From: Flavihumibacter petaseus NBRC 106054
Lineage (GTDB): Bacteria > Bacteroidota > Bacteroidia > Chitinophagales > Chitinophagaceae
Reading direction: 5' to 3'
Assembly (NCBI RefSeq): GCF_000974785.1
Contig: NZ_BBWV01000002.1
Coordinates: 186,001 to 250,000 of the forward strand
DNA length: 64,000 nt
The notes below the pieces were generated by a model. That model worked only from the letters and a program-made list of their open reading frames with translations, was not told the origin of the DNA and searched no databases. Shown piece by piece: positions 1 to 64,000 of this stretch (position 1 is the first letter of the stretch; each line of letters opens with the position of its first letter). The position numbers and the translations under genes are program-made.

Positions 1-2
1 AC

Positions 3-92
3 GGGATGGTAGTGGCATTCGCCAAGCAGGTCGCCGGCGCCCTCACAGGGCAGACACTCGACGATTCCGTCGAAGGAAAATTATTGCCGTAG
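3..92 (+). CDS. 3' end of an unidentified protein (partial)
   Basis: An open frame enters from the left edge of the window and runs 29 codons to a TAG at 90-92. The visible residues include VVAFAKQVAGALTGQTL and end in EGKLLP. The codon use looks like that of the downstream genes, so this is probably the C-terminus of a real protein whose body lies outside the window. The fragment is too short to assign to a family, and an internal ATG at position 6 cannot be excluded as a start. Confidence 0.45.
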   Translation, partial: GMVVAFAKQVAGALTGQTLDDSVEGKLLP

Positions 93-145
93 AATACGAC
101 CGCGGAATGCTATTTTAGCCATAAGTTTTCATCAATTGAAATTTT

Positions 146-355
146 ATGGCTGAGATCGGCATTCTTGTTTACATCGTTTCCTGTATTATGATACTGGTGG
201 CCGCTGTTTTCCTCGCCAGGTGGATTCTCCGGGTTGATAAGATCGTTAAAGGCAACGATGCGATTATTGAGCTTTTGGCCGAGCTGGCGAAAAAGGATGG
301 GGTAGAAAGTGAGCAGATTGAACGGATCAGGAACAGGTATCAACAGCCAATGTAA
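146..355 (+). CDS. small single-pass membrane protein, unknown function
   Basis: A 69-residue protein begins with one hydrophobic helix (about residues 5-25, rich in I, V and A), followed by a charged, helix-prone tail with Lys/Glu pairs. The layout suggests an inner-membrane anchor with a short cytoplasmic helix. Its stop overlaps the start of the next gene in the sequence TAATG, so the two are probably translationally coupled. I do not recognise a family. The frame is preferred over the opposite-strand frame at 110-436 because it has a natural membrane-protein composition and a coupled neighbour. Confidence 0.6.
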   Translation: MAEIGILVYIVSCIMILVAAVFLARWILRVDKIVKGNDAIIELLAELAKKDGVESEQIERIRNRYQQPM

Positions 356-815
356 TGCGTGGTCTATTGGTTGGATTAATCTTATTAGCCACCTCCTGCC
401 AACATGAGAGGCCAGGCGATGCATTTCTGAAGGCATCGCAGCGATTGGATAATGGCGACATTGCTTTTCTGAAAAAGCTCCAGCTGGAAGATAGTTTTAT
501 TATCCTATCCGATTCGGCTGAGTGTTTTTTTGATAGGGAAAAGAGACTGATATTTTCCAGGTTATTAATTTCACAAGCCTCACTGGATGCCGCAGGATAC
601 CGCGATTTTGATTTCACTTATGTCGGGGATCTTTCGGAGGCAAGAATTTCCTAACCTATTATATAGGACAGGCAGCATTTGGCTACGGATCTGTAACTGG
701 TTTTGATACCAGTAGCTATACACATACCGCCAGGCGTTGTGGCTCATGGGGCTGTATCCTGGAAGTGTACAATGATGGGAACAAAGTTATGGACAAAGAG
801 GAAAGCAGGAGGTAG
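355..815 (+). pseudogene. lipoprotein gene split by a -1 frameshift
   Basis: The first part (355-654) starts with a lipoprotein signal ending in LLATSC, then a charged domain, and stops at TAA 652-654. Directly across this stop, in the frame one base back, an open frame continues from about 612 to TAG 813-815. It reads as natural protein (NFLTYYIGQAAFGYG, then RRCGSWGCILEVYNDGNK). The upstream part of that second frame is closed by TGA at 609-611, so the shift lies between 612 and 651. I see no X XXY YYZ slippery heptamer there, so a single-base deletion or a sequencing error is more likely than programmed frameshifting. The intact product would be about 153 residues, a small secreted lipoprotein of unknown function. 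Confidence 0.6.
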
Positions 816-864
816 ACTAACGTGTGAATAAAAGTGTAACTTTCAACGTACAAATACCTGGACA

Positions 865-1242
865 ATGAAAAAAGTAACGGGCATCGGCGGTGTCTTTTTC
901 AAATGCAAAGATCCCAAGGCAATGAATGAATGGTACCAGAAGAACCTTGGCATAGATGCGGGTCAGTATGGTGCTTCATTTGAATGGTATGAAGATGCGG
1001 AGGGCACGAAAAAGGGATTAACCCAATGGGCAACATTCCCCGATACGTCCAAATACTTTGATCCTTCGGATAAGGGTTTCATGATCAACTACAGGGTGGA
1101 GAACCTAGAAGTACTGGTCGGTGAACTGAAAGCCGGCGGTGTTACAATACTGGACGCTATCGAAACTTACGATTACGGCAAGTTTGTACATATTCTGGAT
1201 GCTGAAGGGAACAAGATCCAGTTGTGGGAGCCGATTGATTAA
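865..1242 (+). CDS. VOC-fold (glyoxalase/bleomycin-resistance-like) protein
   Basis: The 125-residue protein has the two-repeat beta-alpha-beta-beta-beta layout of the vicinal oxygen chelate superfamily. The opening strand GGVFFKCKDP leads into a helix with NEWYQKNLGI, and the end strand is NKIQLWEP, where the Glu is the usual C-terminal metal ligand. The first metal position, normally His or Gln, is Phe or Lys here, so metal binding is uncertain. The family contains glyoxalases, dioxygenases and antibiotic-binding proteins, and the reaction cannot be predicted. It stands alone between decayed genes. The start ATG follows an A-rich stretch without a strong ribosome binding site. Confidence 0.85.
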   Translation: MKKVTGIGGVFFKCKDPKAMNEWYQKNLGIDAGQYGASFEWYEDAEGTKKGLTQWATFPDTSKYFDPSDKGFMINYRVENLEVLVGELKAGGVTILDAIETYDYGKFVHILDAEGNKIQLWEPID

Positions 1243-1253
1243 GCAGTGTATAA

Positions 1254-1451
1254 ATTGACCATGTTGTTCACCATGCCTTCAATAGTGGCTTAGTTCGGAT
1301 TTATTCCGGGTCGATTGTTCTGGAAAGTGTGTCACAGCAGTTTAAAATGCCATTTGATAAGGTGCCCAGGGGCTGGAAAACGATCTGTACATTTTCGTAT
1401 GATGATAGTGGGAATGAGAAGCCTGGGAGGATACTGATAATTTCATTGTAG
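1254..1451 (+). pseudogene. start-less coding remnant
   Basis: After an in-frame stop at 1251-1253 there are 65 open codons to TAG 1449-1451 with protein-like content (GSIVLESVSQQFKMPF, then VPRGWKTICTFSYDDSGN). There is no ATG, GTG or TTG placed sensibly with a ribosome binding site; the only internal ATG would leave about 37 residues. It looks like the 3' end of a gene whose 5' part was deleted. The opposite-strand frame at 1301-1489 is read as its shadow. No family is assigned. Confidence 0.3.
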
Positions 1452-1815
1452 TTTCTGATTGATGATTTTATAAAGCTGTTCATGCTCACTTGCGCTTGAG
1501 AAAATATTCTTAAAACAATTTAACCAGAATATTCTGATTCCCTGGTCAAAGGAAAAGTGGCATTACCGGTTGGTCACCATATTTCTGGCAGTATAAATTA
1601 TCTTCTTCTGAATAGATTTCTGACAACACAAAAAATCACTTGCGCCTCTGCACCTTGGCGAACTTTGCGTGAAAAAAACAAAACCGCGTGAACCATGAGC
1701 TTAGTGACCGAACTTGGAGGAAAAAACACCCCAAGTGCAATTTGCATGCCCGGAGATTTAAACATTAAAGGCACTTTTAATGCCCGGGAAAACTTCGAAT
1801 GGCTAATATTAGCCC
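1452..1815. other. spacer with one dispersed repeat copy
   Basis: Apart from the dispersed repeat at 1639-1692, I see no convincing gene, RNA or hairpin in this stretch. A 56-codon open frame at 1695-1865 overlaps the next gene and is not supported. Confidence 0.5.
1639..1692 (+). repeat. dispersed GCGCC/TTTGCGTGAA repeat, copy 1
   Basis: The stretch contains CTTGCGCCTCTGCACCTTGG followed by CGAACTTTGCGTGAAA and a shorter echo CCGCGTGAA. The same order of modules (gcgcct, then ttg, then ctttgcgtgaaa) recurs at 5714, 21713, 21876 and 23551, always in intergenic DNA. This is direct sequence similarity read by eye. The orientation is defined by the TTTGCGTGAAA end pointing right. Confidence 0.65.
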
Positions 1816-2079
1816 ATGATTTCCTACGAAGTACCCAAACTGCTTACGGTAGATCAGCTGAATAAATACTTCGGCAAACTGCTTCATATAACCTGCGGGG
1901 GAGAAGAGCTGTCGGTCAGGATAATTGGTGTCCGTAAAGACAATAATAATTCACAGTACATTACTGAACTGAAATTCTGGCAATTTGAAAACGGCGGACA
2001 TAAACTGAAGATCCTTCGCGTGGAAGATCATTTTTCCATAGAAGGGGAGCCTGTGTTTGTCAAGACAGTATTTAATTAG
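1816..2079 (+). CDS. hypothetical protein, 87 residues
   Basis: The frame begins at ATG 1816 and encodes a soluble, mixed alpha/beta-type small protein with no signal peptide and no cysteine-rich or helix-turn-helix motif. Residues 25-50 alternate hydrophobic and charged positions, as in a beta hairpin. It converges on the AraC-type regulator with 25 bp between the stops and no terminator hairpin. I do not recognise a family. It could be a small regulatory or structural protein, but nothing in the context says which. Confidence 0.5.
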   Translation: MISYEVPKLLTVDQLNKYFGKLLHITCGGEELSVRIIGVRKDNNNSQYITELKFWQFENGGHKLKILRVEDHFSIEGEPVFVKTVFN

Positions 2080-2104
2080 GTAGGGTGTTTATCCGTTTAT
2101 AGGT

Positions 2105-3337
2105 TTAGAAGTTGCCTTTCTGCAGATTTCTGGCATAGGCTGAGGGTGTGGCTCCGGTTACTTTCTTGAAAGCCTGCGTGAACGTGTTGCGGTTGTTGAA
2201 TCCGCTCTGGCGCGCCAGTGTTTCGAGGGTATATTTTCCGGCATCTTCACCATTCATGAGGGTCAGACAGTACCGGATCCGGTAAGTATTGACAAAATCG
2301 TTGAAATTCATTTTTTCTTCTTCATTCATGTAAAGGGAAATATACTGTGCGGGAATGCCTGTTTCCAGGGATAATTTCGGCAGGGTGTACTGTTGTTGGA
2401 GAAAGGGTTGCCGGAGGGAGAAATGTTCCCGGATGGCAGCTGCAATTTCCTGTTGTTTTTCCTGGGTGAGGCCGGGCGGTTTGGTACGGCCGGGATAGAT
2501 ATGGGCGGCTGCGAACGTCGAAGTGTTTTCGGTTATGCCTTCGGGATGTTTGAGCTGGTACAGGAATTCCGGGAAGAAAAAAAGTGCTGCCGCAGCCAGG
2601 GCGCAAATGCCGCCAATCATGAACAGGTAGATCATGTATTCATAAGCCGCGTATTCCTCACCCAGGAGACTCAGGGGCGGGATGATGAACGTGGTGACCT
2701 GGCAGGTGAGGAATACCATCAGCCAGGTGATGAGTTTTTTGTTCTTTTCCCGGAACCCGCCGTCATTGGGCTGATAGAAGCTCCGGAGCAGGCGCAGCTG
2801 GAGAAACCAGTAAAATGCAGCGAGCCCGTATTTCAGGGTCAGGTAGAAGCCGGCGGGAAAGACGGCACTTTCGCGAAACAGGATGATCGAATAGCCGAGC
2901 CCGCCAGACTGGAGGGCTTTCATTTTTTCTGCACCACTCCATAAAAAGAACGGGGTAAAATCCAGGATATAGATCAGCGGCGGAAGAAAATGCCAGGCAT
3001 CCCGCCAGGAAGGATTTCCGTTACCGGTAACCGAGCGCATATACATCCAGCCAACAGGAATATAGCAGAAGATGGCAATGATGCCTGTCCGGTACAGGTG
3101 GGGCACCTCGTAGATCAGTCCGCTTGCCACCAGGTAGGTCAAGAAAACCGGGTAGGCCAGCAGCGCAAAGTAGCGGCTCAACAGGCGGGCTGGCGTCGCC
3201 TCCTTTGGAGCATATGCCCGGAGGAGCAGGGCTACCAGCAGGCTGAAGACTCCTGTCAGCAGGAGACTGGCTTTATAATATAATGGTATCACCAGATAAA
3301 TATATAAAAATGATAATGTCTCTGGGAATTTGCTCAA
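2105..3337 (-). CDS. AraC-family regulator with seven-helix membrane domain
   Basis: The N-terminal 250 residues contain seven hydrophobic segments, from about residue 10 to about 250. A linker follows, then a C-terminal AraC/XylS double helix-turn-helix domain at about 300-405, with the family pattern TLETLARQSGFNNRNTFTQA and the closing KKVTGATPSAYA. Membrane-tethered AraC proteins of this build are common in Bacteroidota and are thought to pass an extracellular or membrane signal directly to DNA. The gene is divergent from the DUF1254 lipoprotein gene across a 128-bp spacer, so that gene and the OmpA gene behind it are the natural candidate targets. The ligand is unknown. Confidence 0.85.
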   Translation of the reverse strand: MSKFPETLSFLYIYLVIPLYYKASLLLTGVFSLLVALLLRAYAPKEATPARLLSRYFALLAYPVFLTYLVASGLIYEVPHLYRTGIIAIFCYIPVGWMYMRSVTGNGNPSWRDAWHFLPPLIYILDFTPFFLWSGAEKMKALQSGGLGYSIILFRESAVFPAGFYLTLKYGLAAFYWFLQLRLLRSFYQPNDGGFREKNKKLITWLMVFLTCQVTTFIIPPLSLLGEEYAAYEYMIYLFMIGGICALAAAALFFFPEFLYQLKHPEGITENTSTFAAAHIYPGRTKPPGLTQEKQQEIAAAIREHFSLRQPFLQQQYTLPKLSLETGIPAQYISLYMNEEEKMNFNDFVNTYRIRYCLTLMNGEDAGKYTLETLARQSGFNNRNTFTQAFKKVTGATPSAYARNLQKGNF

Positions 3338-3465
3338 AATGGCGCATTCTTGGCAGGCCGCCTGTCTCTTAAACAGGGCGGATTTGCCATCACCACCTAA
3401 TATTGTTCCGTTCCTCTGATCAGTAGTGCAAACAGTTATTTCATTTTTTCATTAAATCAACTTTA

Positions 3466-4944
3466 ATGTTTTCACTGATCAATTCACTGAACCGAATGGG
3501 AAAGTTTCCAACCTTCCTGGTGGCCCTTGCCATGTTGTTAATGAGCCTATCCTGCGGCTCCTCTCCGGAAAAGAAAGCGGATGAAGCCGGAACGACGGAC
3601 GGCGTAACATCCGGCACCCTGGATGCCGCGTCCGTTGAACTTCTGAAAAAAGCTTATCTCTTCGGATTTCCGCTGGTGGTAATGGATGCCAGCCGCCAGG
3701 TTATGACGAATGTAACTGCCCCGGTGACCGCGGGCAGATTGCTGGCCCCGGTGAACCAGTTCGCCAATGCCCAGACTTTCCCTGACGACAAATTCAGAGA
3801 TGTGGTAAGGCCCAACTGTGACACTTATTATTCCATGGGATGGCTGGACCTGGGATCCGATGCCATAGTTGTGGAGCTCCCGGCAACCAATGACCGCTAT
3901 TATTTATTTCCCATGCTCGACGCCTGGACCAATGTCTTTTTTTCACCCGGTACCCGTACTACCGGGAACAAGGCACAGCGTTACCTGGTCACCGGGCCTG
4001 GCTGGTCGGGCACCGTTCCCGCGGGATTGGAGCAGGTGAAAGCGCCTACGGATATAGTTTGGGTCATCGGGCGTGTGCAGGTCAACAGCGCAAAAGACGG
4101 CGCGACTACCGTAAAAAAGATCCAGCAGGGCTTTAAACTGGTACCGCTGGCTGCTTATGGCAAGCCCTATACACCGGTGCCGGGAAAGGTTGATCCCGCC
4201 GTTCCGAAAATGGCGCCCAATGATATCGTAACGGGTATGTCGGCCACCGATTATTTCAACAGGCTGAATGCCCTGATGGTCAAAAATCCCCCTGCAGCAG
4301 CAGATGCAGCTTTACTGAAAGAACTGGAAACCCTGGGTATCGGGCCGGGTAAGCAGTTTGATGCGGGCAAATTGTCTGCGGCGCTCCAGGATTCATTGAA
4401 AGCCCTGCCGGGCTGGGGGAAAAATGAGTTGTCCAGCCACGGTATGTCACACGGAAAATCGGAAAACGGCTGGGTGGTGAACAGGGGCCTGGGGGATTAT
4501 GGTACCAATTACCCGTTTCGTGCCGGTGTTTCCTATGGCGGACTGGGTGCAAACCTGGATGCAGATGCCATCTATCCTGCCTCACAGGTGGACGGGGACG
4601 GTGAGCCCTATGACGGATCAAAGCACGATTATGTGCTTCATTTCGGAAAAGGACAAACGCCGCCGTCAAAAGCATTCTGGAGCCTGACCCTGTACGACCC
4701 CGAAGGTTTTCTGAGTACTAACGTTCTGAACCGGTTTGCTATCGGTGACCGTGATCCGATAAAGAAAAATGTCGATGGTTCTACCGATATTTATATCAGC
4801 AAAAACAAACCGTCGCCCGACAAAACCGCCAACTGGCTTCCGGCACCCAATGGACCTTTCAACCTCCTGCTTCGCGTATACTGGCCCAAAGAAGACATGA
4901 TCTCCGGCTCCTGGAAAACACCACCAGTACAAAAAGTAAAATAA
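3466..4944 (+). CDS. DUF1254/DUF1214 lipoprotein
   Basis: A 492-residue protein begins with a lipoprotein signal (LLMSLSCGSS), so it is exported and lipid-anchored. The middle (about residues 55-190) matches the DUF1254 pattern with DTYYSMGWLDL and PMLDAWTNVFFSPG. The C-terminal 110 residues match DUF1214 (FWSLTLYDPEGFL, then WLPAPNGPFNLLLRVYWP). Proteins with this pair are widespread in bacteria and of unknown function. It lies 6 bp before the OmpA lipoprotein gene, so the two form an operon, and it is divergent from the membrane AraC regulator. An alternative start at the Met in NRMGKF (residue 11) would also give a good signal peptide. Confidence 0.88.
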   Translation: MFSLINSLNRMGKFPTFLVALAMLLMSLSCGSSPEKKADEAGTTDGVTSGTLDAASVELLKKAYLFGFPLVVMDASRQVMTNVTAPVTAGRLLAPVNQFANAQTFPDDKFRDVVRPNCDTYYSMGWLDLGSDAIVVELPATNDRYYLFPMLDAWTNVFFSPGTRTTGNKAQRYLVTGPGWSGTVPAGLEQVKAPTDIVWVIGRVQVNSAKDGATTVKKIQQGFKLVPLAAYGKPYTPVPGKVDPAVPKMAPNDIVTGMSATDYFNRLNALMVKNPPAAADAALLKELETLGIGPGKQFDAGKLSAALQDSLKALPGWGKNELSSHGMSHGKSENGWVVNRGLGDYGTNYPFRAGVSYGGLGANLDADAIYPASQVDGDGEPYDGSKHDYVLHFGKGQTPPSKAFWSLTLYDPEGFLSTNVLNRFAIGDRDPIKKNVDGSTDIYISKNKPSPDKTANWLPAPNGPFNLLLRVYWPKEDMISGSWKTPPVQKVK

Positions 4945-4950
4945 TCAAAC

Positions 4951-5715
4951 ATGTCACTCATGAAAAAATCAACGTCATGGCTGGTTGCGGGAATGCTATG
5001 TACCGCACCATTCTTATTCTCCTGTGGTACCAGTAAGAAACTGAAAGCTGCCCAGGAGGAAAATGCGCAACTACAATCCACCATCTCTTCGCTGAACGCC
5101 GACAAGGAAAAACTTACGGCTGACCTGGCGAAGGCCAACAGTGCTACAGAACAGGCCAACAGTACACTGGCGTCCTACCGTTCCGAATGCGAAGCAACGA
5201 AAGCCAAGCTGGCAGCGGGACAGGCAATTATCGACGACTACCGGCAACGGCAGGAAGCGGTCAACAAAAAACTCGAAGAAGCGCTTACTGATTTCAACGA
5301 CAAAGGCGTGGATGTTTACCTCAAAGACAACCAGGTTTATATCAGCATGGGCACCAGCCTGCTGTACAAAACCGGTAGTGCACAGCTGAGCCCGGCAGGA
5401 AAAGAAGCGCTGAAAACTGTAGCGGCTGCGGTAAATGATTATCCTGATCTTAAAATGATTGTTGTAGGACATACAGATACCATGCACGTGAAAGGGGTTG
5501 CAGACAACTGGGGCCTCAGCACGGAAAGAGCCAATGTGGTGGTGCGCGAGCTGGTAAAAGATGGCGTTACACCGGCGAGGCTGACTGCTGCCGGCCAGGG
5601 CAAATTCAATCCGATTGCTGCAAATGATACTAAAGAAGGCATGGCCTCCAACCGGCGCACGGAGATCATCCTGTTGCCGAACCTGGAGAAGCTGTGGGAT
5701 AGTTCCAAACAGTGA
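4951..5715 (+). CDS. OmpA-family peptidoglycan-associated lipoprotein
   Basis: Residues 1-25 form a lipoprotein signal with lipobox LFSC. Residues 30-110 are Ala/Glu/Lys-rich and predicted coiled coil. Residues about 130-245 are an OmpA-like domain with the peptidoglycan-binding signature VVGHTDTMH, the helix LSTERANVVVRELV and the closing ASNRRTEI. Such proteins tie the outer membrane to the cell wall. The start is either the first Met or the fourth residue, MKKSTSW. The gene follows the DUF1254 lipoprotein by 6 bp and ends before a strong terminator at 5768-5808, which closes the operon. Confidence 0.92.
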   Translation: MSLMKKSTSWLVAGMLCTAPFLFSCGTSKKLKAAQEENAQLQSTISSLNADKEKLTADLAKANSATEQANSTLASYRSECEATKAKLAAGQAIIDDYRQRQEAVNKKLEEALTDFNDKGVDVYLKDNQVYISMGTSLLYKTGSAQLSPAGKEALKTVAAAVNDYPDLKMIVVGHTDTMHVKGVADNWGLSTERANVVVRELVKDGVTPARLTAAGQGKFNPIAANDTKEGMASNRRTEIILLPNLEKLWDSSKQ

Positions 5716-5746
5716 GGCGCAAAGGTTCAAAGGCGCAAAGTTTTTT
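5714..5746 (-). repeat. dispersed repeat, copy 2 (reverse orientation)
   Basis: GAGGCGCAAAGGTTCAAAGG followed by CGCAAAG begins at the stop codon of the OmpA gene. Its reverse complement carries the same CTTTGCGCCTTTG modules as the copies at 1639, 21876 and 23551, but lacks the TTTGCGTGAAA end. It is a partial copy. Confidence 0.5.
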
Positions 5747-5767
5747 AGGATGAGTTTCAGAGAGGAA

Positions 5768-5808
5768 ATGAAGTTGTCTGTCAGTGATGACGGACGGCTT
5801 CATTTTTT
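5768..5808 (+). terminator. rho-independent terminator of the OmpA operon
   Basis: A 15-bp stem pairs 5768-5782 with 5789-5803, including G-U wobbles, around the loop AGTGAT. It is followed by a run of T to 5808. Confidence 0.85.
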
Positions 5809-5827
5809 GTTCCTGCCTGCAAACAAA

Positions 5828-6091
5828 TCACCGCTTTTTATACTGTAAAGAGAACGCAATAATAAGCATGTTGACAATTGCCGAGAAAGCATTCGTTATA
5901 ATGATCGGCCAGTCGCTTTTGAGCACGCCGTACCAGATCCAGCCACCGAGCCCGGCGAGCAACAGTACCAGCATGCCGCAGGAAAGATCATCTGCTTTTT
6001 TTTCCCTGATCAGTTTGATCAGTTGGGGAAGCAGGGAAATGCCGGTGCAAATGCCCGATCCGATCCCGACATATAAAGGAAGATTAGCCAT
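5828..6091 (-). CDS. SemiSWEET-type (PQ-loop/MtN3) transporter
   Basis: The protein is an 87-residue three-helix membrane protein starting MANLPLYVGIGSG. It contains the conserved proline-glutamine turn SLLPQLIKLIREKKADDLS and a third helix with IIITNAFSAIVN. This is the size and pattern of bacterial SemiSWEETs, which dimerise to move sugars across the inner membrane. An in-frame extension to 6121 is less likely because it adds residues with no counterpart in the family. It lies just behind the VIT-family gene on the same strand. The substrate cannot be read from sequence. Confidence 0.85.
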   Translation of the reverse strand: MANLPLYVGIGSGICTGISLLPQLIKLIREKKADDLSCGMLVLLLAGLGGWIWYGVLKSDWPIIITNAFSAIVNMLIIAFSLQYKKR

Positions 6092-6124
6092 CCGCTGCAT
6101 GATGCAAGCCAGGTGCCACAAGGA

Positions 6125-6820
6125 TTATGTTGCGCTGGTTCCGAAGATCCAGCCCGCCAGTGCAGTAATGCACATGGCGATTGTTCCCCAGAAGCAGATC
6201 CGGAGAATAGATTTTGCCACGGGCGATCCACCGCTGACAGCAGCAAAATAACCGGAACACCCCAGAAAGAATATGGCAGTGGCGTATTGCATTACCACCA
6301 TATGACGAACCGGAACTGTCAATGCGATGATCAGCGGAAAAATACCGCCGCACAAAAATGCTGCCGCAGAAGCGATGGCTGCCTGCAGGGGGCGGGCAGC
6401 AGTAAAGTCATTAATGCCAAGTTCATCCCTGGCATGAGCTTTCAATGCATCATGTTCCATCATGGTACGGGCTACCTGACGCGCGAGTTCAGGTGGCAAT
6501 CCGCGTGCCTCGTAGATTTTGGCCAGCTCTTCCAGCTCGGCATCAGGAATGGTGGCCAGTTCTTCCTTTTCCCGGCCGAGATCGGCTTTTTCCAGGTCCG
6601 CCTGCGAACTGACGGAAACATATTCACCCGCGGCCATGGAAAGTGCGCCGGCTATCAATGCTGAAATGGCAGCCAGCACAATCGGTTGTCTTTCCGTTCC
6701 GGCAGCCGCCACGCCGATAGCAACGCTGGCAGTAGACAGTATTCCGTCGTTGGATCCGAGCACCGCAGCACGTAGCCAGCTGATGCGTGTCATATAATGT
6801 TTCTCAGTAAATACAGGCAT
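6125..6820 (-). CDS. VIT/CCC1-family membrane transporter
   Basis: The 231-residue protein opens with EKHYMTRISWLRAAVLGSND, the signature start of VIT1/CCC1 proteins. Helix 2 has IAGALSMAAGEYVSVSSQ. The cytoplasmic insert is charged (LEKADLGREKEEL, then MMEHDALKAHARDELG), carries the acidic metal-binding helix region, and is followed by three more hydrophobic segments. Characterised family members carry Fe2+ or Mn2+ out of the cytoplasm. The gene is divergent from the ECF sigma gene across 58 bp and precedes the SemiSWEET gene by only a few bases. The metal is inferred from family knowledge. Confidence 0.9.
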   Translation of the reverse strand: MPVFTEKHYMTRISWLRAAVLGSNDGILSTASVAIGVAAAGTERQPIVLAAISALIAGALSMAAGEYVSVSSQADLEKADLGREKEELATIPDAELEELAKIYEARGLPPELARQVARTMMEHDALKAHARDELGINDFTAARPLQAAIASAAAFLCGGIFPLIIALTVPVRHMVVMQYATAIFFLGCSGYFAAVSGGSPVAKSILRICFWGTIAMCITALAGWIFGTSAT

Positions 6821-6878
6821 GGGTTGTAATTATGGAGATTAATGGTTCGATAATTTACCTATTTTTATCCGGCCCCGA

Positions 6879-7448
6879 ATGTTGGAAACTGCTGCTGAAC
6901 ATATCGAACCAGAACTGCTCCGTCAATTGAAAGCCGGCAGCGAGGCTGCATTTACAAGGATCTATCACCTTTATTGGGAACGCCTGTTCTTTATGGCCCA
7001 CAAACGGCTGGGCATGCGTGAAGATGCCCGGGAAGTGGTTCAGAATATTTTCCTGACGCTGTGGCAGAAAAAGGAATCGCTCGATATTCAATCGCTTCCG
7101 CTTTACCTGGGCGCAATGACCCGGTACGCGGTCTACCGCCACCTGGCCAACGAAAAGCGGCGGGAAAGCCACCTGAAACACCTGCAAAACAAGCAGGCCC
7201 GGTTCGTTGCCGAAACGATCGACCTGGAAAACAAGCAACTGATCGAAATTCTGACCCGTCTCAGTAATGATCTCCCGGAAAAATACCGGGTCGTGTTTAT
7301 TCATCATAAGCTGTTGGACCAACCACTGGAAGACGTGGCTGCCCGGCTGGGTGTATCTCCCCGTACTGCGGAGGCCTATGTCGCCCGCGTAATGGCCATC
7401 ATGCGGCAGCAAATGCAGAAACTGGCTTACGCTATTTTCATCTTTTAA
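6879..7448 (+). CDS. ECF (FecI-type) RNA polymerase sigma factor
   Basis: The 189-residue protein has sigma region 2 at about residues 24-95 (YHLYWERLFFMAHKRLG, EVVQNIFLTLWQ) and region 4 at about 125-180 (LPEKYRVVFIHHK, then ARLGVSPRTAEAYVARVM). It is the first gene of a FecI/FecR/SusC/SusD locus, a standard Bacteroidota arrangement. Glycan binding at the SusC receptor is relayed through the FecR protein to release the sigma factor, which then transcribes the receptor operon. FecR starts 72 bp downstream. It is the most likely activator of the genes from SusC to the GH89 enzyme. Confidence 0.93.
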   Translation: MLETAAEHIEPELLRQLKAGSEAAFTRIYHLYWERLFFMAHKRLGMREDAREVVQNIFLTLWQKKESLDIQSLPLYLGAMTRYAVYRHLANEKRRESHLKHLQNKQARFVAETIDLENKQLIEILTRLSNDLPEKYRVVFIHHKLLDQPLEDVAARLGVSPRTAEAYVARVMAIMRQQMQKLAYAIFIF

Positions 7449-7520
7449 ACTTTTTTTCGAAAAATCCTGAATTTCCTGCGTACAAAAAATGTGTTCATGT
7501 CTCTTATCTGAAAAAGGGAT

Positions 7521-8717
7521 ATGGATCCGGATCAAAAGACGATACAGGAACTGGCTGCAAAATACCTGAACGGTACTGCTACTGAAGCGGAAAAAGCACA
7601 GCTCCATGCCTGGTATGACGCTGTTCCGGAAGGAGATGCCGAGGTGGTATTAACAGAAGAGGAAGTGTCAGTTGCTGCTTATGGTGAATTGATGCTGGCA
7701 GAGATCCGGGATCATATTTCAGCGAGCCAGGTTTCGGAAGGGCAGGCTGCGGAGCACCAGGAGGCGGTAGTGCGCCGGATCTCCTGGCGCCGGTGGGCGG
7801 CCGCGGCAATACTGATCCTTGCCATGGGTTCAGGCGCCTGGTGGTTCTCGAACGGGAAGCGGGCTGCGGATATGCCTCAGGCAGCCAGGAGCCGATTTGG
7901 CGATGATGTTACAGCACCGCAGGTGCAGAAAGCGATCCTTACACTGGCAGATGGCTCTGTTATTCAGCTGGACAGCACCGGCAGGGGTACCCTGGCGCAA
8001 CAGGGCAGCATGCAGATCTCCCGGCAGGACGATGGTGCTATCGGTTATACCTCAACGGGCGGCCAGCAGGAAACGGCAACGGGTATCAATACCTTATATG
8101 TTCCCTACGGCAGCAAGCCATTGACCCTGGCCCTCTCAGACGGCTCAAGGGTTTGGATCGATGCCGGTTCCACGCTTACTTATCCCGCAGCTTTTACCGC
8201 TGCTGAGCGCAGGGTGAAGATCAACGGGCAAGCCTATTTCGAAGTGGCGCACAATCCCGCTTCCCCGTTTATCGTAGAGAAAGTTGATCTGGCGATCCGT
8301 GTACTGGGCACCCATTTCAATGTAAATGCTTTTGACGATGAGACAGACAGCCGTATCACACTGCTCGAGGGTGCCGTCAACGTTTCCCGCGGTGAACAGG
8401 CCATCCGGCTGAAGCCGGGACAACAGGCAAGCGTTGCGGCAAAAATAACCATGCAGGAAGACGTTGATCTCGATGCTGTGATGGCCTGGAAGAACGGCCG
8501 GTTTGAACTTAATGGCAGTACTATTGGCCCGATCATGCGGCAGGTCGCAAGATGGTATGATGTGAACGTGGAATTCCAGGGCGCATTGCCGGCAGACAAT
8601 TTTGTCGGCAGCATCTCAAGGCAGGAAAATGTATCTGAAGTGTTAAAGATCCTGGAACACACCCAGGTAGTGCAATTCAAAATAGAAGGCAAAAAAATTA
8701 CGGTGATGAAGAAATAA
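7521..8717 (+). CDS. FecR-family anti-sigma factor
   Basis: The 398-residue protein has a cytoplasmic N-terminus (1-90) that would bind the sigma factor, with the family motif AAKYLNGTATEAEKAQLHAW. One transmembrane helix lies at about 91-109. A periplasmic FecR domain spans about 200-300 (PYGSKPLTLALSDGSRVWID, then GQAYFEVAHNP and VLGTHFNVNAFDD), and a C-terminal DUF4974 domain spans about 325-398 (PADNFVGSISRQENVSEVL). It should meet the STN domain of the SusC protein encoded 15 bp downstream and pass the signal to the sigma factor upstream. Confidence 0.94.
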   Translation: MDPDQKTIQELAAKYLNGTATEAEKAQLHAWYDAVPEGDAEVVLTEEEVSVAAYGELMLAEIRDHISASQVSEGQAAEHQEAVVRRISWRRWAAAAILILAMGSGAWWFSNGKRAADMPQAARSRFGDDVTAPQVQKAILTLADGSVIQLDSTGRGTLAQQGSMQISRQDDGAIGYTSTGGQQETATGINTLYVPYGSKPLTLALSDGSRVWIDAGSTLTYPAAFTAAERRVKINGQAYFEVAHNPASPFIVEKVDLAIRVLGTHFNVNAFDDETDSRITLLEGAVNVSRGEQAIRLKPGQQASVAAKITMQEDVDLDAVMAWKNGRFELNGSTIGPIMRQVARWYDVNVEFQGALPADNFVGSISRQENVSEVLKILEHTQVVQFKIEGKKITVMKK

Positions 8718-8732
8718 ATCTTTTGGTCGCCC

Positions 8733-11700
8733 ATGAAAAAGCCACTCTGGTTGCAGCCGGAGTGGCGGAAGCCTGGGTTACCCAATTTGAAAAGTCAGGT
8801 AGACTGCTCATTGTTAAAACCCAAACGCTACAAAGTTATGCATTTAATGGCTCTTTGTGGTCCTCCGCTTCGTTCAAAACGAAGCCGGAAGACATTAACC
8901 AAAACGCTGCTGGTGATGAAATTCACGGCCATCTTATTACTCACTGCCTGCCTGCAGGTTTCCGCCAGGGGATACGCGCAACGCATTACCCTTTCGGAGA
9001 AGAATGCCAACCTGGAAAAGGTTTTCCGGGAGATCAGGAGGCAATCCGGTTACAACTTCGTTTACACCAGGCAGTTGGTGGAGAATGCGAGGAAAGTAAC
9101 CATCCATGTGGAGAATGCCACACTGGAAAGTGCGCTGGACGCCTGTTTCAGGGGGCAGCCCATTACCTACACGCTGTTTGACAGCACCATTGTGATCAAG
9201 CCCCGCTCGGCAGAACCTGCACCGGTACCGGCTGCATTGCCACCGGTCGCCGTTAAAGGCACGGTGATGGACGAAGACGGCAAACCGCTGGTGGGTGTCA
9301 GCATTTCCCGCAAGGGCCAGCCTGCCCTCGGCGTAACCGATGAATTCGGCAACTTCTCCCTGATGGCGGAAGAAGGGGATGTACTGGTATTCAGTATGGT
9401 GGGTATGGCAGACCAGGAGGTCAAAGTGGTGAACAGTAAACCACTCAAACTGACCCTGCAGCAGAAGAACAACAAGCTCAATGATATCGTGGTGGTGGGT
9501 TATGCCAAACAGAAGAAGATCAGTGTTACCGGTGCTGTTTCCACGGTGAACATGACGGATATGCGCACGCCGGTGGCTTCCCTCAGCAATGCGCTGGCGG
9601 GTAAAGTGGCTGGTGTGATCTCCATGCAGAGTGCCGGTGGCGAACCCGGTTATGATAACCCGACCTTCACTATCCGCGGTGTCGGTACTTTTGCGGGAAG
9701 TGTATCTCCGCTGATTATTGTGGATGGCGTTCAGCGCGATGATGTGAACAGTACCTATGGCGGTGCTTTCAATAATATTGATCCGGAAGATATTGCCAGT
9801 ATTTCTCTTCTCAAAGATGCGTCAGCAACTGCGGTTTACGGCGCCCGCGGCGCCAATGGCGTACTGATCATCACTACCAAAAGAGGGATCGCCGGCAAGC
9901 CGAGAATTTCTGCAAAAGCAGAAACCGGTGTGACCGGCCTGACGAAGCTTCCGAAAATGCTCGATGGCGTTACCTATATGCAGCTGTATAATGAAGCACA
10001 GCGCAATGATCCATCCTATACCGGCGAAGGTGCCTATAGCGATGAAGTGATCGCCAAAACGAAAAGCGGCCTTGATCCTTATCTCTACCCTGATGTGGAC
10101 TGGATCAATACGGTGTATAAGGATTGGGCATCGATGACCAACGCGAATGTGAATGTAAGTGGCGGCGGGGAAGCCATGCGGTACTATCTCTCCATGTCTT
10201 TTTATAACCAGGATGGTCAGTATAAGGTGAAGAACCTCGATGGCTATAACCCCAACCTGAATTTCAAACGGTACGATTTCAGGAGCAATATTGATGTTAA
10301 CCTGACGAAGAGTACCGTGCTGTCATTGAATATCGGTGCCATGCTGGTGAATAGCCGTTATCCCGGCAACCCGGCATCCAGCATCTGGTACAGCGCTTTC
10401 GCGACCAACCCCATCTCTTTCCCAGTTAAATATGAGGATGATAAATGGGCTGGTCCCCGCAACAACGGTGGTTCCAACCCTTTCAATCTTGTTCAGAATG
10501 CTGGCTACAGCACAGAATTCAATCCTTCTGTACAATCGGTTTTATCCCTCAACCAGAAACTGAACGCTATCACGAAAGGACTCAGTGCAACAGCCAGGTT
10601 TTCCTTTGATTCCTATGGCACATTCAGTACCGGCCGTAAAGGCCTGAATGACTTGTGGTATGCAGGATCACGGAATCCGGATGGCAGCCTGGTGTATGAA
10701 AAGGTTCGCACCGGGTCTACCTACCTGGATTATTCGACTTCGTCCACTGGTGAAAGAGTGATGTACCTGGAAGGTAATATTGCCTATGACCGGACCTTTG
10801 GTGATCATAGTTTCGGTGGATTGCTGGTGGCCAATATGCGCAACCGGGTGATCGGAACAGCACCCAACCTGAAATCGGCTATCCCTTTCCGTAACCAGAA
10901 TTATGCAGGAAGGATTACCTATGGTTTCCGCGACAAATACCTCCTGGAAGTGAATGCCGGTGCTACGGGTTCAGAGAACTTTGCACCGGGACATCGCTGG
11001 GGATTTTTCCCGGCTGTTTCTGCAGGTTGGGTGATCTCCCGCGAAAAATTCTTTGAGCCTTTGACGGACAAGATCAACCTGCTGAAGGTCAGGGCTTCCA
11101 GGGGTGTTACCGGTAATGATCAGATTGGCGGCGACCGCTTTGGTTACCTCACCTATATCGATGGGTCTACCGGTGTATCGCTGGGTCTTGGTCCGACCTA
11201 CTACCCGGGCATTTCTGAATCTGTATTGGGAACAGAAGATCTCCGCTGGGAAAAATCGACCAAGGACAACCTTGGCCTGGAAGTCGGCCTGTTCAATAAG
11301 CTCAATATCGTGGTGGATGTGTTCAGGGACAACCGGACAGACATCCTGATTCCCCGTAGTTCCATTTCTCCGGTGGCAGGGTACAGCAACCTTACCATAT
11401 ATGCGAATATGGGGGAGATGGTCAACAAAGGTATTGACGGTAGCATTGAGTACAATGATCATTGGGGAAAGGACTTCGGAATTCGCTTATTCGGTAACGT
11501 TACCTATGCTAAAAATACCATCCTCTTTGCTGACGAGCCGAAGCGCACTTATGCCTATCAGCAACGCGAAGGACATAGCTTTGGTGAGTTCACCGGGTAC
11601 AACAGCCTGGGACTCTTTATCGATCAGCACGATGTCAATGGCAGTCCGGCGCAATTTCGTCCTGTTTATCCCGGCGATATCAAGTATGCTGACCTGAGTG

Positions 11701-12278
11701 GCGATAACGTCGTTAACGGCAATGACTGGACTTATCTCGGTAAATCATCCTTTCCGAAATGGTCCTATGGTTTTGGTGGTTCATTTTCCTATAAGGGATT
11801 TGAGTTGTCGTTACTCTTCACCGGAGTTGCGGATGTGGGCATCATGGCCAATGGCTCTGCGATCACTACAAATTCAGGGGCAGCCAACGGTGTAGGAGTG
11901 GTTCCCTTTGCTGGAATCGGTCAATATCCCGGAAATGTGCTGACCAATGCCACCAGCAGGTGGACGGCTGACAATCCCAGTCAGGATGTCGATTATCCAC
12001 GGCTGACCATCGCCAACACCAGCGATAACAATTACCTGAACAGCACCTGGTGGCTGAAGGATGGCAGTTTCTGCCGGCTGAAACAGGCAAGTGTTGCCTA
12101 CAATTTTAACAGCGCTGCACTCAGGAGGATCGGCATGACCGGTCTCCAGGTATATGCTTCAGGAATTAACCTGTTCACGGCATCGCCGTTTAAACTCTGG
12201 GATCCAGAGCTCGGTTCCAATGGTGCAAAATATCCCTATTCAAAAACTGTGACCGTGGGCTTCCGCGTACAGTTTTAG
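8733..12278 (+). CDS. SusC/RagA TonB-dependent receptor with STN signalling domain
   Basis: A 1181-codon frame. The signal peptide is at about residues 62-82 (MKFTAILLLTACLQVSARG), preceded by about 60 residues, so the true start may be the Met at residue 36 or 39 (bases 8838 or 8847). An STN domain (about 85-157) is followed by a carboxypeptidase-like beta domain (173-255), the SusC plug with KLNDIVVVGYAKQKK, and a long beta-barrel ending in FRVQF. The plug motif DASATAVYGARGANGVLIIT is the RagA signature. It forms the outer-membrane pore that works with the SusD lipoprotein encoded 21 bp downstream. The STN domain marks it as a signal-transducing receptor for the FecI/FecR pair upstream. 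Confidence 0.96.
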   Translation: MKKPLWLQPEWRKPGLPNLKSQVDCSLLKPKRYKVMHLMALCGPPLRSKRSRKTLTKTLLVMKFTAILLLTACLQVSARGYAQRITLSEKNANLEKVFREIRRQSGYNFVYTRQLVENARKVTIHVENATLESALDACFRGQPITYTLFDSTIVIKPRSAEPAPVPAALPPVAVKGTVMDEDGKPLVGVSISRKGQPALGVTDEFGNFSLMAEEGDVLVFSMVGMADQEVKVVNSKPLKLTLQQKNNKLNDIVVVGYAKQKKISVTGAVSTVNMTDMRTPVASLSNALAGKVAGVISMQSAGGEPGYDNPTFTIRGVGTFAGSVSPLIIVDGVQRDDVNSTYGGAFNNIDPEDIASISLLKDASATAVYGARGANGVLIITTKRGIAGKPRISAKAETGVTGLTKLPKMLDGVTYMQLYNEAQRNDPSYTGEGAYSDEVIAKTKSGLDPYLYPDVDWINTVYKDWASMTNANVNVSGGGEAMRYYLSMSFYNQDGQYKVKNLDGYNPNLNFKRYDFRSNIDVNLTKSTVLSLNIGAMLVNSRYPGNPASSIWYSAFATNPISFPVKYEDDKWAGPRNNGGSNPFNLVQNAGYSTEFNPSVQSVLSLNQKLNAITKGLSATARFSFDSYGTFSTGRKGLNDLWYAGSRNPDGSLVYEKVRTGSTYLDYSTSSTGERVMYLEGNIAYDRTFGDHSFGGLLVANMRNRVIGTAPNLKSAIPFRNQNYAGRITYGFRDKYLLEVNAGATGSENFAPGHRWGFFPAVSAGWVISREKFFEPLTDKINLLKVRASRGVTGNDQIGGDRFGYLTYIDGSTGVSLGLGPTYYPGISESVLGTEDLRWEKSTKDNLGLEVGLFNKLNIVVDVFRDNRTDILIPRSSISPVAGYSNLTIYANMGEMVNKGIDGSIEYNDHWGKDFGIRLFGNVTYAKNTILFADEPKRTYAYQQREGHSFGEFTGYNSLGLFIDQHDVNGSPAQFRPVYPGDIKYADLSGDNVVNGNDWTYLGKSSFPKWSYGFGGSFSYKGFELSLLFTGVADVGIMANGSAITTNSGAANGVGVVPFAGIGQYPGNVLTNATSRWTADNPSQDVDYPRLTIANTSDNNYLNSTWWLKDGSFCRLKQASVAYNFNSAALRRIGMTGLQVYASGINLFTASPFKLWDPELGSNGAKYPYSKTVTVGFRVQF

Positions 12279-12299
12279 TGACACTCAAATGAACAATCA

Positions 12300-14135
12300 A
12301 TGAACAAGCATAAATTTTTTCAGGTCGCAGGTTGTTGCATCGCTGCCTTGCTGCTATTGTCCTGCAGTAAGTACCTCGACAAAAAGCCTGACAACCTGCT
12401 GACGGAAGAACAGGTTTGGGAGACCCGGGCAAATGCCGAAGCCTACCTGTATGGGATCTACGCTACAGTACATCAGTCTGACGGTGGAGACTGGGCCAGC
12501 ATGGGTGCCAGCGATGAATCATCTGTTGCCGTTCCGACAACAGAAGTGCGGCAGATGGTCAGCGGCAACTGGAGTGCCTCGAGTTGGTACGGTTACCGTT
12601 GGGGTGGTTATTATAACGGCATCCGCAAGTCCTTTGTTTTTGAGGAGAACATTGACAAAGTTCCTTCAGGAGAAATGAGCGATGAATTAAAAGCACAACA
12701 CAAAGGGGAAAATACTTTCCTGCGCGGTTGGTTTTTCTGGCAGATTCTCAAACAATATGGTCCATACGTCAAACTCATGGGAGAGCTCGCCCAGGATGAT
12801 GATTTCAACCAGTATGCCCGTGCTCCTTTTGACACCTGCATCCTGCATATCAATCAACTGATGGACCAGGCGATGGTCAATCTGCCGGAGACCTGGGCAT
12901 CCAGCAGCAACTATGGCCGTCCCACGAAGGGAGCCTGCCTTGCGGTAAAAGCACAGGCGGCGTTACTGGCTGCCAGTCCGCTGTGGAATGGGAACCCGCG
13001 GTTCAGCAATTTCAAAAACCTGGATGGAACGGCACTGGCACCGGCTGGTTATGATGCGAACAGGTGGAAGACTGCAGCTGCGGCTGCAAAAGCAGTGATC
13101 GATGCAGGCGCCTATAAGTTGTTCACCAATCTCGACAACGGTGGCGGTTCTTTTGACCCTTATCTCTCTGTACGCGATCTCTTCCTGACTACCTGGAACA
13201 ATGAGATCATCTTCTCTGACAACAGCTGGAGCCATTGGGGCTTTACGAAATGCGCGTCTCCGGGGTCCGGCGGATACAATATGTACAATGCCACACAGAA
13301 CCTGGTGGATGCCTTTGCCATGAACAATGGCAGGCTGATCAGCGATCCGGCATCAGGCTATGTTGAATCAGGATTTGCCTCCACCGACAGTGACAAAAGC
13401 TGGGGGCATAAGAAGGGACAATGGAATATGTATGCGAACCGTGAACCCAGGTTTTATGCCTATATCCAGTACAATGCCCGGCCGGTATTGCCGGCTCCGA
13501 ATACGGACGACAAGAACTACTATTCTTCAGATAAAAATGTAGACGGTACTGGACGGGTGGAAATGTATTATAGCGGCAAATCCGGGCAGAAAGGCGTGGG
13601 CACCAGCAACCTCACCGGGTATGATGTGCTGAAAAGGATCAGCCCCAATGACAATATCCGTTACGACAATACCAACTACCGGCCTTATATCCTGATCCGT
13701 TATGCAGAGATCCTGCTCAACTATGTAGAAGCCCTGAATGAATACGATCCCGGTAACCCTGACATCGTAAAGTACCTCAATATGGTACGCGAAAGGGCCG
13801 GACTTCCCGGTATTGAAACCGTTTACCCGGATGCTGTCGGCAATACAGAAGCGATGCGCGACATCATCCTTCATGAACGGCAGGTAGAACTCTGTTTTGA
13901 GAGCGACCGGTATTATACCCTGACCAGACGGTTGCTGATGGGTAAAGCGGAAAACCAGGCGATCTATGGCATGAATGTGAATGCCGATGACGGGGGACAG
14001 GGATTTTCGTTTACGGGATTTTATGACCGGACCCTGTTTCAGCAACGGTTCTGGGATGATAAGATGTACCTGTTTCCCATTCAGCAGACAGATATCGAAA
14101 GAGACAATTCACTGGTCCAGAATCCTGGCTGGTAA
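12300..14135 (+). CDS. SusD/RagB nutrient-binding outer-membrane lipoprotein
   Basis: The 611-residue lipoprotein has lipobox LLLSCSKYLDKKPDN, then the SusD N-terminal pattern (LTEEQVWETRANAEAYLYGI) with TPR-like helices and the mid-protein AQAALLAASPLWNGNP. The C-terminal RagB part has YRPYILIRYAEILLNYVEAL and ERQVELCFESDRYYTLTR. SusD proteins cap the SusC barrel and bind the glycan at the cell surface. It sits directly behind the STN-type SusC and before two further exported lipoproteins. The glycan is not deducible from this protein; the downstream GH89 enzyme suggests GlcNAc-containing material. Confidence 0.95.
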   Translation: MNKHKFFQVAGCCIAALLLLSCSKYLDKKPDNLLTEEQVWETRANAEAYLYGIYATVHQSDGGDWASMGASDESSVAVPTTEVRQMVSGNWSASSWYGYRWGGYYNGIRKSFVFEENIDKVPSGEMSDELKAQHKGENTFLRGWFFWQILKQYGPYVKLMGELAQDDDFNQYARAPFDTCILHINQLMDQAMVNLPETWASSSNYGRPTKGACLAVKAQAALLAASPLWNGNPRFSNFKNLDGTALAPAGYDANRWKTAAAAAKAVIDAGAYKLFTNLDNGGGSFDPYLSVRDLFLTTWNNEIIFSDNSWSHWGFTKCASPGSGGYNMYNATQNLVDAFAMNNGRLISDPASGYVESGFASTDSDKSWGHKKGQWNMYANREPRFYAYIQYNARPVLPAPNTDDKNYYSSDKNVDGTGRVEMYYSGKSGQKGVGTSNLTGYDVLKRISPNDNIRYDNTNYRPYILIRYAEILLNYVEALNEYDPGNPDIVKYLNMVRERAGLPGIETVYPDAVGNTEAMRDIILHERQVELCFESDRYYTLTRRLLMGKAENQAIYGMNVNADDGGQGFSFTGFYDRTLFQQRFWDDKMYLFPIQQTDIERDNSLVQNPGW

Positions 14136-14161
14136 TGCAGTAACCTTTAATCAAAACGATT

Positions 14162-15475
14162 ATGTATTCTTCATATATCCGGAGCCTGCTCATCATGATG
14201 ACAGCGGGCGCCTGTTTGATCTCTGCGTGCAAAAAAGACAGCGCGGCTACTCATGCCGACGGGGCAGGAATGACCGTCACCGGTTTTACCGGCAATGAAG
14301 GCGGCGGCGGCACCACCATACTGATCAATGGCAGTAACTTTTCTACCGATACATCGGCCATTGAAGTGACCATAAACGGAAACCGGCTTGCCCTGGTTGG
14401 TGCGAGCATGGACCAGATCATGGCGGTTATTCCCAGCAAGTGCGGGTCAGGTACGGTAAAGGTGAAGGTCGGAAGCGACCAGGCGGAAAGTACCGAAGTG
14501 TTCCATTATATTTTTACCCGTACTGTTTCTACGCTTGCCGGTAGTGGGCAGGCCGGTTTCGCCAATGGAAAAGGCGAGGATGCGATGTTCAGTTTCAATG
14601 GGCAATCCTGGTACCGGAGCATGGGAATTGCGGTTAATGATGAGGGTTATGTGTTTGTGGCAGATCCCGGTAATCACTGCATTCGCAAGATTGATCCGGA
14701 CGGCAATGTGTCTGTGCTGGCGGGAGATCCGAATACAGCGGGTTTCGCGGAAGGCCAGGGCAGTGCGGCAAAATTCAATGCGCCGTATTCGCTTGCGATT
14801 GACCCTGAAGGCAACCTTTATGCCGCTGATCCGATCAACTGGGACGTGAGGAAGATCACACCGGAAGGATATGCTTCTGTTGTGATATGGGGAGCCGAAG
14901 CACCATGGAGCACGGCCTTCGACAGTAAGAACAACAAGTTGTATTATACCGGTGCCAATTCTCCTGCCAGCATTTATGCAGTAGACGGAGACGGAAGCGG
15001 GCATGCTGTTATTTCGGGACTGAACTATCCGGCAGGAATTGCTTTCGATCAGCAGGGCAATTTGTTTGTTTCGGGCCATGGAGACAATGTGGTGAAAAGA
15101 TTTGCTGCTGAAACGTGGACGGAAACTGTCATTGCCGGTGCTGCAGGGCAGGCTGGCTATGTGAATGGTGCGGGAACGACGGCGCGTTTTTCACTGCCCT
15201 GGGGCATTGCAACAGATGCGTCGGGGAATGTATATATAGCAGGAAACGGTACCTGGGATGGGGGCGCTTACAATCCCGACCAGAGTATCCGCTTTATTGA
15301 AGCCAATACCTGGACGGTAAGCACCTTTGCGGGCAGCGGAAATTCCGGCTTTGCCGATGCTATCGGAGAAGCAGCAGCATTTGCTGGTCCCGGTGGTGTG
15401 GCTGTTGACAAGAACGGCGTGGTATATGTGCTGGATAAAAACAATAACCGCGTACGTAAAATCGTCTCCGAATAA
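14162..15475 (+). CDS. IPT/TIG plus NHL-repeat surface lipoprotein
   Basis: The 437-residue lipoprotein (signal with LISACKKDS) has an IPT/TIG immunoglobulin-like domain at about 36-115 (GGGTTILINGSNFSTDTS). A beta-propeller of NHL repeats fills the rest: units such as GIAVNDEGYVFVADPGNHCI, SLAIDPEGNLYAADP, GIATDASGNVYIAGNG and GVAVDKNGVVYVLDKNNNRV recur about every 50 residues. Proteins of this build sit in the SGBP position behind SusD in many Bacteroidota loci and probably bind glycan at the surface. It starts 26 bp after SusD, in the same operon. No catalytic motif is visible. Confidence 0.88.
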   Translation: MYSSYIRSLLIMMTAGACLISACKKDSAATHADGAGMTVTGFTGNEGGGGTTILINGSNFSTDTSAIEVTINGNRLALVGASMDQIMAVIPSKCGSGTVKVKVGSDQAESTEVFHYIFTRTVSTLAGSGQAGFANGKGEDAMFSFNGQSWYRSMGIAVNDEGYVFVADPGNHCIRKIDPDGNVSVLAGDPNTAGFAEGQGSAAKFNAPYSLAIDPEGNLYAADPINWDVRKITPEGYASVVIWGAEAPWSTAFDSKNNKLYYTGANSPASIYAVDGDGSGHAVISGLNYPAGIAFDQQGNLFVSGHGDNVVKRFAAETWTETVIAGAAGQAGYVNGAGTTARFSLPWGIATDASGNVYIAGNGTWDGGAYNPDQSIRFIEANTWTVSTFAGSGNSGFADAIGEAAAFAGPGGVAVDKNGVVYVLDKNNNRVRKIVSE

Positions 15476-15492
15476 TCCATACCTGATCAGTC

Positions 15493-17022
15493 ATGACAGT
15501 ATTCTGTAAACTGCCGGGAATACTCCTGGCCGTGATGGTGGCCGCTTGTTCAAAATCTACCACGCCCACCACACCACCACTGCCTGCGGCATCCAATGTA
15601 TATTATGTGTCAAATGAAGGCAGTGACATCGCCCCGGGGAGTGCCGGTGCACCGTTGCGCAGCATTAATACAGCCCTGGGCAAGGCATTGCCCGGCGATA
15701 CCGTGCTGGTGCGTGGTGGCGTATATCATGAGAAAGTCTCTTTCCCCAAATCTGGAAAAACAGATAAGCTGATAACGCTGAAGGCTTTTCCGGGAGAAAC
15801 TGTTCGCATTGATGGCACGGGATTGTCCATCATCGGGAAGGAAGCGCTCGTTACCCTGCGGAATGTACGGTTTGTGGTGCTGGAGGGATTTGATGTGTTC
15901 AATTACACAAGCAGTGCACCTTGGGTGAATATCAACGGCATTGTGGCATCTGATGGCAGCAGTGATATCGTGATCCGCAAAAACAGGATCTATAATATCG
16001 AGCACAATGTTGCACCGGCCGATGGCCGCAGTGGTCATGCCATCGAGATCATTGGCAACACTGCCGTTCCGATGACGAATATCCTGGTGGAGGAAAATGA
16101 GATCCATGACTGCAATACCGGTTATAGTGAGAACCTGACCATCAATGGTTATGTGGACGGGTTTGTGATCCGGAAGAATAAAATATACAATGCAGAAAAT
16201 ATCGGTATTGATGCGGCGGGTGGCTATGCGGCTAATCCCGTACCGGCGTTTAACTATGCCCGCAACGGGTTGATTGCGGAGAATGAACTTTTCCGGATTG
16301 ATATGACCACCGGCCCGATCGGGGGTGTTCATGGCCATGGTGCGATCGGGATCTATGTGGATGGCGCCAGGAATATTACGGTTGAACGAAACCGGGTTTA
16401 TGATACTGACCGTGGTATCGGCATTGTGAGTGAGAATGATGCTTTTCCCACCAGCAACTGTATCGTGCGCAACAATTTTGTATACAATTGCTGGCGGGCG
16501 GGTATCTACCTGGGCGGTTATCTTAATTACACCACCGGAGGCACGCGTAACTGCACAGTGGCAAACAATACGCTGTTTCAGAACAACCGGGAAAAGGGGG
16601 CGTTTGGAGAGATAGAAGGAGAGATCCGGCTGACGGAAAACTGTTTTGATAACACGATCGTCAACAATATCATCTATGCCAGGCCGGAAGATGTTTTTGT
16701 GCACAAGTACACTGCCACAGGAAGCAACAATACCATCGATCACAACCTTTATTTTACAACAGGTACGGCCACCTGGATCTGGAACGGAAAACCTTTAAGC
16801 AGTTTTGACGAATGGAAAAAGGCTTGCGGTGGCGATGCCGCTTCTTCGGCTGCTGAGGATCCTTTGCTCATCAGTATTCAGCTACCCGATCTGCACCTGC
16901 AGCCGGCATCACCGGCAAAGAACAGCGGAATATTACTCAGCGGCGACTTGCTGGGACAGTCAGATATCGATGGCAATTCCCGCGTGGTGAACAACAAGGT
17001 CAGCAAAGGGGCACAGCAATAG
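15493..17022 (+). CDS. right-handed beta-helix lipoprotein (DUF1565-like), possible polysaccharide lyase or binder
   Basis: The 509-residue lipoprotein (signal ending MVAACSKS) opens with YYVSNEGSDIAPGS and ALPGDTVLVRGGVYHEKV, the DUF1565/PL9-like start of a parallel beta-helix. Many short turns such as DIVIRKNRIYNIEHN, FVIRKNKIYNAENIGI and NITVERNRVYDTDRGIGI follow. These are beta-helix coils, also seen in chondroitinase-B-like and pectate-lyase-like enzymes. No catalytic Lys/Arg pair can be fixed by eye, so lyase, epimerase or binding roles remain open. It follows the NHL protein by 17 bp and precedes the GH89 gene by 32 bp. Confidence 0.8.
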   Translation: MTVFCKLPGILLAVMVAACSKSTTPTTPPLPAASNVYYVSNEGSDIAPGSAGAPLRSINTALGKALPGDTVLVRGGVYHEKVSFPKSGKTDKLITLKAFPGETVRIDGTGLSIIGKEALVTLRNVRFVVLEGFDVFNYTSSAPWVNINGIVASDGSSDIVIRKNRIYNIEHNVAPADGRSGHAIEIIGNTAVPMTNILVEENEIHDCNTGYSENLTINGYVDGFVIRKNKIYNAENIGIDAAGGYAANPVPAFNYARNGLIAENELFRIDMTTGPIGGVHGHGAIGIYVDGARNITVERNRVYDTDRGIGIVSENDAFPTSNCIVRNNFVYNCWRAGIYLGGYLNYTTGGTRNCTVANNTLFQNNREKGAFGEIEGEIRLTENCFDNTIVNNIIYARPEDVFVHKYTATGSNNTIDHNLYFTTGTATWIWNGKPLSSFDEWKKACGGDAASSAAEDPLLISIQLPDLHLQPASPAKNSGILLSGDLLGQSDIDGNSRVVNNKVSKGAQQ

Positions 17023-17054
17023 TTTCAGGCATCCAACTTAATAATTACAACTAC

Positions 17055-19148
17055 GTGAAGAAGATATTACTGCAATTACTGTTTGTTATTCCGGTTCTAA
17101 TAGCGCCATGCATACTGCGGGCGGATGAATGGGAGGGTGTCAGGGGGATCATCAGCAGGAGGGTGCCCTGGCTGAAAGACTATATACTTTTTGAAAAGCT
17201 TCCAGCAGGTGAAGAAGGATTTTCACTGGAGCCCGCGGGGAAAAAGGTCAGGATACGGGCAACCGATCCGAATGCGGCAGCAGTAGGGTTGAACTGGTAC
17301 CTGAAACAGTATTGTCATCGCTCTATGAGCCATATGGGGGATAACCTTTCGCCGGTGTCGCCGGTTCCAATGGTCACCCGCAATGTTGGTGTAAAGAGTA
17401 TTGCAACATACCGGCATGCGCTGAACTACTGCACGTACAATTATACCATGAGCTTTTACACCTGGGCGGATTGGGAACATGAGCTCGACTGGATGGCATT
17501 GAATGGTGTGAATACGATGCTGGTAGCCAATGGAGCAGAGGCGGTGTGGCAGCTCACCCTGCAGCAGCTAGGGTATTCGGAAAAAGAGATCAGTGATTTT
17601 ATTACGGGCCCGGCTTATAATGCCTGGTGGCTGATGGGGAATATTGAAAACTGGGGCGGACCGATGCCGCTCACGCAGATCAATAGCCGAAAAGTAATGG
17701 TGCAGCAAATGCTGAAGCGCATGAACGCATTGGGCATTGAACCCGTGATGCCCGGTTTTTTCGGTATGGTGCCGGTGAGTCTTAAACAGAAAATGAAAGC
17801 GCATTTTATCGTGCAGGGATCCTGGGGCGCTTTTGTCCGTCCCGATATTCTTGATCCCACAGATCCGGCTTTCGCCCGGGTTGCAGCATTATACTATGAC
17901 GCTGTGAAAAAGCTCTATGGCGCTGAGATCCGCTTCTTTTCCGGTGACCCTTTTCATGAAGGTGGTATTACCGAGGGCATTAACCTGTCACAGGCCGGCG
18001 CCGGTATACAGCAGGCGATGTTGCAGCATTTTCCGGAGTCTGTGTGGGTATTGCAGGGATGGCAGGACAATCCCAAAAAAGCCTTACTGGAAGGCTTGAA
18101 CAAGCAATATGTGCTCGTACAGGAATTGTTTGGTGAGAATACGAACAATTGGGAGACAAGGCAGGGGTATGAAGGAACGCCGTTTATCTGGTGCATCGTC
18201 AACAACTTCGGAGAAAGGCCGGGTTTGCAGGGAAAGCTGGAGCGGTTTGCTTCGGAAGTGCCCCGTGTGCTCAATAGCCCGTACCGCACGTGGATGAAAG
18301 GCGTAGGCATCATGCCCGAAGGCATCAATAACAATCCGCTGACCTATGAATTGTTGCTGGAGACGGCCTGGCATATTGATCCCATTGATACGCGTTCCTG
18401 GTTAAAGCAATATGCCCTCGCGCGTTACGGAGCCGCCAATACTGTAGTGGATTCCGCCTGGCAGCTGTTCCTGCAGACTGCTTACAGTAATCCGGGTTAC
18501 CAGGAAGGTCCGCCGGAGAATATCCTTTGTGCACGGCCTGCACTGTCCATCAAATCTGTTTCCACCTGGGGTAACCTGAAAAAGGGATATGATACCGCGG
18601 TATTTGCAGCGGGTGTCCGCCTTTTCGAGAAGGCTGCACCAGCATTTGCATCGAGCCGCACCTTCCGGATCGACCTGATTAATTTCAAAAGGCAGGTGCT
18701 TTCCAATCGGGCGGACGCGGTGTTCGCTGAAATGGTAAGCGCCTTTGAAAACCGGCAGGAGCAGTCATTTGAAGCTGCTGCAGCCAGGTTTCTGCAATTG
18801 CATGATGAAACAGAAGCATTATTAAAACAGGATGCGTTTTTCCGGCTGGAAACCTGGCACCGGCAGGCACTGCGTGCAGGCAATACGAAATCGGAAAAAC
18901 AGAATAACCTGCGCAATGCCATGATGCTGATCACTTATTGGGGAGAAAATAATCCCAGAGAGGATAACCTGCATGAGTATGCGTACCGGGAGTGGTCCGG
19001 GTTGATGACCAGTTTTTACAGGAAGCGATGGGCGATATATTTTGATTACCTGCGGAAACAGCTGCATGGAGAGCCGGCACAGGCTATTGACTGGTTTCAC
19101 TGGGAGCGAAACTGGGTAGAGCAATATCTGGGCCGGAAACGTCTTTAG
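17055..19148 (+). CDS. GH89 alpha-N-acetylglucosaminidase (NAGLU family)
   Basis: The 697-residue exported enzyme starts at GTG 17055 with the signal MKKILLQLLFVIPVLIAP. The family hallmarks run in order: YNYTMSFYTWADWEHELDWM (about 128-147), NGVNTMLVANGAEAVW, NAWWLMGNIENWGGP (about 189-203), FFSGDPFHEGG (Glu about 302) and GVGIMPEGINNNP (Glu about 422). By alignment from memory, the last two correspond to the catalytic Glu pair of human NAGLU. The enzyme releases terminal alpha-linked GlcNAc. It is the only recognisable hydrolase of locus 1, so it is the best clue to the locus substrate. Its end overlaps the convergent permease gene by 4 bp. Confidence 0.93.
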   Translation: MKKILLQLLFVIPVLIAPCILRADEWEGVRGIISRRVPWLKDYILFEKLPAGEEGFSLEPAGKKVRIRATDPNAAAVGLNWYLKQYCHRSMSHMGDNLSPVSPVPMVTRNVGVKSIATYRHALNYCTYNYTMSFYTWADWEHELDWMALNGVNTMLVANGAEAVWQLTLQQLGYSEKEISDFITGPAYNAWWLMGNIENWGGPMPLTQINSRKVMVQQMLKRMNALGIEPVMPGFFGMVPVSLKQKMKAHFIVQGSWGAFVRPDILDPTDPAFARVAALYYDAVKKLYGAEIRFFSGDPFHEGGITEGINLSQAGAGIQQAMLQHFPESVWVLQGWQDNPKKALLEGLNKQYVLVQELFGENTNNWETRQGYEGTPFIWCIVNNFGERPGLQGKLERFASEVPRVLNSPYRTWMKGVGIMPEGINNNPLTYELLLETAWHIDPIDTRSWLKQYALARYGAANTVVDSAWQLFLQTAYSNPGYQEGPPENILCARPALSIKSVSTWGNLKKGYDTAVFAAGVRLFEKAAPAFASSRTFRIDLINFKRQVLSNRADAVFAEMVSAFENRQEQSFEAAAARFLQLHDETEALLKQDAFFRLETWHRQALRAGNTKSEKQNNLRNAMMLITYWGENNPREDNLHEYAYREWSGLMTSFYRKRWAIYFDYLRKQLHGEPAQAIDWFHWERNWVEQYLGRKRL

Positions 19149-21538
19149 TCTGCCTTCAACTTCCCTGCGGGATTCGCGACTGCCGCACGCCAGGTCTGCG
19201 ATATGATGGTAAACAATCCTATGCTGAAAAGGAAAAGAAAACAAGCCAGCAATTTTCCAAAGGAGAAATTGATCCTAAGCGGGAAGTTCTGCAGAAAGAG
19301 CTGTGCGAGTATCCAACCCAGCGGCATAGCAATCAGTCCGGAGAGGAGTAGCAATTTTACAAACCCGGTTGAAAGGATTTTGACCAGCTGCCTTTCGCTC
19401 GCGCCTACCACTTTCCGGATACTGATTTCCTTACTTTTCACTTCTACGGTATAGATCACCAGCCCCAGGAGTCCGAGGCTCGCCACCAACATCGTGATGG
19501 CACCAAGATAGCCAAGCAGCGAGATCGTAGCTGTCTGTGAATTGCTTTTCTCCAGTGATTCATCGAGCCAGTCGTAACTAAAAACCTGGTTGGGGTAAAG
19601 GGCGGATAAGTGATCGCCGATGCGTTGCTGAATTTCCGGTTTGGTGGTGGTTGCCGTTTGTACGTAGAGGAATTGATAGGCATGTGCACGTGTTCGAAGC
19701 GCAAGGGGAGAGACCGGCCTGCCGGTGCGTTCGTATGAAAAGTCTTTCAGCACGCCAGCTATGTTCAGTTGGGTAGAATCATTGACATGGAGCTTCTGTC
19801 CGATCGCTTGTTCGGGGCTGGCAAAACCCAGCGCACGAACGGCTGTTTCGTTAAGCAGCACAGATTCATTGATGGGGTTATCGGTTAGAGGAAACTGATT
19901 TCCCGCAACAAGAACAAGATTCATCTGCGGGATAAAATTCCGGTCGGCAAAATAATAATTGAGATTCTGACGCTTTGTGTCATCGGTTGTCCATACCGGT
20001 AAGGTCTGCCCGTTAAACCTGCCATTAAATTGTCCGGAGAAAGCGGCGGCGGATTGCACTCCACTGACCTGTTTTACCTGGTTGATTACGAGGGATTCAT
20101 CCAGTCCGGTAATGGGAATGATCATCGTGTGGTCCCTTCTGAATCCCGGATCAGCGCTGGACAAAAAAGCGAATTGCTGGTAAAAGACACTCAGAAAAAT
20201 AATGATGATAAGGGAAAGGCTGTACTGAAATACAATCAAACTTTTCTGGAGGCTTATTTTCCCGAAGATTTTAGCGGTCTGCAGGTTCTTTAGCACGCGC
20301 AGGGGTGCAAATGAGGATAAGATCCTGGCGGGCGCTGCCCCTGCTATGATCCCGGTTAAGAGTGCATAGCCGATGGCTCCTCCGATAAAGGCTGTATTGA
20401 GGTTGAAACTGGAAGGAATGAACTCGTAGCCATCATTAAATGGCGCATAGGTGACGATCAGATCGATGATGATGCTGGCAAACAGGAGTGCAATGAAGGC
20501 GACGACAACGGATTCGAAAAGATATTGCAGGTAAATCTGGTATCGTTTCGCGCCGGAAATCTTACGCATGCCAACTTCTTTCGCCCTGGTCAAAGCGCGG
20601 GCGATGGTCAGGTTGGTATAATTGAAACAGGCAGCCAAAAGGATAAGGATGGCAACCGTAGCTTCGGTATAGATCTTTGACCATGAATTACCCCGGGCAT
20701 TGTCATTGTCATAGTAGTCTCCGCCGGGTGAAATCTTATGCAGGGATTGCAGGCCAAATGCAGCAGTACCATCCCTGTTGATGTGGTTGAGTTTGCTGGC
20801 GATGCGGTTAAGATCGCCGGAAAGTGATTTTATTTCGGCGTTTTCCTTCAGTAATACATAAGTATAGCCGGCATTAAATGCGAACCAGTCGTCCTGGCGG
20901 GGTTCCATCAGTTTGCTTTTTTCGAGAAGCGGAACTGAACCCAGGGAGACATAAGCGTCGAAAGAAAGATGTGATTTACCGGCAGGTTCATCCATCACAC
21001 CGGTAACTATGTAATTGACGCCGTTGTTCATGGTGAGCATCTTTCCCACAACCTGACAATTACCGAAAAACCGGATTGCTGCTGCTTTATTTAATACAAT
21101 ACTGTTGGGTTTGTCCAGCACCGTTTTGAAATCGCCATAAAGTAAGGGGAAGTCAAAAATTGAAAAGAAAGCGGATGTGGTGAAGACGCCATCCAGGTTA
21201 AGCTCTTTCCCCCCGGCCGTAGCTTTCCCCCCGAAGGCAGGATAAACGGTGACGATTGATTCGATGCTGTTGCCGGATCTGGCCAGTTCGTTGCCCAGCG
21301 GTAGTGGTGTACTGGCCATATGCCATAACCTGTCTTGTTTTTTCTGGTAATCTGATGTTATCCTGAGTATCCTTTTTCCCTTTTCGTGGAACTTGTCATA
21401 ACTAAGTGCATCCTGGAAGCGGATCAGGATCATGAGTCCGACAGACATACTTAATGCCAGGCCGAAAATATTGATGAAGGCTATCAGTTTGTTTTTGGCA
21501 AGGTTGCGTAAGGCAACATTCAGGTAGGTGCGTAGCAT
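19145..21538 (-). CDS. MacB/FtsX-type ABC transporter permease (orphan)
   Basis: The 797-residue protein follows the Bacteroidota layout: an N-terminal helix (NKLIAFINIFGLALSMSVGLM), a large periplasmic MacB core, three helices around 285-410 (ATVAILILLAACFNYTNLTI, then TRAKEVGMRKISGA), a second periplasmic core, and three C-terminal helices (VYTVEVKSKEISIRKVVGAS). Family members are mechanotransmission permeases that need a separate ATPase such as MacB or LolD. No ATPase gene is adjacent, so it must pair with a partner encoded elsewhere. It overlaps the GH89 gene convergently by 4 bp. The role could be lipoprotein or peptide export, or signalling. Confidence 0.9.
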   Translation of the reverse strand: MLRTYLNVALRNLAKNKLIAFINIFGLALSMSVGLMILIRFQDALSYDKFHEKGKRILRITSDYQKKQDRLWHMASTPLPLGNELARSGNSIESIVTVYPAFGGKATAGGKELNLDGVFTTSAFFSIFDFPLLYGDFKTVLDKPNSIVLNKAAAIRFFGNCQVVGKMLTMNNGVNYIVTGVMDEPAGKSHLSFDAYVSLGSVPLLEKSKLMEPRQDDWFAFNAGYTYVLLKENAEIKSLSGDLNRIASKLNHINRDGTAAFGLQSLHKISPGGDYYDNDNARGNSWSKIYTEATVAILILLAACFNYTNLTIARALTRAKEVGMRKISGAKRYQIYLQYLFESVVVAFIALLFASIIIDLIVTYAPFNDGYEFIPSSFNLNTAFIGGAIGYALLTGIIAGAAPARILSSFAPLRVLKNLQTAKIFGKISLQKSLIVFQYSLSLIIIIFLSVFYQQFAFLSSADPGFRRDHTMIIPITGLDESLVINQVKQVSGVQSAAAFSGQFNGRFNGQTLPVWTTDDTKRQNLNYYFADRNFIPQMNLVLVAGNQFPLTDNPINESVLLNETAVRALGFASPEQAIGQKLHVNDSTQLNIAGVLKDFSYERTGRPVSPLALRTRAHAYQFLYVQTATTTKPEIQQRIGDHLSALYPNQVFSYDWLDESLEKSNSQTATISLLGYLGAITMLVASLGLLGLVIYTVEVKSKEISIRKVVGASERQLVKILSTGFVKLLLLSGLIAMPLGWILAQLFLQNFPLRINFSFGKLLACFLFLFSIGLFTIISQTWRAAVANPAGKLKAD

Positions 21539-21712
21539 GGAGGAAAATTACCATATAAAATGCCAAAAGAAGAGCACGCTAATAATCAATTACTTGATGA
21601 CTGCGCCTGCAGATGGGAGTGTCCGTTATTGATACATGGCGTCGTGCGGAACCGGACGGTGTCTCGCGATATTGATTTAGGTTTAGCGATAAGTTTCCGG
21701 CAGTGTTGCAGT

Positions 21713-21752
21713 TTTTCACGCAAAGCACGCGAAGAAGCAAAGGCGCAAGGGT
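21713..21752 (-). repeat. dispersed repeat, copy 3 (reverse orientation)
   Basis: TTTCACGCAAAGCACGCGAA leads into GAAGCAAAGGCGCAAGG. This is the full-length reverse complement of the module order seen at 23551 and forms an inverted pair with copy 4. Confidence 0.75.
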
Positions 21753-21847
21753 TTTCAGGTACTGGTGCTTATTGCTAAACGATGGCCTCGTAAATGTTAC
21801 ATGGATTTACGATGACTAATAAAGATTCAAATACCTCTCAGGCACTA

Positions 21848-21866
21848 TCATTCCACTTTGGAATGA
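21848..21866. repeat. short hairpin between repeats
   Basis: TCATTCC and GGAATGA form a perfect 7-bp stem around ACTTT. It sits between the two inverted repeat copies and has no T run directly behind it, so it is probably part of the repeat unit rather than a terminator. Confidence 0.45.
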
Positions 21867-21875
21867 CGGTAAATT

Positions 21876-21916
21876 TTTCTTTGCGCCCTTGCTCCTTCGC
21901 GCTTTGCGTGAAACAA
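21876..21916 (+). repeat. dispersed repeat, copy 4 (forward orientation)
   Basis: TTGCGCCCTTGCTCCTTCGC followed by GCTTTGCGTGAAAC. It matches copy 3 in inverted orientation over almost its whole length, so the 204 bp from 21713 to 21916 could fold into one long stem-loop. Confidence 0.75.
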
Positions 21917-22106
21917 AATAGCGCGCAGCGCCGATTCTATTGCTGGAAAACACCGGGTTCTATTTACTGAAAGCTTTCAACCATCCTTGCGCGAAACGAA
22001 AGCAGCATTCGGGTGCTTTCCACAATTCATTCATGAAATCCGACATTTCGGACACGAAATCTCCCGGTAGCGGGCAACCGATTTGTCAGGTGGGGAAAAT
22101 TATCAG

Positions 22107-23393
22107 ATGATGAAAAGATTTACCCGCATGAGCACGTACCTGGTGGGAATTGCTTTGTTGGCCGCTATTGCTCCCGGTTGTCAGAAGGATCATGATAAGA
22201 TCCCGGTGGATGATGAAGTTGAGATAACGCCGCTGGTCCGCCCGCAGGGCCAGTCGCTGGGGCCGGTTGTGTCGAAGCAGATCGGTGCTGCCGGAGGAAC
22301 TGTGGAAACGCCGGGTGGCGCGATCAAATTGCAGATCCCGCCAGGAGCGCTTAATGCAGAAACTACGATCGGTATCGAGCCTATCACCAATACCAATATC
22401 GCCGGCGTGGGACCGTCTTTCCGGCTTACGCCACATGGACAACAATTTGCCCAGCCGGTTACCATCACTTATGCCTATGGTAATTATACCGACAGTATTC
22501 CACTGACACAGACACTGGGGTTGTCTTACCAGGACGAAAATGGTGTCTGGCGTTTTGTTGGTGCAGATCAGACCGATATTGAGATGAAACGGGTGAGCTA
22601 TCGTACGAAGCATTTCAGCAATTGGTCGATGATGAACAGGATTTCCCTTGCACCCCTCCAGGCAGACCTGGATCCCGGTGCCACCCAAACCGTGCGTGCC
22701 CTGGTTTTTACTCCTGTAGATTCAGACGACCTGCTGGCGCCACTGAGCAATGATCCTAATGGTGCCTATTATGACCGTGGATATCCGGTAGGTGAGGCAG
22801 CGCCTATGCCTTCCCGCTTTATTAAATCCTGGGAACTTCATGGTCCCGGTAACCTTACACGGGCATCATCCAGTACAGTAACCTACAAAGCGCCGGCATC
22901 TGTGGAAGGAATGGTGACTGCGACGGTGACACTTGAATTGAATTCACCGACACCTGGAACTTACCTGTTGTTGTCGAAGCTGAATGTTCTTGGGAATGGA
23001 TGGATCGAGCTGAGCATTGCAGGCGGAGCGCCGGTAAAATTTCCAGCATCAGGAATTGGAAAGATGGGAGACCGGTATCTTTTGTCGAATCCTGAAAATG
23101 AGGGGGGCGGTTATTTTCTGCTGGCCTGGAACGGGGGTGTGGGTGTCTACAATTATGACCTTTCCAATACCGGTAACCATTTTCATTTTCAAACGAGCAC
23201 AACCACTTACATGAGCAGGTTTGCGGATCCCGAGGTCGGACTATTTCCCAGTGGCGGACAGATTAATATTACAAAACTCAGTAATGGTCGTGCCGAAGGA
23301 ACCTTCACCGTTACTGATGCCGGCTATGGACCTACATTAACTTCGAAAACGACGGCAAGCGGTAAGTTCAGTGCAAAGCTGAATGAGCAATAA
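22107..23393 (+). CDS. exported lipoprotein with ZU5-like domain
   Basis: Translation most likely begins at ATG 22107 (or 22110), with GGTGGGG a few bases upstream; a TTG further up is unlikely. The signal ends in AAIAPGCQKD, so the product is a lipoprotein of about 428 residues. Residues about 55-165 resemble the ZU5-type domain found in bacterial surface proteins (AAGGTVETPGGAIKLQIPPG, then ITYAYGNY). The rest is beta-rich without repeats. The function is unknown; surface or adhesion-like roles are plausible. It stands alone and ends before a pair of strong hairpins. Confidence 0.72.
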   Translation: MMKRFTRMSTYLVGIALLAAIAPGCQKDHDKIPVDDEVEITPLVRPQGQSLGPVVSKQIGAAGGTVETPGGAIKLQIPPGALNAETTIGIEPITNTNIAGVGPSFRLTPHGQQFAQPVTITYAYGNYTDSIPLTQTLGLSYQDENGVWRFVGADQTDIEMKRVSYRTKHFSNWSMMNRISLAPLQADLDPGATQTVRALVFTPVDSDDLLAPLSNDPNGAYYDRGYPVGEAAPMPSRFIKSWELHGPGNLTRASSSTVTYKAPASVEGMVTATVTLELNSPTPGTYLLLSKLNVLGNGWIELSIAGGAPVKFPASGIGKMGDRYLLSNPENEGGGYFLLAWNGGVGVYNYDLSNTGNHFHFQTSTTTYMSRFADPEVGLFPSGGQINITKLSNGRAEGTFTVTDAGYGPTLTSKTTASGKFSAKLNEQ

Positions 23394-23433
23394 ACGATTT
23401 TGAAATCAGCACTATTTTACACAACAATGGGAA

Positions 23434-23461
23434 ATAACCCGCGGCCCCGGCCGCGGGTTAT
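23434..23461 (+). terminator. strong GC-rich hairpin after the ZU5-like gene
   Basis: A perfect 13-bp stem (23434-23446 with 23449-23461) encloses two C residues. A short CTTT follows instead of a long T run. The stem is strong enough to act as a terminator or mRNA 3' end. Confidence 0.65.
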
Positions 23462-23473
23462 CTTTGCGCGCTT

Positions 23474-23488
23474 CCGGCCGCAGGCCGG
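23474..23488. repeat. second small hairpin
   Basis: CCGGCC and GGCCGG form a perfect stem around GCA, 12 bp beyond the first hairpin. Confidence 0.5.
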
Positions 23489-23550
23489 TAACTTTCCGTC
23501 TACCTGCTAATCAAACGCTAAACTAGTCAACACTTCACCTTTTCTAAATT

Positions 23551-23588
23551 CTTCGCGCCTTTGCCCCTTGGCGTGCTTTGCGTGAAAA
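23551..23588 (+). repeat. dispersed repeat, copy 5 (forward orientation)
   Basis: CTTCGCGCCTTTGCCCCTTG followed by GCGTGCTTTGCGTGAAA. This is the clearest full copy of the family in the window. Confidence 0.75.
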
Positions 23589-23649
23589 TCAAAAACATCC
23601 GTGAAACCCAGCTGGCAGACCATTTGCATCTGGTTCAAAAAAAACTACT

Positions 23650-24081
23650 ATGGCAAAGTATTCACCAAGAGCTGGCGCTAAAGTAGAAAGGGCCATGCAC
23701 GAAATGAAACACGGACAATTAAGGAGTGGCGGAAGCGGCAAAAAAGTGACCAGCAGAAAGCAGGCGATCGCTATCGGATTGTCTGAAGCAAGGGAAGAAG
23801 GAGCGAAAGTGCCCACAAAGAAAAGCGCATCTCCACGTAAGTCCGCGGCAAAAAAGAGCACGTCCGGATCTGCAGCACCGCGTAAAAAGGCAGCGACTAA
23901 GAAAAGTGCACCTGCACGGAAAGCAGCTTCAAAGAAGAGCGCTCCGCGGAAGGCCGCTGCAAAAAAAACTGCGCCGCGTAAATCAGCAACCAGGAAATCT
24001 GCACCACGAAAGGCAGCACCGCGGAAAGTCGCTTCTCGCAAATCAGCACCCCGCAAATCAGCCGGCCGCAAAAGCAGTTGA
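23650..24081 (+). CDS. DUF6496 protein with histone H1-like Lys/Arg/Ala tail
   Basis: The 143-residue protein has an N-terminal globular part of about 55 residues (MAKYSPRAGAKVERAMHEMK, then SRKQAIAIGLSEAREEG) that matches DUF6496. The C-terminal 85 residues are a repetitive tail of SAPRKAA/KKSA-type units with almost no acidic residues, like bacterial histone H1 homologues. Such tails bind DNA without sequence specificity. The repeats make the DNA here low in complexity and prone to length change. It is followed by the DUF6766 and CinA genes, a grouping I associate with stress or stationary-phase genes in Bacteroidota; this is inference. Confidence 0.85.
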   Translation: MAKYSPRAGAKVERAMHEMKHGQLRSGGSGKKVTSRKQAIAIGLSEAREEGAKVPTKKSASPRKSAAKKSTSGSAAPRKKAATKKSAPARKAASKKSAPRKAAAKKTAPRKSATRKSAPRKAAPRKVASRKSAPRKSAGRKSS

Positions 24082-24113
24082 GTAATGGTGTAGAAATTGC
24101 TATACAGTGAAGT

Positions 24114-24767
24114 ATGAAATGGTTACGTAACAACGGACTTTCTATAGCTTTTTTCCTGATGTTCCTGGGCGCCATCAGCAGCCAGTACTTCACGGGCTAT
24201 GCAGTTTACAATAAGAACAGGCAGGAGGAAGGACAATCACCCGTAGGTTATGGTGCTTATTTTTCCTCCGGCCATTTTATTGAAGCCACGTTTGAGAATT
24301 GGGAAAGTGAGTTTCTGCAGATGGCATTTTTTGTATTGTTTACAATCTGGTTGCGGCAAAAGGGATCTTCTGAATCCAAAAAGTGTGACGAACCGGAGGA
24401 GGTTGACCGCGAACCTTCGCCTCTGCGAAAAGACGCGCCGTGGCCTGTCCGCAAAGGCGGTTTTGTACTGAAACTGTATAAACATTCACTCACCATTGCC
24501 TTACTGCTATTATTCGTTCTGTCTTTTGCGCTGCATTTTTATGGCAGTCTGAAAGACGAAAATGAGGAGTTGGCGCGGAAGGGGTTGCCCCTGGAACCGG
24601 CCCGTCAGTATCTCGGCGATTCGCGGTTCTGGTTTGAATCCTTTCAGAACTGGCAAAGTGAATTTCTCAGTGTGTTTGCCATTATTGTATTGTCGATCTT
24701 CCTGCGCCAGCAGGGGTCGTCACAATCCAAACCCGTGGATGCCCCCCATTACGAAACAGGTGAATAA
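24114..24767 (+). CDS. DUF6766 membrane protein with internal duplication
   Basis: The 217-residue protein has four hydrophobic helices in two similar halves. The first half ends NWESEFLQMAFFVLFTIWLR with QKGSSESK. The second ends NWQSEFLSVFAIIVLSIFLR with QQGSSQSK. Each half begins with a helix near LSIAFFLMFLGAISS or LTIALLLLFVLSFAL. The halves therefore come from a tandem duplication within the gene, and the charged linker at about 82-110 joins them. I recognise the pattern as DUF6766, of unknown function. It starts 32 bp after the DUF6496 gene and precedes cinA by 11 bp, so these are likely co-transcribed. Confidence 0.8.
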   Translation: MKWLRNNGLSIAFFLMFLGAISSQYFTGYAVYNKNRQEEGQSPVGYGAYFSSGHFIEATFENWESEFLQMAFFVLFTIWLRQKGSSESKKCDEPEEVDREPSPLRKDAPWPVRKGGFVLKLYKHSLTIALLLLFVLSFALHFYGSLKDENEELARKGLPLEPARQYLGDSRFWFESFQNWQSEFLSVFAIIVLSIFLRQQGSSQSKPVDAPHYETGE

Positions 24768-24778
24768 AGTACAACAGC

Positions 24779-25294
24779 ATGGAAATTTTCAATAAAACAG
24801 TACTGGAGAAAATTGGCAGGCAATTGAAAGAAAGGAAGGAGACTATTGCAGTAGCGGAAAGCGTTACATCGGGACTGTTGCAGTATGCTTTCTCGCAGAT
24901 TCCCGAAGCGGCTACTTTTTTTCAGGGTGGAATAACGGCCTATAACCTGGCACAAAAGTACAAATGCCTGGCGGTGGAACCGATACACGCTGAAGCGGTC
25001 AACAGCGTATCAAAGGAAGTTGCTGAAGAAATGGCTGTGGGGGTAATGCAGCTTTTTCATAGCCATTGGGGAATAGGCATTACTGGCTATGCTTCTCCGG
25101 TGCCAGAGGCAGGAGGAAAACTGTTTGCCTGGTTCGCGATTGCATATATGGGAAAGGTACGGATGGTGAGGAAACTGGTACTGCGCAAAGGAGATCCGCC
25201 TGTAGTGCAGGAAAAATACGCTTTTGCAGTTACTGAAGCGCTGGTTGAGCAGTTGGTCAAAGGCAGAAGCGGTCGCCGGGGCGGTCGCCGTTAA
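24779..25294 (+). CDS. stand-alone CinA C-terminal domain protein (NMN amidohydrolase-like)
   Basis: The 171-residue protein consists only of the CinA C-terminal domain: [20 protein letters not shown] at about 20-40 (the family ESxTGG region, with Ser where the first Gly usually is), [14 protein letters not shown], and [18 protein letters not shown] at about 97-115. In characterised PncC proteins this domain deamidates nicotinamide mononucleotide in pyridine-nucleotide salvage. The changed ESVTSG motif makes activity less certain. The tail is Arg/Gly-rich. The last codons overlap the remnant of an iron permease gene on the other strand. Confidence 0.85.
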
Positions 25295-25489
25295 CAAAGA
25301 TTGACTGGCAGTGAATGCGAGTTTTCGTTACACGCGATCAGTTCATTAAGTTTGATCTGGAGCGCAACGGTATCTTTATTTTGTGACTGTTGGATGATGA
25401 ATACCATCAGGAAGGTGATGATGGTAGTGCCGGTATATTGGCCCCGTTACTGCCCAGATGACAATGACCATAAAGATCGAATGCGGATC
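25291..25489 (-). pseudogene. decayed low-affinity iron permease (Fet4-like) gene
   Basis: Read on the minus strand, 25489-25436 encodes [15 protein letters not shown]. The next frame, from about 25440 to TAA at 25293-25291, encodes [20 protein letters not shown], then [14 protein letters not shown] and NENSH. Both pieces match the bacterial low-affinity iron permease family, whose intact members read VWAVTGP, about a dozen residues, then INTGTTI, IQNTQN and ALQLKLDELI. The N-terminus, the residues between the two pieces and the C-terminus are missing, and the pieces are out of frame. This is therefore a degraded remnant of about 65 codons, wedged between cinA and the FAD-Rieske gene. No start codon is usable. 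Confidence 0.8.
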
Positions 25490-25503
25490 TAAGTCCTTTT
25501 GTT

Positions 25504-27054
25504 TTATGTTGTTTCATTTGGTGATGTTGATTTCCCGGGAGCGACAGGGATGGCTTCAAGATCTTTGTCAGCGGGACCGTTCAACACCCTGCCATCCACG
25601 CTGTAGCGTGCGCCGTGGCAGGGGCAGTCCCACGACAGTTCTGTTGCATTCCACTGCACGCCGCATTTGAGGTGCGTGCACACATGACTTACGGCATGCA
25701 CTTCCCCGGATTCATCTTTATACATGGCGACGGCATCTCCTTCAAAGTTTACGATCCCGGCTTCCCCGGGGGCAAGTGCCACCAGTTCAGGGATCTTATC
25801 GGCAGGCAAGAGTCGTTTGACCAATTCCTTTACCACCCCGACATTCTGTTGCAGGAAGTTTTTGAAACCGGCTATTGGCTTCACCCTGAACGGATCGAAT
25901 ACCTTCCGGTAGGGATGGTCATTGACAAGGATCAGATCAGTGAGCACGAGGGCTGCAACGCTGCTGTAGGTCATGCCATTTCCGCCAAACCCGGTGGCAA
26001 CATAGATATGCTGCCCATGACCCGGTAGCAAACCGATATAGGGGAGACCATCCGCAGGCTCATAGTATTGTGATGACCATTTTGCAACGACCTGGTCTAC
26101 CGGAAACAGGTGGCGGGCATGCGCTTCAAGCTCCCGCACAGGGTTATTGGTGTTGAGCTCAACGCCGGTGGGATGATCATAGCCGCCTGCAATAAGGTAA
26201 GTCTGACCATCCACTTCCTGGCTGCGGTAATAATGATAGGGGTCCTGCATATCGTAGAAGAGATCTGCTGGGTAATTATTGTCGGCGAGCGTGAACGCCA
26301 TGGCGTAGGAGCGCCAGGGACTGGACCGCAGGTGCAGCCAGTTGACGCCGGGTGGAATATGCGTGGCGTAGATGAGGTCAGTAGTGCTGTATTCGTTGCG
26401 ATTGGTGATCACGGAAAGCGGGCTCTTCTCTTTTACTTCCAGCACTCTTTCCTCCAGCTGGATGACACCGCCCAGGTTTTCGAATGCAGCGGCCAGCCCG
26501 AAAGTGTACTTCAGGGGGTGAAATTTTGCCTGGCCGCTAATCCGGGCGGCTTCAATATGTGGTACGTTGAAGGGCGCGGTCAAACCGGTCTCCATCATCA
26601 ACCCCGCTTTTCTTGTTGCTACGGCGATTTCCTGCAACTCTTCCTGCTGCTTTTTATCCTGCGCCATCAGCCAGGCATCTGCAGGCTCAAATCCGCAATC
26701 TATATGATAGCTCGTCATATTCTGCTGGATAAAAGCAATCGCTTCACTGGCAGCACTGGCAACGTGCCGGGCGGTGTCTTCATTGAAATTTTTGATAATC
26801 GTGGAATAAGGCGTGTCCAAAAGGGTGTTCAGGTGGGCCGTTGTGCCGCCGGTGGTTCCATAGCCAAGTTGCGCCGCCTCCAGTACCAGGCATTTTTTTC
26901 CGGCCCGTTGCAGTGAAAGTGCCGTGGAGATCCCGGTAATGCCTCCGCCAACAATGATCACTTCATAAGCGCGGTCTGAAGATGATTTATTTGCCGGTTC
27001 AAATGCCGGTTGCTGTTGCCAGAGGCTCCTGTTCGCACCATCTCTCGTACTCAT
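25504..27054 (-). CDS. FAD-dependent oxidoreductase with C-terminal Rieske [2Fe-2S] domain
   Basis: The 516-residue protein has an N-terminal DAO-type FAD domain (YEVIIVGGGITGISTALSLQ at about 31-50) with GTTGGTTAHLNTLLD. The C-terminal Rieske domain at about 425-510 keeps both cluster-binding boxes: CTHLKCG near residue 457 and CPCHG near 476. Members of this family are predicted amine or amino-acid oxidases that pass electrons to the iron-sulphur cluster; the substrate is unknown. It is the last gene of a four-gene minus-strand operon and overlaps the cupin gene by 4 bp. No signal peptide is present. Confidence 0.93.
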   Translation of the reverse strand: MSTRDGANRSLWQQQPAFEPANKSSSDRAYEVIIVGGGITGISTALSLQRAGKKCLVLEAAQLGYGTTGGTTAHLNTLLDTPYSTIIKNFNEDTARHVASAASEAIAFIQQNMTSYHIDCGFEPADAWLMAQDKKQQEELQEIAVATRKAGLMMETGLTAPFNVPHIEAARISGQAKFHPLKYTFGLAAAFENLGGVIQLEERVLEVKEKSPLSVITNRNEYSTTDLIYATHIPPGVNWLHLRSSPWRSYAMAFTLADNNYPADLFYDMQDPYHYYRSQEVDGQTYLIAGGYDHPTGVELNTNNPVRELEAHARHLFPVDQVVAKWSSQYYEPADGLPYIGLLPGHGQHIYVATGFGGNGMTYSSVAALVLTDLILVNDHPYRKVFDPFRVKPIAGFKNFLQQNVGVVKELVKRLLPADKIPELVALAPGEAGIVNFEGDAVAMYKDESGEVHAVSHVCTHLKCGVQWNATELSWDCPCHGARYSVDGRVLNGPADKDLEAIPVAPGKSTSPNETT

Positions 27055-27602
27055 AAAATTATTTCTGTCTCGTTGAGAATCGTGATTTGTCTCCTGGTTT
27101 TGCCCCAGACCTGCAGCAATGGATCATTTTCGCCGTAGATGGGTCCCATGGACGGCAGCGATAGTGCATAGATCTTTTTGTCTGTCCATGGCCGCTCCTG
27201 CGGCTTGCCATAGTTGATGTCAAAATCCTTTCCCCCGGGGTATCCTCCAACACAGATCACGTCCTTTTCTTTCCCCAGGTTCAGGTGTGCCACACCTGCG
27301 GGAATGACCAGCACATCTCCTTTGATCAGGTCAACTGTAACCCCTTCCTCACCACCGAGCCAGATCACCGTGCTACCTTTGATCACTGCCATTACTTCAT
27401 GGGTATTGCTGTGGTAATGGGCATAGGTATAAATGCCGTTCGTCCAGTTGTTGGACCAGCCGTGCTGCCGGAAAAGTTGTTTGACTCTCGTCGCCGGAAA
27501 CCACCACGGGATATTCAGTACATCACGGTAATGCAATACCGGCAGCGGGTTGCCGGGGAATTGTTCGTCTCCTTCGATATAATACAGTTCAGGTTCTATC
27601 AT
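27051..27602 (-). CDS. cupin-domain protein
   Basis: The best start is the ATG giving MIEPELYYIEGDEQFPG (27602), directly after the stop of the alcohol dehydrogenase gene. The 183-residue protein contains a cupin barrel with the metal-binding box HYHSNTHEV and the second box PAGVAHLN, so all the usual His/Glu ligands are present. Cupins of this size may be isomerases, dioxygenases or small-molecule sensors. Its gene overlaps the FAD-Rieske gene by 4 bp, which argues for co-translation and a shared pathway. It has no signal peptide. Confidence 0.85.
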   Translation of the reverse strand: MIEPELYYIEGDEQFPGNPLPVLHYRDVLNIPWWFPATRVKQLFRQHGWSNNWTNGIYTYAHYHSNTHEVMAVIKGSTVIWLGGEEGVTVDLIKGDVLVIPAGVAHLNLGKEKDVICVGGYPGGKDFDINYGKPQERPWTDKKIYALSLPSMGPIYGENDPLLQVWGKTRRQITILNETEIIL

Positions 27603-27604
27603 GG

Positions 27605-28774
27605 TTATAAGGTTGGGTCCAATACTACTTTGACACAATTGTCTTCTTTCTTTTTAAACATCGCATAGCCATCGGCGATTTGTGAAAGCGGCAGGCGATG
27701 CGTGATGATATCATTTAGCTTCACTTTTCCCTGCTGTACCACGTTCATCAGCATGTCGATGTATTTGTGCGCCGGTGCCTGTCCGCCGCGCATCGTGATG
27801 CCTTTATCAAAAAATTGTCCGACTGGGAAATTGTCGTAGGTAGTCGGATAAACGCCCAGCACAGAAACGAATCCGCCGCGTCTTACACTGCTCATGCACG
27901 CTTCCAGGACCTTGGGTGAACCCTTCTCCAGGTTGATCACAGCTTTGGCACGATCGAGAAAATTACGGTCAGGTTCAAAGCCCACGGCTTCTATACAGAC
28001 ATCAGCACCGCGACCATCAGTAAGGGTACGGATCATTTCTGTCACGTTTTTACCATCACCCTCCCATAGAATAATTTCCGCATTGGTAGTTTGCCTGGCC
28101 TTGTCGAGCCGGTACTGCAGCGTGTCAACGATGATCACGCGACCGGCACTGCGCAGCCAGGCGCTTTTTGCCGCCATTAGTCCGACTGGCCCGGAACCAT
28201 AAATTACAATGGTTTCGCCTCCCTTGACATTGGCCCAGTCGACCCCGGTATAGCCGGTAGGGAAGATGTCTGTAAGAAATAGTACCTGCTCATCGGTTAG
28301 TCCATCCGGTACTTTCCGCGGACCGAAATCTGCGTAGGGCACGCGCACATATTCTGCCTGTCCGCCGTCATAGCCACCATACAGGTCGGTGTATCCGAAA
28401 AGCGCTCCGCCCTTTTGGGTGAACAGGCCACCTTCGGGCCCATAGTGCTCAGGATTACTGTTTTCACAATGGCCGGGCAGATCGTGCTGGCAAAAAAAAC
28501 AGGCCCCGCAAGCAATCGGAAAAGGTACGACCACACGATCGCCCGGCTGTAGATTTTTCACCGCTTTGCCGGTCTCTTCCACGATGCCCATGAACTCATG
28601 CCCAAGCGTCATCGGCCTGGGCTGGGGAATGCCACCAGAATAGATATGGAGATCGGAACCGCAGATCGCGGTAGCGGTTACTTTCAAAATGATATCGGTA
28701 TCTTCTTTCATTTTAGGGTCTTCAACATTGTCACACTTGACAATACCTGGACCATGAATTCTTGCTGCTTTCAT
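27605..28774 (-). CDS. zinc-dependent alcohol dehydrogenase (formaldehyde-dehydrogenase-like)
   Basis: The 389-residue MDR protein has the catalytic zinc residues in CGSDLHIYSG (about 39) and GHEFMG (about 60), and the structural zinc cysteines in CGACFFCQHDLPGHC (about 90-104). The NAD-binding motif is IYGSGPVGLMAA (about 190). The pattern is that of glutathione-independent formaldehyde dehydrogenase-type and threonine dehydrogenase-like enzymes. The substrate is unknown. It overlaps the SDR gene upstream by 4 bp and touches the cupin gene downstream, so the four genes appear to be one operon for oxidation of an alcohol, aldehyde or amine. Confidence 0.92.
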   Translation of the reverse strand: MKAARIHGPGIVKCDNVEDPKMKEDTDIILKVTATAICGSDLHIYSGGIPQPRPMTLGHEFMGIVEETGKAVKNLQPGDRVVVPFPIACGACFFCQHDLPGHCENSNPEHYGPEGGLFTQKGGALFGYTDLYGGYDGGQAEYVRVPYADFGPRKVPDGLTDEQVLFLTDIFPTGYTGVDWANVKGGETIVIYGSGPVGLMAAKSAWLRSAGRVIIVDTLQYRLDKARQTTNAEIILWEGDGKNVTEMIRTLTDGRGADVCIEAVGFEPDRNFLDRAKAVINLEKGSPKVLEACMSSVRRGGFVSVLGVYPTTYDNFPVGQFFDKGITMRGGQAPAHKYIDMLMNVVQQGKVKLNDIITHRLPLSQIADGYAMFKKKEDNCVKVVLDPTL

Positions 28775-29571
28775 TGTTTATCTTTTGAGACGGGTTCCTG
28801 TTGTTTTTTCATCATGTCGGCCACATTGCTTTCGGGCATCACATTGGCGGCGGCCATCATCATCTTGTTCTTGAATCCGGAGATCACTTTGTCCTTATCG
28901 GCCAGGAGGGCGTCATAACCATCTTTGGCTACTTTTGCCGGGTCAGACAATTTGTCTTTGTCCTGCACCGCTTTGGAGTCTTCCATATTGGCCTTATTGA
29001 AGAAATCGGTATCGGTAGCGCCTGGCAGTAAAGCGGTAACCACGATGCCTTCCTCTTTCAGTTCGCTGCGTAATGCTTCAGTGAAGGATTGTACGAAAGC
29101 CTTGGTGCCATGGTAAACCGACTGCCAGGGACCCGGTGTTTTACCCGCAATACTGGAAACATTCAGGATGCTGCCTTCGCCCCTTTCCAGCATATTCGGC
29201 AGGAAAAGCTTGGTCAGCGTCACCAGGCTGCAGATGTTCAGCTGAATGATGTCGAGTTCCCGATCAATATCGGTGTCCTTAAACAAGCCGTATTCTCCCT
29301 GGCCGGCATCGTTGACCAGTATTTCCACTATATACTGATCGTTTACTTCCTGGTAAAGTTCAAACGGCGCGTCGGGATCAAAAAGGTCTTTGGCGATGGT
29401 CACCACATCAACGCCCTGCGCTGTCAATTCATTTTTCGCTGCGTCGAGGTCGCTTTGTGTACGGGCTACCAGTATGAGGTTGTGTCCATCCCTCGCGAAC
29501 AGCCTGGCCAGTTCCAGCCCGATTCCCGCGGAGCCGCCGGTGATCAGGGTGTAAGTTTTTCCTGCTTCCAT
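28771..29571 (-). CDS. short-chain dehydrogenase/reductase
   Basis: The 266-residue classical SDR has the cofactor motif TGGSAGIGLELARLF (about 10-25), VNDAGQGEYG where most relatives have NNAG, the catalytic Ser in NVSSIAGKTPGPWQS, and YHGTK (about 155-159). The C-terminal 60 residues are Lys/Asp/Met-rich and may be partly disordered. Enzymes of this subgroup (DltE/YqjQ-like) are NAD(P)-dependent and poorly defined in substrate. As first gene of the operon it is preceded by a 213-bp divergent spacer shared with the amylase gene. Confidence 0.9.
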   Translation of the reverse strand: MEAGKTYTLITGGSAGIGLELARLFARDGHNLILVARTQSDLDAAKNELTAQGVDVVTIAKDLFDPDAPFELYQEVNDQYIVEILVNDAGQGEYGLFKDTDIDRELDIIQLNICSLVTLTKLFLPNMLERGEGSILNVSSIAGKTPGPWQSVYHGTKAFVQSFTEALRSELKEEGIVVTALLPGATDTDFFNKANMEDSKAVQDKDKLSDPAKVAKDGYDALLADKDKVISGFKNKMMMAAANVMPESNVADMMKKQQEPVSKDKQ

Positions 29572-29784
29572 ATTGTCATCTTTTATTGTTTGCGCATTGT
29601 GTCGGCCGCTCTACAGGTTTCAGCAATTGCGTAAGTGACACCCCGTTGGTGATAACGTGATTCCTTCCTTTACTACTGAATATTTGTCTGGTGCCATGCC
29701 GTTCTCTCATCTGTAAGAAGGAAAATTCAAAGCATATGCCATCGGTGTGGTATGTGATTGGCGTGCAGGAACCAAACAATCAGC

Positions 29785-31272
29785 ATGAGGAGAAATGGTA
29801 CGATGATTCAATTTTTCGACTGGTATATTCCTGCCGACAGTACTCACTGGCAGCGCTTTAAAGACCTGATCCCGACCCTGACTGATACAGGCATTACCGC
29901 CGCCTGGTTACCGCCGGCCTATAAAGGGACAACGGGAGTGGAGTCTAGAGGTTATGATGTATATGATATTTACGACCTGGGGGAGTTTGATCAGAAAGGG
30001 ACGGTAGCAACGCGGTTTGGCACAAAGGAACAATACATCGTGGCGGTAAAGGCTGCGCGTGAGGCCGGACTTGATGTGTATGTGGACATAGTATTGAACC
30101 ATATGGGGGGCGCGGAGGAAACAGAGCCTGTCCGTGTTCGTAAAATGGATCCGGAGGACCGGACAAAAGCCATTGAAGAGGAGAGAACCATCCAGGCTTA
30201 CACCCGTTTTACCTTTCCGGGAAGGAATGGAAAGTATTCTGATTTTACGTGGGACAAAAGCTGTTTTACCGGTGTGGACCTCGCAGCGGATACCCGGGAG
30301 TACGGCATTTTCAATATCATTTCGGAATATGAAGACTGGGAACCAATGGCAAGTGAAGAAAAAGGAAATTTTGATTTTCTGATGCTGAATGATATCGAAA
30401 CGCGCAAGCCGCAGGTAAGGGAAGAATTAAAACGATTGATTGCATGGTATGGTCAGACGGTGCCGTTCAATGGTGTGCGGCTGGATGCGGTGAAACATAT
30501 CAATCCTGGCTTTTATGCCGAATGGCTGGATCATGCGCGGGCCGTAATCAGCAAGGATCTGTTTGCAGTAGGAGAGTACTGGAAGACAGACGATGTCAAT
30601 GCACTGATCCATTACCTTGAACTGGTAGGTGACCGGATGATGCTGATGGATGCTCCCCTGCACGAATCGCTCGCGAAGGCTTCAAGAGAGGGTAGGGATT
30701 TCGATATGCGGACCATCTTTGACGGCAGCCTGGTACAGCGCAGACCTGAGAAGGCAGTGACCTTTGTAGACAACCATGATACCCAGCCGTTGCAGTCCCT
30801 CGAGGATACCACGCAGGATTGGTTCCGGCTGCACGGGTATGCATTGATCCTGTTGCGGAAGGATGGTTATCCTGTGGTATTCTATCCGCATGCATTTGGC
30901 AGCCACTACAAAGACGATAAGGGTGATGGCGAAAAAGAAGTGGTGCTTCACCCGGTCGTCGGACTGGACCGCATGGTGGGGCTGCGAAGCACGCATGCCT
31001 ATGGCGATCAGAATGATGTTTTTGAATCTCAGCATTGCATTGGCTGGGTGAGGGAGGGGGTGGCGGAAATGCCTGGATCCGGAATGGTCGTTGTCTTGAA
31101 TACCGATCCTGAAAATGGCAGGGAGTTGGAAATTAACCTGCCGGGTTCACTGAAAGATAAAGTCATGTATGACGGGATAGAACAGTGCGACAATGAAGTA
31201 CATACCGGTGATGGTGCGGGTGTCAGATTTCCGGTGAAGCCAAATGGAGTTTCTGTCTGGATTTGCAGGTAG
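29785..31272 (+). CDS. cytosolic GH13 alpha-amylase
   Basis: From ATG 29785 (an in-frame TTG at 29758 is less likely) the protein has 495 residues and no signal peptide. The four GH13 regions are present: DIVLNHM (about 102), GVRLDAVKHI (nucleophile Asp near 234), FAVGEYW (acid Glu near 264) and FVDNHDTQ (about 327-334). The overall length and QFFDWYIP start match the GH13_5 cytoplasmic amylases (malS/amyS type). It would degrade internal storage glucan or imported maltodextrin. It stands alone, divergent from the SDR operon. In related genomes such enzymes occur among stress genes; here that is inference. Confidence 0.93.
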   Translation: MRRNGTMIQFFDWYIPADSTHWQRFKDLIPTLTDTGITAAWLPPAYKGTTGVESRGYDVYDIYDLGEFDQKGTVATRFGTKEQYIVAVKAAREAGLDVYVDIVLNHMGGAEETEPVRVRKMDPEDRTKAIEEERTIQAYTRFTFPGRNGKYSDFTWDKSCFTGVDLAADTREYGIFNIISEYEDWEPMASEEKGNFDFLMLNDIETRKPQVREELKRLIAWYGQTVPFNGVRLDAVKHINPGFYAEWLDHARAVISKDLFAVGEYWKTDDVNALIHYLELVGDRMMLMDAPLHESLAKASREGRDFDMRTIFDGSLVQRRPEKAVTFVDNHDTQPLQSLEDTTQDWFRLHGYALILLRKDGYPVVFYPHAFGSHYKDDKGDGEKEVVLHPVVGLDRMVGLRSTHAYGDQNDVFESQHCIGWVREGVAEMPGSGMVVVLNTDPENGRELEINLPGSLKDKVMYDGIEQCDNEVHTGDGAGVRFPVKPNGVSVWICR

Positions 31273-31496
31273 CGAAAATCGTAGTTTCATAGGCCAATAT
31301 GGGGAACTACGCTGAAATACAAGTCGGTAGCACAGGACCCGACATAGCGATGGATACTGCAGCGCTGCCTGCTTACGCTAAAGCTTCTGTAGGCAATACG
31401 CACCTTTTTTTGTTTCGCGCAATGATTGCAAGGAGAGCCGGCCAATGGTATAGTTTTTTATAACCATAGTTATTAAATGGCTTCAAACCTTTTCAT

Positions 31497-31754
31497 GTGG
31501 AACTTATTTATGTACAGCTATTTATTGAGGGCGTGGAATACAGATTGGGATTCATGAAGTCTGGAAATCAGTTTGAACTTTTGGAACCAGATGATATAGT
31601 CAAAAGAATTGGCTATCCTTTTATTATTACACGAGACGATCAGGGAAGGTTGTCATGGGATAAAATGCCAAGGGACCTGGCGATTTCTCCCTATGAAATC
31701 GCCATTGCGTTGAAATCTGTATTTGACAGTGAGGAGACATATGGCGTGATCTAG
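31497..31754 (+). CDS. hypothetical protein, 85 residues
   Basis: The frame starts at GTG 31497 because the stretch back to TAG 31467-31469 holds no ATG. The product is acidic and soluble, with an N-terminal beta hairpin pattern (ELIYVQLFIEGVEYRLGF) and a C-terminal amphipathic helix. No family is recognised. The surrounding spacers (31273-31496 and 31755-31902) show no other gene. The uncertain start and lack of neighbours on the same transcript lower confidence. Confidence 0.45.
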   Translation: MELIYVQLFIEGVEYRLGFMKSGNQFELLEPDDIVKRIGYPFIITRDDQGRLSWDKMPRDLAISPYEIAIALKSVFDSEETYGVI

Positions 31755-31839
31755 TCGTTCTTCTCACTTCACGACTGGGAGCTGCCCCACCCAATCCTTC
31801 ACATATAATCAGCTCATTTTCGCGATGGAAGTGTAGCGT

Positions 31840-31857
31840 CATGACAGGGCATGACAG
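31840..31857 (+). promoter_or_regulatory. tandem CATGACAG repeat upstream of the rhaEW-type gene
   Basis: CATGACAG occurs twice with two G between the copies, so the copies repeat every 10 bp, one helical turn. It lies 46 bp before the aldolase-dehydrogenase start codon. It may be a regulator site, but it is not the same as the GATCAGG element found before SusC-2. Confidence 0.4.
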
Positions 31858-31902
31858 AAAACCAAAAGTGGGCTTCTACTTTTATTTTCTAATTCACCTA
31901 TC

Positions 31903-34026
31903 ATGAATGATACAATTACACCTGCTTTCCAACATGTGAGCTACCTGTGGGATGCGGACAAAGCAGCGCAACTGGAAGGCGATGAAGTCGCTCTCCTGAT
32001 TTACCGCTCCAACCTGTTGGGCGCGGACCTTCGGTTAACCAATTATGGTGGTGGCAACACCTCCTGCAAAACAACAGGGATCGACCCTGTGAGCGGAAAA
32101 TCAACTGAAGTGATGTGGGTAAAGGGGTCCGGCGGGGATATCGGCACGCTGAAAAAATCAGGACTCGCTGCGCTTTATGTAGATCGGCTCCGGAGCCTCC
32201 GGCAACGGTACCGCGGATTGCAACATGAGGACGAAATGGTTGAACTGTTCAATCATTGCATTTATGATCTGAACAGCAAGGCACCTTCAATCGACACTCC
32301 CCTGCACGCTTTTCTTCCATACAAACATATAGACCATCTGCATCCGGATGCCGCCATCGCTATCGCTGCCGCCAAAGACGGCAAAGCCATTACAGAATCG
32401 CTTTTCGGGGGGCGTATCGGTTGGGTAGACTGGCAACGGCCTGGTTTTGATCTTGGCCTCCGGTTGAAAAAATGCGTGGACGAGAATCCCGGCATCGTCG
32501 GGATCATGCTTGGTTCCCACGGATTGTTTACCTGGGGTGACACGGCGTATTCCTGCTACCTGAATACGCTCGAAGTGGTGGAGCAGTGTGCAAGCTATAT
32601 TGCAGGAAAATCAGCAGAACAGAAACTTGTTTTCGGTGGACAAAAACTGCCGGCTGCTGAAAAGGAGCACCGCCTTCGCCAGGCAGCCGCACTCGCACCT
32701 TACCTGAGGGGCTATTGCAGCAGTCAGCAGCCGATGGTCGGACACTTCACTGACGCCCCTGAAGTACTCGGGTTCATCAACTCGCAGGATCTCAACCGTC
32801 TTGCACCAATGGGTACAAGTTGCCCGGATCATTTCCTGCGTACCAAGATCAGTCCACTTGTGCTGGAATTTCCACCTGATCAGGATATGCATGATGCCGC
32901 CGCCATTCATGCTTTGCTGCAACCTGCTTTCGAAAGCTACCGCCTCCAGTACGCAGACTACTACAATACGCACAGGCATCCTGACAGTCCCGCGATCCGG
33001 GATACTAACCCGGTGGTGATCCTGTATCCGGGTATCGGGATGTTTACTTTCTCTAAAGACAAACAGACTGCCCGTGTGGCGGCTGAATTTTACATCAATG
33101 CCATCAACGTGATGCGTGGTGCAGAGGCGATCAGTTCCTATACTTCGCTGCCCCGGCAGGAAGCATTTGATATCGAATACTGGTTGCTGGAGGAAGCGAA
33201 ACTGCAGCGGATGCCCAAACCTAAGCCCTTGTCTGGCCGCATAGCACTCATTACCGGAAGCGGTGGCGGTATTGGAAAGGCCATTGCGAGGAAGATGGCG
33301 GAACAGGGTGCCTGTGTGGTGCTCACGGACGTGAATGAAGCGCGGTTAAATGAAGCGGGAGAGGAGTTTGCACTTCAGTTTGGAAGAGATGCTGTACACA
33401 CTGCACTGCTTAATGTAACGGATGATCAGTCTGCCGCTGCAGCGCTGGATGCAACTGCCCGCGCCTTCGGCGGCGTAGATATAGTGGTCAACAATGCCGG
33501 TATAAGCATCAGCAAATCCATCGCTGAACATAGTTTGCAGGATTGGGATAAATTGTTTGATATCCTGGTAAAAGGACAGTTCATCGTATCCAAAGCCGGT
33601 GTGGAGGTGCTGCGCAAACAGGCGATGGGAGGAGATATCATCAATATCGTTTCGAAGAATGCGCTGGTAGCAGGTCCCAACAACGCTGGTTATGGATCTG
33701 CCAAAGCAGCACAGGCACACCTCACGCGCCTGCTTGCGGCAGAACTGGGGGGCGACAGGATCCGCGTGAATACTGTCAACCCGGATGCTGTGATCTCCGA
33801 CAGCAATATATGGGCAGGCGGATGGGCTGAAGGCCGCGCTAAGGCTTATGGTATTACAGTTGATGAACTTCCGCAATACTATGCTAAGCGGACGCTGCTC
33901 AATGCCATTATTCTTCCCGAAGATATCGCCAATGCCTGCTTTGTGCTGGCCGGTGGAATGCTGAACAAATCTACCGGCAATACCATCAATGTGGATGGTG
34001 GTGTTGCGGCTGCCTTCCTGCGTTAA
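31903..34026 (+). CDS. rhaEW: bifunctional rhamnulose-1-phosphate aldolase/lactaldehyde dehydrogenase (RhaEW type)
   Basis: The 707-residue protein fuses two enzymes. Residues about 20-430 form a class II aldolase with zinc ligands in HIDHLHPDAA (about 143-152) and GSHGLFTWG (about 205). Residues about 445-707 form a short-chain dehydrogenase with TGSGGGIGKAIARK, NNAGIS and the catalytic pair in YGSAK (about 597-601). This fusion is known from rhamnose catabolism in Bacillus, Chloroflexi and Bacteroidota: it splits L-rhamnulose-1-phosphate into DHAP and L-lactaldehyde and oxidises the latter to lactate. It is closed by the terminator at 34044. The RhaT, kinase and rhamnosidase genes 10-22 kb downstream support the assignment. 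Confidence 0.9.
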   Translation: MNDTITPAFQHVSYLWDADKAAQLEGDEVALLIYRSNLLGADLRLTNYGGGNTSCKTTGIDPVSGKSTEVMWVKGSGGDIGTLKKSGLAALYVDRLRSLRQRYRGLQHEDEMVELFNHCIYDLNSKAPSIDTPLHAFLPYKHIDHLHPDAAIAIAAAKDGKAITESLFGGRIGWVDWQRPGFDLGLRLKKCVDENPGIVGIMLGSHGLFTWGDTAYSCYLNTLEVVEQCASYIAGKSAEQKLVFGGQKLPAAEKEHRLRQAAALAPYLRGYCSSQQPMVGHFTDAPEVLGFINSQDLNRLAPMGTSCPDHFLRTKISPLVLEFPPDQDMHDAAAIHALLQPAFESYRLQYADYYNTHRHPDSPAIRDTNPVVILYPGIGMFTFSKDKQTARVAAEFYINAINVMRGAEAISSYTSLPRQEAFDIEYWLLEEAKLQRMPKPKPLSGRIALITGSGGGIGKAIARKMAEQGACVVLTDVNEARLNEAGEEFALQFGRDAVHTALLNVTDDQSAAAALDATARAFGGVDIVVNNAGISISKSIAEHSLQDWDKLFDILVKGQFIVSKAGVEVLRKQAMGGDIINIVSKNALVAGPNNAGYGSAKAAQAHLTRLLAAELGGDRIRVNTVNPDAVISDSNIWAGGWAEGRAKAYGITVDELPQYYAKRTLLNAIILPEDIANACFVLAGGMLNKSTGNTINVDGGVAAAFLR

Positions 34027-34043
34027 TCTTATTTTAATACCTG

Positions 34044-34083
34044 GCGGTATGATGAAAAAATTGCATTCATCATACCGCTTTTT
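34044..34083 (+). terminator. rho-independent terminator after rhaEW
   Basis: A perfect 13-bp stem, GCGGTATGATGAA (34044-34056) with TTCATCATACCGC (34066-34078), encloses a 9-base loop and is followed by TTTTT. It separates the aldolase-dehydrogenase from the SusC-2 transcript. Confidence 0.93.
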
Positions 34084-34178
34084 AGTTCGGGAGAAATTAA
34101 ACTATCCCGGGTAATTGAATTAAAAATACACGAGCTGCAATGATGTGTGAAGCACTGTTGGTTAACTTGTAGAAGTCA

Positions 34179-34193
34179 GTACAGATCAGGACA
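34179..34193 (+). promoter_or_regulatory. candidate operator, copy A
   Basis: GTACAGATCAGGACA. An almost identical 15-mer lies 43 bp downstream, and a related site lies beside the GntR regulator gene. The region is the promoter zone of SusC-2. Confidence 0.6.
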
Positions 34194-34221
34194 GCAACGA
34201 AAAAAATATTTTCTGTTATCG

Positions 34222-34236
34222 GTACAGATCAGGTCA
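34222..34236 (+). promoter_or_regulatory. candidate operator, copy B
   Basis: GTACAGATCAGGTCA, 14 of 15 bases identical to copy A and in the same orientation. The 43-bp centre distance is close to four helical turns, so two bound dimers would face the same side of the DNA. Confidence 0.6.
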
Positions 34237-34303
34237 AGAATCAACACGAGGCTTTCTAATTTGGATTTAATTAATTGCCTTTTTGTTTGCCAAAGCTAAG
34301 TTT

Positions 34304-37300
34304 ATGAACAAGGATTGCATTGCCAGGAACAACTTCCTGCACCGGGCCCTGATGCTGCTATTGGTGGCCTGTTTTTCAACCAGTCTTTTCGGACAGACAA
34401 CAACAGTGTCCGGAAAAGTTTTTGATTCTTCCGGTACAGCGCCCCTGGAAGGCGTGAGTGTTACCGTGAAAGGAACAAAAACCACAACAGCTACATCCGC
34501 AGACGGCAAGTTTACCATTGCCGCCACACCTGGACAAACGCTGTTGTTCTCGTACGTTCAGTACGACAATGTTTCCCACGTGATCTCCGGCCAGGAAGAT
34601 ATCCTGATCCGTATGCCGCTGAAGTCAAAGGAAATGGCGGATGTAGTGGTGGTGGGTTATGGTCAGCAGAAGAAGGTCAGCGTGGTAGCCGCCATCTCCT
34701 CCATGAAAGCAACCGGCCTTCTTCAGACACCGGCTTCCAATATCGGCGTAGCACTGGCCGGCCGCCTGCCGGGTCTTACCGTGCTGCAACGTTCGGGTAT
34801 TCCGGGATCTGAGACGATCGACTTTTACATTCGTGGGCGCAGTACCATCAATGAACAACGCCCATTGCTGATGGTGGACGGTGTAGAACGCGATTTCAGT
34901 GCACTCGACCCGCATGAAATTGCCACCATATCGATCCTGAAAGATGCCTCAGCTACGGCAGTGTACGGCGTACGCGGAGCGAATGGGGTGATCATGGTGA
35001 CCACCAGGAGAGGTGTTGCCGGCAAGCCGGTGATTGATGTGACTATGGAAACTTCAAGGCAGTCCCCCACGCGGATGCCGGATATGGTTTCCGCTTACGA
35101 TTACGCCGTGCTGCGTAACCAGGTTGCCGCGCAAAGTGGTAATGCACCTGAATATTCCGACTACGAGCTGGAACGCTACCGCCTGGGTGATAAGCCTGAT
35201 CTCTACCCGGTACGTGACTATGTGGGTGAGTTCACCCAGACGGCTCCTATGCATCGCATCAACATCAATGTAAGCGGCGGGTCAGAAAAGATGCGCTACT
35301 TTACCACCGTGGGTTATCTCTACCAGGAAGGTCTTTTTAAAACGGAGAAATTCGACGAATACAATTACGACCCGAAATCAAAAGCATCACGGGTTAACTT
35401 CCGGTCCAATTTTGATATCGACCTGAACCCATCGCTGAAAATGTTCCTGAACATCAGCGGCTACATGCAGAAGAAGAACGATCCCATCATCGTTCCCAAC
35501 AATCCATCCTATTATGATGATGCGAATGCCTATTCTGTGATGCTTGCCTCACTGGTGCAGCGTCCCAACCTGGCGAGCAATGATCTCACGCCTGATGATG
35601 AAGTGCTGAGTTCATCCAAGTTTGCCCTGGGAGGTACTGATAATGTGCCTTATGGCATGCTGAACCGCACGGGCTTCCGCAATACGATGACTTCCCAGAT
35701 CACCACCACCCTGGGTGCAGAGCAACGCCTGGATTTTATCACGAAGGGGCTTTATGCAAGGGCTATCGTTTCCTATGATGCCAACTCGGTAAATACACAA
35801 CGCCGTGAACGGACATTTGCTGTATATGATGCTGTTCGTGACCCGGACTCCCCTGATTCATTACGCTATGAACGCCTGGGGTCTTCCGTGAACTCTCCGC
35901 TGGTCGATGCCCAGATCCAAAGCTTCACCAACCTGTTCAACCTGGAAGCGTCACTGAATTACAGCCGTACTTTCCGCAAGCATGATGTGGGCGCCATGCT
36001 GTTGTACAACCAGTACCAGCGGGTGATCAATATCCAGTTGCCTTACAACTATATTGGCTTTGTGGGGCGCGCCACCTACCGCTACAACAGCCGTTACATG
36101 GCTGAAGTGAACTTCGGTTATAATGGCTCTGAACAGTTCGCTCCTTCGCAGCGTTTTGGTTTCTTCCCTTCTTTCTCTGCGGGATGGATCCTGTCGGAAG
36201 AAAATTTCATGAAAGATTATGCGCCCTGGATGGACTTCATGAAGCTCCGCGCATCCTACGGCAAGGTGGGTAATGACCGTATGGGCGCATCCCGCTTCCT
36301 GTATATCGAAAACTGGGGAACCGGCGGCTCGGGCTGGTCCGGATTGCCGGATGGTACTGTACAGCGTAGCATTGCCAACCCGAATATCAGCTGGGAAGTG
36401 AACAATAAATACAATGTGGGCATCGAGACCCGGTTCCTGAGAAACTTCTCTCTCGATATTGACCTGTTTTATGAAATCAGGAACAATATCCTGACCCGTT
36501 CCGGCACAACACCTACTGGTATATTTGGTACAGGGGCTGTTGCAGGAAATGGCCAGGTGTCACTGCCACCCTTGAATGAAGGACGTGTGGAGAATCGTGG
36601 TTTTGAAGTGGTAGCCGGCTATACGGCAACTATCGGTAATGACCTGCGCATCATCATCAACGCTAATGGCGCTTACAACCGCAACAAAGTGCTGTACATG
36701 GGAGAAGTACTGTTGCCGGAAGATTATGCTGTTCGCCAGCGCAGTACGGGATACCGCCTGGGACAGATGTTCGGCTATGAAACTGCCGGCTTCTTTAACA
36801 CACAACGTGACCTGGATACCTGGTATGACCAGACGCCACTCGGTGCAGCACCCAAGCTAGGTGACCTGAAATATGTGGACAAAAACGGTGACAACAAGGT
36901 CGATGAACGTGATATGGTACCCATTGGTAATCCCAATGTTCCGGAATGGAACTACGGCGCAGCAGTAAGTCTTGCCTACAAAGGGTTTGACCTGAGTGTC
37001 ATGTTCCAGGGTACGGCAGTGCGGGGTTATTATCTCAGCGGAACCGGCATCTGGGAAACAGCCAACTTCAATGAATGGCATAAGGAAGCCTGGACGCAGG
37101 ATAAATATGATAACGGGGAGAAGATCACTTACCCCCGCCTGGACCCCGGAAGTACGGCCAGCAAACAAACCAGCGATTTCTGGCTGGCTGACGGAACTTA
37201 TATCCGCCTCAAGAACGTGGAGCTCGGTTATACTTTCCCGCGAAAACTATCCCAGAAGATAGGCGCTTCAAAGATCAGGTTGTATGCAAATTCACTGAAC

Positions 37301-37411
37301 CCGCTCACGTGGGACAGGTACCCGGTGAAGTACTATGATCCCGAATTGAGCAGTAACCTGACCTACCCGATTTTTAAGGCTTACAACTTTGGTTTGAACA
37401 TCTCCTTCTAA
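34304..37411 (+). CDS. SusC/RagA TonB-dependent receptor (locus 2, no STN domain)
   Basis: From ATG 34304 the protein has 1035 residues. A signal peptide (LMLLLVACFSTSLFGQTT) leads straight into the carboxypeptidase-like beta domain (TVSGKVFDSSGTAPLEGVSV), the SusC box MADVVVVGYGQQKK, the plug with DASATAVYGVRGANGVIMVT, and a barrel ending FGLNISF. There is no STN domain, so it is not wired to a FecI/FecR pair and probably relies on the GntR-type regulator encoded 7 kb downstream. It is paired with the SusD encoded 10 bp on. Its import substrate is likely a rhamnose-containing glycan, inferred from the neighbourhood. Confidence 0.95.
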   Translation: MNKDCIARNNFLHRALMLLLVACFSTSLFGQTTTVSGKVFDSSGTAPLEGVSVTVKGTKTTTATSADGKFTIAATPGQTLLFSYVQYDNVSHVISGQEDILIRMPLKSKEMADVVVVGYGQQKKVSVVAAISSMKATGLLQTPASNIGVALAGRLPGLTVLQRSGIPGSETIDFYIRGRSTINEQRPLLMVDGVERDFSALDPHEIATISILKDASATAVYGVRGANGVIMVTTRRGVAGKPVIDVTMETSRQSPTRMPDMVSAYDYAVLRNQVAAQSGNAPEYSDYELERYRLGDKPDLYPVRDYVGEFTQTAPMHRININVSGGSEKMRYFTTVGYLYQEGLFKTEKFDEYNYDPKSKASRVNFRSNFDIDLNPSLKMFLNISGYMQKKNDPIIVPNNPSYYDDANAYSVMLASLVQRPNLASNDLTPDDEVLSSSKFALGGTDNVPYGMLNRTGFRNTMTSQITTTLGAEQRLDFITKGLYARAIVSYDANSVNTQRRERTFAVYDAVRDPDSPDSLRYERLGSSVNSPLVDAQIQSFTNLFNLEASLNYSRTFRKHDVGAMLLYNQYQRVINIQLPYNYIGFVGRATYRYNSRYMAEVNFGYNGSEQFAPSQRFGFFPSFSAGWILSEENFMKDYAPWMDFMKLRASYGKVGNDRMGASRFLYIENWGTGGSGWSGLPDGTVQRSIANPNISWEVNNKYNVGIETRFLRNFSLDIDLFYEIRNNILTRSGTTPTGIFGTGAVAGNGQVSLPPLNEGRVENRGFEVVAGYTATIGNDLRIIINANGAYNRNKVLYMGEVLLPEDYAVRQRSTGYRLGQMFGYETAGFFNTQRDLDTWYDQTPLGAAPKLGDLKYVDKNGDNKVDERDMVPIGNPNVPEWNYGAAVSLAYKGFDLSVMFQGTAVRGYYLSGTGIWETANFNEWHKEAWTQDKYDNGEKITYPRLDPGSTASKQTSDFWLADGTYIRLKNVELGYTFPRKLSQKIGASKIRLYANSLNPLTWDRYPVKYYDPELSSNLTYPIFKAYNFGLNISF

Positions 37412-37421
37412 AATTCTTGTC

Positions 37422-39221
37422 ATGAAAACAACATCTAAATTATACGGAAGCTGCCTCGCGTTATTCCTGGCTATCGGGGTGCTGAGTGGTTGTACCAAGG
37501 CACTGGACAAAACACCGGATGGTACGCTCACCCTTGATAAAGTGCTGGCAGATTATAACCGCACCAAGGGGCTGCTCTCTGTCGCCTATGGAAAGATTTA
37601 TCAGAACCGTGATCAGATCGTGTTTGTGATGCAGCCGGTAGAAGCATTGACGGATAATGCATTCTGGGCTGCCACCTATAATTCCTACGACTGGTATAAC
37701 GGACAGCTGTCGCTTTCCAACCCGGTGATCAACTGGCCCTGGGAATCGCCTTCTGAGCAACTCTGGCCGGATTTCTGGCAGGGTATCCGATATGCCAACA
37801 TTGCCATTGAGAATATTCCGAAGTCGACCAAACCTACTGAGCAGGAGCGGCAACGTTGGGTGGCTGAGGCCCGGGTACTGCGCTGCTGGTATTACATGAA
37901 CCTGCTGGAGTTTTATGGCCCAATGCCGTGGATCGATTATGCCTTCGCAGCAGATTTTTCCGATTGGAACGGGCTGGCAAGACCCAGCTATGACGAGATC
38001 GCCACGATCATTGATAATGAGCTGATGGACGTGATCAACTCCGGCATCCTGCCCAACAAGCGGCCGCTGGATGAAGCTGAATTTGTGTCGAATGCTGTAG
38101 CCTATGCTATCCGTGCAAGAGTTTTGCTGAACAATGCAAGTCCGCTCAACAATTCCAATAATGACCGGGACAAATGGCAGCGGGCAGCCGATGCCGCACA
38201 AGACGTACTGGATCTCTCCGAATTCAGCCTCGTGAGCATGAATGATTACAAGCGCCTGTTCATCGGATCATTCCGCAGTGATGTGTCTGAAATCATCTGG
38301 CGCTCCCCGGCCAGTAACAAGCACATCAATAATACCAATGGCCTGAACATTTCACCCTATCCCTACGCGAGCATACCCTCTCTCTGGAACTGCGGTGAGT
38401 CGCCCACGCAGGAACTGGTGGATTGTTTTGAAATGAAGAATGGTGCCCTGCCGGTAACCTATACCAACAACGACCACACCCAGGTGTCTGTGAATCCGGA
38501 TGCTGCAGCTGCAGGTTACAGTGAGGCCAAAGGTGCGGATCCTTACAAGAACAGGGATGCCCGTTTCTATGTTGATGTCCTCTACAATGGTGCGAACTAC
38601 GGTGCGCCCACCAACTGTACACAGCCGGTGATCGTGGAAAGTTATGTAGGCGGTGCACATGGATTTAACCCGGTGATCTCGCAGGAAACGAAAACATCCT
38701 GTACCGGGTATTACAGCCGTAAAGACAAGGATGTTAAATTCTGGGGCCCGAATTCCAGTGGTGGCGGAGAAGATATTCACTGGGTGTATTTCCGGCTCGC
38801 TGAGTTTTACCTGAACAAAGCAGAAGCGTTATGTGAACTGGATGACCTGGCCGGAGCAGCGCAGGCACTCAACATGATCCGCCTGCGGGCCCAGCAGCCG
38901 GCTATAGAAAGTGTTCCCGGATTTGTGAGTTCAAAAGAATACCTGCGCGAGCGCATCCGTAACGAACGCAGGGTAGAGTTTTGTCTTGAGGGCTGGCGTT
39001 TTCATGATCAGCGTCGCTGGAAGATCCTGAACAACTACAAATCCGTTTCCGGTATGAAGATCACTTCTTCCGATGGCAGCGGCGATCCGGCTACTCTTTC
39101 CTACGAGCGGGTGAAACTACGCGATATGCAATGTTATACTGACAAATACCTGGTAATGCCCATTCCGATTGATGATGCGAAAAAGATGACGGGCCTTACA
39201 CAACCGGCGGCATGGCAGTAA
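37422..39221 (+). CDS. SusD/RagB lipoprotein (locus 2)
   Basis: The 599-residue lipoprotein (signal with VLSGCTKALDKTPDG) has N-terminal helices with NYLxx-type TPR spacing (WVAEARVLRCWYYMNLLEFY), RARVLLNNASPLNN in the middle, and the RagB C-terminus (YFRLAEFYLNKAEALCELDD, then NERRVEFCLEGWRFHDQRRW). It is the surface glycan-binding lid of the SusC-2 channel. The next gene starts inside its last codons with a 10-bp overlap, which ties the SGNH hydrolase to the same transcript. Confidence 0.95.
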   Translation: MKTTSKLYGSCLALFLAIGVLSGCTKALDKTPDGTLTLDKVLADYNRTKGLLSVAYGKIYQNRDQIVFVMQPVEALTDNAFWAATYNSYDWYNGQLSLSNPVINWPWESPSEQLWPDFWQGIRYANIAIENIPKSTKPTEQERQRWVAEARVLRCWYYMNLLEFYGPMPWIDYAFAADFSDWNGLARPSYDEIATIIDNELMDVINSGILPNKRPLDEAEFVSNAVAYAIRARVLLNNASPLNNSNNDRDKWQRAADAAQDVLDLSEFSLVSMNDYKRLFIGSFRSDVSEIIWRSPASNKHINNTNGLNISPYPYASIPSLWNCGESPTQELVDCFEMKNGALPVTYTNNDHTQVSVNPDAAAAGYSEAKGADPYKNRDARFYVDVLYNGANYGAPTNCTQPVIVESYVGGAHGFNPVISQETKTSCTGYYSRKDKDVKFWGPNSSGGGEDIHWVYFRLAEFYLNKAEALCELDDLAGAAQALNMIRLRAQQPAIESVPGFVSSKEYLRERIRNERRVEFCLEGWRFHDQRRWKILNNYKSVSGMKITSSDGSGDPATLSYERVKLRDMQCYTDKYLVMPIPIDDAKKMTGLTQPAAWQ

Positions 39222-40414
39222 GAAAAAATAAATGGCGCAGCGGCTTCCTGCTCCTGGTTTTGCAGGGGCTGCTGCTGCCGGCGGTTGCGCAGCAACAAGG
39301 AACAACGTTACTGTATCGGGCGGTGTTTACGGAGAAAACCAATTTTCCAGATCTGCAGCTGAATAATGTGGCTTGCAGGTTGACGGACAAAGGTCTGGTT
39401 GTTACCGGAAAGGATTCGGTCATACAATTGAACAAATACTACTCCCTGGGAGAAAGACTGGTGCGGTATGAAGTGGTTTTTACTCCCGATGCCGTTGCGG
39501 TCTTTCGCAGCAATACCGGCGACTACCGGCTGGTTATCAATGCTAAGGAACAATGGGCGTCCGTAACAGGAGAAAGTGAGTTCCGGAGATCGGTGCGGAT
39601 ACATCCCGGAAATCCATACATTATTGAGATACGGAAGCATTACCAGGAGTCGCGTGCTGCCATTACCGACCTTGTTACAGGCGAACAGCAGGTGCTGGTA
39701 ATTCAGTCCGACGGTTCAGGCGGGGTAGGTGTGGGGGCAGTGCAGGCCCAGAATACAATGGCGCATCAGTGGGACTACTACTGTTTTGGCCTGCAGCAGG
39801 GAACGTCGCTCACGGTCAGACAAATGACTGTGCAGGCATTGGAATGCAACCTGACATTGCTGCTCTATGGTGATTCGCAGTCAGAAACGGAAGGGTATTT
39901 TCCGGCAAAGGATTTTCCGGATTCCTGGACGCAACTGGTCATGCGGAATATAAAAGGAAAAGCAATATCCAGCGGGCGTGGCGGGTGTACCATTAAAGAA
40001 GTGATGGAACGTATCAGGAATGAATTGCCCTATGTGAAAGCGAAATATGTAATGGTGACCATCGGTACCAACGGGGGCAATACAGAGCAGCTTCTCAGTG
40101 AGCTGGTGGAGTATATCCGTTCCCAGGGTTCCATTCCCATTCTGAACAACGTGCCTGCCAATGAACATGGCTCACAACAGGAGATCAATGCGCTGATCGG
40201 TAAGGTCAGAAAAAAATACAATGTAAAAGGGTGTCAGTTTGATCTGGCTACTTCCCTGCAGCGGGATGGTAAAGAAGTGGACAAAACGACGATGTGGCAT
40301 GAGGATTACACCGCGATCAACAATTGGGGACATTATTATCATCATCCCAATGTAAAAGGGTCGCGCCTGATGTACCTGCAGACCCTGCTGGATATCCCCG
40401 AAATCTACGAATAG
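39212..40414 (+). CDS. exported SGNH/GDSL-type esterase
   Basis: The 400-residue protein has a signal peptide (FLLLVLQGLLLPAVAQQQ), a beta-rich N-terminal domain of about 190 residues, and a C-terminal SGNH hydrolase domain. The blocks visible are LLYGDSQSE (block I Ser near 223), a Gly in SGRGGCT (block II), GTNGGN (block III Asn) and HHPNVKGSRLM (block V His). Family members remove acetyl or other acyl groups from sugars. The position in the SusCD operon, overlapping SusD by 10 bp and the next gene by one base, suggests de-esterification of the target glycan. Confidence 0.82.
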   Translation: MAVRKNKWRSGFLLLVLQGLLLPAVAQQQGTTLLYRAVFTEKTNFPDLQLNNVACRLTDKGLVVTGKDSVIQLNKYYSLGERLVRYEVVFTPDAVAVFRSNTGDYRLVINAKEQWASVTGESEFRRSVRIHPGNPYIIEIRKHYQESRAAITDLVTGEQQVLVIQSDGSGGVGVGAVQAQNTMAHQWDYYCFGLQQGTSLTVRQMTVQALECNLTLLLYGDSQSETEGYFPAKDFPDSWTQLVMRNIKGKAISSGRGGCTIKEVMERIRNELPYVKAKYVMVTIGTNGGNTEQLLSELVEYIRSQGSIPILNNVPANEHGSQQEINALIGKVRKKYNVKGCQFDLATSLQRDGKEVDKTTMWHEDYTAINNWGHYYHHPNVKGSRLMYLQTLLDIPEIYE

Positions 40415-41685
40415 TGAAAACTTGTTTGATTTGGTTGCAGATGGTTATTCCCTGCTGGCTGTTCAGCCAGCAGGTTTTTCCGGTTGTGCTGACTACCGGA
40501 AAAGTATACCAGGTTACACAGCAGAAAACATCCTATACATTTGATTCAGGCCGGTATACGGTGTTCATACCCGATGGTGTGCAGGAGTTGCGTGGCGTGC
40601 TGGTTCATCAGCACGGTTGTACGATGGAAGGGCGGGGCGCAGCTACTGCATTCGATGTGCAGTACCAGGCTTTAGCAAAGAAATGGGGATTGGCCATTGT
40701 TGGTCCCGACCTCTATTCTGCCAAAGGCAATTGCCACGATTGGCGGAACCCTGAATCAGGTTCCGGTGAGGCGCTGATCGATGCCCTTACAGCGGTGGGC
40801 AGGTTGTCAGGTCATCCTGAACTCGCCGGTTCGCCCTGGTTGCTTTGGGGACATTCCGGCGGTGGGTACTGGGCTTTATCTATGCTGCGGATCTATCCCG
40901 AAAGGATCATCGGTGTTTTTGGTTACTCGCCCGCATTCGAGCCTGGTGCCTATCCGGCCAAAGCGCTGAAAGTACCGGTGATGATGCGTCACGCAGGGCC
41001 GTCAGGTGATGCCTGCTGCTGGCGCACCTCCATTACGGAGTTTGGAAAATTGCGAAATGCGGGCGGATACGTTAGCATAGCCTATACGCCCTACCAGAAT
41101 CACAACTACAGCTGGGTGCGGTACATGGCTATTCCTTTCTTTGAATCTGTATTACAACAAAGGTTGCCTGTTGGTACTGGTAAAGATTATCATGCCCTTC
41201 GCGATATGGATCCTGCGCAGGCCTGGTTAGGTGATACCACGTCATACAATATTAGTCCCGTTGCAGCCTATAACGGCCAACGAAAAAATGCCTGCTGGTT
41301 TTCGGATTCACTTACTGCTGCGCGCTGGCGGGAATATGTGATCACCGGAACATTGATCGACCGCACACCGCCACCGGCACCGTATGCGACGAAAATACAG
41401 CGAAGGCATAATGTAACCGTAGCGTTGTACTGGAAAGCAGATGCCGATGTGGAATCCGGCATCAGCCATTTCAATATTTACAAAGATGGTCAATGGGTAC
41501 AGCGGTACCCGGCAACTGGTGTGTTCCAGCATTTTGATACCAATGGCGATGATGCGATCCCGCTGACAGTACCGCTGCTGCAAACTGATCTGACCTATCT
41601 CTGGAATGAGTCCGGAAAAATATCCATCAGCACGGTGAATGCCGCCGGCCTTGAATCAGCACGCACACCATTCCCTTCACGGTAA
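40414..41685 (+). CDS. exported alpha/beta hydrolase (PHB-depolymerase/acyl-esterase-like) with Fn3-like tail
   Basis: Translation probably begins at GTG 40414, which overlaps the preceding TAG (TAGTG), giving a signal VKTCLIWLQMVIPCWLFSQQ and a 423-residue protein. A longer in-frame ATG start at 40324 lies inside the upstream gene and lacks a signal. The catalytic domain has the oxyanion region VHQHGCTME and the nucleophile elbow LLWGHSGGGYWAL. About 90 C-terminal residues (PPPAPYATKIQRRHNVTVAL, then GISHFNIYKDGQWV) form an Fn3-like module. It is likely a second esterase acting on the locus 2 glycan, but feruloyl, acetyl or peptide esters cannot be told apart. Confidence 0.8.
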   Translation: MKTCLIWLQMVIPCWLFSQQVFPVVLTTGKVYQVTQQKTSYTFDSGRYTVFIPDGVQELRGVLVHQHGCTMEGRGAATAFDVQYQALAKKWGLAIVGPDLYSAKGNCHDWRNPESGSGEALIDALTAVGRLSGHPELAGSPWLLWGHSGGGYWALSMLRIYPERIIGVFGYSPAFEPGAYPAKALKVPVMMRHAGPSGDACCWRTSITEFGKLRNAGGYVSIAYTPYQNHNYSWVRYMAIPFFESVLQQRLPVGTGKDYHALRDMDPAQAWLGDTTSYNISPVAAYNGQRKNACWFSDSLTAARWREYVITGTLIDRTPPPAPYATKIQRRHNVTVALYWKADADVESGISHFNIYKDGQWVQRYPATGVFQHFDTNGDDAIPLTVPLLQTDLTYLWNESGKISISTVNAAGLESARTPFPSR

Positions 41686-41702
41686 TTTAAAACTGAAACG
41701 AT

Positions 41703-43490
41703 ATGAAATTATTTAGGGTGACCCTGTGGTTGCTTCTTCCGGTAATGGGAAGAGCACAGCACCGGGAAGAGGTTCCTGCACGCGCCAGCGGCGCTGACCT
41801 GGTCGGTATTGATCAGTTTGGCAGAAGTTTTGGCACGATCAGCGGCTATAAGGAAAAAAAACAGGTCGGGATATTTTACTGGCCCTGGATCGGTCAGCCC
41901 TATGCCAGTGGGGTGTATGATGCCACGAAGATCACGGCATTGCCCAATGGGCAGAAAATATTGTATGATTTCAAGTTTCTCAATGATTCCATCAGTCCCA
42001 CCGGGCAGGCACATTTCTGGGGAGAACCATTGTGGGGATACTATAACTCAGAAGATGAGTGGGTGATCCGCCGCCAGATGACGATGCTCACCATGGCGGG
42101 AGTAGATTTTATTGTTTTCGATCTCACCAACCGCGTTACCTACCGTAAAGTGTATGAGCGGGTATTGGCCACTATCGAAAGCCTGCAACGCCAGGGACAA
42201 ACCCCGCCCCGTGCCGTGTTCTATACGCACTCCCAGTCTTTTGGTACTACCTGGCAGGTATATGAAGAATTGTATCAACCCAATCTTTACCCCGATGCAT
42301 GGTACCGCGTGAATGGCAAACCGATGATCATTGCCTATACGAATGAGGAAGACGACATTGCTGAAGCCAAAAGCCGCAATGATACAGCGTACCGCCCCAG
42401 GCCTTATTCTGAAGAGATCAAAAATTTCTTTTACTTCAAAAAACCGCAGTGGCCATTTGATCCGACGTATCCGGATGGTTTCCCCTGGGTGGAATGGAAA
42501 TTTCCGCAGCCGCTGCATGGCAACATTATGAGTGTTACTGTTGCCAGTCACCCGAAAGTGCCCATGTCACGTTCGATCACCTCCGGCTGGATCAACTGGG
42601 GCCGCGGCTGGGATCCCGATCAGCAAAAGAATATTGCTGCTGATGTCGACAAGGGTACTTTCTTTCAACGGCAATGGGACCATGCGTTGTCCGTAGACCC
42701 GGATACGATTTTTGTGGGTGGCTGGAATGAATGGATCGCCTACAAACAGCCCTATGGTGATGAGTATATGCTTTGTGATGCTGCCAACCGGGAATATTCG
42801 CGGGATATCGAACCCATGCGTGATGGATATGGTGATGCATTTTATGTCCAGCTGATCAAAAATGTGCGGCAGTACAAGGGCTTGCAGAACAAGATCGTTC
42901 CCTATCCGGTTCACCCCATCAATATTGATGGCGGCAGGCAACAGTGGGAAGAGGGAGGCGCTTTGTTCCGGAATACGGATACACTGGCCATTGCGCGCGA
43001 CAATTATGGTGTAACGCAGAAGATTCACTACCGGCAGGAGGCGCCGCGGAACAATATCCAGGAAATGCGGGTGAGTCATGACCGCGACAATTTTTATTTC
43101 CTCATCCAGACAGAAAAAGCTTTTCAACCCGCGGCCAAAGGGCAGGAAGGGTTGCAGTTGCTGGTAGGAAATGGTGTACCCCGGTTAACCGGCTGGCACG
43201 GATATCGTTACAGGATCAGGCTCAACGAAGGTAACAAGGTTGCCGGCGTATATCAGCTTGACAATACCGGCAAAGCAAAAACTGTGGGAAAAGCTGCGGT
43301 ACGCATTAATGGGAATACCGTTCAACTTCGTGTGCCCCGCGCGGCATTGGGAACCGGCAGCGGAAGCGGAAGTATTTATGTGAAAGCAGCTGATGGGATC
43401 CGCTTACCCGGAGATATACTGGATTATTATGTAACCGGTAGTGCCCTGCCATTAGGCAGCCTGAGCTATTCCTACGCCTATGGCGAGTAG
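41703..43490 (+). CDS. GH71/GH99-like exported glycoside hydrolase with C-terminal beta module
   Basis: The 595-residue protein has a short signal (LWLLLPVMGRAQ). An (alpha/beta)8 domain of the GH99/GH71-like type opens with VGIFYWPWIGQPYASG, then MTMLTMAGVDFIVFDLTNRV, a Tyr/His strand PRAVFYTHSQS, and DTIFVGGWNEWIAYKQPYGD, where acidic residues for catalysis are expected. A CBM9-like beta domain follows from about 450 (MRVSHDRDNFYFLIQTEKAF). Sister families cleave endo-alpha-mannan or alpha-1,3-glucan, but this subgroup is uncharacterised as far as I know. It ends the SusCD-2 operon, 17 bp after the hydrolase gene, before a hairpin. Confidence 0.75.
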   Translation: MKLFRVTLWLLLPVMGRAQHREEVPARASGADLVGIDQFGRSFGTISGYKEKKQVGIFYWPWIGQPYASGVYDATKITALPNGQKILYDFKFLNDSISPTGQAHFWGEPLWGYYNSEDEWVIRRQMTMLTMAGVDFIVFDLTNRVTYRKVYERVLATIESLQRQGQTPPRAVFYTHSQSFGTTWQVYEELYQPNLYPDAWYRVNGKPMIIAYTNEEDDIAEAKSRNDTAYRPRPYSEEIKNFFYFKKPQWPFDPTYPDGFPWVEWKFPQPLHGNIMSVTVASHPKVPMSRSITSGWINWGRGWDPDQQKNIAADVDKGTFFQRQWDHALSVDPDTIFVGGWNEWIAYKQPYGDEYMLCDAANREYSRDIEPMRDGYGDAFYVQLIKNVRQYKGLQNKIVPYPVHPINIDGGRQQWEEGGALFRNTDTLAIARDNYGVTQKIHYRQEAPRNNIQEMRVSHDRDNFYFLIQTEKAFQPAAKGQEGLQLLVGNGVPRLTGWHGYRYRIRLNEGNKVAGVYQLDNTGKAKTVGKAAVRINGNTVQLRVPRAALGTGSGSGSIYVKAADGIRLPGDILDYYVTGSALPLGSLSYSYAYGE

Positions 43491-43520
43491 TTCCTGTTTT
43501 TGAAATTGACTGTCATAACG

Positions 43521-43552
43521 AGCGCCCGTGCAGAAGAACCTGCATGGGCGCT
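43521..43552. terminator. hairpin between convergent transcripts
   Basis: AGCGCCCGTGCAG (43521-43533) pairs with CTGCATGGGCGCT (43540-43552), with one G-U wobble, around AAGAAC. It lies between the ends of the plus-strand locus 2 operon and the minus-strand regulator gene. No T run follows on either strand, so its termination strength is uncertain. Confidence 0.6.
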
Positions 43553-43567
43553 TGCTTAATGGAAGGT

Positions 43568-44599
43568 CTATAACGAAGGCCTGAGCCGCAGGCGGAAAGG
43601 CACTTTGTGTTTTTCCGTTGAGCCATTGAGGATGGCCTGCGCCGCCATTACACCCATTTCCTCAAAGTCTGACGACATGGTGGTAATGCCCTGCAGTACT
43701 ACTTTTTTTATGGGTGTTTCATTGTAGGAGATAATACCTACATCCTGACCGATCACCAGTGATGTTGTCTGGATTTTTTCAATGAGCGTCACGAGGTCAT
43801 CTTCCATCAGGTTGATGTATACTTCGCCCTGTTTGGGATCCACCTGCGTTACATCGCCAATAACCTCATAGGCAAAGGCATTGTCCTGGCAGAAATGGGT
43901 GAAGCCCTGCAGGATCTCTTTGGGGTAGTAGCTATGCCGCGGAAAAATGATTTTGATCGTATGGTATTTGGCGAGGCGGTCAAGTGCTTCCGTGAGCGCC
44001 TGGTAAATGTCATTTTTGAAATCGATCAGGATAGAGCCGAATTCTCCTTTGACCCCCGGCACGATATTGTCCAGCACGATCAGCTTCTCTTTGGGAATGC
44101 TGTTGATCAGCTCTGCAGCATTTTCACCGCCATCAACAAAATGGGGAATGATCACCAGGTGGGTATAGTGTTCCTTATTGCTGGCCAGCAGCCGCTTGAA
44201 CAGGTGATAGTCGTTGTTGTAGATATAGAGATCAATACCCGCCTGTTCACCCAGTACTTTCACCATGGAGTCGTAGATCGCTTTTTTCGGGGTGCTGAGT
44301 TTGTTGAACAGCAGGAAAAGATTCAAAGGCCGCCGGAATGACGTATTTTCAATGAAGTAGCCCCGGCGGGGAACGGCATTTAAAACGCCGAGTTTTCTGA
44401 GTTGCCTGTAGCCTCTTTCGGCTGTATCCCTGGCAACATCGAGTTCAATACTAAGTTCGTTGATGGACGGCATATTATCTCCTGCACGGATATTGCCTTT
44501 TTCAATCTCTTTCAGCACAGCATTCACGATCTGGAGGTATTTCGCTGTGCTGGAGTACGGGTCGACCTTAATCAGGTCAATAATGGCAAGTTTCTTCAT
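43568..44599 (-). CDS. GntR-type DNA-binding, LacI-type ligand-binding transcriptional regulator
   Basis: The likely start is the ATG giving MKKLAIIDLIKVDPYSSTAK (44599; an upstream ATG at 44641 adds 14 residues). Residues about 10-80 form a winged helix of the GntR family (EKGNIRAGDNMPSINELSIE, then RGYRQLRKLGVLNAVPRRGY). Residues about 90-343 form a periplasmic-binding-protein-like sensor (HLVIIPHF, KLIVLDNIVPG, VGIISYNETPI) that would bind a sugar. This hybrid build is used by Bacteroidota sugar regulators. It is divergent from the aldolase-isomerase-rhamnosidase operon, and a candidate operator lies in the shared spacer and before SusC-2. Rhamnose or a derivative is the likely ligand, by inference. 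Confidence 0.88.
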   Translation of the reverse strand: MKKLAIIDLIKVDPYSSTAKYLQIVNAVLKEIEKGNIRAGDNMPSINELSIELDVARDTAERGYRQLRKLGVLNAVPRRGYFIENTSFRRPLNLFLLFNKLSTPKKAIYDSMVKVLGEQAGIDLYIYNNDYHLFKRLLASNKEHYTHLVIIPHFVDGGENAAELINSIPKEKLIVLDNIVPGVKGEFGSILIDFKNDIYQALTEALDRLAKYHTIKIIFPRHSYYPKEILQGFTHFCQDNAFAYEVIGDVTQVDPKQGEVYINLMEDDLVTLIEKIQTTSLVIGQDVGIISYNETPIKKVVLQGITTMSSDFEEMGVMAAQAILNGSTEKHKVPFRLRLRPSL

Positions 44600-44670
44600 A
44601 ACAATCTGCTTTGTAATGTACGTTTTCCTGCCTTTTCTCATCTGATTTTAATGTGCCTGAAAAAACCTTT

Positions 44671-44685
44671 TCTGGTCAGGTCAAA
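44671..44685 (+). promoter_or_regulatory. candidate operator, copy C
   Basis: TCTGGTCAGGTCAAA in the spacer between the divergent regulator and operon. It shares the core TCAGGTCA with copy B before SusC-2, and the 10-mer fits G(A/G)TCAGG(A/T)CA. Confidence 0.55.
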
Positions 44686-44755
44686 ACAGGATAGAGAAGT
44701 TGCAGGCGCGGTTTAATATTGTACCAACAGATTGCTTTCTAATCTAACTGGAATT

Positions 44756-46081
44756 ATGGGAATCACATTGCTTGACACGAATCTAATGCATCCGGCCGAA
44801 CAGATCACCATCATCATGCAAAGAATTTATGACCGCGTGATGACCACCACATCGGGTGGAAATATTTCGGTGATCGATGATGCGGGGAATATATGGATCA
44901 CACCGACGGGAGTGGACAAAGGCCTGCTGAAAGAGTCCGATATTGTTTGTATTAAAAAAGACGGAACTGTAGAAGGCGTTAATCAGCCCTCCTCTGAATT
45001 TCCCTTTCACCAGGCCATTTATGAAGTGCGGCCCGATATCAGGGCAATTGTTCATGCCCATCCGCCGGCGCTGGTCGCCTTCAGTATTGTACACCAGGTG
45101 CCTGACATGAGCGTCTTTCCGCAATCCTGGAAACTCTGTGGTGAAATTGGTTATGCGCCCTATGCCTTGCCCGGTACAGCTGCACTGGGCAAAGAAGTAG
45201 CGGAAGCATTCAGTAAAGGACACGATGCGATTATCATGGAGAATCACGGTACCGTGGTAGGAGGGACTGATCTCAATGCCTGCTATCAGCGTTTCGAAAT
45301 GCTGGAGATGACGGCACGCACCATCATTTACAGTAATATGATTGGCGCAACACCTGATTACCTTGATAAAGACATGCTGGCAAATTATGGGATTGCCCAG
45401 GGTAAGCCTGTCATACAGGAAGGCCGGGCACTGAGTGGCGAAGAACGCTCCCGCAGATCTGAAGTGTGCCGCATTGTGGCGCGTGCCGGTAAGCAGGGAC
45501 TTATTCTCAGCGGTTTCGGAACAGTATCCGTGAGATTGAAAGATGGCCTGCTGATCACGCCAGGCAATAAGCCGCGAACGGATCTCCAGCCACATGACCT
45601 TGTTCGCGTGACCAATGGGAAGCAGGAGCCCGGTAAGGTGCCCTGTGCTTCAATCCTGCTGCACCAGTGTATTTATGACCGGCACCCGGAGATCAATGCC
45701 ATTATCCTCACCCAGCCGGCCTACCTGATGGCTTACGCTATTTCAGATGCACCGTTTAATGTGCGTTCTATACCCGAAACCTGGATCTACCTGCAGGACC
45801 TTCGCAAGCTGCCCTTCGGCTTACAGGAGGAAGGCGCACCGGAAGCGATTGCAGAAGCCTTCTCTCCCGATCAGCCGGTGATGCTCATACGCAACGAAGC
45901 CGTACTGGTTGCGGGCACCAAACTGTTGCAGACATTTGATTACCTTGAAGTTTCCGAGTTCAGCGCCAAATCACTTGTCCTGTCTACCAGCATCGGCGAC
46001 ATGGTGCCGATCAGCAAAGAGCGCGTCGACGAACTCGGCAAGGTGATGAGCAAATGGAAGAACTATGAGTGGAAGATGTAA
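44756..46081 (+). CDS. tandem class II aldolase/adducin protein, second half degenerate
   Basis: From ATG 44756 (an upstream in-frame TTG is less likely) the protein has 441 residues made of two aldolase domains. The first (about 10-215) keeps the zinc site in HAHPPA (about 100) and ENHGT (about 162), and the phosphate-binding TTSGGNIS. The second (about 225-440) has the same fold signature (LSGFGTVSVRL, LLITPGNKP) but TQPAYL in place of HxHP (about 318) and RNEAVLVAG in place of ENHG (about 379), so it cannot bind zinc. It probably cleaves a ketose phosphate such as rhamnulose-1-phosphate. It opens an operon with isomerase, rhamnosidases, RhaT and kinase. Confidence 0.85.
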   Translation: MGITLLDTNLMHPAEQITIIMQRIYDRVMTTTSGGNISVIDDAGNIWITPTGVDKGLLKESDIVCIKKDGTVEGVNQPSSEFPFHQAIYEVRPDIRAIVHAHPPALVAFSIVHQVPDMSVFPQSWKLCGEIGYAPYALPGTAALGKEVAEAFSKGHDAIIMENHGTVVGGTDLNACYQRFEMLEMTARTIIYSNMIGATPDYLDKDMLANYGIAQGKPVIQEGRALSGEERSRRSEVCRIVARAGKQGLILSGFGTVSVRLKDGLLITPGNKPRTDLQPHDLVRVTNGKQEPGKVPCASILLHQCIYDRHPEINAIILTQPAYLMAYAISDAPFNVRSIPETWIYLQDLRKLPFGLQEEGAPEAIAEAFSPDQPVMLIRNEAVLVAGTKLLQTFDYLEVSEFSAKSLVLSTSIGDMVPISKERVDELGKVMSKWKNYEWKM

Positions 46082-46107
46082 CATTACTTACCGTATAAAA
46101 TAAGGCT

Positions 46108-47082
46108 ATGAGTTATCAGTATTCAATCATTCTGGGAAACCTGGGGAATACCTGCGACCGCTTTTGCAAGGGGTACAAGGATAATCCGTCTTCTCCCGAA
46201 ATGTTGTCACGTGCCCTGGCAGCCATGCCGGGTATCAGCGGAATCGAACTGGTGGGAACCTGGGATATTCATTCCGGCAATGTTAAGGAAATGAAGCAGC
46301 GGCTGGCTGATGCCGGTGTCGCCTGCGCCAGCATTATTCCCGATACCTTTTCTCCCAAAGAATATGGCAAAGGTACTATCACCAGCAGGGATCCTGCTAT
46401 CCGTAAAAAGTCACTCGATTATCTCCGTGAAATGAGTTATATCGCACTCGAAATGGATTGCAATATTGTGAACCTCTGGATGGCGCAGGATGGTTATGAT
46501 TACCTGCTGGCAGCTGACTATGACCAGGGCCGGGAATGGCTGAAGGAGAATACCCAAAAACTCGCAGAAGAATTCCCGTCGCTTCGGTTTGCGCTTGAAT
46601 ATAAACCCAAGGAGCCGCGCAATTTTTCCTATCACGCCCGTATGGCAGATTCCATTCTTGCTGCAAAGGAAACCGGTTGCAGCAATGTAGGGATAACCAT
46701 CGATACCGGTCACAGCTTTGTTGCCGGGGAGAATGTTGCCGAAGCCGTAGTACTCGCGAAACGCGCAGGCGATATGCTTTTTCATATGCACTTCAACGAC
46801 AATCATGGCAGCTGGGACGATGATATGATCGTGGGTACCGTACATTTCGCTACCTATATCGACCTGCTGTTCTGGCTAAAGAAAACTGGTTACAATGGAT
46901 GGATCTCCATGGATCAGTATCCCTACCGGGAAGATGCTGCTGAAGCCATTGCAGAGAGTATCCGCTGGGTACAACACTACGAAAGGCTGGTTGATGCCCA
47001 TTTTGACGAGATCGATTCCCTCATCAAAGAAAACGATGCCATCCGCACTTCCCGATTCCTGCGCAAGCTGGTGGGAGCCTAA
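46108..47082 (+). CDS. RhaI-like TIM-barrel sugar isomerase
   Basis: The 324-residue protein belongs to the xylose-isomerase-like TIM-barrel superfamily. Its metal-ligand strands are LEYKPKEPRN (about 168), ITIDTGHSF (about 197), HFNDNHGSWDDDMIVGT (about 231) and SMDQYPYRED (about 269). The HFND...DDD run and EYKP strand closely resemble L-rhamnose isomerases of the Pseudomonas stutzeri/RhaI type, as I remember them, although those are about 100 residues longer. L-rhamnose to L-rhamnulose conversion is the best guess, and D-apiose-type or other ketose-aldose isomerase activity is the alternative. The stop overlaps the start of the first rhamnosidase gene (TAATG). Confidence 0.75.
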   Translation: MSYQYSIILGNLGNTCDRFCKGYKDNPSSPEMLSRALAAMPGISGIELVGTWDIHSGNVKEMKQRLADAGVACASIIPDTFSPKEYGKGTITSRDPAIRKKSLDYLREMSYIALEMDCNIVNLWMAQDGYDYLLAADYDQGREWLKENTQKLAEEFPSLRFALEYKPKEPRNFSYHARMADSILAAKETGCSNVGITIDTGHSFVAGENVAEAVVLAKRAGDMLFHMHFNDNHGSWDDDMIVGTVHFATYIDLLFWLKKTGYNGWISMDQYPYREDAAEAIAESIRWVQHYERLVDAHFDEIDSLIKENDAIRTSRFLRKLVGA

Positions 47083-49799
47083 TGCCTAATGTTATTGCCA
47101 TGATTGCTATTCTTTCGCGTAAACCTGCGTTCGCGCTGGTGTTCCTCTTTCTTGTTGCCTGTACGGGAGCACTCCGTGCACAGACAGTATCACAATTGCA
47201 ACCAACCGTTCAGTATGCCGTAAATCCACTCGGTATCGATGAAACAAACCCGGTTTTTGGATGGACCATACCGGAATCACAACGCAGTTTCCGGCAGCGC
47301 AGCTACCAGGTTCTCGTTGCTGATGATCCCGCACTGCTGACTCCAGCCACTGCGAATGTGTGGAACAGCGGCCTGGTAACAGGTGCCGTGTCGTCCGGTA
47401 TCACCTATGCCGGAAAGCCGCTGGAAAGCCGCCGCCGCTACTATTGGAAAGTCTTATTGCAGGGAGTAAAGTCTCCTGATACCCTGAGCAGTGATGTGGC
47501 GAATTTTGAAATGGGGTTAATGCAACAATCCGACTGGCGGGGTGACTGGATCAGTTATCCATTTGGCTGGGTGGGACGGGTATTGTATTACCGCTGTGTT
47601 TTCCCTGCTGGTAAACCGCTGAAGCGTGCGCGGGCATATGTTTCGGGTATTGGCTATTACACCCTGAAACTGAACAGTAAAAAAGTAGGTAATTGTGTAC
47701 TGGATCCCGCTACCAGTGACTATGCGAAATCTGTTTACTACAATACATTCGATATTGCACCGTACCTGACCGCTAACAATGTAATGATGCTTACGGTAGC
47801 ACCCGGCTGGTATGGACAACCCAAGATGCGCCTCCAGGTTGAACTCGAATTCACCGATGGCAGCCAGCAAAGTTTCACGTCTTCGGATATGCGCATTGTT
47901 ACACTCGGCCCCATTCAACGGGCAGGTATTCTCGACGGCGAGTATTATGATGCCCGCGAAGAACACCCGGAATGGTGGTTGCCGACCGATACCATTATCC
48001 ACGGGCTGCCCAGCAAACACTGGGGTGTAGCCCATTCTGTAGAGCCACCCGGCGGCCGGATGCGGGCACAGCAGCTGGAGCCCATTGAAGTAGTGGAAAC
48101 GATCCGCCCAGTCGCAGTATCGCAGCCGAAACCTGGTGTGTATGTGGTTGATGCGGGACAAAACCTCGCCGGCTGGGCCGCACTTAAACTTGCAGGGAAG
48201 CGCGGTGATAAAGTGGAACTGCGGTTTGCAGAGACGCTATATCCCGACGGAACGATCAACCAGGAGAACCTGCGCACGGCTGCAGCTACGGACACTTATA
48301 TTTTTAAAGGAGAGGGCACGGAAAGCTGGGAGCCATCTTTCACCTATCATGGTTTCCGGTATATCCAGGTGGAGGGGTTGAGCAAACCACCTGCAGGTGA
48401 CGAACTGCTGGTGCGTCGCGTACGTTCGTCGGTTCCGGTTTCCGGCACCTTCAACAGTAGCAATCCATTGCTCAACCGCATATACAAAATGGTACAGCAT
48501 ACGGAAGCCAGTAACCTGCACAGCATTCCGACGGATTGCCCCCAGCGTGATGAACGCATGGGATGGATGAATGACCTGACGGTACGTATCGAGCAGGCGT
48601 TGTACAATTTCAATATGGCGCGTTTCTATCCGAAGTTTTTACAGGATGTGGTGGATACGCAGCATGAAGACGGCGATATTACGGATACGGCGCCGTACCG
48701 CGTAGGCGGCCGGCCTGCGGATCCCGTATCAGCCAGTTTCCTGTTGCTGGCTGCGGAGAGCTATCGCTTCTATGGCAACGGTCACCTGGTTGAAAAACAT
48801 TATACCGCATTGAAAGCCTGGGTAGATATGCTGGAAAAGAAAACGGTGGATGGCGTGCTGGAATACAGTTATTACGGCGATTGGTCGCCGCCCGCGGCCT
48901 TTAGTGTCAATGGCCAGGCCTATGGTGCACTGTCGAAAAATACACCCGGCAACCTCATGTCCACTGGTTATCTCTATTATTCCGCGGCGCTGTTGTCTAA
49001 AATGGCCGGGGTGATTCGCAATCCATCCGACAGCATCCGGTATGCACAGTTGGCACAGCGTACCGCTGCCGTGTTCAACAACAAATTCTATAATGCTGCC
49101 ACCGGTGGATATGGCAGCAACAATCAGAGCTGCAACTCCTTCGCCTTATTCCTGGGGATTGTGCCTGCAGATAAACTTCAACGGGTGGTAGCGAATCTGA
49201 AAGAAGATGTCGTGAAACATGATTTCCACCTGACTACCGGTAACCTGTGTACGAAATACCTGTTGGAGTCGCTCACAGAGAACGGCGAGGTGGAAGCCGC
49301 CTACAGGATCGCTACACAGGAGACCTACCCCTCCTGGGGCTATATGTTGTCGAAGGGTGCTACCACACTCTGGGAGCGTTGGGAATATGAGACCGGCGGT
49401 TCCATGAATTCGCACAACCATCCTATGATGGGATCAGTGGGTTCCTGGTTTTACAAGTACCTCGTCGGGATCGTTCCGGAGGCAGAACATGCAGGATTTG
49501 AACGTTTCACCATCAGGCCTTACCTGCCGGAACACCTGCAGTTTGTGGAGGGTAGTTATCATTCCGTAAAGGGAATGATCCGCAGCAGCTGGAAAAAGGA
49601 AAAGGGAAAGGTGCAGTTTACGGTTACCGTGCCACCCAATAGTGTAGCGAAGGTGTACATCCCGGCACATGATCCGAAAAGCGTCCGCGTCAACGGGAAG
49701 TCCCTGAAAGCAGCAGGTATTACCGCCAGCGGTACCACCGCGCAGGCAGTAATGGCTGACTTGCAACCCGGCGAATATCACTTCAGCAGCAAGTGGTAA
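47082..49799 (+). CDS. GH78 alpha-L-rhamnosidase, copy 1
   Basis: The 905-residue exported enzyme has a signal around residues 7-34 (LVFLFLVACTGALRAQ). The GH78 order follows: an N-terminal Fn3-like domain (NPLGIDETNPVFGW, RSYQVLVADD), two beta-sandwich carbohydrate-binding domains, then the (alpha/alpha)6 catalytic domain with TDCPQRDERMGW (about 484-495), which contains the general acid Glu, and GATTLWERWEYE, which contains the general base. The C-terminus is a beta-sandwich. It removes terminal alpha-L-rhamnose. Its paralogue follows 21-30 bp downstream. Lipidation at the Cys in VACTG is possible. Confidence 0.95.
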   Translation: MPNVIAMIAILSRKPAFALVFLFLVACTGALRAQTVSQLQPTVQYAVNPLGIDETNPVFGWTIPESQRSFRQRSYQVLVADDPALLTPATANVWNSGLVTGAVSSGITYAGKPLESRRRYYWKVLLQGVKSPDTLSSDVANFEMGLMQQSDWRGDWISYPFGWVGRVLYYRCVFPAGKPLKRARAYVSGIGYYTLKLNSKKVGNCVLDPATSDYAKSVYYNTFDIAPYLTANNVMMLTVAPGWYGQPKMRLQVELEFTDGSQQSFTSSDMRIVTLGPIQRAGILDGEYYDAREEHPEWWLPTDTIIHGLPSKHWGVAHSVEPPGGRMRAQQLEPIEVVETIRPVAVSQPKPGVYVVDAGQNLAGWAALKLAGKRGDKVELRFAETLYPDGTINQENLRTAAATDTYIFKGEGTESWEPSFTYHGFRYIQVEGLSKPPAGDELLVRRVRSSVPVSGTFNSSNPLLNRIYKMVQHTEASNLHSIPTDCPQRDERMGWMNDLTVRIEQALYNFNMARFYPKFLQDVVDTQHEDGDITDTAPYRVGGRPADPVSASFLLLAAESYRFYGNGHLVEKHYTALKAWVDMLEKKTVDGVLEYSYYGDWSPPAAFSVNGQAYGALSKNTPGNLMSTGYLYYSAALLSKMAGVIRNPSDSIRYAQLAQRTAAVFNNKFYNAATGGYGSNNQSCNSFALFLGIVPADKLQRVVANLKEDVVKHDFHLTTGNLCTKYLLESLTENGEVEAAYRIATQETYPSWGYMLSKGATTLWERWEYETGGSMNSHNHPMMGSVGSWFYKYLVGIVPEAEHAGFERFTIRPYLPEHLQFVEGSYHSVKGMIRSSWKKEKGKVQFTVTVPPNSVAKVYIPAHDPKSVRVNGKSLKAAGITASGTTAQAVMADLQPGEYHFSSKW

Positions 49800-49829
49800 C
49801 GGATACCGGATCGATTAATAATGATTGCC

Positions 49830-52598
49830 ATGAAAAAGAATATCATATTGTTTGTCATCCTGCTGGCTGTAATGCAGCTGCAGGCGCAGCCGGATCTGAA
49901 GGTGGACGCGCTGCGTGTTGAAGGGCTGCAGGAACCGCTGGGAATTGATCGCGGGAATCCCCGTTTCAGCTGGAAAATAACGTCCGCTGGAAGGAATGTG
50001 CACCAGCGATCCTACCGGATCCTGGTGGCATCTTCACCAGATAAGCTCGCCAGGAAGTCTGGTGATATCTGGGATTCGGGAGTGGTACCCGCAGATCAGT
50101 CACTCGATGTACTATACGCCGGTAAACCGCTGGCAAGTTTTAAAAAGTATTACTGGACAGTGGAAGTGAAAAGCAACCATGGGGGGGCAGTTTGGAGCCG
50201 TCCCGCTACCTGGAGTATGGGGCTGCGAGACCCGGCTTTGTGGAAAGCTTCGTGGATCGGTATCAACGGTCACCGCAAGGAGGACCAGGTGGATAGTGTA
50301 TTCACGCGGTTGTCTGCCCGCTACCTTCGGAAAGAAGCAACTTTGTCCAAACCGGTCAAACGTGCTACTGCCTACATTGCGGGACTTGGCCTGTATGAAT
50401 TGTATGTGAATGGAAAGAAGGCGGGAAATGCTGTACTGGCACCCACTACCGCTGAATATGACAAAAGGGTGGTGTATAATGCCATCGACATTACTGCACA
50501 ATTGAAGCAGGGGCGCAATGCACTGGGGGTGATCCTGGGGAACGGCCGCTATTTTATGATGCGCAATTACCAGGGCAAGCCGGATCCGCTCACCGGCATC
50601 CCACAGGCCAATTACGGTTATCCCTGCCTGTTGGTACAGGTTCAGGTGGAGTATACCGATGGCAGCACTGCGCAGATTGTCTCCGACCAGCAGTGGAAAG
50701 TAACCGATAATGGTCCCGTGATAGCGAACAGCGAATATGACGGGGAAGACTACGACGCCCGTAAAAACCTGAATGGCTGGGCTATGCCGGGCTATGCAGA
50801 TCAATCCTGGAAAACGCCCGATATTATGCCCACACCAGCGCCGGTGGTGGAAGCGCAGCCCAATGAGCCGATCGTTGTGAAGCAAAAGCTGACGCCTGTT
50901 GCCCTGCATCGTACTGCGTCTGGCTCCTGGATCCTGGATATGGGACAGAATATGGTAGGCTGGGTAGCTATCCGGGTTAAGGGGAAGGCTGGAGATACAG
51001 TCACCCTGCGTTTTTCGGAAAAGCTGAAAACAAAAGACTCCCTGTACACTGATAATTTGCGAAATGCCAGGGCAACGGATAATTATGTGATAGGTGGCAA
51101 CGGCTGGGAAAACTGGGAACCGCGATTCACTTATCATGGGTTCCGTTATGTGGAAGTAAAGGGATTGCAATATGTGCCGGATGCCTCACAATTTACGGGA
51201 AAAATAGTCTATGATGATATTGCTACAACAGGCTGGTTCAGCAGTTCCGACAGCACCATGAATGCAGTATTCCGGAACGCTTACTGGACCATCCGCGGCA
51301 ATTATCGCGGTATGCCGACTGATTGTCCGCAGCGCGATGAACGCACCGGCTGGCTGGGAGACCGGGTCATGAGCAGTTATGGGGAAAGTTTTGTGTTTGA
51401 TAACGCACGGCTGTATGCGAAATGGCTGCAGGATATAGCAGATGCACAACTGGAGAATGGCAGCATTCCTGATATTGTTCCCTCTTTCTGGAAGCGGTAC
51501 GCCGACAATGTAACCTATCCCAGCGCGTTTATCCTGATTCCTGACATGCTGCGCAGGCAGTATGGTGACCAGGAAAGTTTCCGCAGGTTTTATCCGGCCA
51601 TGAGAAAATGGATGGCCTATATGTGGAACACCTACAATGAACAGGACCTGGTATTGAAAGACAATTACGGGGACTGGTGTGTACCGCCGGAATCACTCGA
51701 CCTGATCTGGTCGAAAGACTCTACGCGGGTGACGGAAGGCGGTTTGCTGGCGTCGGCCTATTTCTATCATTGCAGCCGCCTGATGGAGAACTATGCGCGA
51801 CTGCTGCATAACGAAACCGATGTGCAGTATTTTTCGGGTATTGCTGACCGGGTGAAATCAGCCTTTAACAAACGTTACTATAATCCGCAGAAACAGCAAT
51901 ATGCCAACAATACCATTACGGCCAACCTGTTGCCCCTGAGCTTCGGTATGGTGCCTGAAAATGATCGTGCTGTCTTGTTCACCCGGATCGTGGATAAACT
52001 TAAGACTGCTGACAACCATGTGACCACCGGCATCATTGGCGGCATGTGGATGATGCGGGGATTGTCGGACAACGGCAGAACGGACCTTGCGCTGCAGCTG
52101 GCGACCAATACCACTTACCCAAGCTGGGGATATATGGTGGGGCAGGGCGCCACCACGATCTGGGAATTGTGGAATGGCGATGCGGCGAATCCTATGATGA
52201 ATTCCGGCAACCACCAGATGCTGCTCGGCGACCTGTTGGTGTGGTATTATGAATACCTCGCCGGCATTAAAACTGACCAAAAGCTTACCGGCTTCAAAAA
52301 GGTGGTGATGCGACCCGAATTTCCTGCGGGCCTGAAACAGGTCAGTGCCTACCTGGATAGCCGTTATGGAAAGATCGCATCGGCCTGGAAAAAGCAGGAC
52401 GGGCAAATCAGCTGGACGGTCACCATTCCACCCAATACGACAGCGGCCCTTGACATTCCCGGTAATGCAGCCACCATCCGTGAAAGCGGCAAACTGATCG
52501 CTGGTCAGCAAACATTTACAACATCCCGGGTGAGCGACACCGTTACACGCGTTGAAATCGGCTCCGGTACCTATCAATTCACAGTTGCCAATCCTTAA
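49830..52598 (+). CDS. GH78 alpha-L-rhamnosidase, copy 2
   Basis: Starting at MKKNIILFVILLAVMQLQAQ (49830; an ATG nine bases earlier is also possible), this is a second full-length exported rhamnosidase of 922 residues. It carries TDCPQRDERTGWLGDRV (about 495), GATTIWELWNGD and SGNHQML in the catalytic domain, and VDALRVEGLQEPLGIDRGNP at the N-terminus. It shares the domain order of copy 1 but only scattered identity outside the motifs, so the two are old paralogues that probably split linkages between them. It is followed after 4 bp by the rhamnose symporter gene. Confidence 0.95.
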   Translation: MKKNIILFVILLAVMQLQAQPDLKVDALRVEGLQEPLGIDRGNPRFSWKITSAGRNVHQRSYRILVASSPDKLARKSGDIWDSGVVPADQSLDVLYAGKPLASFKKYYWTVEVKSNHGGAVWSRPATWSMGLRDPALWKASWIGINGHRKEDQVDSVFTRLSARYLRKEATLSKPVKRATAYIAGLGLYELYVNGKKAGNAVLAPTTAEYDKRVVYNAIDITAQLKQGRNALGVILGNGRYFMMRNYQGKPDPLTGIPQANYGYPCLLVQVQVEYTDGSTAQIVSDQQWKVTDNGPVIANSEYDGEDYDARKNLNGWAMPGYADQSWKTPDIMPTPAPVVEAQPNEPIVVKQKLTPVALHRTASGSWILDMGQNMVGWVAIRVKGKAGDTVTLRFSEKLKTKDSLYTDNLRNARATDNYVIGGNGWENWEPRFTYHGFRYVEVKGLQYVPDASQFTGKIVYDDIATTGWFSSSDSTMNAVFRNAYWTIRGNYRGMPTDCPQRDERTGWLGDRVMSSYGESFVFDNARLYAKWLQDIADAQLENGSIPDIVPSFWKRYADNVTYPSAFILIPDMLRRQYGDQESFRRFYPAMRKWMAYMWNTYNEQDLVLKDNYGDWCVPPESLDLIWSKDSTRVTEGGLLASAYFYHCSRLMENYARLLHNETDVQYFSGIADRVKSAFNKRYYNPQKQQYANNTITANLLPLSFGMVPENDRAVLFTRIVDKLKTADNHVTTGIIGGMWMMRGLSDNGRTDLALQLATNTTYPSWGYMVGQGATTIWELWNGDAANPMMNSGNHQMLLGDLLVWYYEYLAGIKTDQKLTGFKKVVMRPEFPAGLKQVSAYLDSRYGKIASAWKKQDGQISWTVTIPPNTTAALDIPGNAATIRESGKLIAGQQTFTTSRVSDTVTRVEIGSGTYQFTVANP

Positions 52599-52602
52599 CT
52601 GT

Positions 52603-53688
52603 ATGCAAGCAATATTTGGTGTTATCTATCATTTTATCGGCGGCTTCGCTTCCGGGAGTTTTTATATCCCCTTCCGGAAAGTGCGGTCCTGGAGCTGGGA
52701 AACCTATTGGCTGACCGGCGGACTTTTCTCGTGGCTGATTATGCCACCATTGATGGCATGGTTAACGATCCCGGATTTCGGCAAGATCATCAGTGAAACA
52801 TCCTCCTCCACGTTTTGCTGGACCTTTATATGGGGCATGCTGTGGGGTGTCGGCGGACTCATGTATGGCCTGGGGATGCGCTACCTGGGAATGTCGCTCG
52901 GTAATTCTGTACTGCTTGGTTTCACCTCTGCGTTTGGCGCGCTGGCACCGGCGATTTATTATGATTTCGCCCCGGTTGCCGGAAAGACCGGATTTCTTGA
53001 ACTCCTGCAGACCGGCTGGGGCAGAACCGTACTCGCCGGGGTGCTCGTTTGTCTGATCGGAATTTATTATTGCGGAAAAGCAGGTTTTCTGAAAGAAAAG
53101 GAGTTGCCCGAAGAAAAGAAGAAGGAAAGTGTAAAAGAGTTCAACCTGACAAAAGGCCTGGTCGTATGTATCGTTTCCGGCATACTCAGTGCATGTTTCA
53201 ACTATGGCATAGAAGCCGGTGCCCCGATGGCGCAGGCTGCCAATGCTGCCTGGAAAGCGCAACACCCGGAAGCGACCATCAATTTTCTTTTTCAGAACAA
53301 CGTGATCTATGTAGTGCTGCTCTGGGGCGGACTGACCAGTAATCTTGCCTGGTGTCTGTTCCTGCATTTTAAGAACAAAAGTTTCCGGGATTATACCGAT
53401 AAGAAAACGCCCCTGCTGAACAACTACCTGTTTGCTGCGCTGGCAGGCATCACCTGGTTCATGCAATACCTGTTTTACGGGATGGGGGAAAGCAAACTCG
53501 GCAACGGCGCCAGTTCCTGGATCCTGCACATGGCTTTTATTATCCTTGTAGCGAATATCTGGGGATTTGTGATGGGCGAATGGAAGGGCGTGAGCAATAC
53601 AACCAGGAGGAATATCCTGGTGGGTGTTGCTGCTATTATTTTATCGGTAGTATTGGTAGGTTACGGAAATTCGTTAAACAACAATTGA
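52603..53688 (+). CDS. rhaT: L-rhamnose/H+ symporter
   Basis: The 361-residue protein, from ATG 52603, has about ten hydrophobic segments. It shows the RhaT N-terminal pattern IYHFIGGFASGSFYIPFRKV with SWSWETYWLTGGLFSWL, then LGMRYLGMSLGNSVLLGFTS and the loop with APMAQAA before the C-terminal half. RhaT of Escherichia coli imports L-rhamnose with a proton across the inner membrane. The gene lies 4 bp after the second rhamnosidase gene and 1 bp before the kinase gene, so the operon couples release, import and phosphorylation of rhamnose. This gene is the firmest sugar assignment of the region. Confidence 0.93.
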   Translation: MQAIFGVIYHFIGGFASGSFYIPFRKVRSWSWETYWLTGGLFSWLIMPPLMAWLTIPDFGKIISETSSSTFCWTFIWGMLWGVGGLMYGLGMRYLGMSLGNSVLLGFTSAFGALAPAIYYDFAPVAGKTGFLELLQTGWGRTVLAGVLVCLIGIYYCGKAGFLKEKELPEEKKKESVKEFNLTKGLVVCIVSGILSACFNYGIEAGAPMAQAANAAWKAQHPEATINFLFQNNVIYVVLLWGGLTSNLAWCLFLHFKNKSFRDYTDKKTPLLNNYLFAALAGITWFMQYLFYGMGESKLGNGASSWILHMAFIILVANIWGFVMGEWKGVSNTTRRNILVGVAAIILSVVLVGYGNSLNNN

Positions 53689-53689
53689 T

Positions 53690-55051
53690 ATGCGTGCCGT
53701 GGAGAATGTAGTGGCGGTTTTTGATATCGGGAAAACGAACAAAAAACTGCTGGTTTTTAATGAAGACTATGAACCTGTTCTGGAAGAGAGCAGCCAGTTT
53801 GCAGAGACTGCAGATGAAGATGGATTTTCCTGTGATGATATAGCGGCGATCGGAAACTGGGTGAAGGAAAGCATGCGCCGGCTGATCCACTCCTCTGCAT
53901 TCCGGTTGAAAGCAGTGAATTTTTCTACCTATGGTGCCTCGCTGGTGCATGTCGATCAGCAGGGGAAACGGGTTACACCGTTGTACAATTACCTGAAAGA
54001 TTATCCCGCGGAGCTCCTGGAGCAATTCCTGGCTACCTACGGCGGGGCTGAACAGATCGGCACTTCCACCGCAACACCATTTACCGGCCATCTCAATACC
54101 GGCCTGCAGTTGTACTGGCTGAAGCACCGGCGGCCGGAACTGTTTGCACAGATCAGCCGCACCCTGCACTTTCCGCAATACCTCAGTTATCTGCTGACGG
54201 GAGAAAACTATGCGGAACTCACGAACCTTGGTTGTCATTCCGGGTTATGGGATTTCAGGAAGAAACAATATCACCCCTGGCTGCAGGCGGAAAGGATACT
54301 GCATAAACTCGCGCGGGTGACCAGTGGCAGTGAAGTAAGTGTTGTGGCGGTTGATGGCGTTTCGGTACAGGTTGGCCGTGGCCTGCACGACAGTTCAGCT
54401 GCACTGGTGCCTTACCTGCGGCAGTTCAGTGATCCCTTCACCGTTATTTCCACGGGTACCTGGTCGATCAGCCTGAATCCATTTAATCCTGAATTGCCCA
54501 ATGCACAGGAACTGGCGCAGGGCTGTTTAAGCTACCTGTCGTATAAGGGGGATCCGGTAAAGGCTTCCATGTTGTTTGCCGGTAATGATCATGACCAGCA
54601 GGTGAAACGGATTGCGGCTCATTTCCTGGTGGATGCGGCCTTTTACCAGCAGCTGCCATACCAGCCCGGCGAAACATCCGGTGAAAGTGAGCGGCAGCAA
54701 TATTACTATAACGGTGGTGTACAGCCGAGTGTTTTTGGCAGTCGTGATTTATCCTCGTTTTCCGATGTTACTGCTGCCTATCGCTGCCTCCTGCAGGATA
54801 TCATTGCACAGCAGGTGATCAGTACCCGCCAGGTGCTGGGTAATGTCCGGATCCAACGCATCCTGGTGGATGGCGGTTTTGGCCGTAACGAGTGGTTTAT
54901 GCGTCTCCTGGGCGCTGCATTACCCGACAAAGAAGTGATGGCCGCCTCCATGCTACAAGGTACAGCCATGGGCACGGCGATGGCCATTCATGACCATTGG
55001 AATACGAAACCGTTGCCTGACAATGCCATTAAGCTGAAGCGTATCAGTTAA
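53690..55051 (+). CDS. FGGY-family sugar kinase, probable rhamnulokinase
   Basis: The 453-residue protein has the FGGY phosphate-binding motif DIGKTNKKLLVF at the N-terminus, a central VISTGTWSISLNPF and the adenosine motif VDGGFGRNEWF near residue 395. These are the signature elements of the actin-like kinase fold. Between RhaT and the bisphosphatase, L-rhamnulose is the most likely substrate, although fuculose or apulose kinases look alike. It is a little shorter than the Escherichia coli RhaB family (about 490). The start follows the RhaT stop by one base. Confidence 0.85.
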   Translation: MRAVENVVAVFDIGKTNKKLLVFNEDYEPVLEESSQFAETADEDGFSCDDIAAIGNWVKESMRRLIHSSAFRLKAVNFSTYGASLVHVDQQGKRVTPLYNYLKDYPAELLEQFLATYGGAEQIGTSTATPFTGHLNTGLQLYWLKHRRPELFAQISRTLHFPQYLSYLLTGENYAELTNLGCHSGLWDFRKKQYHPWLQAERILHKLARVTSGSEVSVVAVDGVSVQVGRGLHDSSAALVPYLRQFSDPFTVISTGTWSISLNPFNPELPNAQELAQGCLSYLSYKGDPVKASMLFAGNDHDQQVKRIAAHFLVDAAFYQQLPYQPGETSGESERQQYYYNGGVQPSVFGSRDLSSFSDVTAAYRCLLQDIIAQQVISTRQVLGNVRIQRILVDGGFGRNEWFMRLLGAALPDKEVMAASMLQGTAMGTAMAIHDHWNTKPLPDNAIKLKRIS

Positions 55052-55073
55052 ACCGGCCCCCAAATATGTAACC

Positions 55074-56090
55074 ATGGAACAATCCAGAATTGCGCTGCCT
55101 ATCGGTAGTACGCTTGACCGTTTCCTGAAGAAGAGTGTCACCGGGACGGGCAATTTTGCCGGGGGACTACAGCAGGTACTGCTTGATATCGCACTGGCGT
55201 CTAAAGTCGTTAGGCGGGAAGTCAATAAGGCAGGACTGGTAGACATCAATGGCCTGAATGGCCTGGAAAATGCCGGCGGCGAACAGCAAAAGACACTCGA
55301 TATGCTGGCGCATATCCGTTTCAGCCGCGCGCTGTTGAAAGGCGGCGAGGTTTGCGCACTGGTTTCGGAAGAAGCGCCGGAGCCTGAAATTTTGAACCGC
55401 GTGGGTGCTTATGTTGTCGCGATGGATCCGCTGGATGGTTCGGGTAACATAGATGTGAACCTGCCAATCGGGACGATCTTTTCCATCTACCGGCGCGGCA
55501 CATCCGAAAACATGGATCCTGCAGCGGCTGATCTGTTGCAGGATGGTCGTCAGCAGGTTGCAGCAGGATATATCCTTTACGGCGTTTCTACGATGTTTGT
55601 CTTCAGTATGGGCAATGGCGTACAGGGGTTTACCTATGAACCGTCATTGGGGGAGTTCTTTCTGTCGCATCCCGATATCCGGATCCCGGAAGACCCGGCT
55701 TATTATTCTGTCAACGAAAGCCTGGCCGATAATTTTCAGCCGGGTATTCAACAGTTTATTCAGTACTGTCGGGAACGGCGTTTCAATGCCAGGTATGCCG
55801 GCTCGCTGGTAGCTGATTTTCACCGCAATCTCCTGAAAGGCGGCGTATATCTTTATCCCGACACGGATCATTATCCAAAAGGAAAATTGCGTCTATTGTA
55901 TGAATGCCGTCCGCTGGCGTACCTGGTGGAGCAGGCGGGCGGGGCAGCAACAGATGGAAGGATGGATCTGCTGGATGTGCTTCCTCAAAGCATTCATCAG
56001 CGTTCGCCACTGATCATTGGTTCACCGGAACTGGTAAAGCATGCGACCGCCTGGGCAGGTAAACCAGTAATCCTGCGGGGGATTTATTAA
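55074..56090 (+). CDS. fbp: class 1 fructose-1,6-bisphosphatase
   Basis: The 338-residue protein carries the metal-binding motif DPLDGSGNIDVNLPIGT (about 117-133; most relatives have GSSN), FSIYRRG, and the C-terminal substrate region GKLRLLYECRPLAYLVEQAG at about 268-287. It hydrolyses fructose-1,6-bisphosphate, the committed step of gluconeogenesis. Ending a rhamnose operon, it would help turn the DHAP from rhamnulose-phosphate cleavage into hexose phosphate. It may be the cell's only copy or a second one; the window cannot tell. It follows the kinase gene by 22 bp. Confidence 0.95.
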   Translation: MEQSRIALPIGSTLDRFLKKSVTGTGNFAGGLQQVLLDIALASKVVRREVNKAGLVDINGLNGLENAGGEQQKTLDMLAHIRFSRALLKGGEVCALVSEEAPEPEILNRVGAYVVAMDPLDGSGNIDVNLPIGTIFSIYRRGTSENMDPAAADLLQDGRQQVAAGYILYGVSTMFVFSMGNGVQGFTYEPSLGEFFLSHPDIRIPEDPAYYSVNESLADNFQPGIQQFIQYCRERRFNARYAGSLVADFHRNLLKGGVYLYPDTDHYPKGKLRLLYECRPLAYLVEQAGGAATDGRMDLLDVLPQSIHQRSPLIIGSPELVKHATAWAGKPVILRGIY

Positions 56091-56432
56091 GGCAGGCTGT
56101 GTAATTTTTCCACTGGCTGCCCGGCAACATCAGTGTTTACAGGCCTTATCGGGAGGCACGCCTTTTGATTATATATTATTGTGCGATGTTTCTGATCATC
56201 CCGGCAACCATTGCGGTGTTTGAGAATGCATCTGACAAGTCGCACCTGTAAATAGCAGACAGCCATGTGGTGCCCTATCGTTGACGATTCCGCTGGGGCA
56301 GCAAGGTGCCTTGCTATATTGAAGGGACAAACAGGAAATTTCGGTTTGTCCTTTTTTTGTAGGGTAGGCTTATCCGATGGGGACTTTTTCACGAGGATTT
56401 CGCAATATCTTACATGGATAAAAGCGCAATGC
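56091..56432. other. spacer after the rhamnose operon
   Basis: A 342-bp spacer. Apart from the terminator at 56325-56358 I see no gene or repeat. A 115-codon frame on the minus strand (56087-56434) has no natural composition and covers the terminator, so it is not accepted. Confidence 0.55.
56325..56358 (+). terminator. rho-independent terminator of the rhamnose operon
   Basis: GGACAAAC (56325-56332) pairs with GTTTGTCC (56344-56351) and is followed by seven T. It lies 235 bp beyond the bisphosphatase stop and 75 bp before the DUF1304 start. Confidence 0.85.
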
Positions 56433-56801
56433 ATGATAGCCTACTTCGCGAAAATTATGGTGGCCCTGATCGCACTGGAACACCTGTTTATTCTTTATAT
56501 GGAAATGTTTGCCTGGGAAACTGTCGGCAGGAAAGTTTTCCGGGGAGCATTACCCGATGAGATGTTTCGTCCCACCCGGGTGCTCGCGGCGAACCAGGGC
56601 CTGTACAACGGGTTCCTGGTGGCAGGCCTGGTATGGAGCCTGCTGATTGATGATCCGTTGTGGCAACGAAAGGTGGCACTGTTTTTCCTTGGTTGCATTA
56701 TTGTGGCCGGTGTATATGGTGCCGTCAGCGCCTCCCGCCGGATCTTTTTTACCCAGGCATTACCGGCGATTATTGGGTTTATTTTGGCATATGCTGCATA
56801 A
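56433..56801 (+). CDS. DUF1304 membrane protein
   Basis: From ATG 56433 the protein has 122 residues with four hydrophobic helices. The DUF1304 pattern is clear: VALIALEHLFILYMEMFAWE at the N-terminus, ANQGLYNGFLVAGL in the middle and VAGVYGAVSASRRIFFTQAL near the end. The family is annotated as a small membrane protein of unknown function. The longer upstream reading of the frame runs through the terminator and is not used. It stands alone between the rhamnose operon and the GreA-like gene, with which it converges. Confidence 0.85.
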   Translation: MIAYFAKIMVALIALEHLFILYMEMFAWETVGRKVFRGALPDEMFRPTRVLAANQGLYNGFLVAGLVWSLLIDDPLWQRKVALFFLGCIIVAGVYGAVSASRRIFFTQALPAIIGFILAYAA

Positions 56802-56889
56802 GTAAAAAGTATTGTCCTTCCTGACGCTCGCCGTCGCCGGAAAAAAGAAAATGCAGGCTATTTGTTTCAGGATAAGCAGTCGGTTGCCG

Positions 56890-57372
56890 TTAACAGATTG
56901 ATTCGATGGTCATCACACGACCATTGAAGGTCAATTGATCCCCTGGTTTTTTATTGATTATTGTTTTTGCCAATGGTGCGTGTGGCGAAAGAAACAGGAT
57001 AGGCTGGCCATCGACCGTTTGTTTGCCCAGACCGGCACTCAGAAAAAAGAAAAGTGCGCCACTGCATTGCAGCAAGGCACCTGGCGTGACAATTTGGTGA
57101 ACTGCATCAGTGTTCAGGCTGTTGAACTCACTTAATTCTTTCAAGTGACCTGCCAGCTGCCGCGCGAACATCTCCTTGTTGAGTTGCCCCATTGCCCTGG
57201 CGGTTTCATATTTATCTCCTGCAGAACTTTTTTCTTCTGCATTGGCTGCTTCCTGGGCACTGTCCATCGCCTGCCGCGCAGTGGCGATCCTGCTTTCAAT
57301 AGTCTCCCGGCAGAACCGGGAAAGTCTTTTCTTCAGTGCAATCATATCGGCATTTGGAGTCATATCAGGCAA
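56890..57372 (-). CDS. GreA/GreB C-terminal-like protein
   Basis: The 160-residue protein opens with a helix (MIALKKRLSRFCRETIESRI) and the conserved AEEKSSAGDKYETARAMGQL, then shows the GreA-like C-terminal fold (ILFLSPHAPLAKTIINKKPG, then DQLTFNGRVMTIESI). Bacteroidota proteins of this length are often labelled 3-oxoacyl-ACP synthase by mistake. The coiled N-terminus and FKBP-like C-terminus suggest a transcription-factor-like role at RNA polymerase. The start could be residue 1, 4 or 10. It is divergent from the four-cysteine protein gene. Confidence 0.78.
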   Translation of the reverse strand: MPDMTPNADMIALKKRLSRFCRETIESRIATARQAMDSAQEAANAEEKSSAGDKYETARAMGQLNKEMFARQLAGHLKELSEFNSLNTDAVHQIVTPGALLQCSGALFFFLSAGLGKQTVDGQPILFLSPHAPLAKTIINKKPGDQLTFNGRVMTIESIC

Positions 57373-57447
57373 TGTTAAGATTATTGCTCCGAAACAAATG
57401 AATTGTGTAATTTTCTCCGGAAAGGCATCTGATTAAAAACCTTGTTC

Positions 57448-58173
57448 ATGAAGTTGAGCATACCGAAGCCCTGTAGCCAGTCCTGGAGCGATATGCATCC
57501 TGTTGATGATGGCCGTTTCTGTGTCCAATGCAATAAGATAGTGACTGACTTTACCTCCCTGTCTGATGAGGAGTTGTTGAATCATTTCAAAAAAGTGAAG
57601 GGGCAGGTCTGCGGGCGCCTCCGGGATGATCAGTTGAATACACCTTTAATTCCGAATGTTTCTGGCAGTTCTTTTGGCAGGCGCATTTCCGGATATTTCT
57701 GGGGAATACTGCTGGCAGCGGGTTTGCCGCAACTGGTGTCGGGAAAACCGGCCCTCAGGGCATCCGAGGCACAACCGTTTGTCCGACCGGCAGCATCACC
57801 GGGCGATACAACAAGGATCATAGGCGGACAAATCATGGATGATAAGGGACAAGGTGTTCCTTACTCGCTTGTCCGCATAACGGGTACAACGCTTAGTGCC
57901 ATGGCTGACAGCAGCGGTAGATTTGCCCTGAAGATTCCAATGGATAAAATTCCGTTTTGCCAGACACTGGAAATCTCCGCAGTGGGATTCAGCCCTTGCA
58001 GCCATTCCCTGCCGGAAACCAATGCGTACCTGGAAATTCGTCTCGATGCTGTCTGCTCAAATCAGGCGACTGTCAGCGCGCCAGTATACAATCAGGAACT
58101 ATGCGGTAGCATAGGTGGCATTTACATCAGCCGTCCAACATTCTGGCAGCGCGTACGGAACCTGTTCCAGTAA
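57448..58173 (+). CDS. four-cysteine module fused to a carboxypeptidase-regulatory-like domain
   Basis: The 241-residue protein starts at ATG 57448. Residues 1-55 form a cysteine module with the pattern PCSQSW, GRFCVQCNKIVTDFTSLSDE and VCGRL. I recognise this four-Cys pattern from the N-termini of many Bacteroidota membrane proteins; it may bind zinc. A hydrophobic segment follows at about 75-95, then a carboxypeptidase-regulatory-like beta domain at about 125-200 (IIGGQIMDDKGQGVPYSLVR). The topology suggests a cytoplasmic N-terminus and a periplasmic beta domain. The function is unknown. Confidence 0.75.
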   Translation: MKLSIPKPCSQSWSDMHPVDDGRFCVQCNKIVTDFTSLSDEELLNHFKKVKGQVCGRLRDDQLNTPLIPNVSGSSFGRRISGYFWGILLAAGLPQLVSGKPALRASEAQPFVRPAASPGDTTRIIGGQIMDDKGQGVPYSLVRITGTTLSAMADSSGRFALKIPMDKIPFCQTLEISAVGFSPCSHSLPETNAYLEIRLDAVCSNQATVSAPVYNQELCGSIGGIYISRPTFWQRVRNLFQ

Positions 58174-58193
58174 GCGCCGGTTGCCTTCAGGGG

Positions 58194-60128
58194 TTACAAA
58201 TTTTTAATCCAGTGCTGCAACTTGCCAAACTGTTCCATCAGGAAAGATTCGTGTTCTTCACCGGTATCGCTTTTGGGCGGAAGTATATGTTCATAATAGG
58301 AACCCTTCAGCAATCTCCTTAATAGTCCTTCACCGGGAAAGGGTTTGTTGTCGTTCAGCGATTTCGTTGCTTTCAGCAGATGGCGGATATCATATTGCAG
58401 CGGGTTGATATCGGGCACCTGCTTGTTGATGTTCAGCAGTTCATATACCGCAATACGGCCTGTTCTTACCGAACTTTCCATCGTAAACACCACATCATTG
58501 TTGGTTTCTACAAATTGACCTACAAGTCCCAGGTTTTTGCAACCTTCGGGCACCACCCTTGGGCGGTCGCCCTTGGCCCTGGGCATGAACATCGACGTGA
58601 TATAGGGCAGGTAGGAAGAACGGACAATGGTGTTGGCGATCACATTATCCAGCTGATCAATGATGCCCAGGTGATAACACAATTCTGCAAGAATCTCATT
58701 GCCCGTACAGAGCGGCATGGGCTTTTTGACATGGTTGCCTTCCTTGTCCATATACAGGGCATATACCCAGACTACGAGGATGTCATCAGGCTGCGTGGGG
58801 AAATGCGGCTGCCGGTTGCAGGTGAAGCTCATCAACCAGTTGGAATCCGTGATGGTGATGATGCCACCGGTAACCGTTTTTCCGGAATAGGGATCATTCA
58901 CCGACAGCGCTTTCAGTTTTTCTACAAAAGCTGACGGTTTACAGGTAAGGGTAGCCGATTCCCATCCGGATTTCTCAATATTGCTGCAAAACTTTTCCGG
59001 CCTTCCGAAGATGGGCGATTTGGCTGCGAGATTTTTCCAGAGCTTCCAGCCGGAGCTTTGTCCGCTGTTGCTGTTGTCGATAGCAATGACCGGCGCCGTA
59101 GTATTGTTGCCATAAAACGTATCCTCTGTCATGGAGCCGGTGGTCACAATGACAAAATCACCTTTGGCTATAGGGATCGATGTTTCCTTTCCATCTTTTT
59201 CAATGATGATGGATTGCACCATTTTGCCGTCGGTATTGCTGTGCAGGCCCAGGTCTTTGACCAGTGTATTGAGGTCAATCTTTACGCCCTTGCTTTGCAG
59301 GTAATTGCGGAGGGGAACCACGAAATTATCATACTGGTTGTATTTGGGGAATACCAGGCAGGAGAAGTCCTTCATGCCGTCAATGGCATGCAGGAAGCGG
59401 TGCATATAGAGTTTCAGTTCGAGAAGACTGTGCCAGTTCTCAAAGGCAAACATGGTACGCCAGAGAAACCAGAAGTTGCTGTTGAGAAAAGATTCGCCAA
59501 AATAGTTTTCGATGGTGTGATCGTCGAGGTCTTCTTTTTTCTTCAGCAACAATTTGATAATGTCCAGCTGGTCTTTTTTGGTGAGGCCGAACTGGCTGAA
59601 GTCCTTTACCTGTCCCTGTTTGTGAAGCAATCTTGATTTGGAAAAATTGGGATCGTTATCATTCACCAGCCGGTACTCATCCAGTACGCTATAGGGTGCA
59701 GGAAGTTCCATGGCGGGTATATCCTGGAACAGGTCCCACAGGTTTTCATAAGTGAAATCCATTTCACGTCCGCCTCGTACGATATAGCCGTCTTTCGGAT
59801 TCCCGGCTCCATCGAGGGAGCCGCCTTCGATATGCAGCTGGTCGAGGAACAGGATGTTTTCTCCCGGGATATGGCCATCGCGGATAAAATAATAGGCGGC
59901 GGACATGCCGGCGATGCCGCTGCCCACGATATAGACCTTGCTGTTTTTGTAGTTGTTCGGGGGGATGCCCTTGCTCCGCTGGTAGTTGCCGATCTGGTCG
60001 GAAAAGGGGAGGGTTTTGTCGGGTGTGTTCAGTTGTACTTCTTTGCTGGAATCTGGCTCGTGATCCATTTTGCCATAGGCTGACGCATTGTCGAGCAGCT
60101 TGTTGAATTTTGAAGTGATCTCGTTCAT
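58194..60128 (-). CDS. ohyA: oleate hydratase (fatty-acid 10-hydratase, MCRA family)
   Basis: The 644-residue flavoenzyme has the FAD motif [20 protein letters not shown] at about 46-65, followed by [20 protein letters not shown], which contains the catalytic Glu region, and [16 protein letters not shown]. The length and the C-terminal pattern [11 protein letters not shown] match the family. It adds water to the cis-9 double bond of oleate to give 10-hydroxystearate, and in many bacteria detoxifies unsaturated fatty acids from hosts or the environment. It is divergent from the Kelch gene across 223 bp with an inverted repeat. There is no signal peptide. Confidence 0.93.
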
Positions 60129-60260
60129 GGAAGCGATTTTGGTGATGGATGATGATTTGCTTCAGTGCACAAAATTCCATCAACAAGCCAAACGCATGAT
60201 TGTTTTTATGTATTTGTGTTTTAATTCCTTGCTGCGGAAATCTACCCAACTACCACCTTT

Positions 60261-60278
60261 CCTACACATTCATGTAGG
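60261..60278. promoter_or_regulatory. inverted repeat in the oleate hydratase/Kelch spacer
   Basis: CCTACA and TGTAGG flank CATTCA. A second pair, ACTACC (60249-60254) and GGTAGT (60277-60282), overlaps it. It may be the operator of a dimeric regulator, but no regulator gene is nearby. Confidence 0.35.
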
Positions 60279-60351
60279 TAGTAAAAGTGAAAATGCTGAG
60301 TACTTTTCGGATGACCGGCTGAACAGTTGACAACCTTCAAAATGAATCGTC

Positions 60352-63300
60352 ATGTTCCGGAAAGTATTCCTGTCACTACTTTGTTGTAGTGTTACCGCCA
60401 TGGGCATATCCCAAACAATTACCAGCAGCAGCAAATGGATCTACAAAAAAGGGGAGACCTACAATTCCATCGCCCCAAGGCATTTCGGGCCGAAGGGCGT
60501 GCCCGATATCATCAACCAGCCCGGGTCGCGGAAAAGCGCCATGGTATGGCGGGATGCTTCCGGTAATCCATGGGTCATGGGTGGTCGGTCACGGGTTTAT
60601 TTCAATTATCATATCTACTTCAATGACCTCTGGAAATATGATAAGGCCACGGACGACTGGACCTGGATGAAGGGTGACAACCGCATGGACGGTATCGGCT
60701 TCACCGGACTGATGGGAGTGCCTGGTCCAGACAACAATCCGATTTCGAGGGACAAGGCAGCAACCTGGACCGACAATCATGGGAATTTCTGGTTGTATGG
60801 TGGATTTGGCATGTCACGCGCCGAATTCGAAAGTCACAAGCATATGCCCCGGAACGATCTCTGGAAATTCAACCCGGTAACCAACGAATGGACCTGGGTC
60901 AAAGGGGTGCCGAATACCTATCATTTCATGCTGGTCACTCCGGTTTATGGTACACGAGGGGTAGCGCATAATCTCAACGAGCCGGGTGGGCGGTTTGGTG
61001 CTGCTACCTGGACGGATGCATCCGGGAAACTCTGGTTGTTCGGCGGTAATACGGAGAATCCGGCAGCCGGAACACCGAGTGAACTGTACAACGATCTCTG
61101 GATGTTTGATCCTGAGACGCAAAACTGGACATGGATGAAAGGGGCCGCCTCAACTGATGCTGCCGGCAGCTACGGATCCTTCGGCGTGGCGGCAGCGTCC
61201 AATACACCCGGGGCCAGGAGCAGCGCCATGTCGTGGACAGATGGTGAAAGTTTGTGGTTGATGGGCGGATATGGATTCGATGGTTCGGGCAGTGGCACAA
61301 AGGGATATCTGAACGATTTATGGCGATATGATATCAGTACGGGCATGTGGACATGGATCAAGGGCGGCAATTCGGTGGAATCACTGGCAATCTATGGCCT
61401 GCGGGGTATTGAGGGTCCCACCACCCGTCCCGGCAGCAGGAGAGACGCGGTAGCCATCACAGATGATGACGGGAATTTCTGGCTTTTTGGTGGCTTTGGG
61501 CATACGGGTTCCGGTGAAGCAGGGCACCTGAATGACCTCTGGAAATACAATCGCGTCAGCAACCGATGGACCTGGATCAGCGGAAGCAACCTGACCAACC
61601 AGTTGGGTAACTACGGGATCAGGTGGGATGGTGATGAAGATAATGTTCCGGGCGGAAGAATGGAAGCCTGTGGTTGGGCGGATAACGATGGGAAACTATG
61701 GATCATGAGCGGAAGCGGCTATGATCAGAAAGGATATAACGGCGATATCAATGACCTGATGATGTTCGATCCGACGAACGGTGAATGGACATGGGTGAAT
61801 GGTTATTTCCTGACCAACCTGTTGTCTTATTCCCTGACTGATGGAAGTGCTGATATTATGAATACACCGGGTGCAAGAATGGGTTCCTCCGGGTGGACAG
61901 ACACTGATGGCAATTTATGGTTATTGGGAGGCCGTGGGGGCGATTTCAATACTTATGGCTCGTACAGTGTCATGAACGACTTGTGGGTGTTTAGTCCTGT
62001 TACCAACAACTGGATTTTCAGGGGAGGAGGTAAACTGGCAAATGACGAAGGTGATTACGGCGTGATGGGTGTGCCTGCCGCTTCCAACTTCCCCAGGGCA
62101 AGGGCAGAGGCGGCCAGCTGGAAAGACAGGTCAGGCAAATTCTGGTTATTCGGTGGTGAAGCTAGTGGAGACTATGGCAGGGCAAAGCTGGATGATATCT
62201 GGCGTTTCGATCCGACTACAGGGCTGTGGACCTGGATGGATGGGCGCACCGGGATTAATAACGCGCCGGTTTTCGGTACGCGTGGAGTTCCGCATCCCGC
62301 CAATTCACCGGGTGGCAGAAGTTACACGGCTAAATGGTCTGATGCAGCAGGGAATTTATGGGTCTTCGGCGGCACGGATCATAGTGGGATGCACGGCGGT
62401 GGTAGTTACAGTGACCTTTGGAAATATGATATTACAACTGGCAACTGGACCTGGATGACTGGCCCGAATACCCTCGATGTGCCCGGTGTTTTCGGAACAA
62501 TGGGTGTTGCTGCGACAACAAACAATCCGCCACCACGGGAAGGCGGTACCACCTGGACCGACAATGACGGCAAGCTCTGGCTGATGGGTGGTGATGGTCT
62601 TGGATTCGCTAATTTCCTGCACGACATGTGGTGTTATGATCCTGCTACCAATCTCTGGACATGGGTGAAGGGAACCAGTGAACGTTTTGTGAATCCAGAG
62701 TACGGAACAATTGATGTGCCCGACCCGGCGGACTTTCCCGGAGGAAGAATCGGCGCTTTAACCTGGACGGACGCGAATGGCGATCTCATTTTGTATGGCG
62801 GATTTATTTACGATGGGGGACAAGGTTGGAATTTTCTCAGCGATCTCTGGAAATATAACAAGGTTACGAATATCTGGACCTGGATTAAAGGAGACAATGA
62901 AGTGCAGGTGTTCGGCGACTACCTGGGTCAACATGGTGTAACTGTTGAAAAGCCCGGAGGTAGGGCTTATGCAACCACCTGGAAAGATAACCTGGGCGCA
63001 TTGTGGTTTTTCGGCGGACAGGGGTATACTTCCAATGAAGGTCCATTGGGTACCAATGACATGTGGCGATTAACGCCGGCAGACCTGCTGACCTGTTACC
63101 GGGACAATGACGGCGATGGGCATGGCGATGCAGCCAGAACCAGCGAAGGGTATAGTTGTCCTGCCGGATATGTGTCCAGCAACGATGACTGTAATGATAA
63201 CAACAATACGATCTACCCCGGAGCGGTTGAGATCTGTGGCAATGGAATAGATGAGAACTGCAGCGGTAAAACTGATGATGATCCCTGTATGATCACGCCG

Positions 63301-63954
63301 GAAATGCTGTTGCCGGTCGTGAGGGTGCCGGAAGCTGTTGCCCAGGCGGTTCTTACCGTTACACTCAACCGGACAAGTGACAAAGACGTGATGGTGGAAT
63401 TTATCACGATAGACGGCAGTGCCCTGAGTAAGAAGGTAAATGGTCAGCCTGCGGATTACGAAGCGACATTCGGGAAGTTGCAGATCAAAGCCGGCAGCTC
63501 TTCAGGCAAGATTGTTATTCCAGTATATAAGGATGGAGTTAAAGAGGCCGAGGAATATTTTAAAGTGTTGTTCAGCAACCCGCAGCATGTGAAGTTGAAG
63601 ACGGATATCGTTGAGGTGTTTATTGTTGACGATGGTGCGGGGCAAAAGAATGCTGCAGGTGTAACAAGCCAGGTGGGTGTGGCAAAAGAAGCTTCAGAAA
63701 AAGGGAATGACAATTTGTTTGAAGTGATGATATCGCCTAATCCGAGCAATAATATGTTTACGGTACAATTGCGGGGTAATAATCAAGAGCCGATGTCAGT
63801 GCAGGTGTTTGATGTAAATGGAAAATTGAAGGAGAAGCTGGCAGTTGCTGCAAATAGTGTGATTCAGGTGGGAGGGTTGTATCCTGCTGGGGTCTATGTT
63901 ATTAATGTTGTGCAGGGGAAAGAACAACGGGTGGTAAAGGTGGTGAAGCAGTAA
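60352..63954 (+). CDS. large Kelch-repeat protein with MopE, Calx-beta and type IX sorting domains
   Basis: The 1200-residue secreted protein has a signal peptide (residues 1-20) and then twelve Kelch-type repeats of about 70-75 residues (for example LWLFGG, NDLWKYD, WTWMKG), probably two six-bladed propellers, to about 900. At about 910-965 lies a MopE-like calcium/copper motif region (YRDNDGDGHGDA, NDDCNDNNNTIYPGAVEICG, NGIDENCSG). A Calx-beta domain lies at about 985-1085, and the C-terminal 80 residues form a type IX secretion sorting domain (MISPNPSNNMFTVQL, GLYPAGVYVINV). The protein is therefore exported by the T9SS to the surface or medium. Its ligand is unknown. Confidence 0.9.
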   Translation: MFRKVFLSLLCCSVTAMGISQTITSSSKWIYKKGETYNSIAPRHFGPKGVPDIINQPGSRKSAMVWRDASGNPWVMGGRSRVYFNYHIYFNDLWKYDKATDDWTWMKGDNRMDGIGFTGLMGVPGPDNNPISRDKAATWTDNHGNFWLYGGFGMSRAEFESHKHMPRNDLWKFNPVTNEWTWVKGVPNTYHFMLVTPVYGTRGVAHNLNEPGGRFGAATWTDASGKLWLFGGNTENPAAGTPSELYNDLWMFDPETQNWTWMKGAASTDAAGSYGSFGVAAASNTPGARSSAMSWTDGESLWLMGGYGFDGSGSGTKGYLNDLWRYDISTGMWTWIKGGNSVESLAIYGLRGIEGPTTRPGSRRDAVAITDDDGNFWLFGGFGHTGSGEAGHLNDLWKYNRVSNRWTWISGSNLTNQLGNYGIRWDGDEDNVPGGRMEACGWADNDGKLWIMSGSGYDQKGYNGDINDLMMFDPTNGEWTWVNGYFLTNLLSYSLTDGSADIMNTPGARMGSSGWTDTDGNLWLLGGRGGDFNTYGSYSVMNDLWVFSPVTNNWIFRGGGKLANDEGDYGVMGVPAASNFPRARAEAASWKDRSGKFWLFGGEASGDYGRAKLDDIWRFDPTTGLWTWMDGRTGINNAPVFGTRGVPHPANSPGGRSYTAKWSDAAGNLWVFGGTDHSGMHGGGSYSDLWKYDITTGNWTWMTGPNTLDVPGVFGTMGVAATTNNPPPREGGTTWTDNDGKLWLMGGDGLGFANFLHDMWCYDPATNLWTWVKGTSERFVNPEYGTIDVPDPADFPGGRIGALTWTDANGDLILYGGFIYDGGQGWNFLSDLWKYNKVTNIWTWIKGDNEVQVFGDYLGQHGVTVEKPGGRAYATTWKDNLGALWFFGGQGYTSNEGPLGTNDMWRLTPADLLTCYRDNDGDGHGDAARTSEGYSCPAGYVSSNDDCNDNNNTIYPGAVEICGNGIDENCSGKTDDDPCMITPEMLLPVVRVPEAVAQAVLTVTLNRTSDKDVMVEFITIDGSALSKKVNGQPADYEATFGKLQIKAGSSSGKIVIPVYKDGVKEAEEYFKVLFSNPQHVKLKTDIVEVFIVDDGAGQKNAAGVTSQVGVAKEASEKGNDNLFEVMISPNPSNNMFTVQLRGNNQEPMSVQVFDVNGKLKEKLAVAANSVIQVGGLYPAGVYVINVVQGKEQRVVKVVKQ

Positions 63955-64000
63955 AGGAATTACCTGGGAGGGAGTGGTGATTTAATCTTTTGCAGCGCTC

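Follow-up and report, generated by a model that had tools for sequence, protein, structure and literature searches.

AraR of Bacillus subtilis is a repressor that is released with arabinose and that acts on palindromic operators. The regulator described here shares with it the domain order (GntR-type DNA-binding domain, then LacI/GalR-type effector domain), the fold of the sugar domain and the control of sugar genes; unlike in AraR, its putative operator is a direct repeat placed at a fixed promoter position. Complexes of AraR with DNA are mentioned in passages of PMC4494728. In Bacteroides thetaiotaomicron, ManR (BT2103) is likewise a GntR-type monosaccharide regulator, predicted in parts of PMC3878776 to govern a SusC/SusD operon as well as catabolism in the cytoplasm, but its sugar is mannose. 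RhaR (BT3768) of the same species governs a Bacteroidota rhamnose regulon as an activator and through a direct repeat, but it belongs to the AraC family, its repeat has a period of 21 bp and it has one target operon; the portions of PMC3870299 and PMC3878776 that describe it report no SusC target. DeoR-type RhaR proteins use yet another DNA-binding family, and the one studied experimentally, in Rhizobium, is a repressor. MocR-type GntR proteins (GabR, PdxR, TauR) combine a GntR winged helix with direct repeats and activation (PMC5320631, in part), but their sensor is aminotransferase-like and their repeats lie two or three turns apart. Finally, XylR and XylRA place a LacI-type sugar sensor on an activator using direct repeats (sections of PMC12125979), but their C-terminal DNA-binding domain is of AraC type.

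We analyzed a stretch of 64,000 nt, hereafter the window, from Flavihumibacter petaseus NBRC 106054 (GCF_000974785.1, NZ_BBWV01000002.1, positions 186,001-250,000 of the forward strand). The regulator gene (43568-44599, minus strand) encodes an N-terminal GntR winged helix (PF00392, 38.9 bits for a cut-off of 27) and a C-terminal LacI/GalR-type sugar-binding domain, Peripla_BP_3 (PF13377, 30.6 bits for a cut-off of 26.5). Its structure model (pLDDT 83.7) resembles CcpA, LacI and AraR (3tb6), the last ranking 25th among the Foldseek matches, with about 15% identity over the aligned part. The aminotransferase-like C-terminal domain that marks MocR proteins is absent from its Pfam matches, and the AraC DNA-binding domain that marks the AraC-type RhaR from its Pfam and NCBIfam matches.

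As expected of a rhamnose regulator, the gene lies beside rhamnose genes that are preceded by the operator. The divergent operon, on the plus strand, starts with a class II aldolase-family protein (44732-46081, read from TTG, first ATG at 44757). The same strand carries a TIM-barrel isomerase-like protein (46108-47082), likely catalysing the L-rhamnose isomerase step, two GH78 alpha-L-rhamnosidase genes (47082-52598, that is 47082-49799 and 49821-52598), the rhamnose-proton symporter RhaT (52552-53688) and an FGGY kinase (53690-55051), likely a rhamnulokinase; the isomerase-like protein and the kinase score below the NCBIfam cut-offs. Upstream in the window, also on the plus strand, are RhaEW, a rhamnulose-phosphate aldolase/short-chain dehydrogenase fusion (31903-34026, above NCBIfam cut-offs), and the pair formed by SusC-2 (34304-37411), a TonB-linked outer-membrane importer and first target gene, and SusD-2, a glycan-binding lipoprotein (37422-39221). 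RhaEW is followed by a terminator-like hairpin with a 13-bp stem and a T run (34044-34083, plus strand, z -5.7), absent from a consensus terminator scan whose loop limit is 8. Because of this hairpin, SusC-2 should need its own promoter.

An earlier note had proposed that a 10-mer, GRTCAGGWCA, links the SusC-2 promoter to the spacer between the regulator and its divergent operon. The two SusC-2 copies were located as claimed, in one orientation and 43 bp apart (GTACAGATCAGGACA at 34179-34193, GTACAGATCAGGTCA at 34222-34236), and the spacer copy, placed at 44673 in that note, is GGTCAGGTCA at 44674-44683. The exact 10-mer occurs 4 times in the window, a count reached by none of 300 dinucleotide shuffles (mean 0.42). 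Nearby coding DNA had been said to hold only shorter partial matches, and this was mistaken: the remaining exact match (27324) is itself located within open reading frames. With one mismatch allowed, the window has 32 matches, mostly in coding stretches, and these, with the exact coding copy, are what would be expected if the sites were random occurrences of a word frequent in coding DNA. Such a reading has a negligible probability, as the full sites described below score higher than any of 300 shuffles, and nine genomes preserve them with constant spacing.

Comparison of orthologous promoters indicated that the 10-mer, though genuine, is too short, being only part of a 17-bp operator in which a 7-bp half-site is directly repeated after one helical turn, and that the spacer copy had been matched 10 bp out of register. 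In the correct register, the three full sites, all on the plus strand, are CAGTACA-GAT-CAGGACA (34177-34193, the upstream SusC-2 copy), CGGTACA-GAT-CAGGTCA (34220-34236, the promoter-proximal SusC-2 copy) and CAGGTCA-AAA-CAGGATA (44677-44693, before the rhamnose operon). With a matrix built from 16 sites of relatives and none from the window, they score 26.8, 25.6 (the upstream SusC-2 copy) and 24.3 bits, against 22.2 for the best of 300 shuffles and 17.6 for the best site of the reversed window. The next window site, at 13.5 bits, is a perfect direct repeat before RhaEW, CATGACA-GGG-CATGACA (31840-31856, plus strand). The register that sets GGTCAGGTCA (44674) on GATCAGGTCA before SusC-2 was ruled out, because on the regulator strand relatives have preserved CTATCCTGTTTTGACCTGA, or something close to it, and not the bases which that register needs, and because equal spacing to the -7 box arises solely in the shifted register. 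A GATC-centred palindrome, suggested by the two SusC-2 copies of the window, was also discarded: GATC is not conserved in other SusC-2 promoters, and inverted matches are poor. Over the aldolase-operon and SusC-2 sites (4 and 8 distinct sites), half-sites matched at 4.75 and 4.62 of 7 positions in direct comparison and at 0.75 and 0.50 of 7 when inverted; these two classes make the fair test, the rhaT sites having been picked with a direct-repeat pattern.

In the nine genomes that carry a close regulator, the footprint is retained in 9/9 regulator spacers and 9/9 SusC-2 promoters, so that the coupling of SusCD-2 uptake to the rhamnose operon by one regulator, as first proposed, is supported, including its conservation upstream of orthologous SusC/regulator pairs. 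All 18 promoters have the promoter-proximal site in one orientation, with exactly 20 bp between its end and a -7 box of Bacteroidota type (TAnnTTTR, 0-1 mismatch). This spacing is constant, while the SusC-2 start can be anywhere between 49 and 77 bp from the site. In the window, the boxes (plus strand) are TAATTTGG before SusC-2 (34257-34264) and TAATATTG before the rhamnose operon (44714-44721), each 20 bp after its operator, and the RhaEW site likewise precedes the -7-like box TACTTTTA (31877-31884) by 20 bp. With start sites deduced from the box position, as described for Flavobacterium in parts of PMC9723704, the operator covers about -49 to -33 and is centred near -41. None of the 8 relatives has a second SusC-2 copy as strong as that at 34177. 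Two Parapedobacter genomes have only the sister regulator clade, and in front of their SusC-2 orthologues the site was looked for but not found. In Parapedobacter, as in genome G119, reading by eye shows an AraC/HTCS-like coding sequence whose end lies close upstream of SusC-2. Among 66 spacer rows, 27 had 0-1 mismatch, and all 27 point to the divergent operon.

A general pattern, CAKGWYR-N3-CAKGWYR plus box with at most 2 mismatches, matched the window at 31840, 44677 and, with a spacing of 21, at 55554 in the FBPase gene, and gave no match in the reversed window; the SusC-2 sites need at least 3 mismatches to it. Over the whole genome, the 12-mer form CWGRTCAGGWCA had 18 matches (reversed-pattern control, 1), 14 of them within ORFs of at least 120 aa and 3 of the other 4 being the window sites. 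Two stricter patterns gave 62 and 32 matches (controls, 26 and 10), together 89 distinct places. Of the 56 places looked at, 49 were in ORFs of at least 120 aa, 4 of the remaining 7 were window sites, and the other 3 had no -7 box at the correct place. A loose 15-mer with 2 mismatches was useless, with at least 711 matches for at least 223 in the control. A probable further site lies before a rhaT operon on contig C22.

The same layout is found before rhaT: allowing up to 3 mismatches, 37 of the 40 genomes with a related regulator have both repeat and box there, for 2/900 shuffles (at most 2 mismatches, 35/40 and 1/900; at most 1, 31/40 and 0/900). Promoter stretches were extended for this count, some starts being set too far upstream; unextended, the tally was 31/40. 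The three promoters lacking the site are those of G064, G127 and G045, the last having a site further up. The spacing before rhaT is 20 or 19, and half-sites are mostly CATG in place of CAGG. Since promoters within a class are homologous, the evidence for a fixed spacing amounts to four classes: the aldolase operon, SusC-2, rhaT and the window RhaEW. Outside the family, the operator may also exist, with thinner support than within: site and box with at most 3 mismatches occurred in 8/19 loci (13 matches, for 5 in the reversed control), and a looser half-site with at most 1 mismatch gave 5 sites in 4/9 loci, for 0 in the control.

Which protein reads the repeat? Across 147 genomes, regulator (threshold E 1e-30) and RhaEW occur together in 66, RhaEW only in 5, the regulator only in 8 and neither in 68 (Fisher, 2.4e-26), a co-distribution which, like the sites, their conservation, spacing and orientation, is read directly from sequence. 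The form of the half-site follows the regulator clade: in 5/5 readable genomes with both clades, it is CATG before rhaT and of CRGG type before SusC-2 and the aldolase operon. The window RhaEW site has the CATG form of the sister clade, yet F. petaseus lacks a member of the 50-58% regulator clade, the paralogues in its genome being at 40, 29 and 27%. Another conserved protein, such as an AraC-type activator, might bind the repeat while the GntR/LacI protein acts elsewhere or not on these promoters. Promoters preceded by direct repeats of 10 bp and longer are in keeping with AraC- and DeoR-type proteins (PMC3870299, in part), and the AraC/HTCS-like sequence near SusC-2 would fit such a reading. 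Two further points speak against the GntR/LacI protein as the binder. GntR proteins mostly bind palindromes according to passages of PMC4494728, and 2/5 genomes without a regulator at that threshold still have a site before rhaT, perfect in G016 (98% complete) and weaker in G142 (60% complete). We nevertheless consider another binder improbable: the site sits in the regulator's own divergent spacer in 9/9 close genomes, clade and half-site change together, and of the eight families seen in 5 or more of 28 chosen rha loci, the regulator is the sole recognisable DNA-binding one.

The GntR/LacI-type protein is thus very probably a rhamnose regulator coupling SusCD uptake to rhamnose catabolism, given the footprint conserved in regulator spacers and SusC-2 promoters and the same layout before rhaT. 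We put at about 80% the probability that the regulator at 43568-44599 serves a rhamnose regulon with this motif as its operator, most likely activating. Repression is common among sugar-sensing GntR proteins, and the same protein on the same operator could instead cover the -33 region and leave upon binding rhamnose or a catabolite. The AraR-like architecture and the overlap with -33, where blocking works too, would fit such a repressor, but a single direction and distance to the box across four promoter classes would not, nor would a direct repeat instead of the palindrome which, with known exceptions, is usual for the family. A class II activator is expected to have its site centred near -41, with a constant distance and direction relative to the promoter, and this is the arrangement here (start sites being deduced). 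Site geometry therefore favours activation over blocking; if operator and regulator are right, activation is somewhat the more probable, and the repressor overall is a lesser but serious possibility.

For the activating rhamnose regulator, we infer the following from sequence patterns. The 43568-44599 protein would bind the two half-sites, which, being 10 bp apart, would lie on one DNA face. In the promoters of SusC-2 (34220, with the extra upstream copy 34177) and the rhamnose operon (44677) it would occupy roughly -49 to -33, and probably likewise in the RhaEW promoter (31840). Its effector would be L-rhamnose or an early catabolite; once bound to it, the protein would most likely act as an activator at -41, raising glycan import together with the breakdown of the rhamnose that the glycan contains. 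To a wider proposal we give even odds: that Bacteroidota have a class of GntR/LacI-type activators acting on one-turn direct repeats over -33, with SusC importers under a cytoplasmic monosaccharide sensor rather than one in the outer membrane or periplasm, and that within this family a duplicate of the rhamnose regulator shifted its half-site from CATG to CAGG and took over a rhamnosidase/SusCD locus. No description of such a regulator was found in the literature searched.

These results provide a candidate operator and a candidate regulator of rhamnose utilisation by Bacteroidota beyond Bacteroides, where the AraC-type RhaR was described. The sites predict which SusC importer goes with which sugar, and paralogous regulators with matched operator forms are material for learning how a winged helix reads DNA. 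If activation is true, this would be an unusual mode of action for a protein of the GntR/LacI type.

We counted the 10-mer GRTCAGGWCA, proposed in the earlier note as a shared operator of SusC-2 and the rhamnose operon, over the whole window. The two copies before SusC-2 are present, as is that in the regulator spacer, with its start at 44674, not 44673. Coding DNA nearby had been said to hold only partial matches; an exact fourth copy sits in ORFs at 27324. Four exact copies compare with a shuffle mean of 0.42 and were reached in 0/300 dinucleotide shuffles. Since one-mismatch forms are frequent (32 in the window, 12.3 expected), conservation must be the deciding test. The proposed register proved to be 10 bp off, the CAGGTCA half-site of one promoter being set on the other half of the second.

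RhaEW (31903-34026), which exceeds NCBIfam cut-offs, is followed by a 13-bp hairpin and a T run, so that SusC-2 should have its own promoter. Next come SusC, SusD, weak GDSL-like, weak S33-like and GH99-like genes (34304-43490), and the regulator gene on the minus strand (43568-44599). Divergent from it lie genes for a class II aldolase-family protein, a TIM-barrel isomerase-like protein, two GH78 rhamnosidases, RhaT, an FGGY kinase and FBPase (fructose-1,6-bisphosphatase; 55074-56090), the last gene of the rhamnose operon; the isomerase, kinase and aldolase assignments fall below NCBIfam cut-offs. The aldolase-family protein (44732-46081, 449 aa) is matched in two stretches, below every cut-off shown, in a genome already encoding two RhaEW genes. 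The sole Pfam match of the 595-aa GH99-like protein (41703-43490) is to GH99, sub-threshold (E 0.0043), and its predicted model is weakly similar to GH71 and GH99 enzymes. Its relatives occur in 48 loci, many from Bacteroidales and adjoining GH78 and SusCD genes; some come from records titled Clostridia or Bacillota.

Footprints were compared in nine genomes (the window and loci L049, L050, L109-L113 and L148). The expected conservation at orthologous SusC-2 promoters and regulator spacers was borne out: CTATCCTGTTTTGACCTGA or a near variant is kept on the regulator strand in 9/9 spacers, and CRGTACA-N3-CRGGTCA in 9/9 SusC-2 promoters. Read on the target-gene strand, both promoters carry two 7-bp half-sites as a direct repeat, 10 bp apart, of the form CAGGTCA-AAA-CAGGATA before the aldolase operon and CRGTACA-N3-CAGGTCA before SusC-2. 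The gap from the proximal repeat to a TAnnTTTR box is 20 bp in 18/18 promoters (9 spacers and 9 SusC-2, the latter sites chosen by a CRGTACA-N3-CRGGTCA-type pattern itself drawn from earlier inspection of them); the box has no mismatch in 12 and one in 6. It is near the -7 consensus reported for the phylum, TAnnTTTG (PMC9723704, PMC7366714), and if placed at -12 to -5 as in Flavobacterium (PMC9723704), the predicted site would cover about -49 to -33. By eye, the L049 and L112 spacers hold a second, weaker repeat-like block (CCTATCTTGACCAC, regulator strand) closer to the regulator start, scoring below 8 bits in the matrix described next and perhaps serving autoregulation.

A matrix built from sites of 16 relatives scored the window sites at 26.8 (44675), 25.6 (34175) and 24.3 (34218). 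The next window match (13.5) is CATGACA-GGG-CATGACA before RhaEW, 20 bp before the box TACTTTTA. Score alone is insufficient here, because the reversed window reaches 17.6; it is form, place and box that establish this predicted site. The upstream SusC-2 copy (34177) had no strong counterpart among eight relatives; a weaker match (15.5) lies farther upstream in L159. No site was seen before the SusC-2 orthologues in two genomes of Parapedobacter, whose regulators are of the sister clade only (best 8.6 and 2.3).

Across the window genome's family, most likely Chitinophagaceae, a regulator match (E 1e-30 or better) was found in 74/147 genomes and RhaEW in 71/147, both together in 66 (Fisher 2.4e-26). 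From 60 retrieved stretches we obtained 45 readable rhaT promoters, one per genome. Repeat and box with at most 3 mismatches were present in 37/40 promoters from genomes with a regulator match, 2/5 without, and 2/900 shuffles. When the box was left free within 5-35 bp downstream of the 33 rhaT repeats with 0-1 mismatch, its best position was 20 alone in 21 promoters and 19 alone in 7, with ties between 19 and 20 in 1 and between 14 and 20 in 3; the remaining 1 had it elsewhere. In 27 of 66 regulator spacers the best repeat carried 0-1 mismatch, and each of these was oriented to the divergent operon. Family half-sites, in rhaT promoters and the spacer scan, are mostly CATGAYR.

The nine window-type regulators form a single group with full support. 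Against 56 sister rows, their winged helix has A56, where 51 rows have S; R62, where 52 have K; and R78 and R79, where all 56 have G and K, respectively. Residue 60 is V in 8/9, and A in the window's own protein and 52 sister rows. The predicted model places residue 56 just before helix 57-69, residue 62 within it, and residues 78-79 in the wing linking strands 73-76 and 80-83. Both clades occur in six genomes (G119, G147, G148, G149, G151, G153), five with a readable rhaT promoter: the CATG form stands at rhaT in 5/5, and CRGG-type sites precede SusC-2 and the aldolase operon in the same five. A search for RhaEW in G151 did not find it. The window genome lacks a sister-clade copy. Its second rhaT-RhaEW-kinase operon, on contig C22 (L294, G000:C22:1246000-1265999), has a direct-repeat site, CCGGATA-GTA-CAGGACG, at L294:12240, 19 bp before TACATTTA, and no regulator match adjoins it at the locus. 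Against a clean split of clades and sites stand the CATG form of the window RhaEW site (31840) and a few sister-clade genomes with CAGG-type rhaT sites (e.g. G018, G062).

Within a chosen set of 28 rha loci, eight families recur five or more times: rhaT, RhaEW and a 425-aa isomerase-like protein in all 28, the kinase in 27, the regulator in 16 and three more in 9-10. The regulator is taken as the protein that would bind the operator because it is the sole recognised DNA-binding family among them, the other seven being named by eye or tblastn, without Pfam search. Its sugar domain resembles LacI-type domains in the structure model, from which we infer that the signal is likely to be rhamnose or an early catabolite. 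We favour a regulator that would activate its targets over a blocking repressor: a direct repeat is directional, and direction and box distance agree across four promoter classes, neither of which a blocking repressor requires. The four classes are the independent evidence, since promoters within one class are homologous.

Activators on direct repeats, as proposed here, exist among MocR-type GntR proteins (PMC5320631). Suvorova et al. surveyed the FadR, HutC and YtrA groups of GntR proteins, including a single one from Bacteroidetes, and mention exceptions that use direct repeats (PMC4494728); the rhamnose regulators catalogued by Rodionova et al. are of AraC, DeoR and LacI types (PMC3870299). 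In the portions of the literature consulted, RegPrecise and subscription papers aside, neither this operator nor a rhamnose regulator of GntR/LacI type was found described. Ravcheev et al. predicted SusC/SusD operon control by ManR, of GntR type (PMC3878776), and the coupling of such a regulator to SusC/SusD is therefore already known in principle.

A regulator match at E 1e-70 occurs in 23/296 phylum genomes, family members included. Class-level relatives (L325, L326, L327; 38-40% identical) adjoin RhaEW or RhaT, with CRG-type repeats flanking the regulator gene on one or both sides. In G307, of the same order, RhaEW and a SusC gene flank the regulator, both with a site 20 bp before the box, and in G216 a site precedes SusC 19 bp from the box; on this thin evidence, the link between SusC and this regulator seems to recur outside the family.
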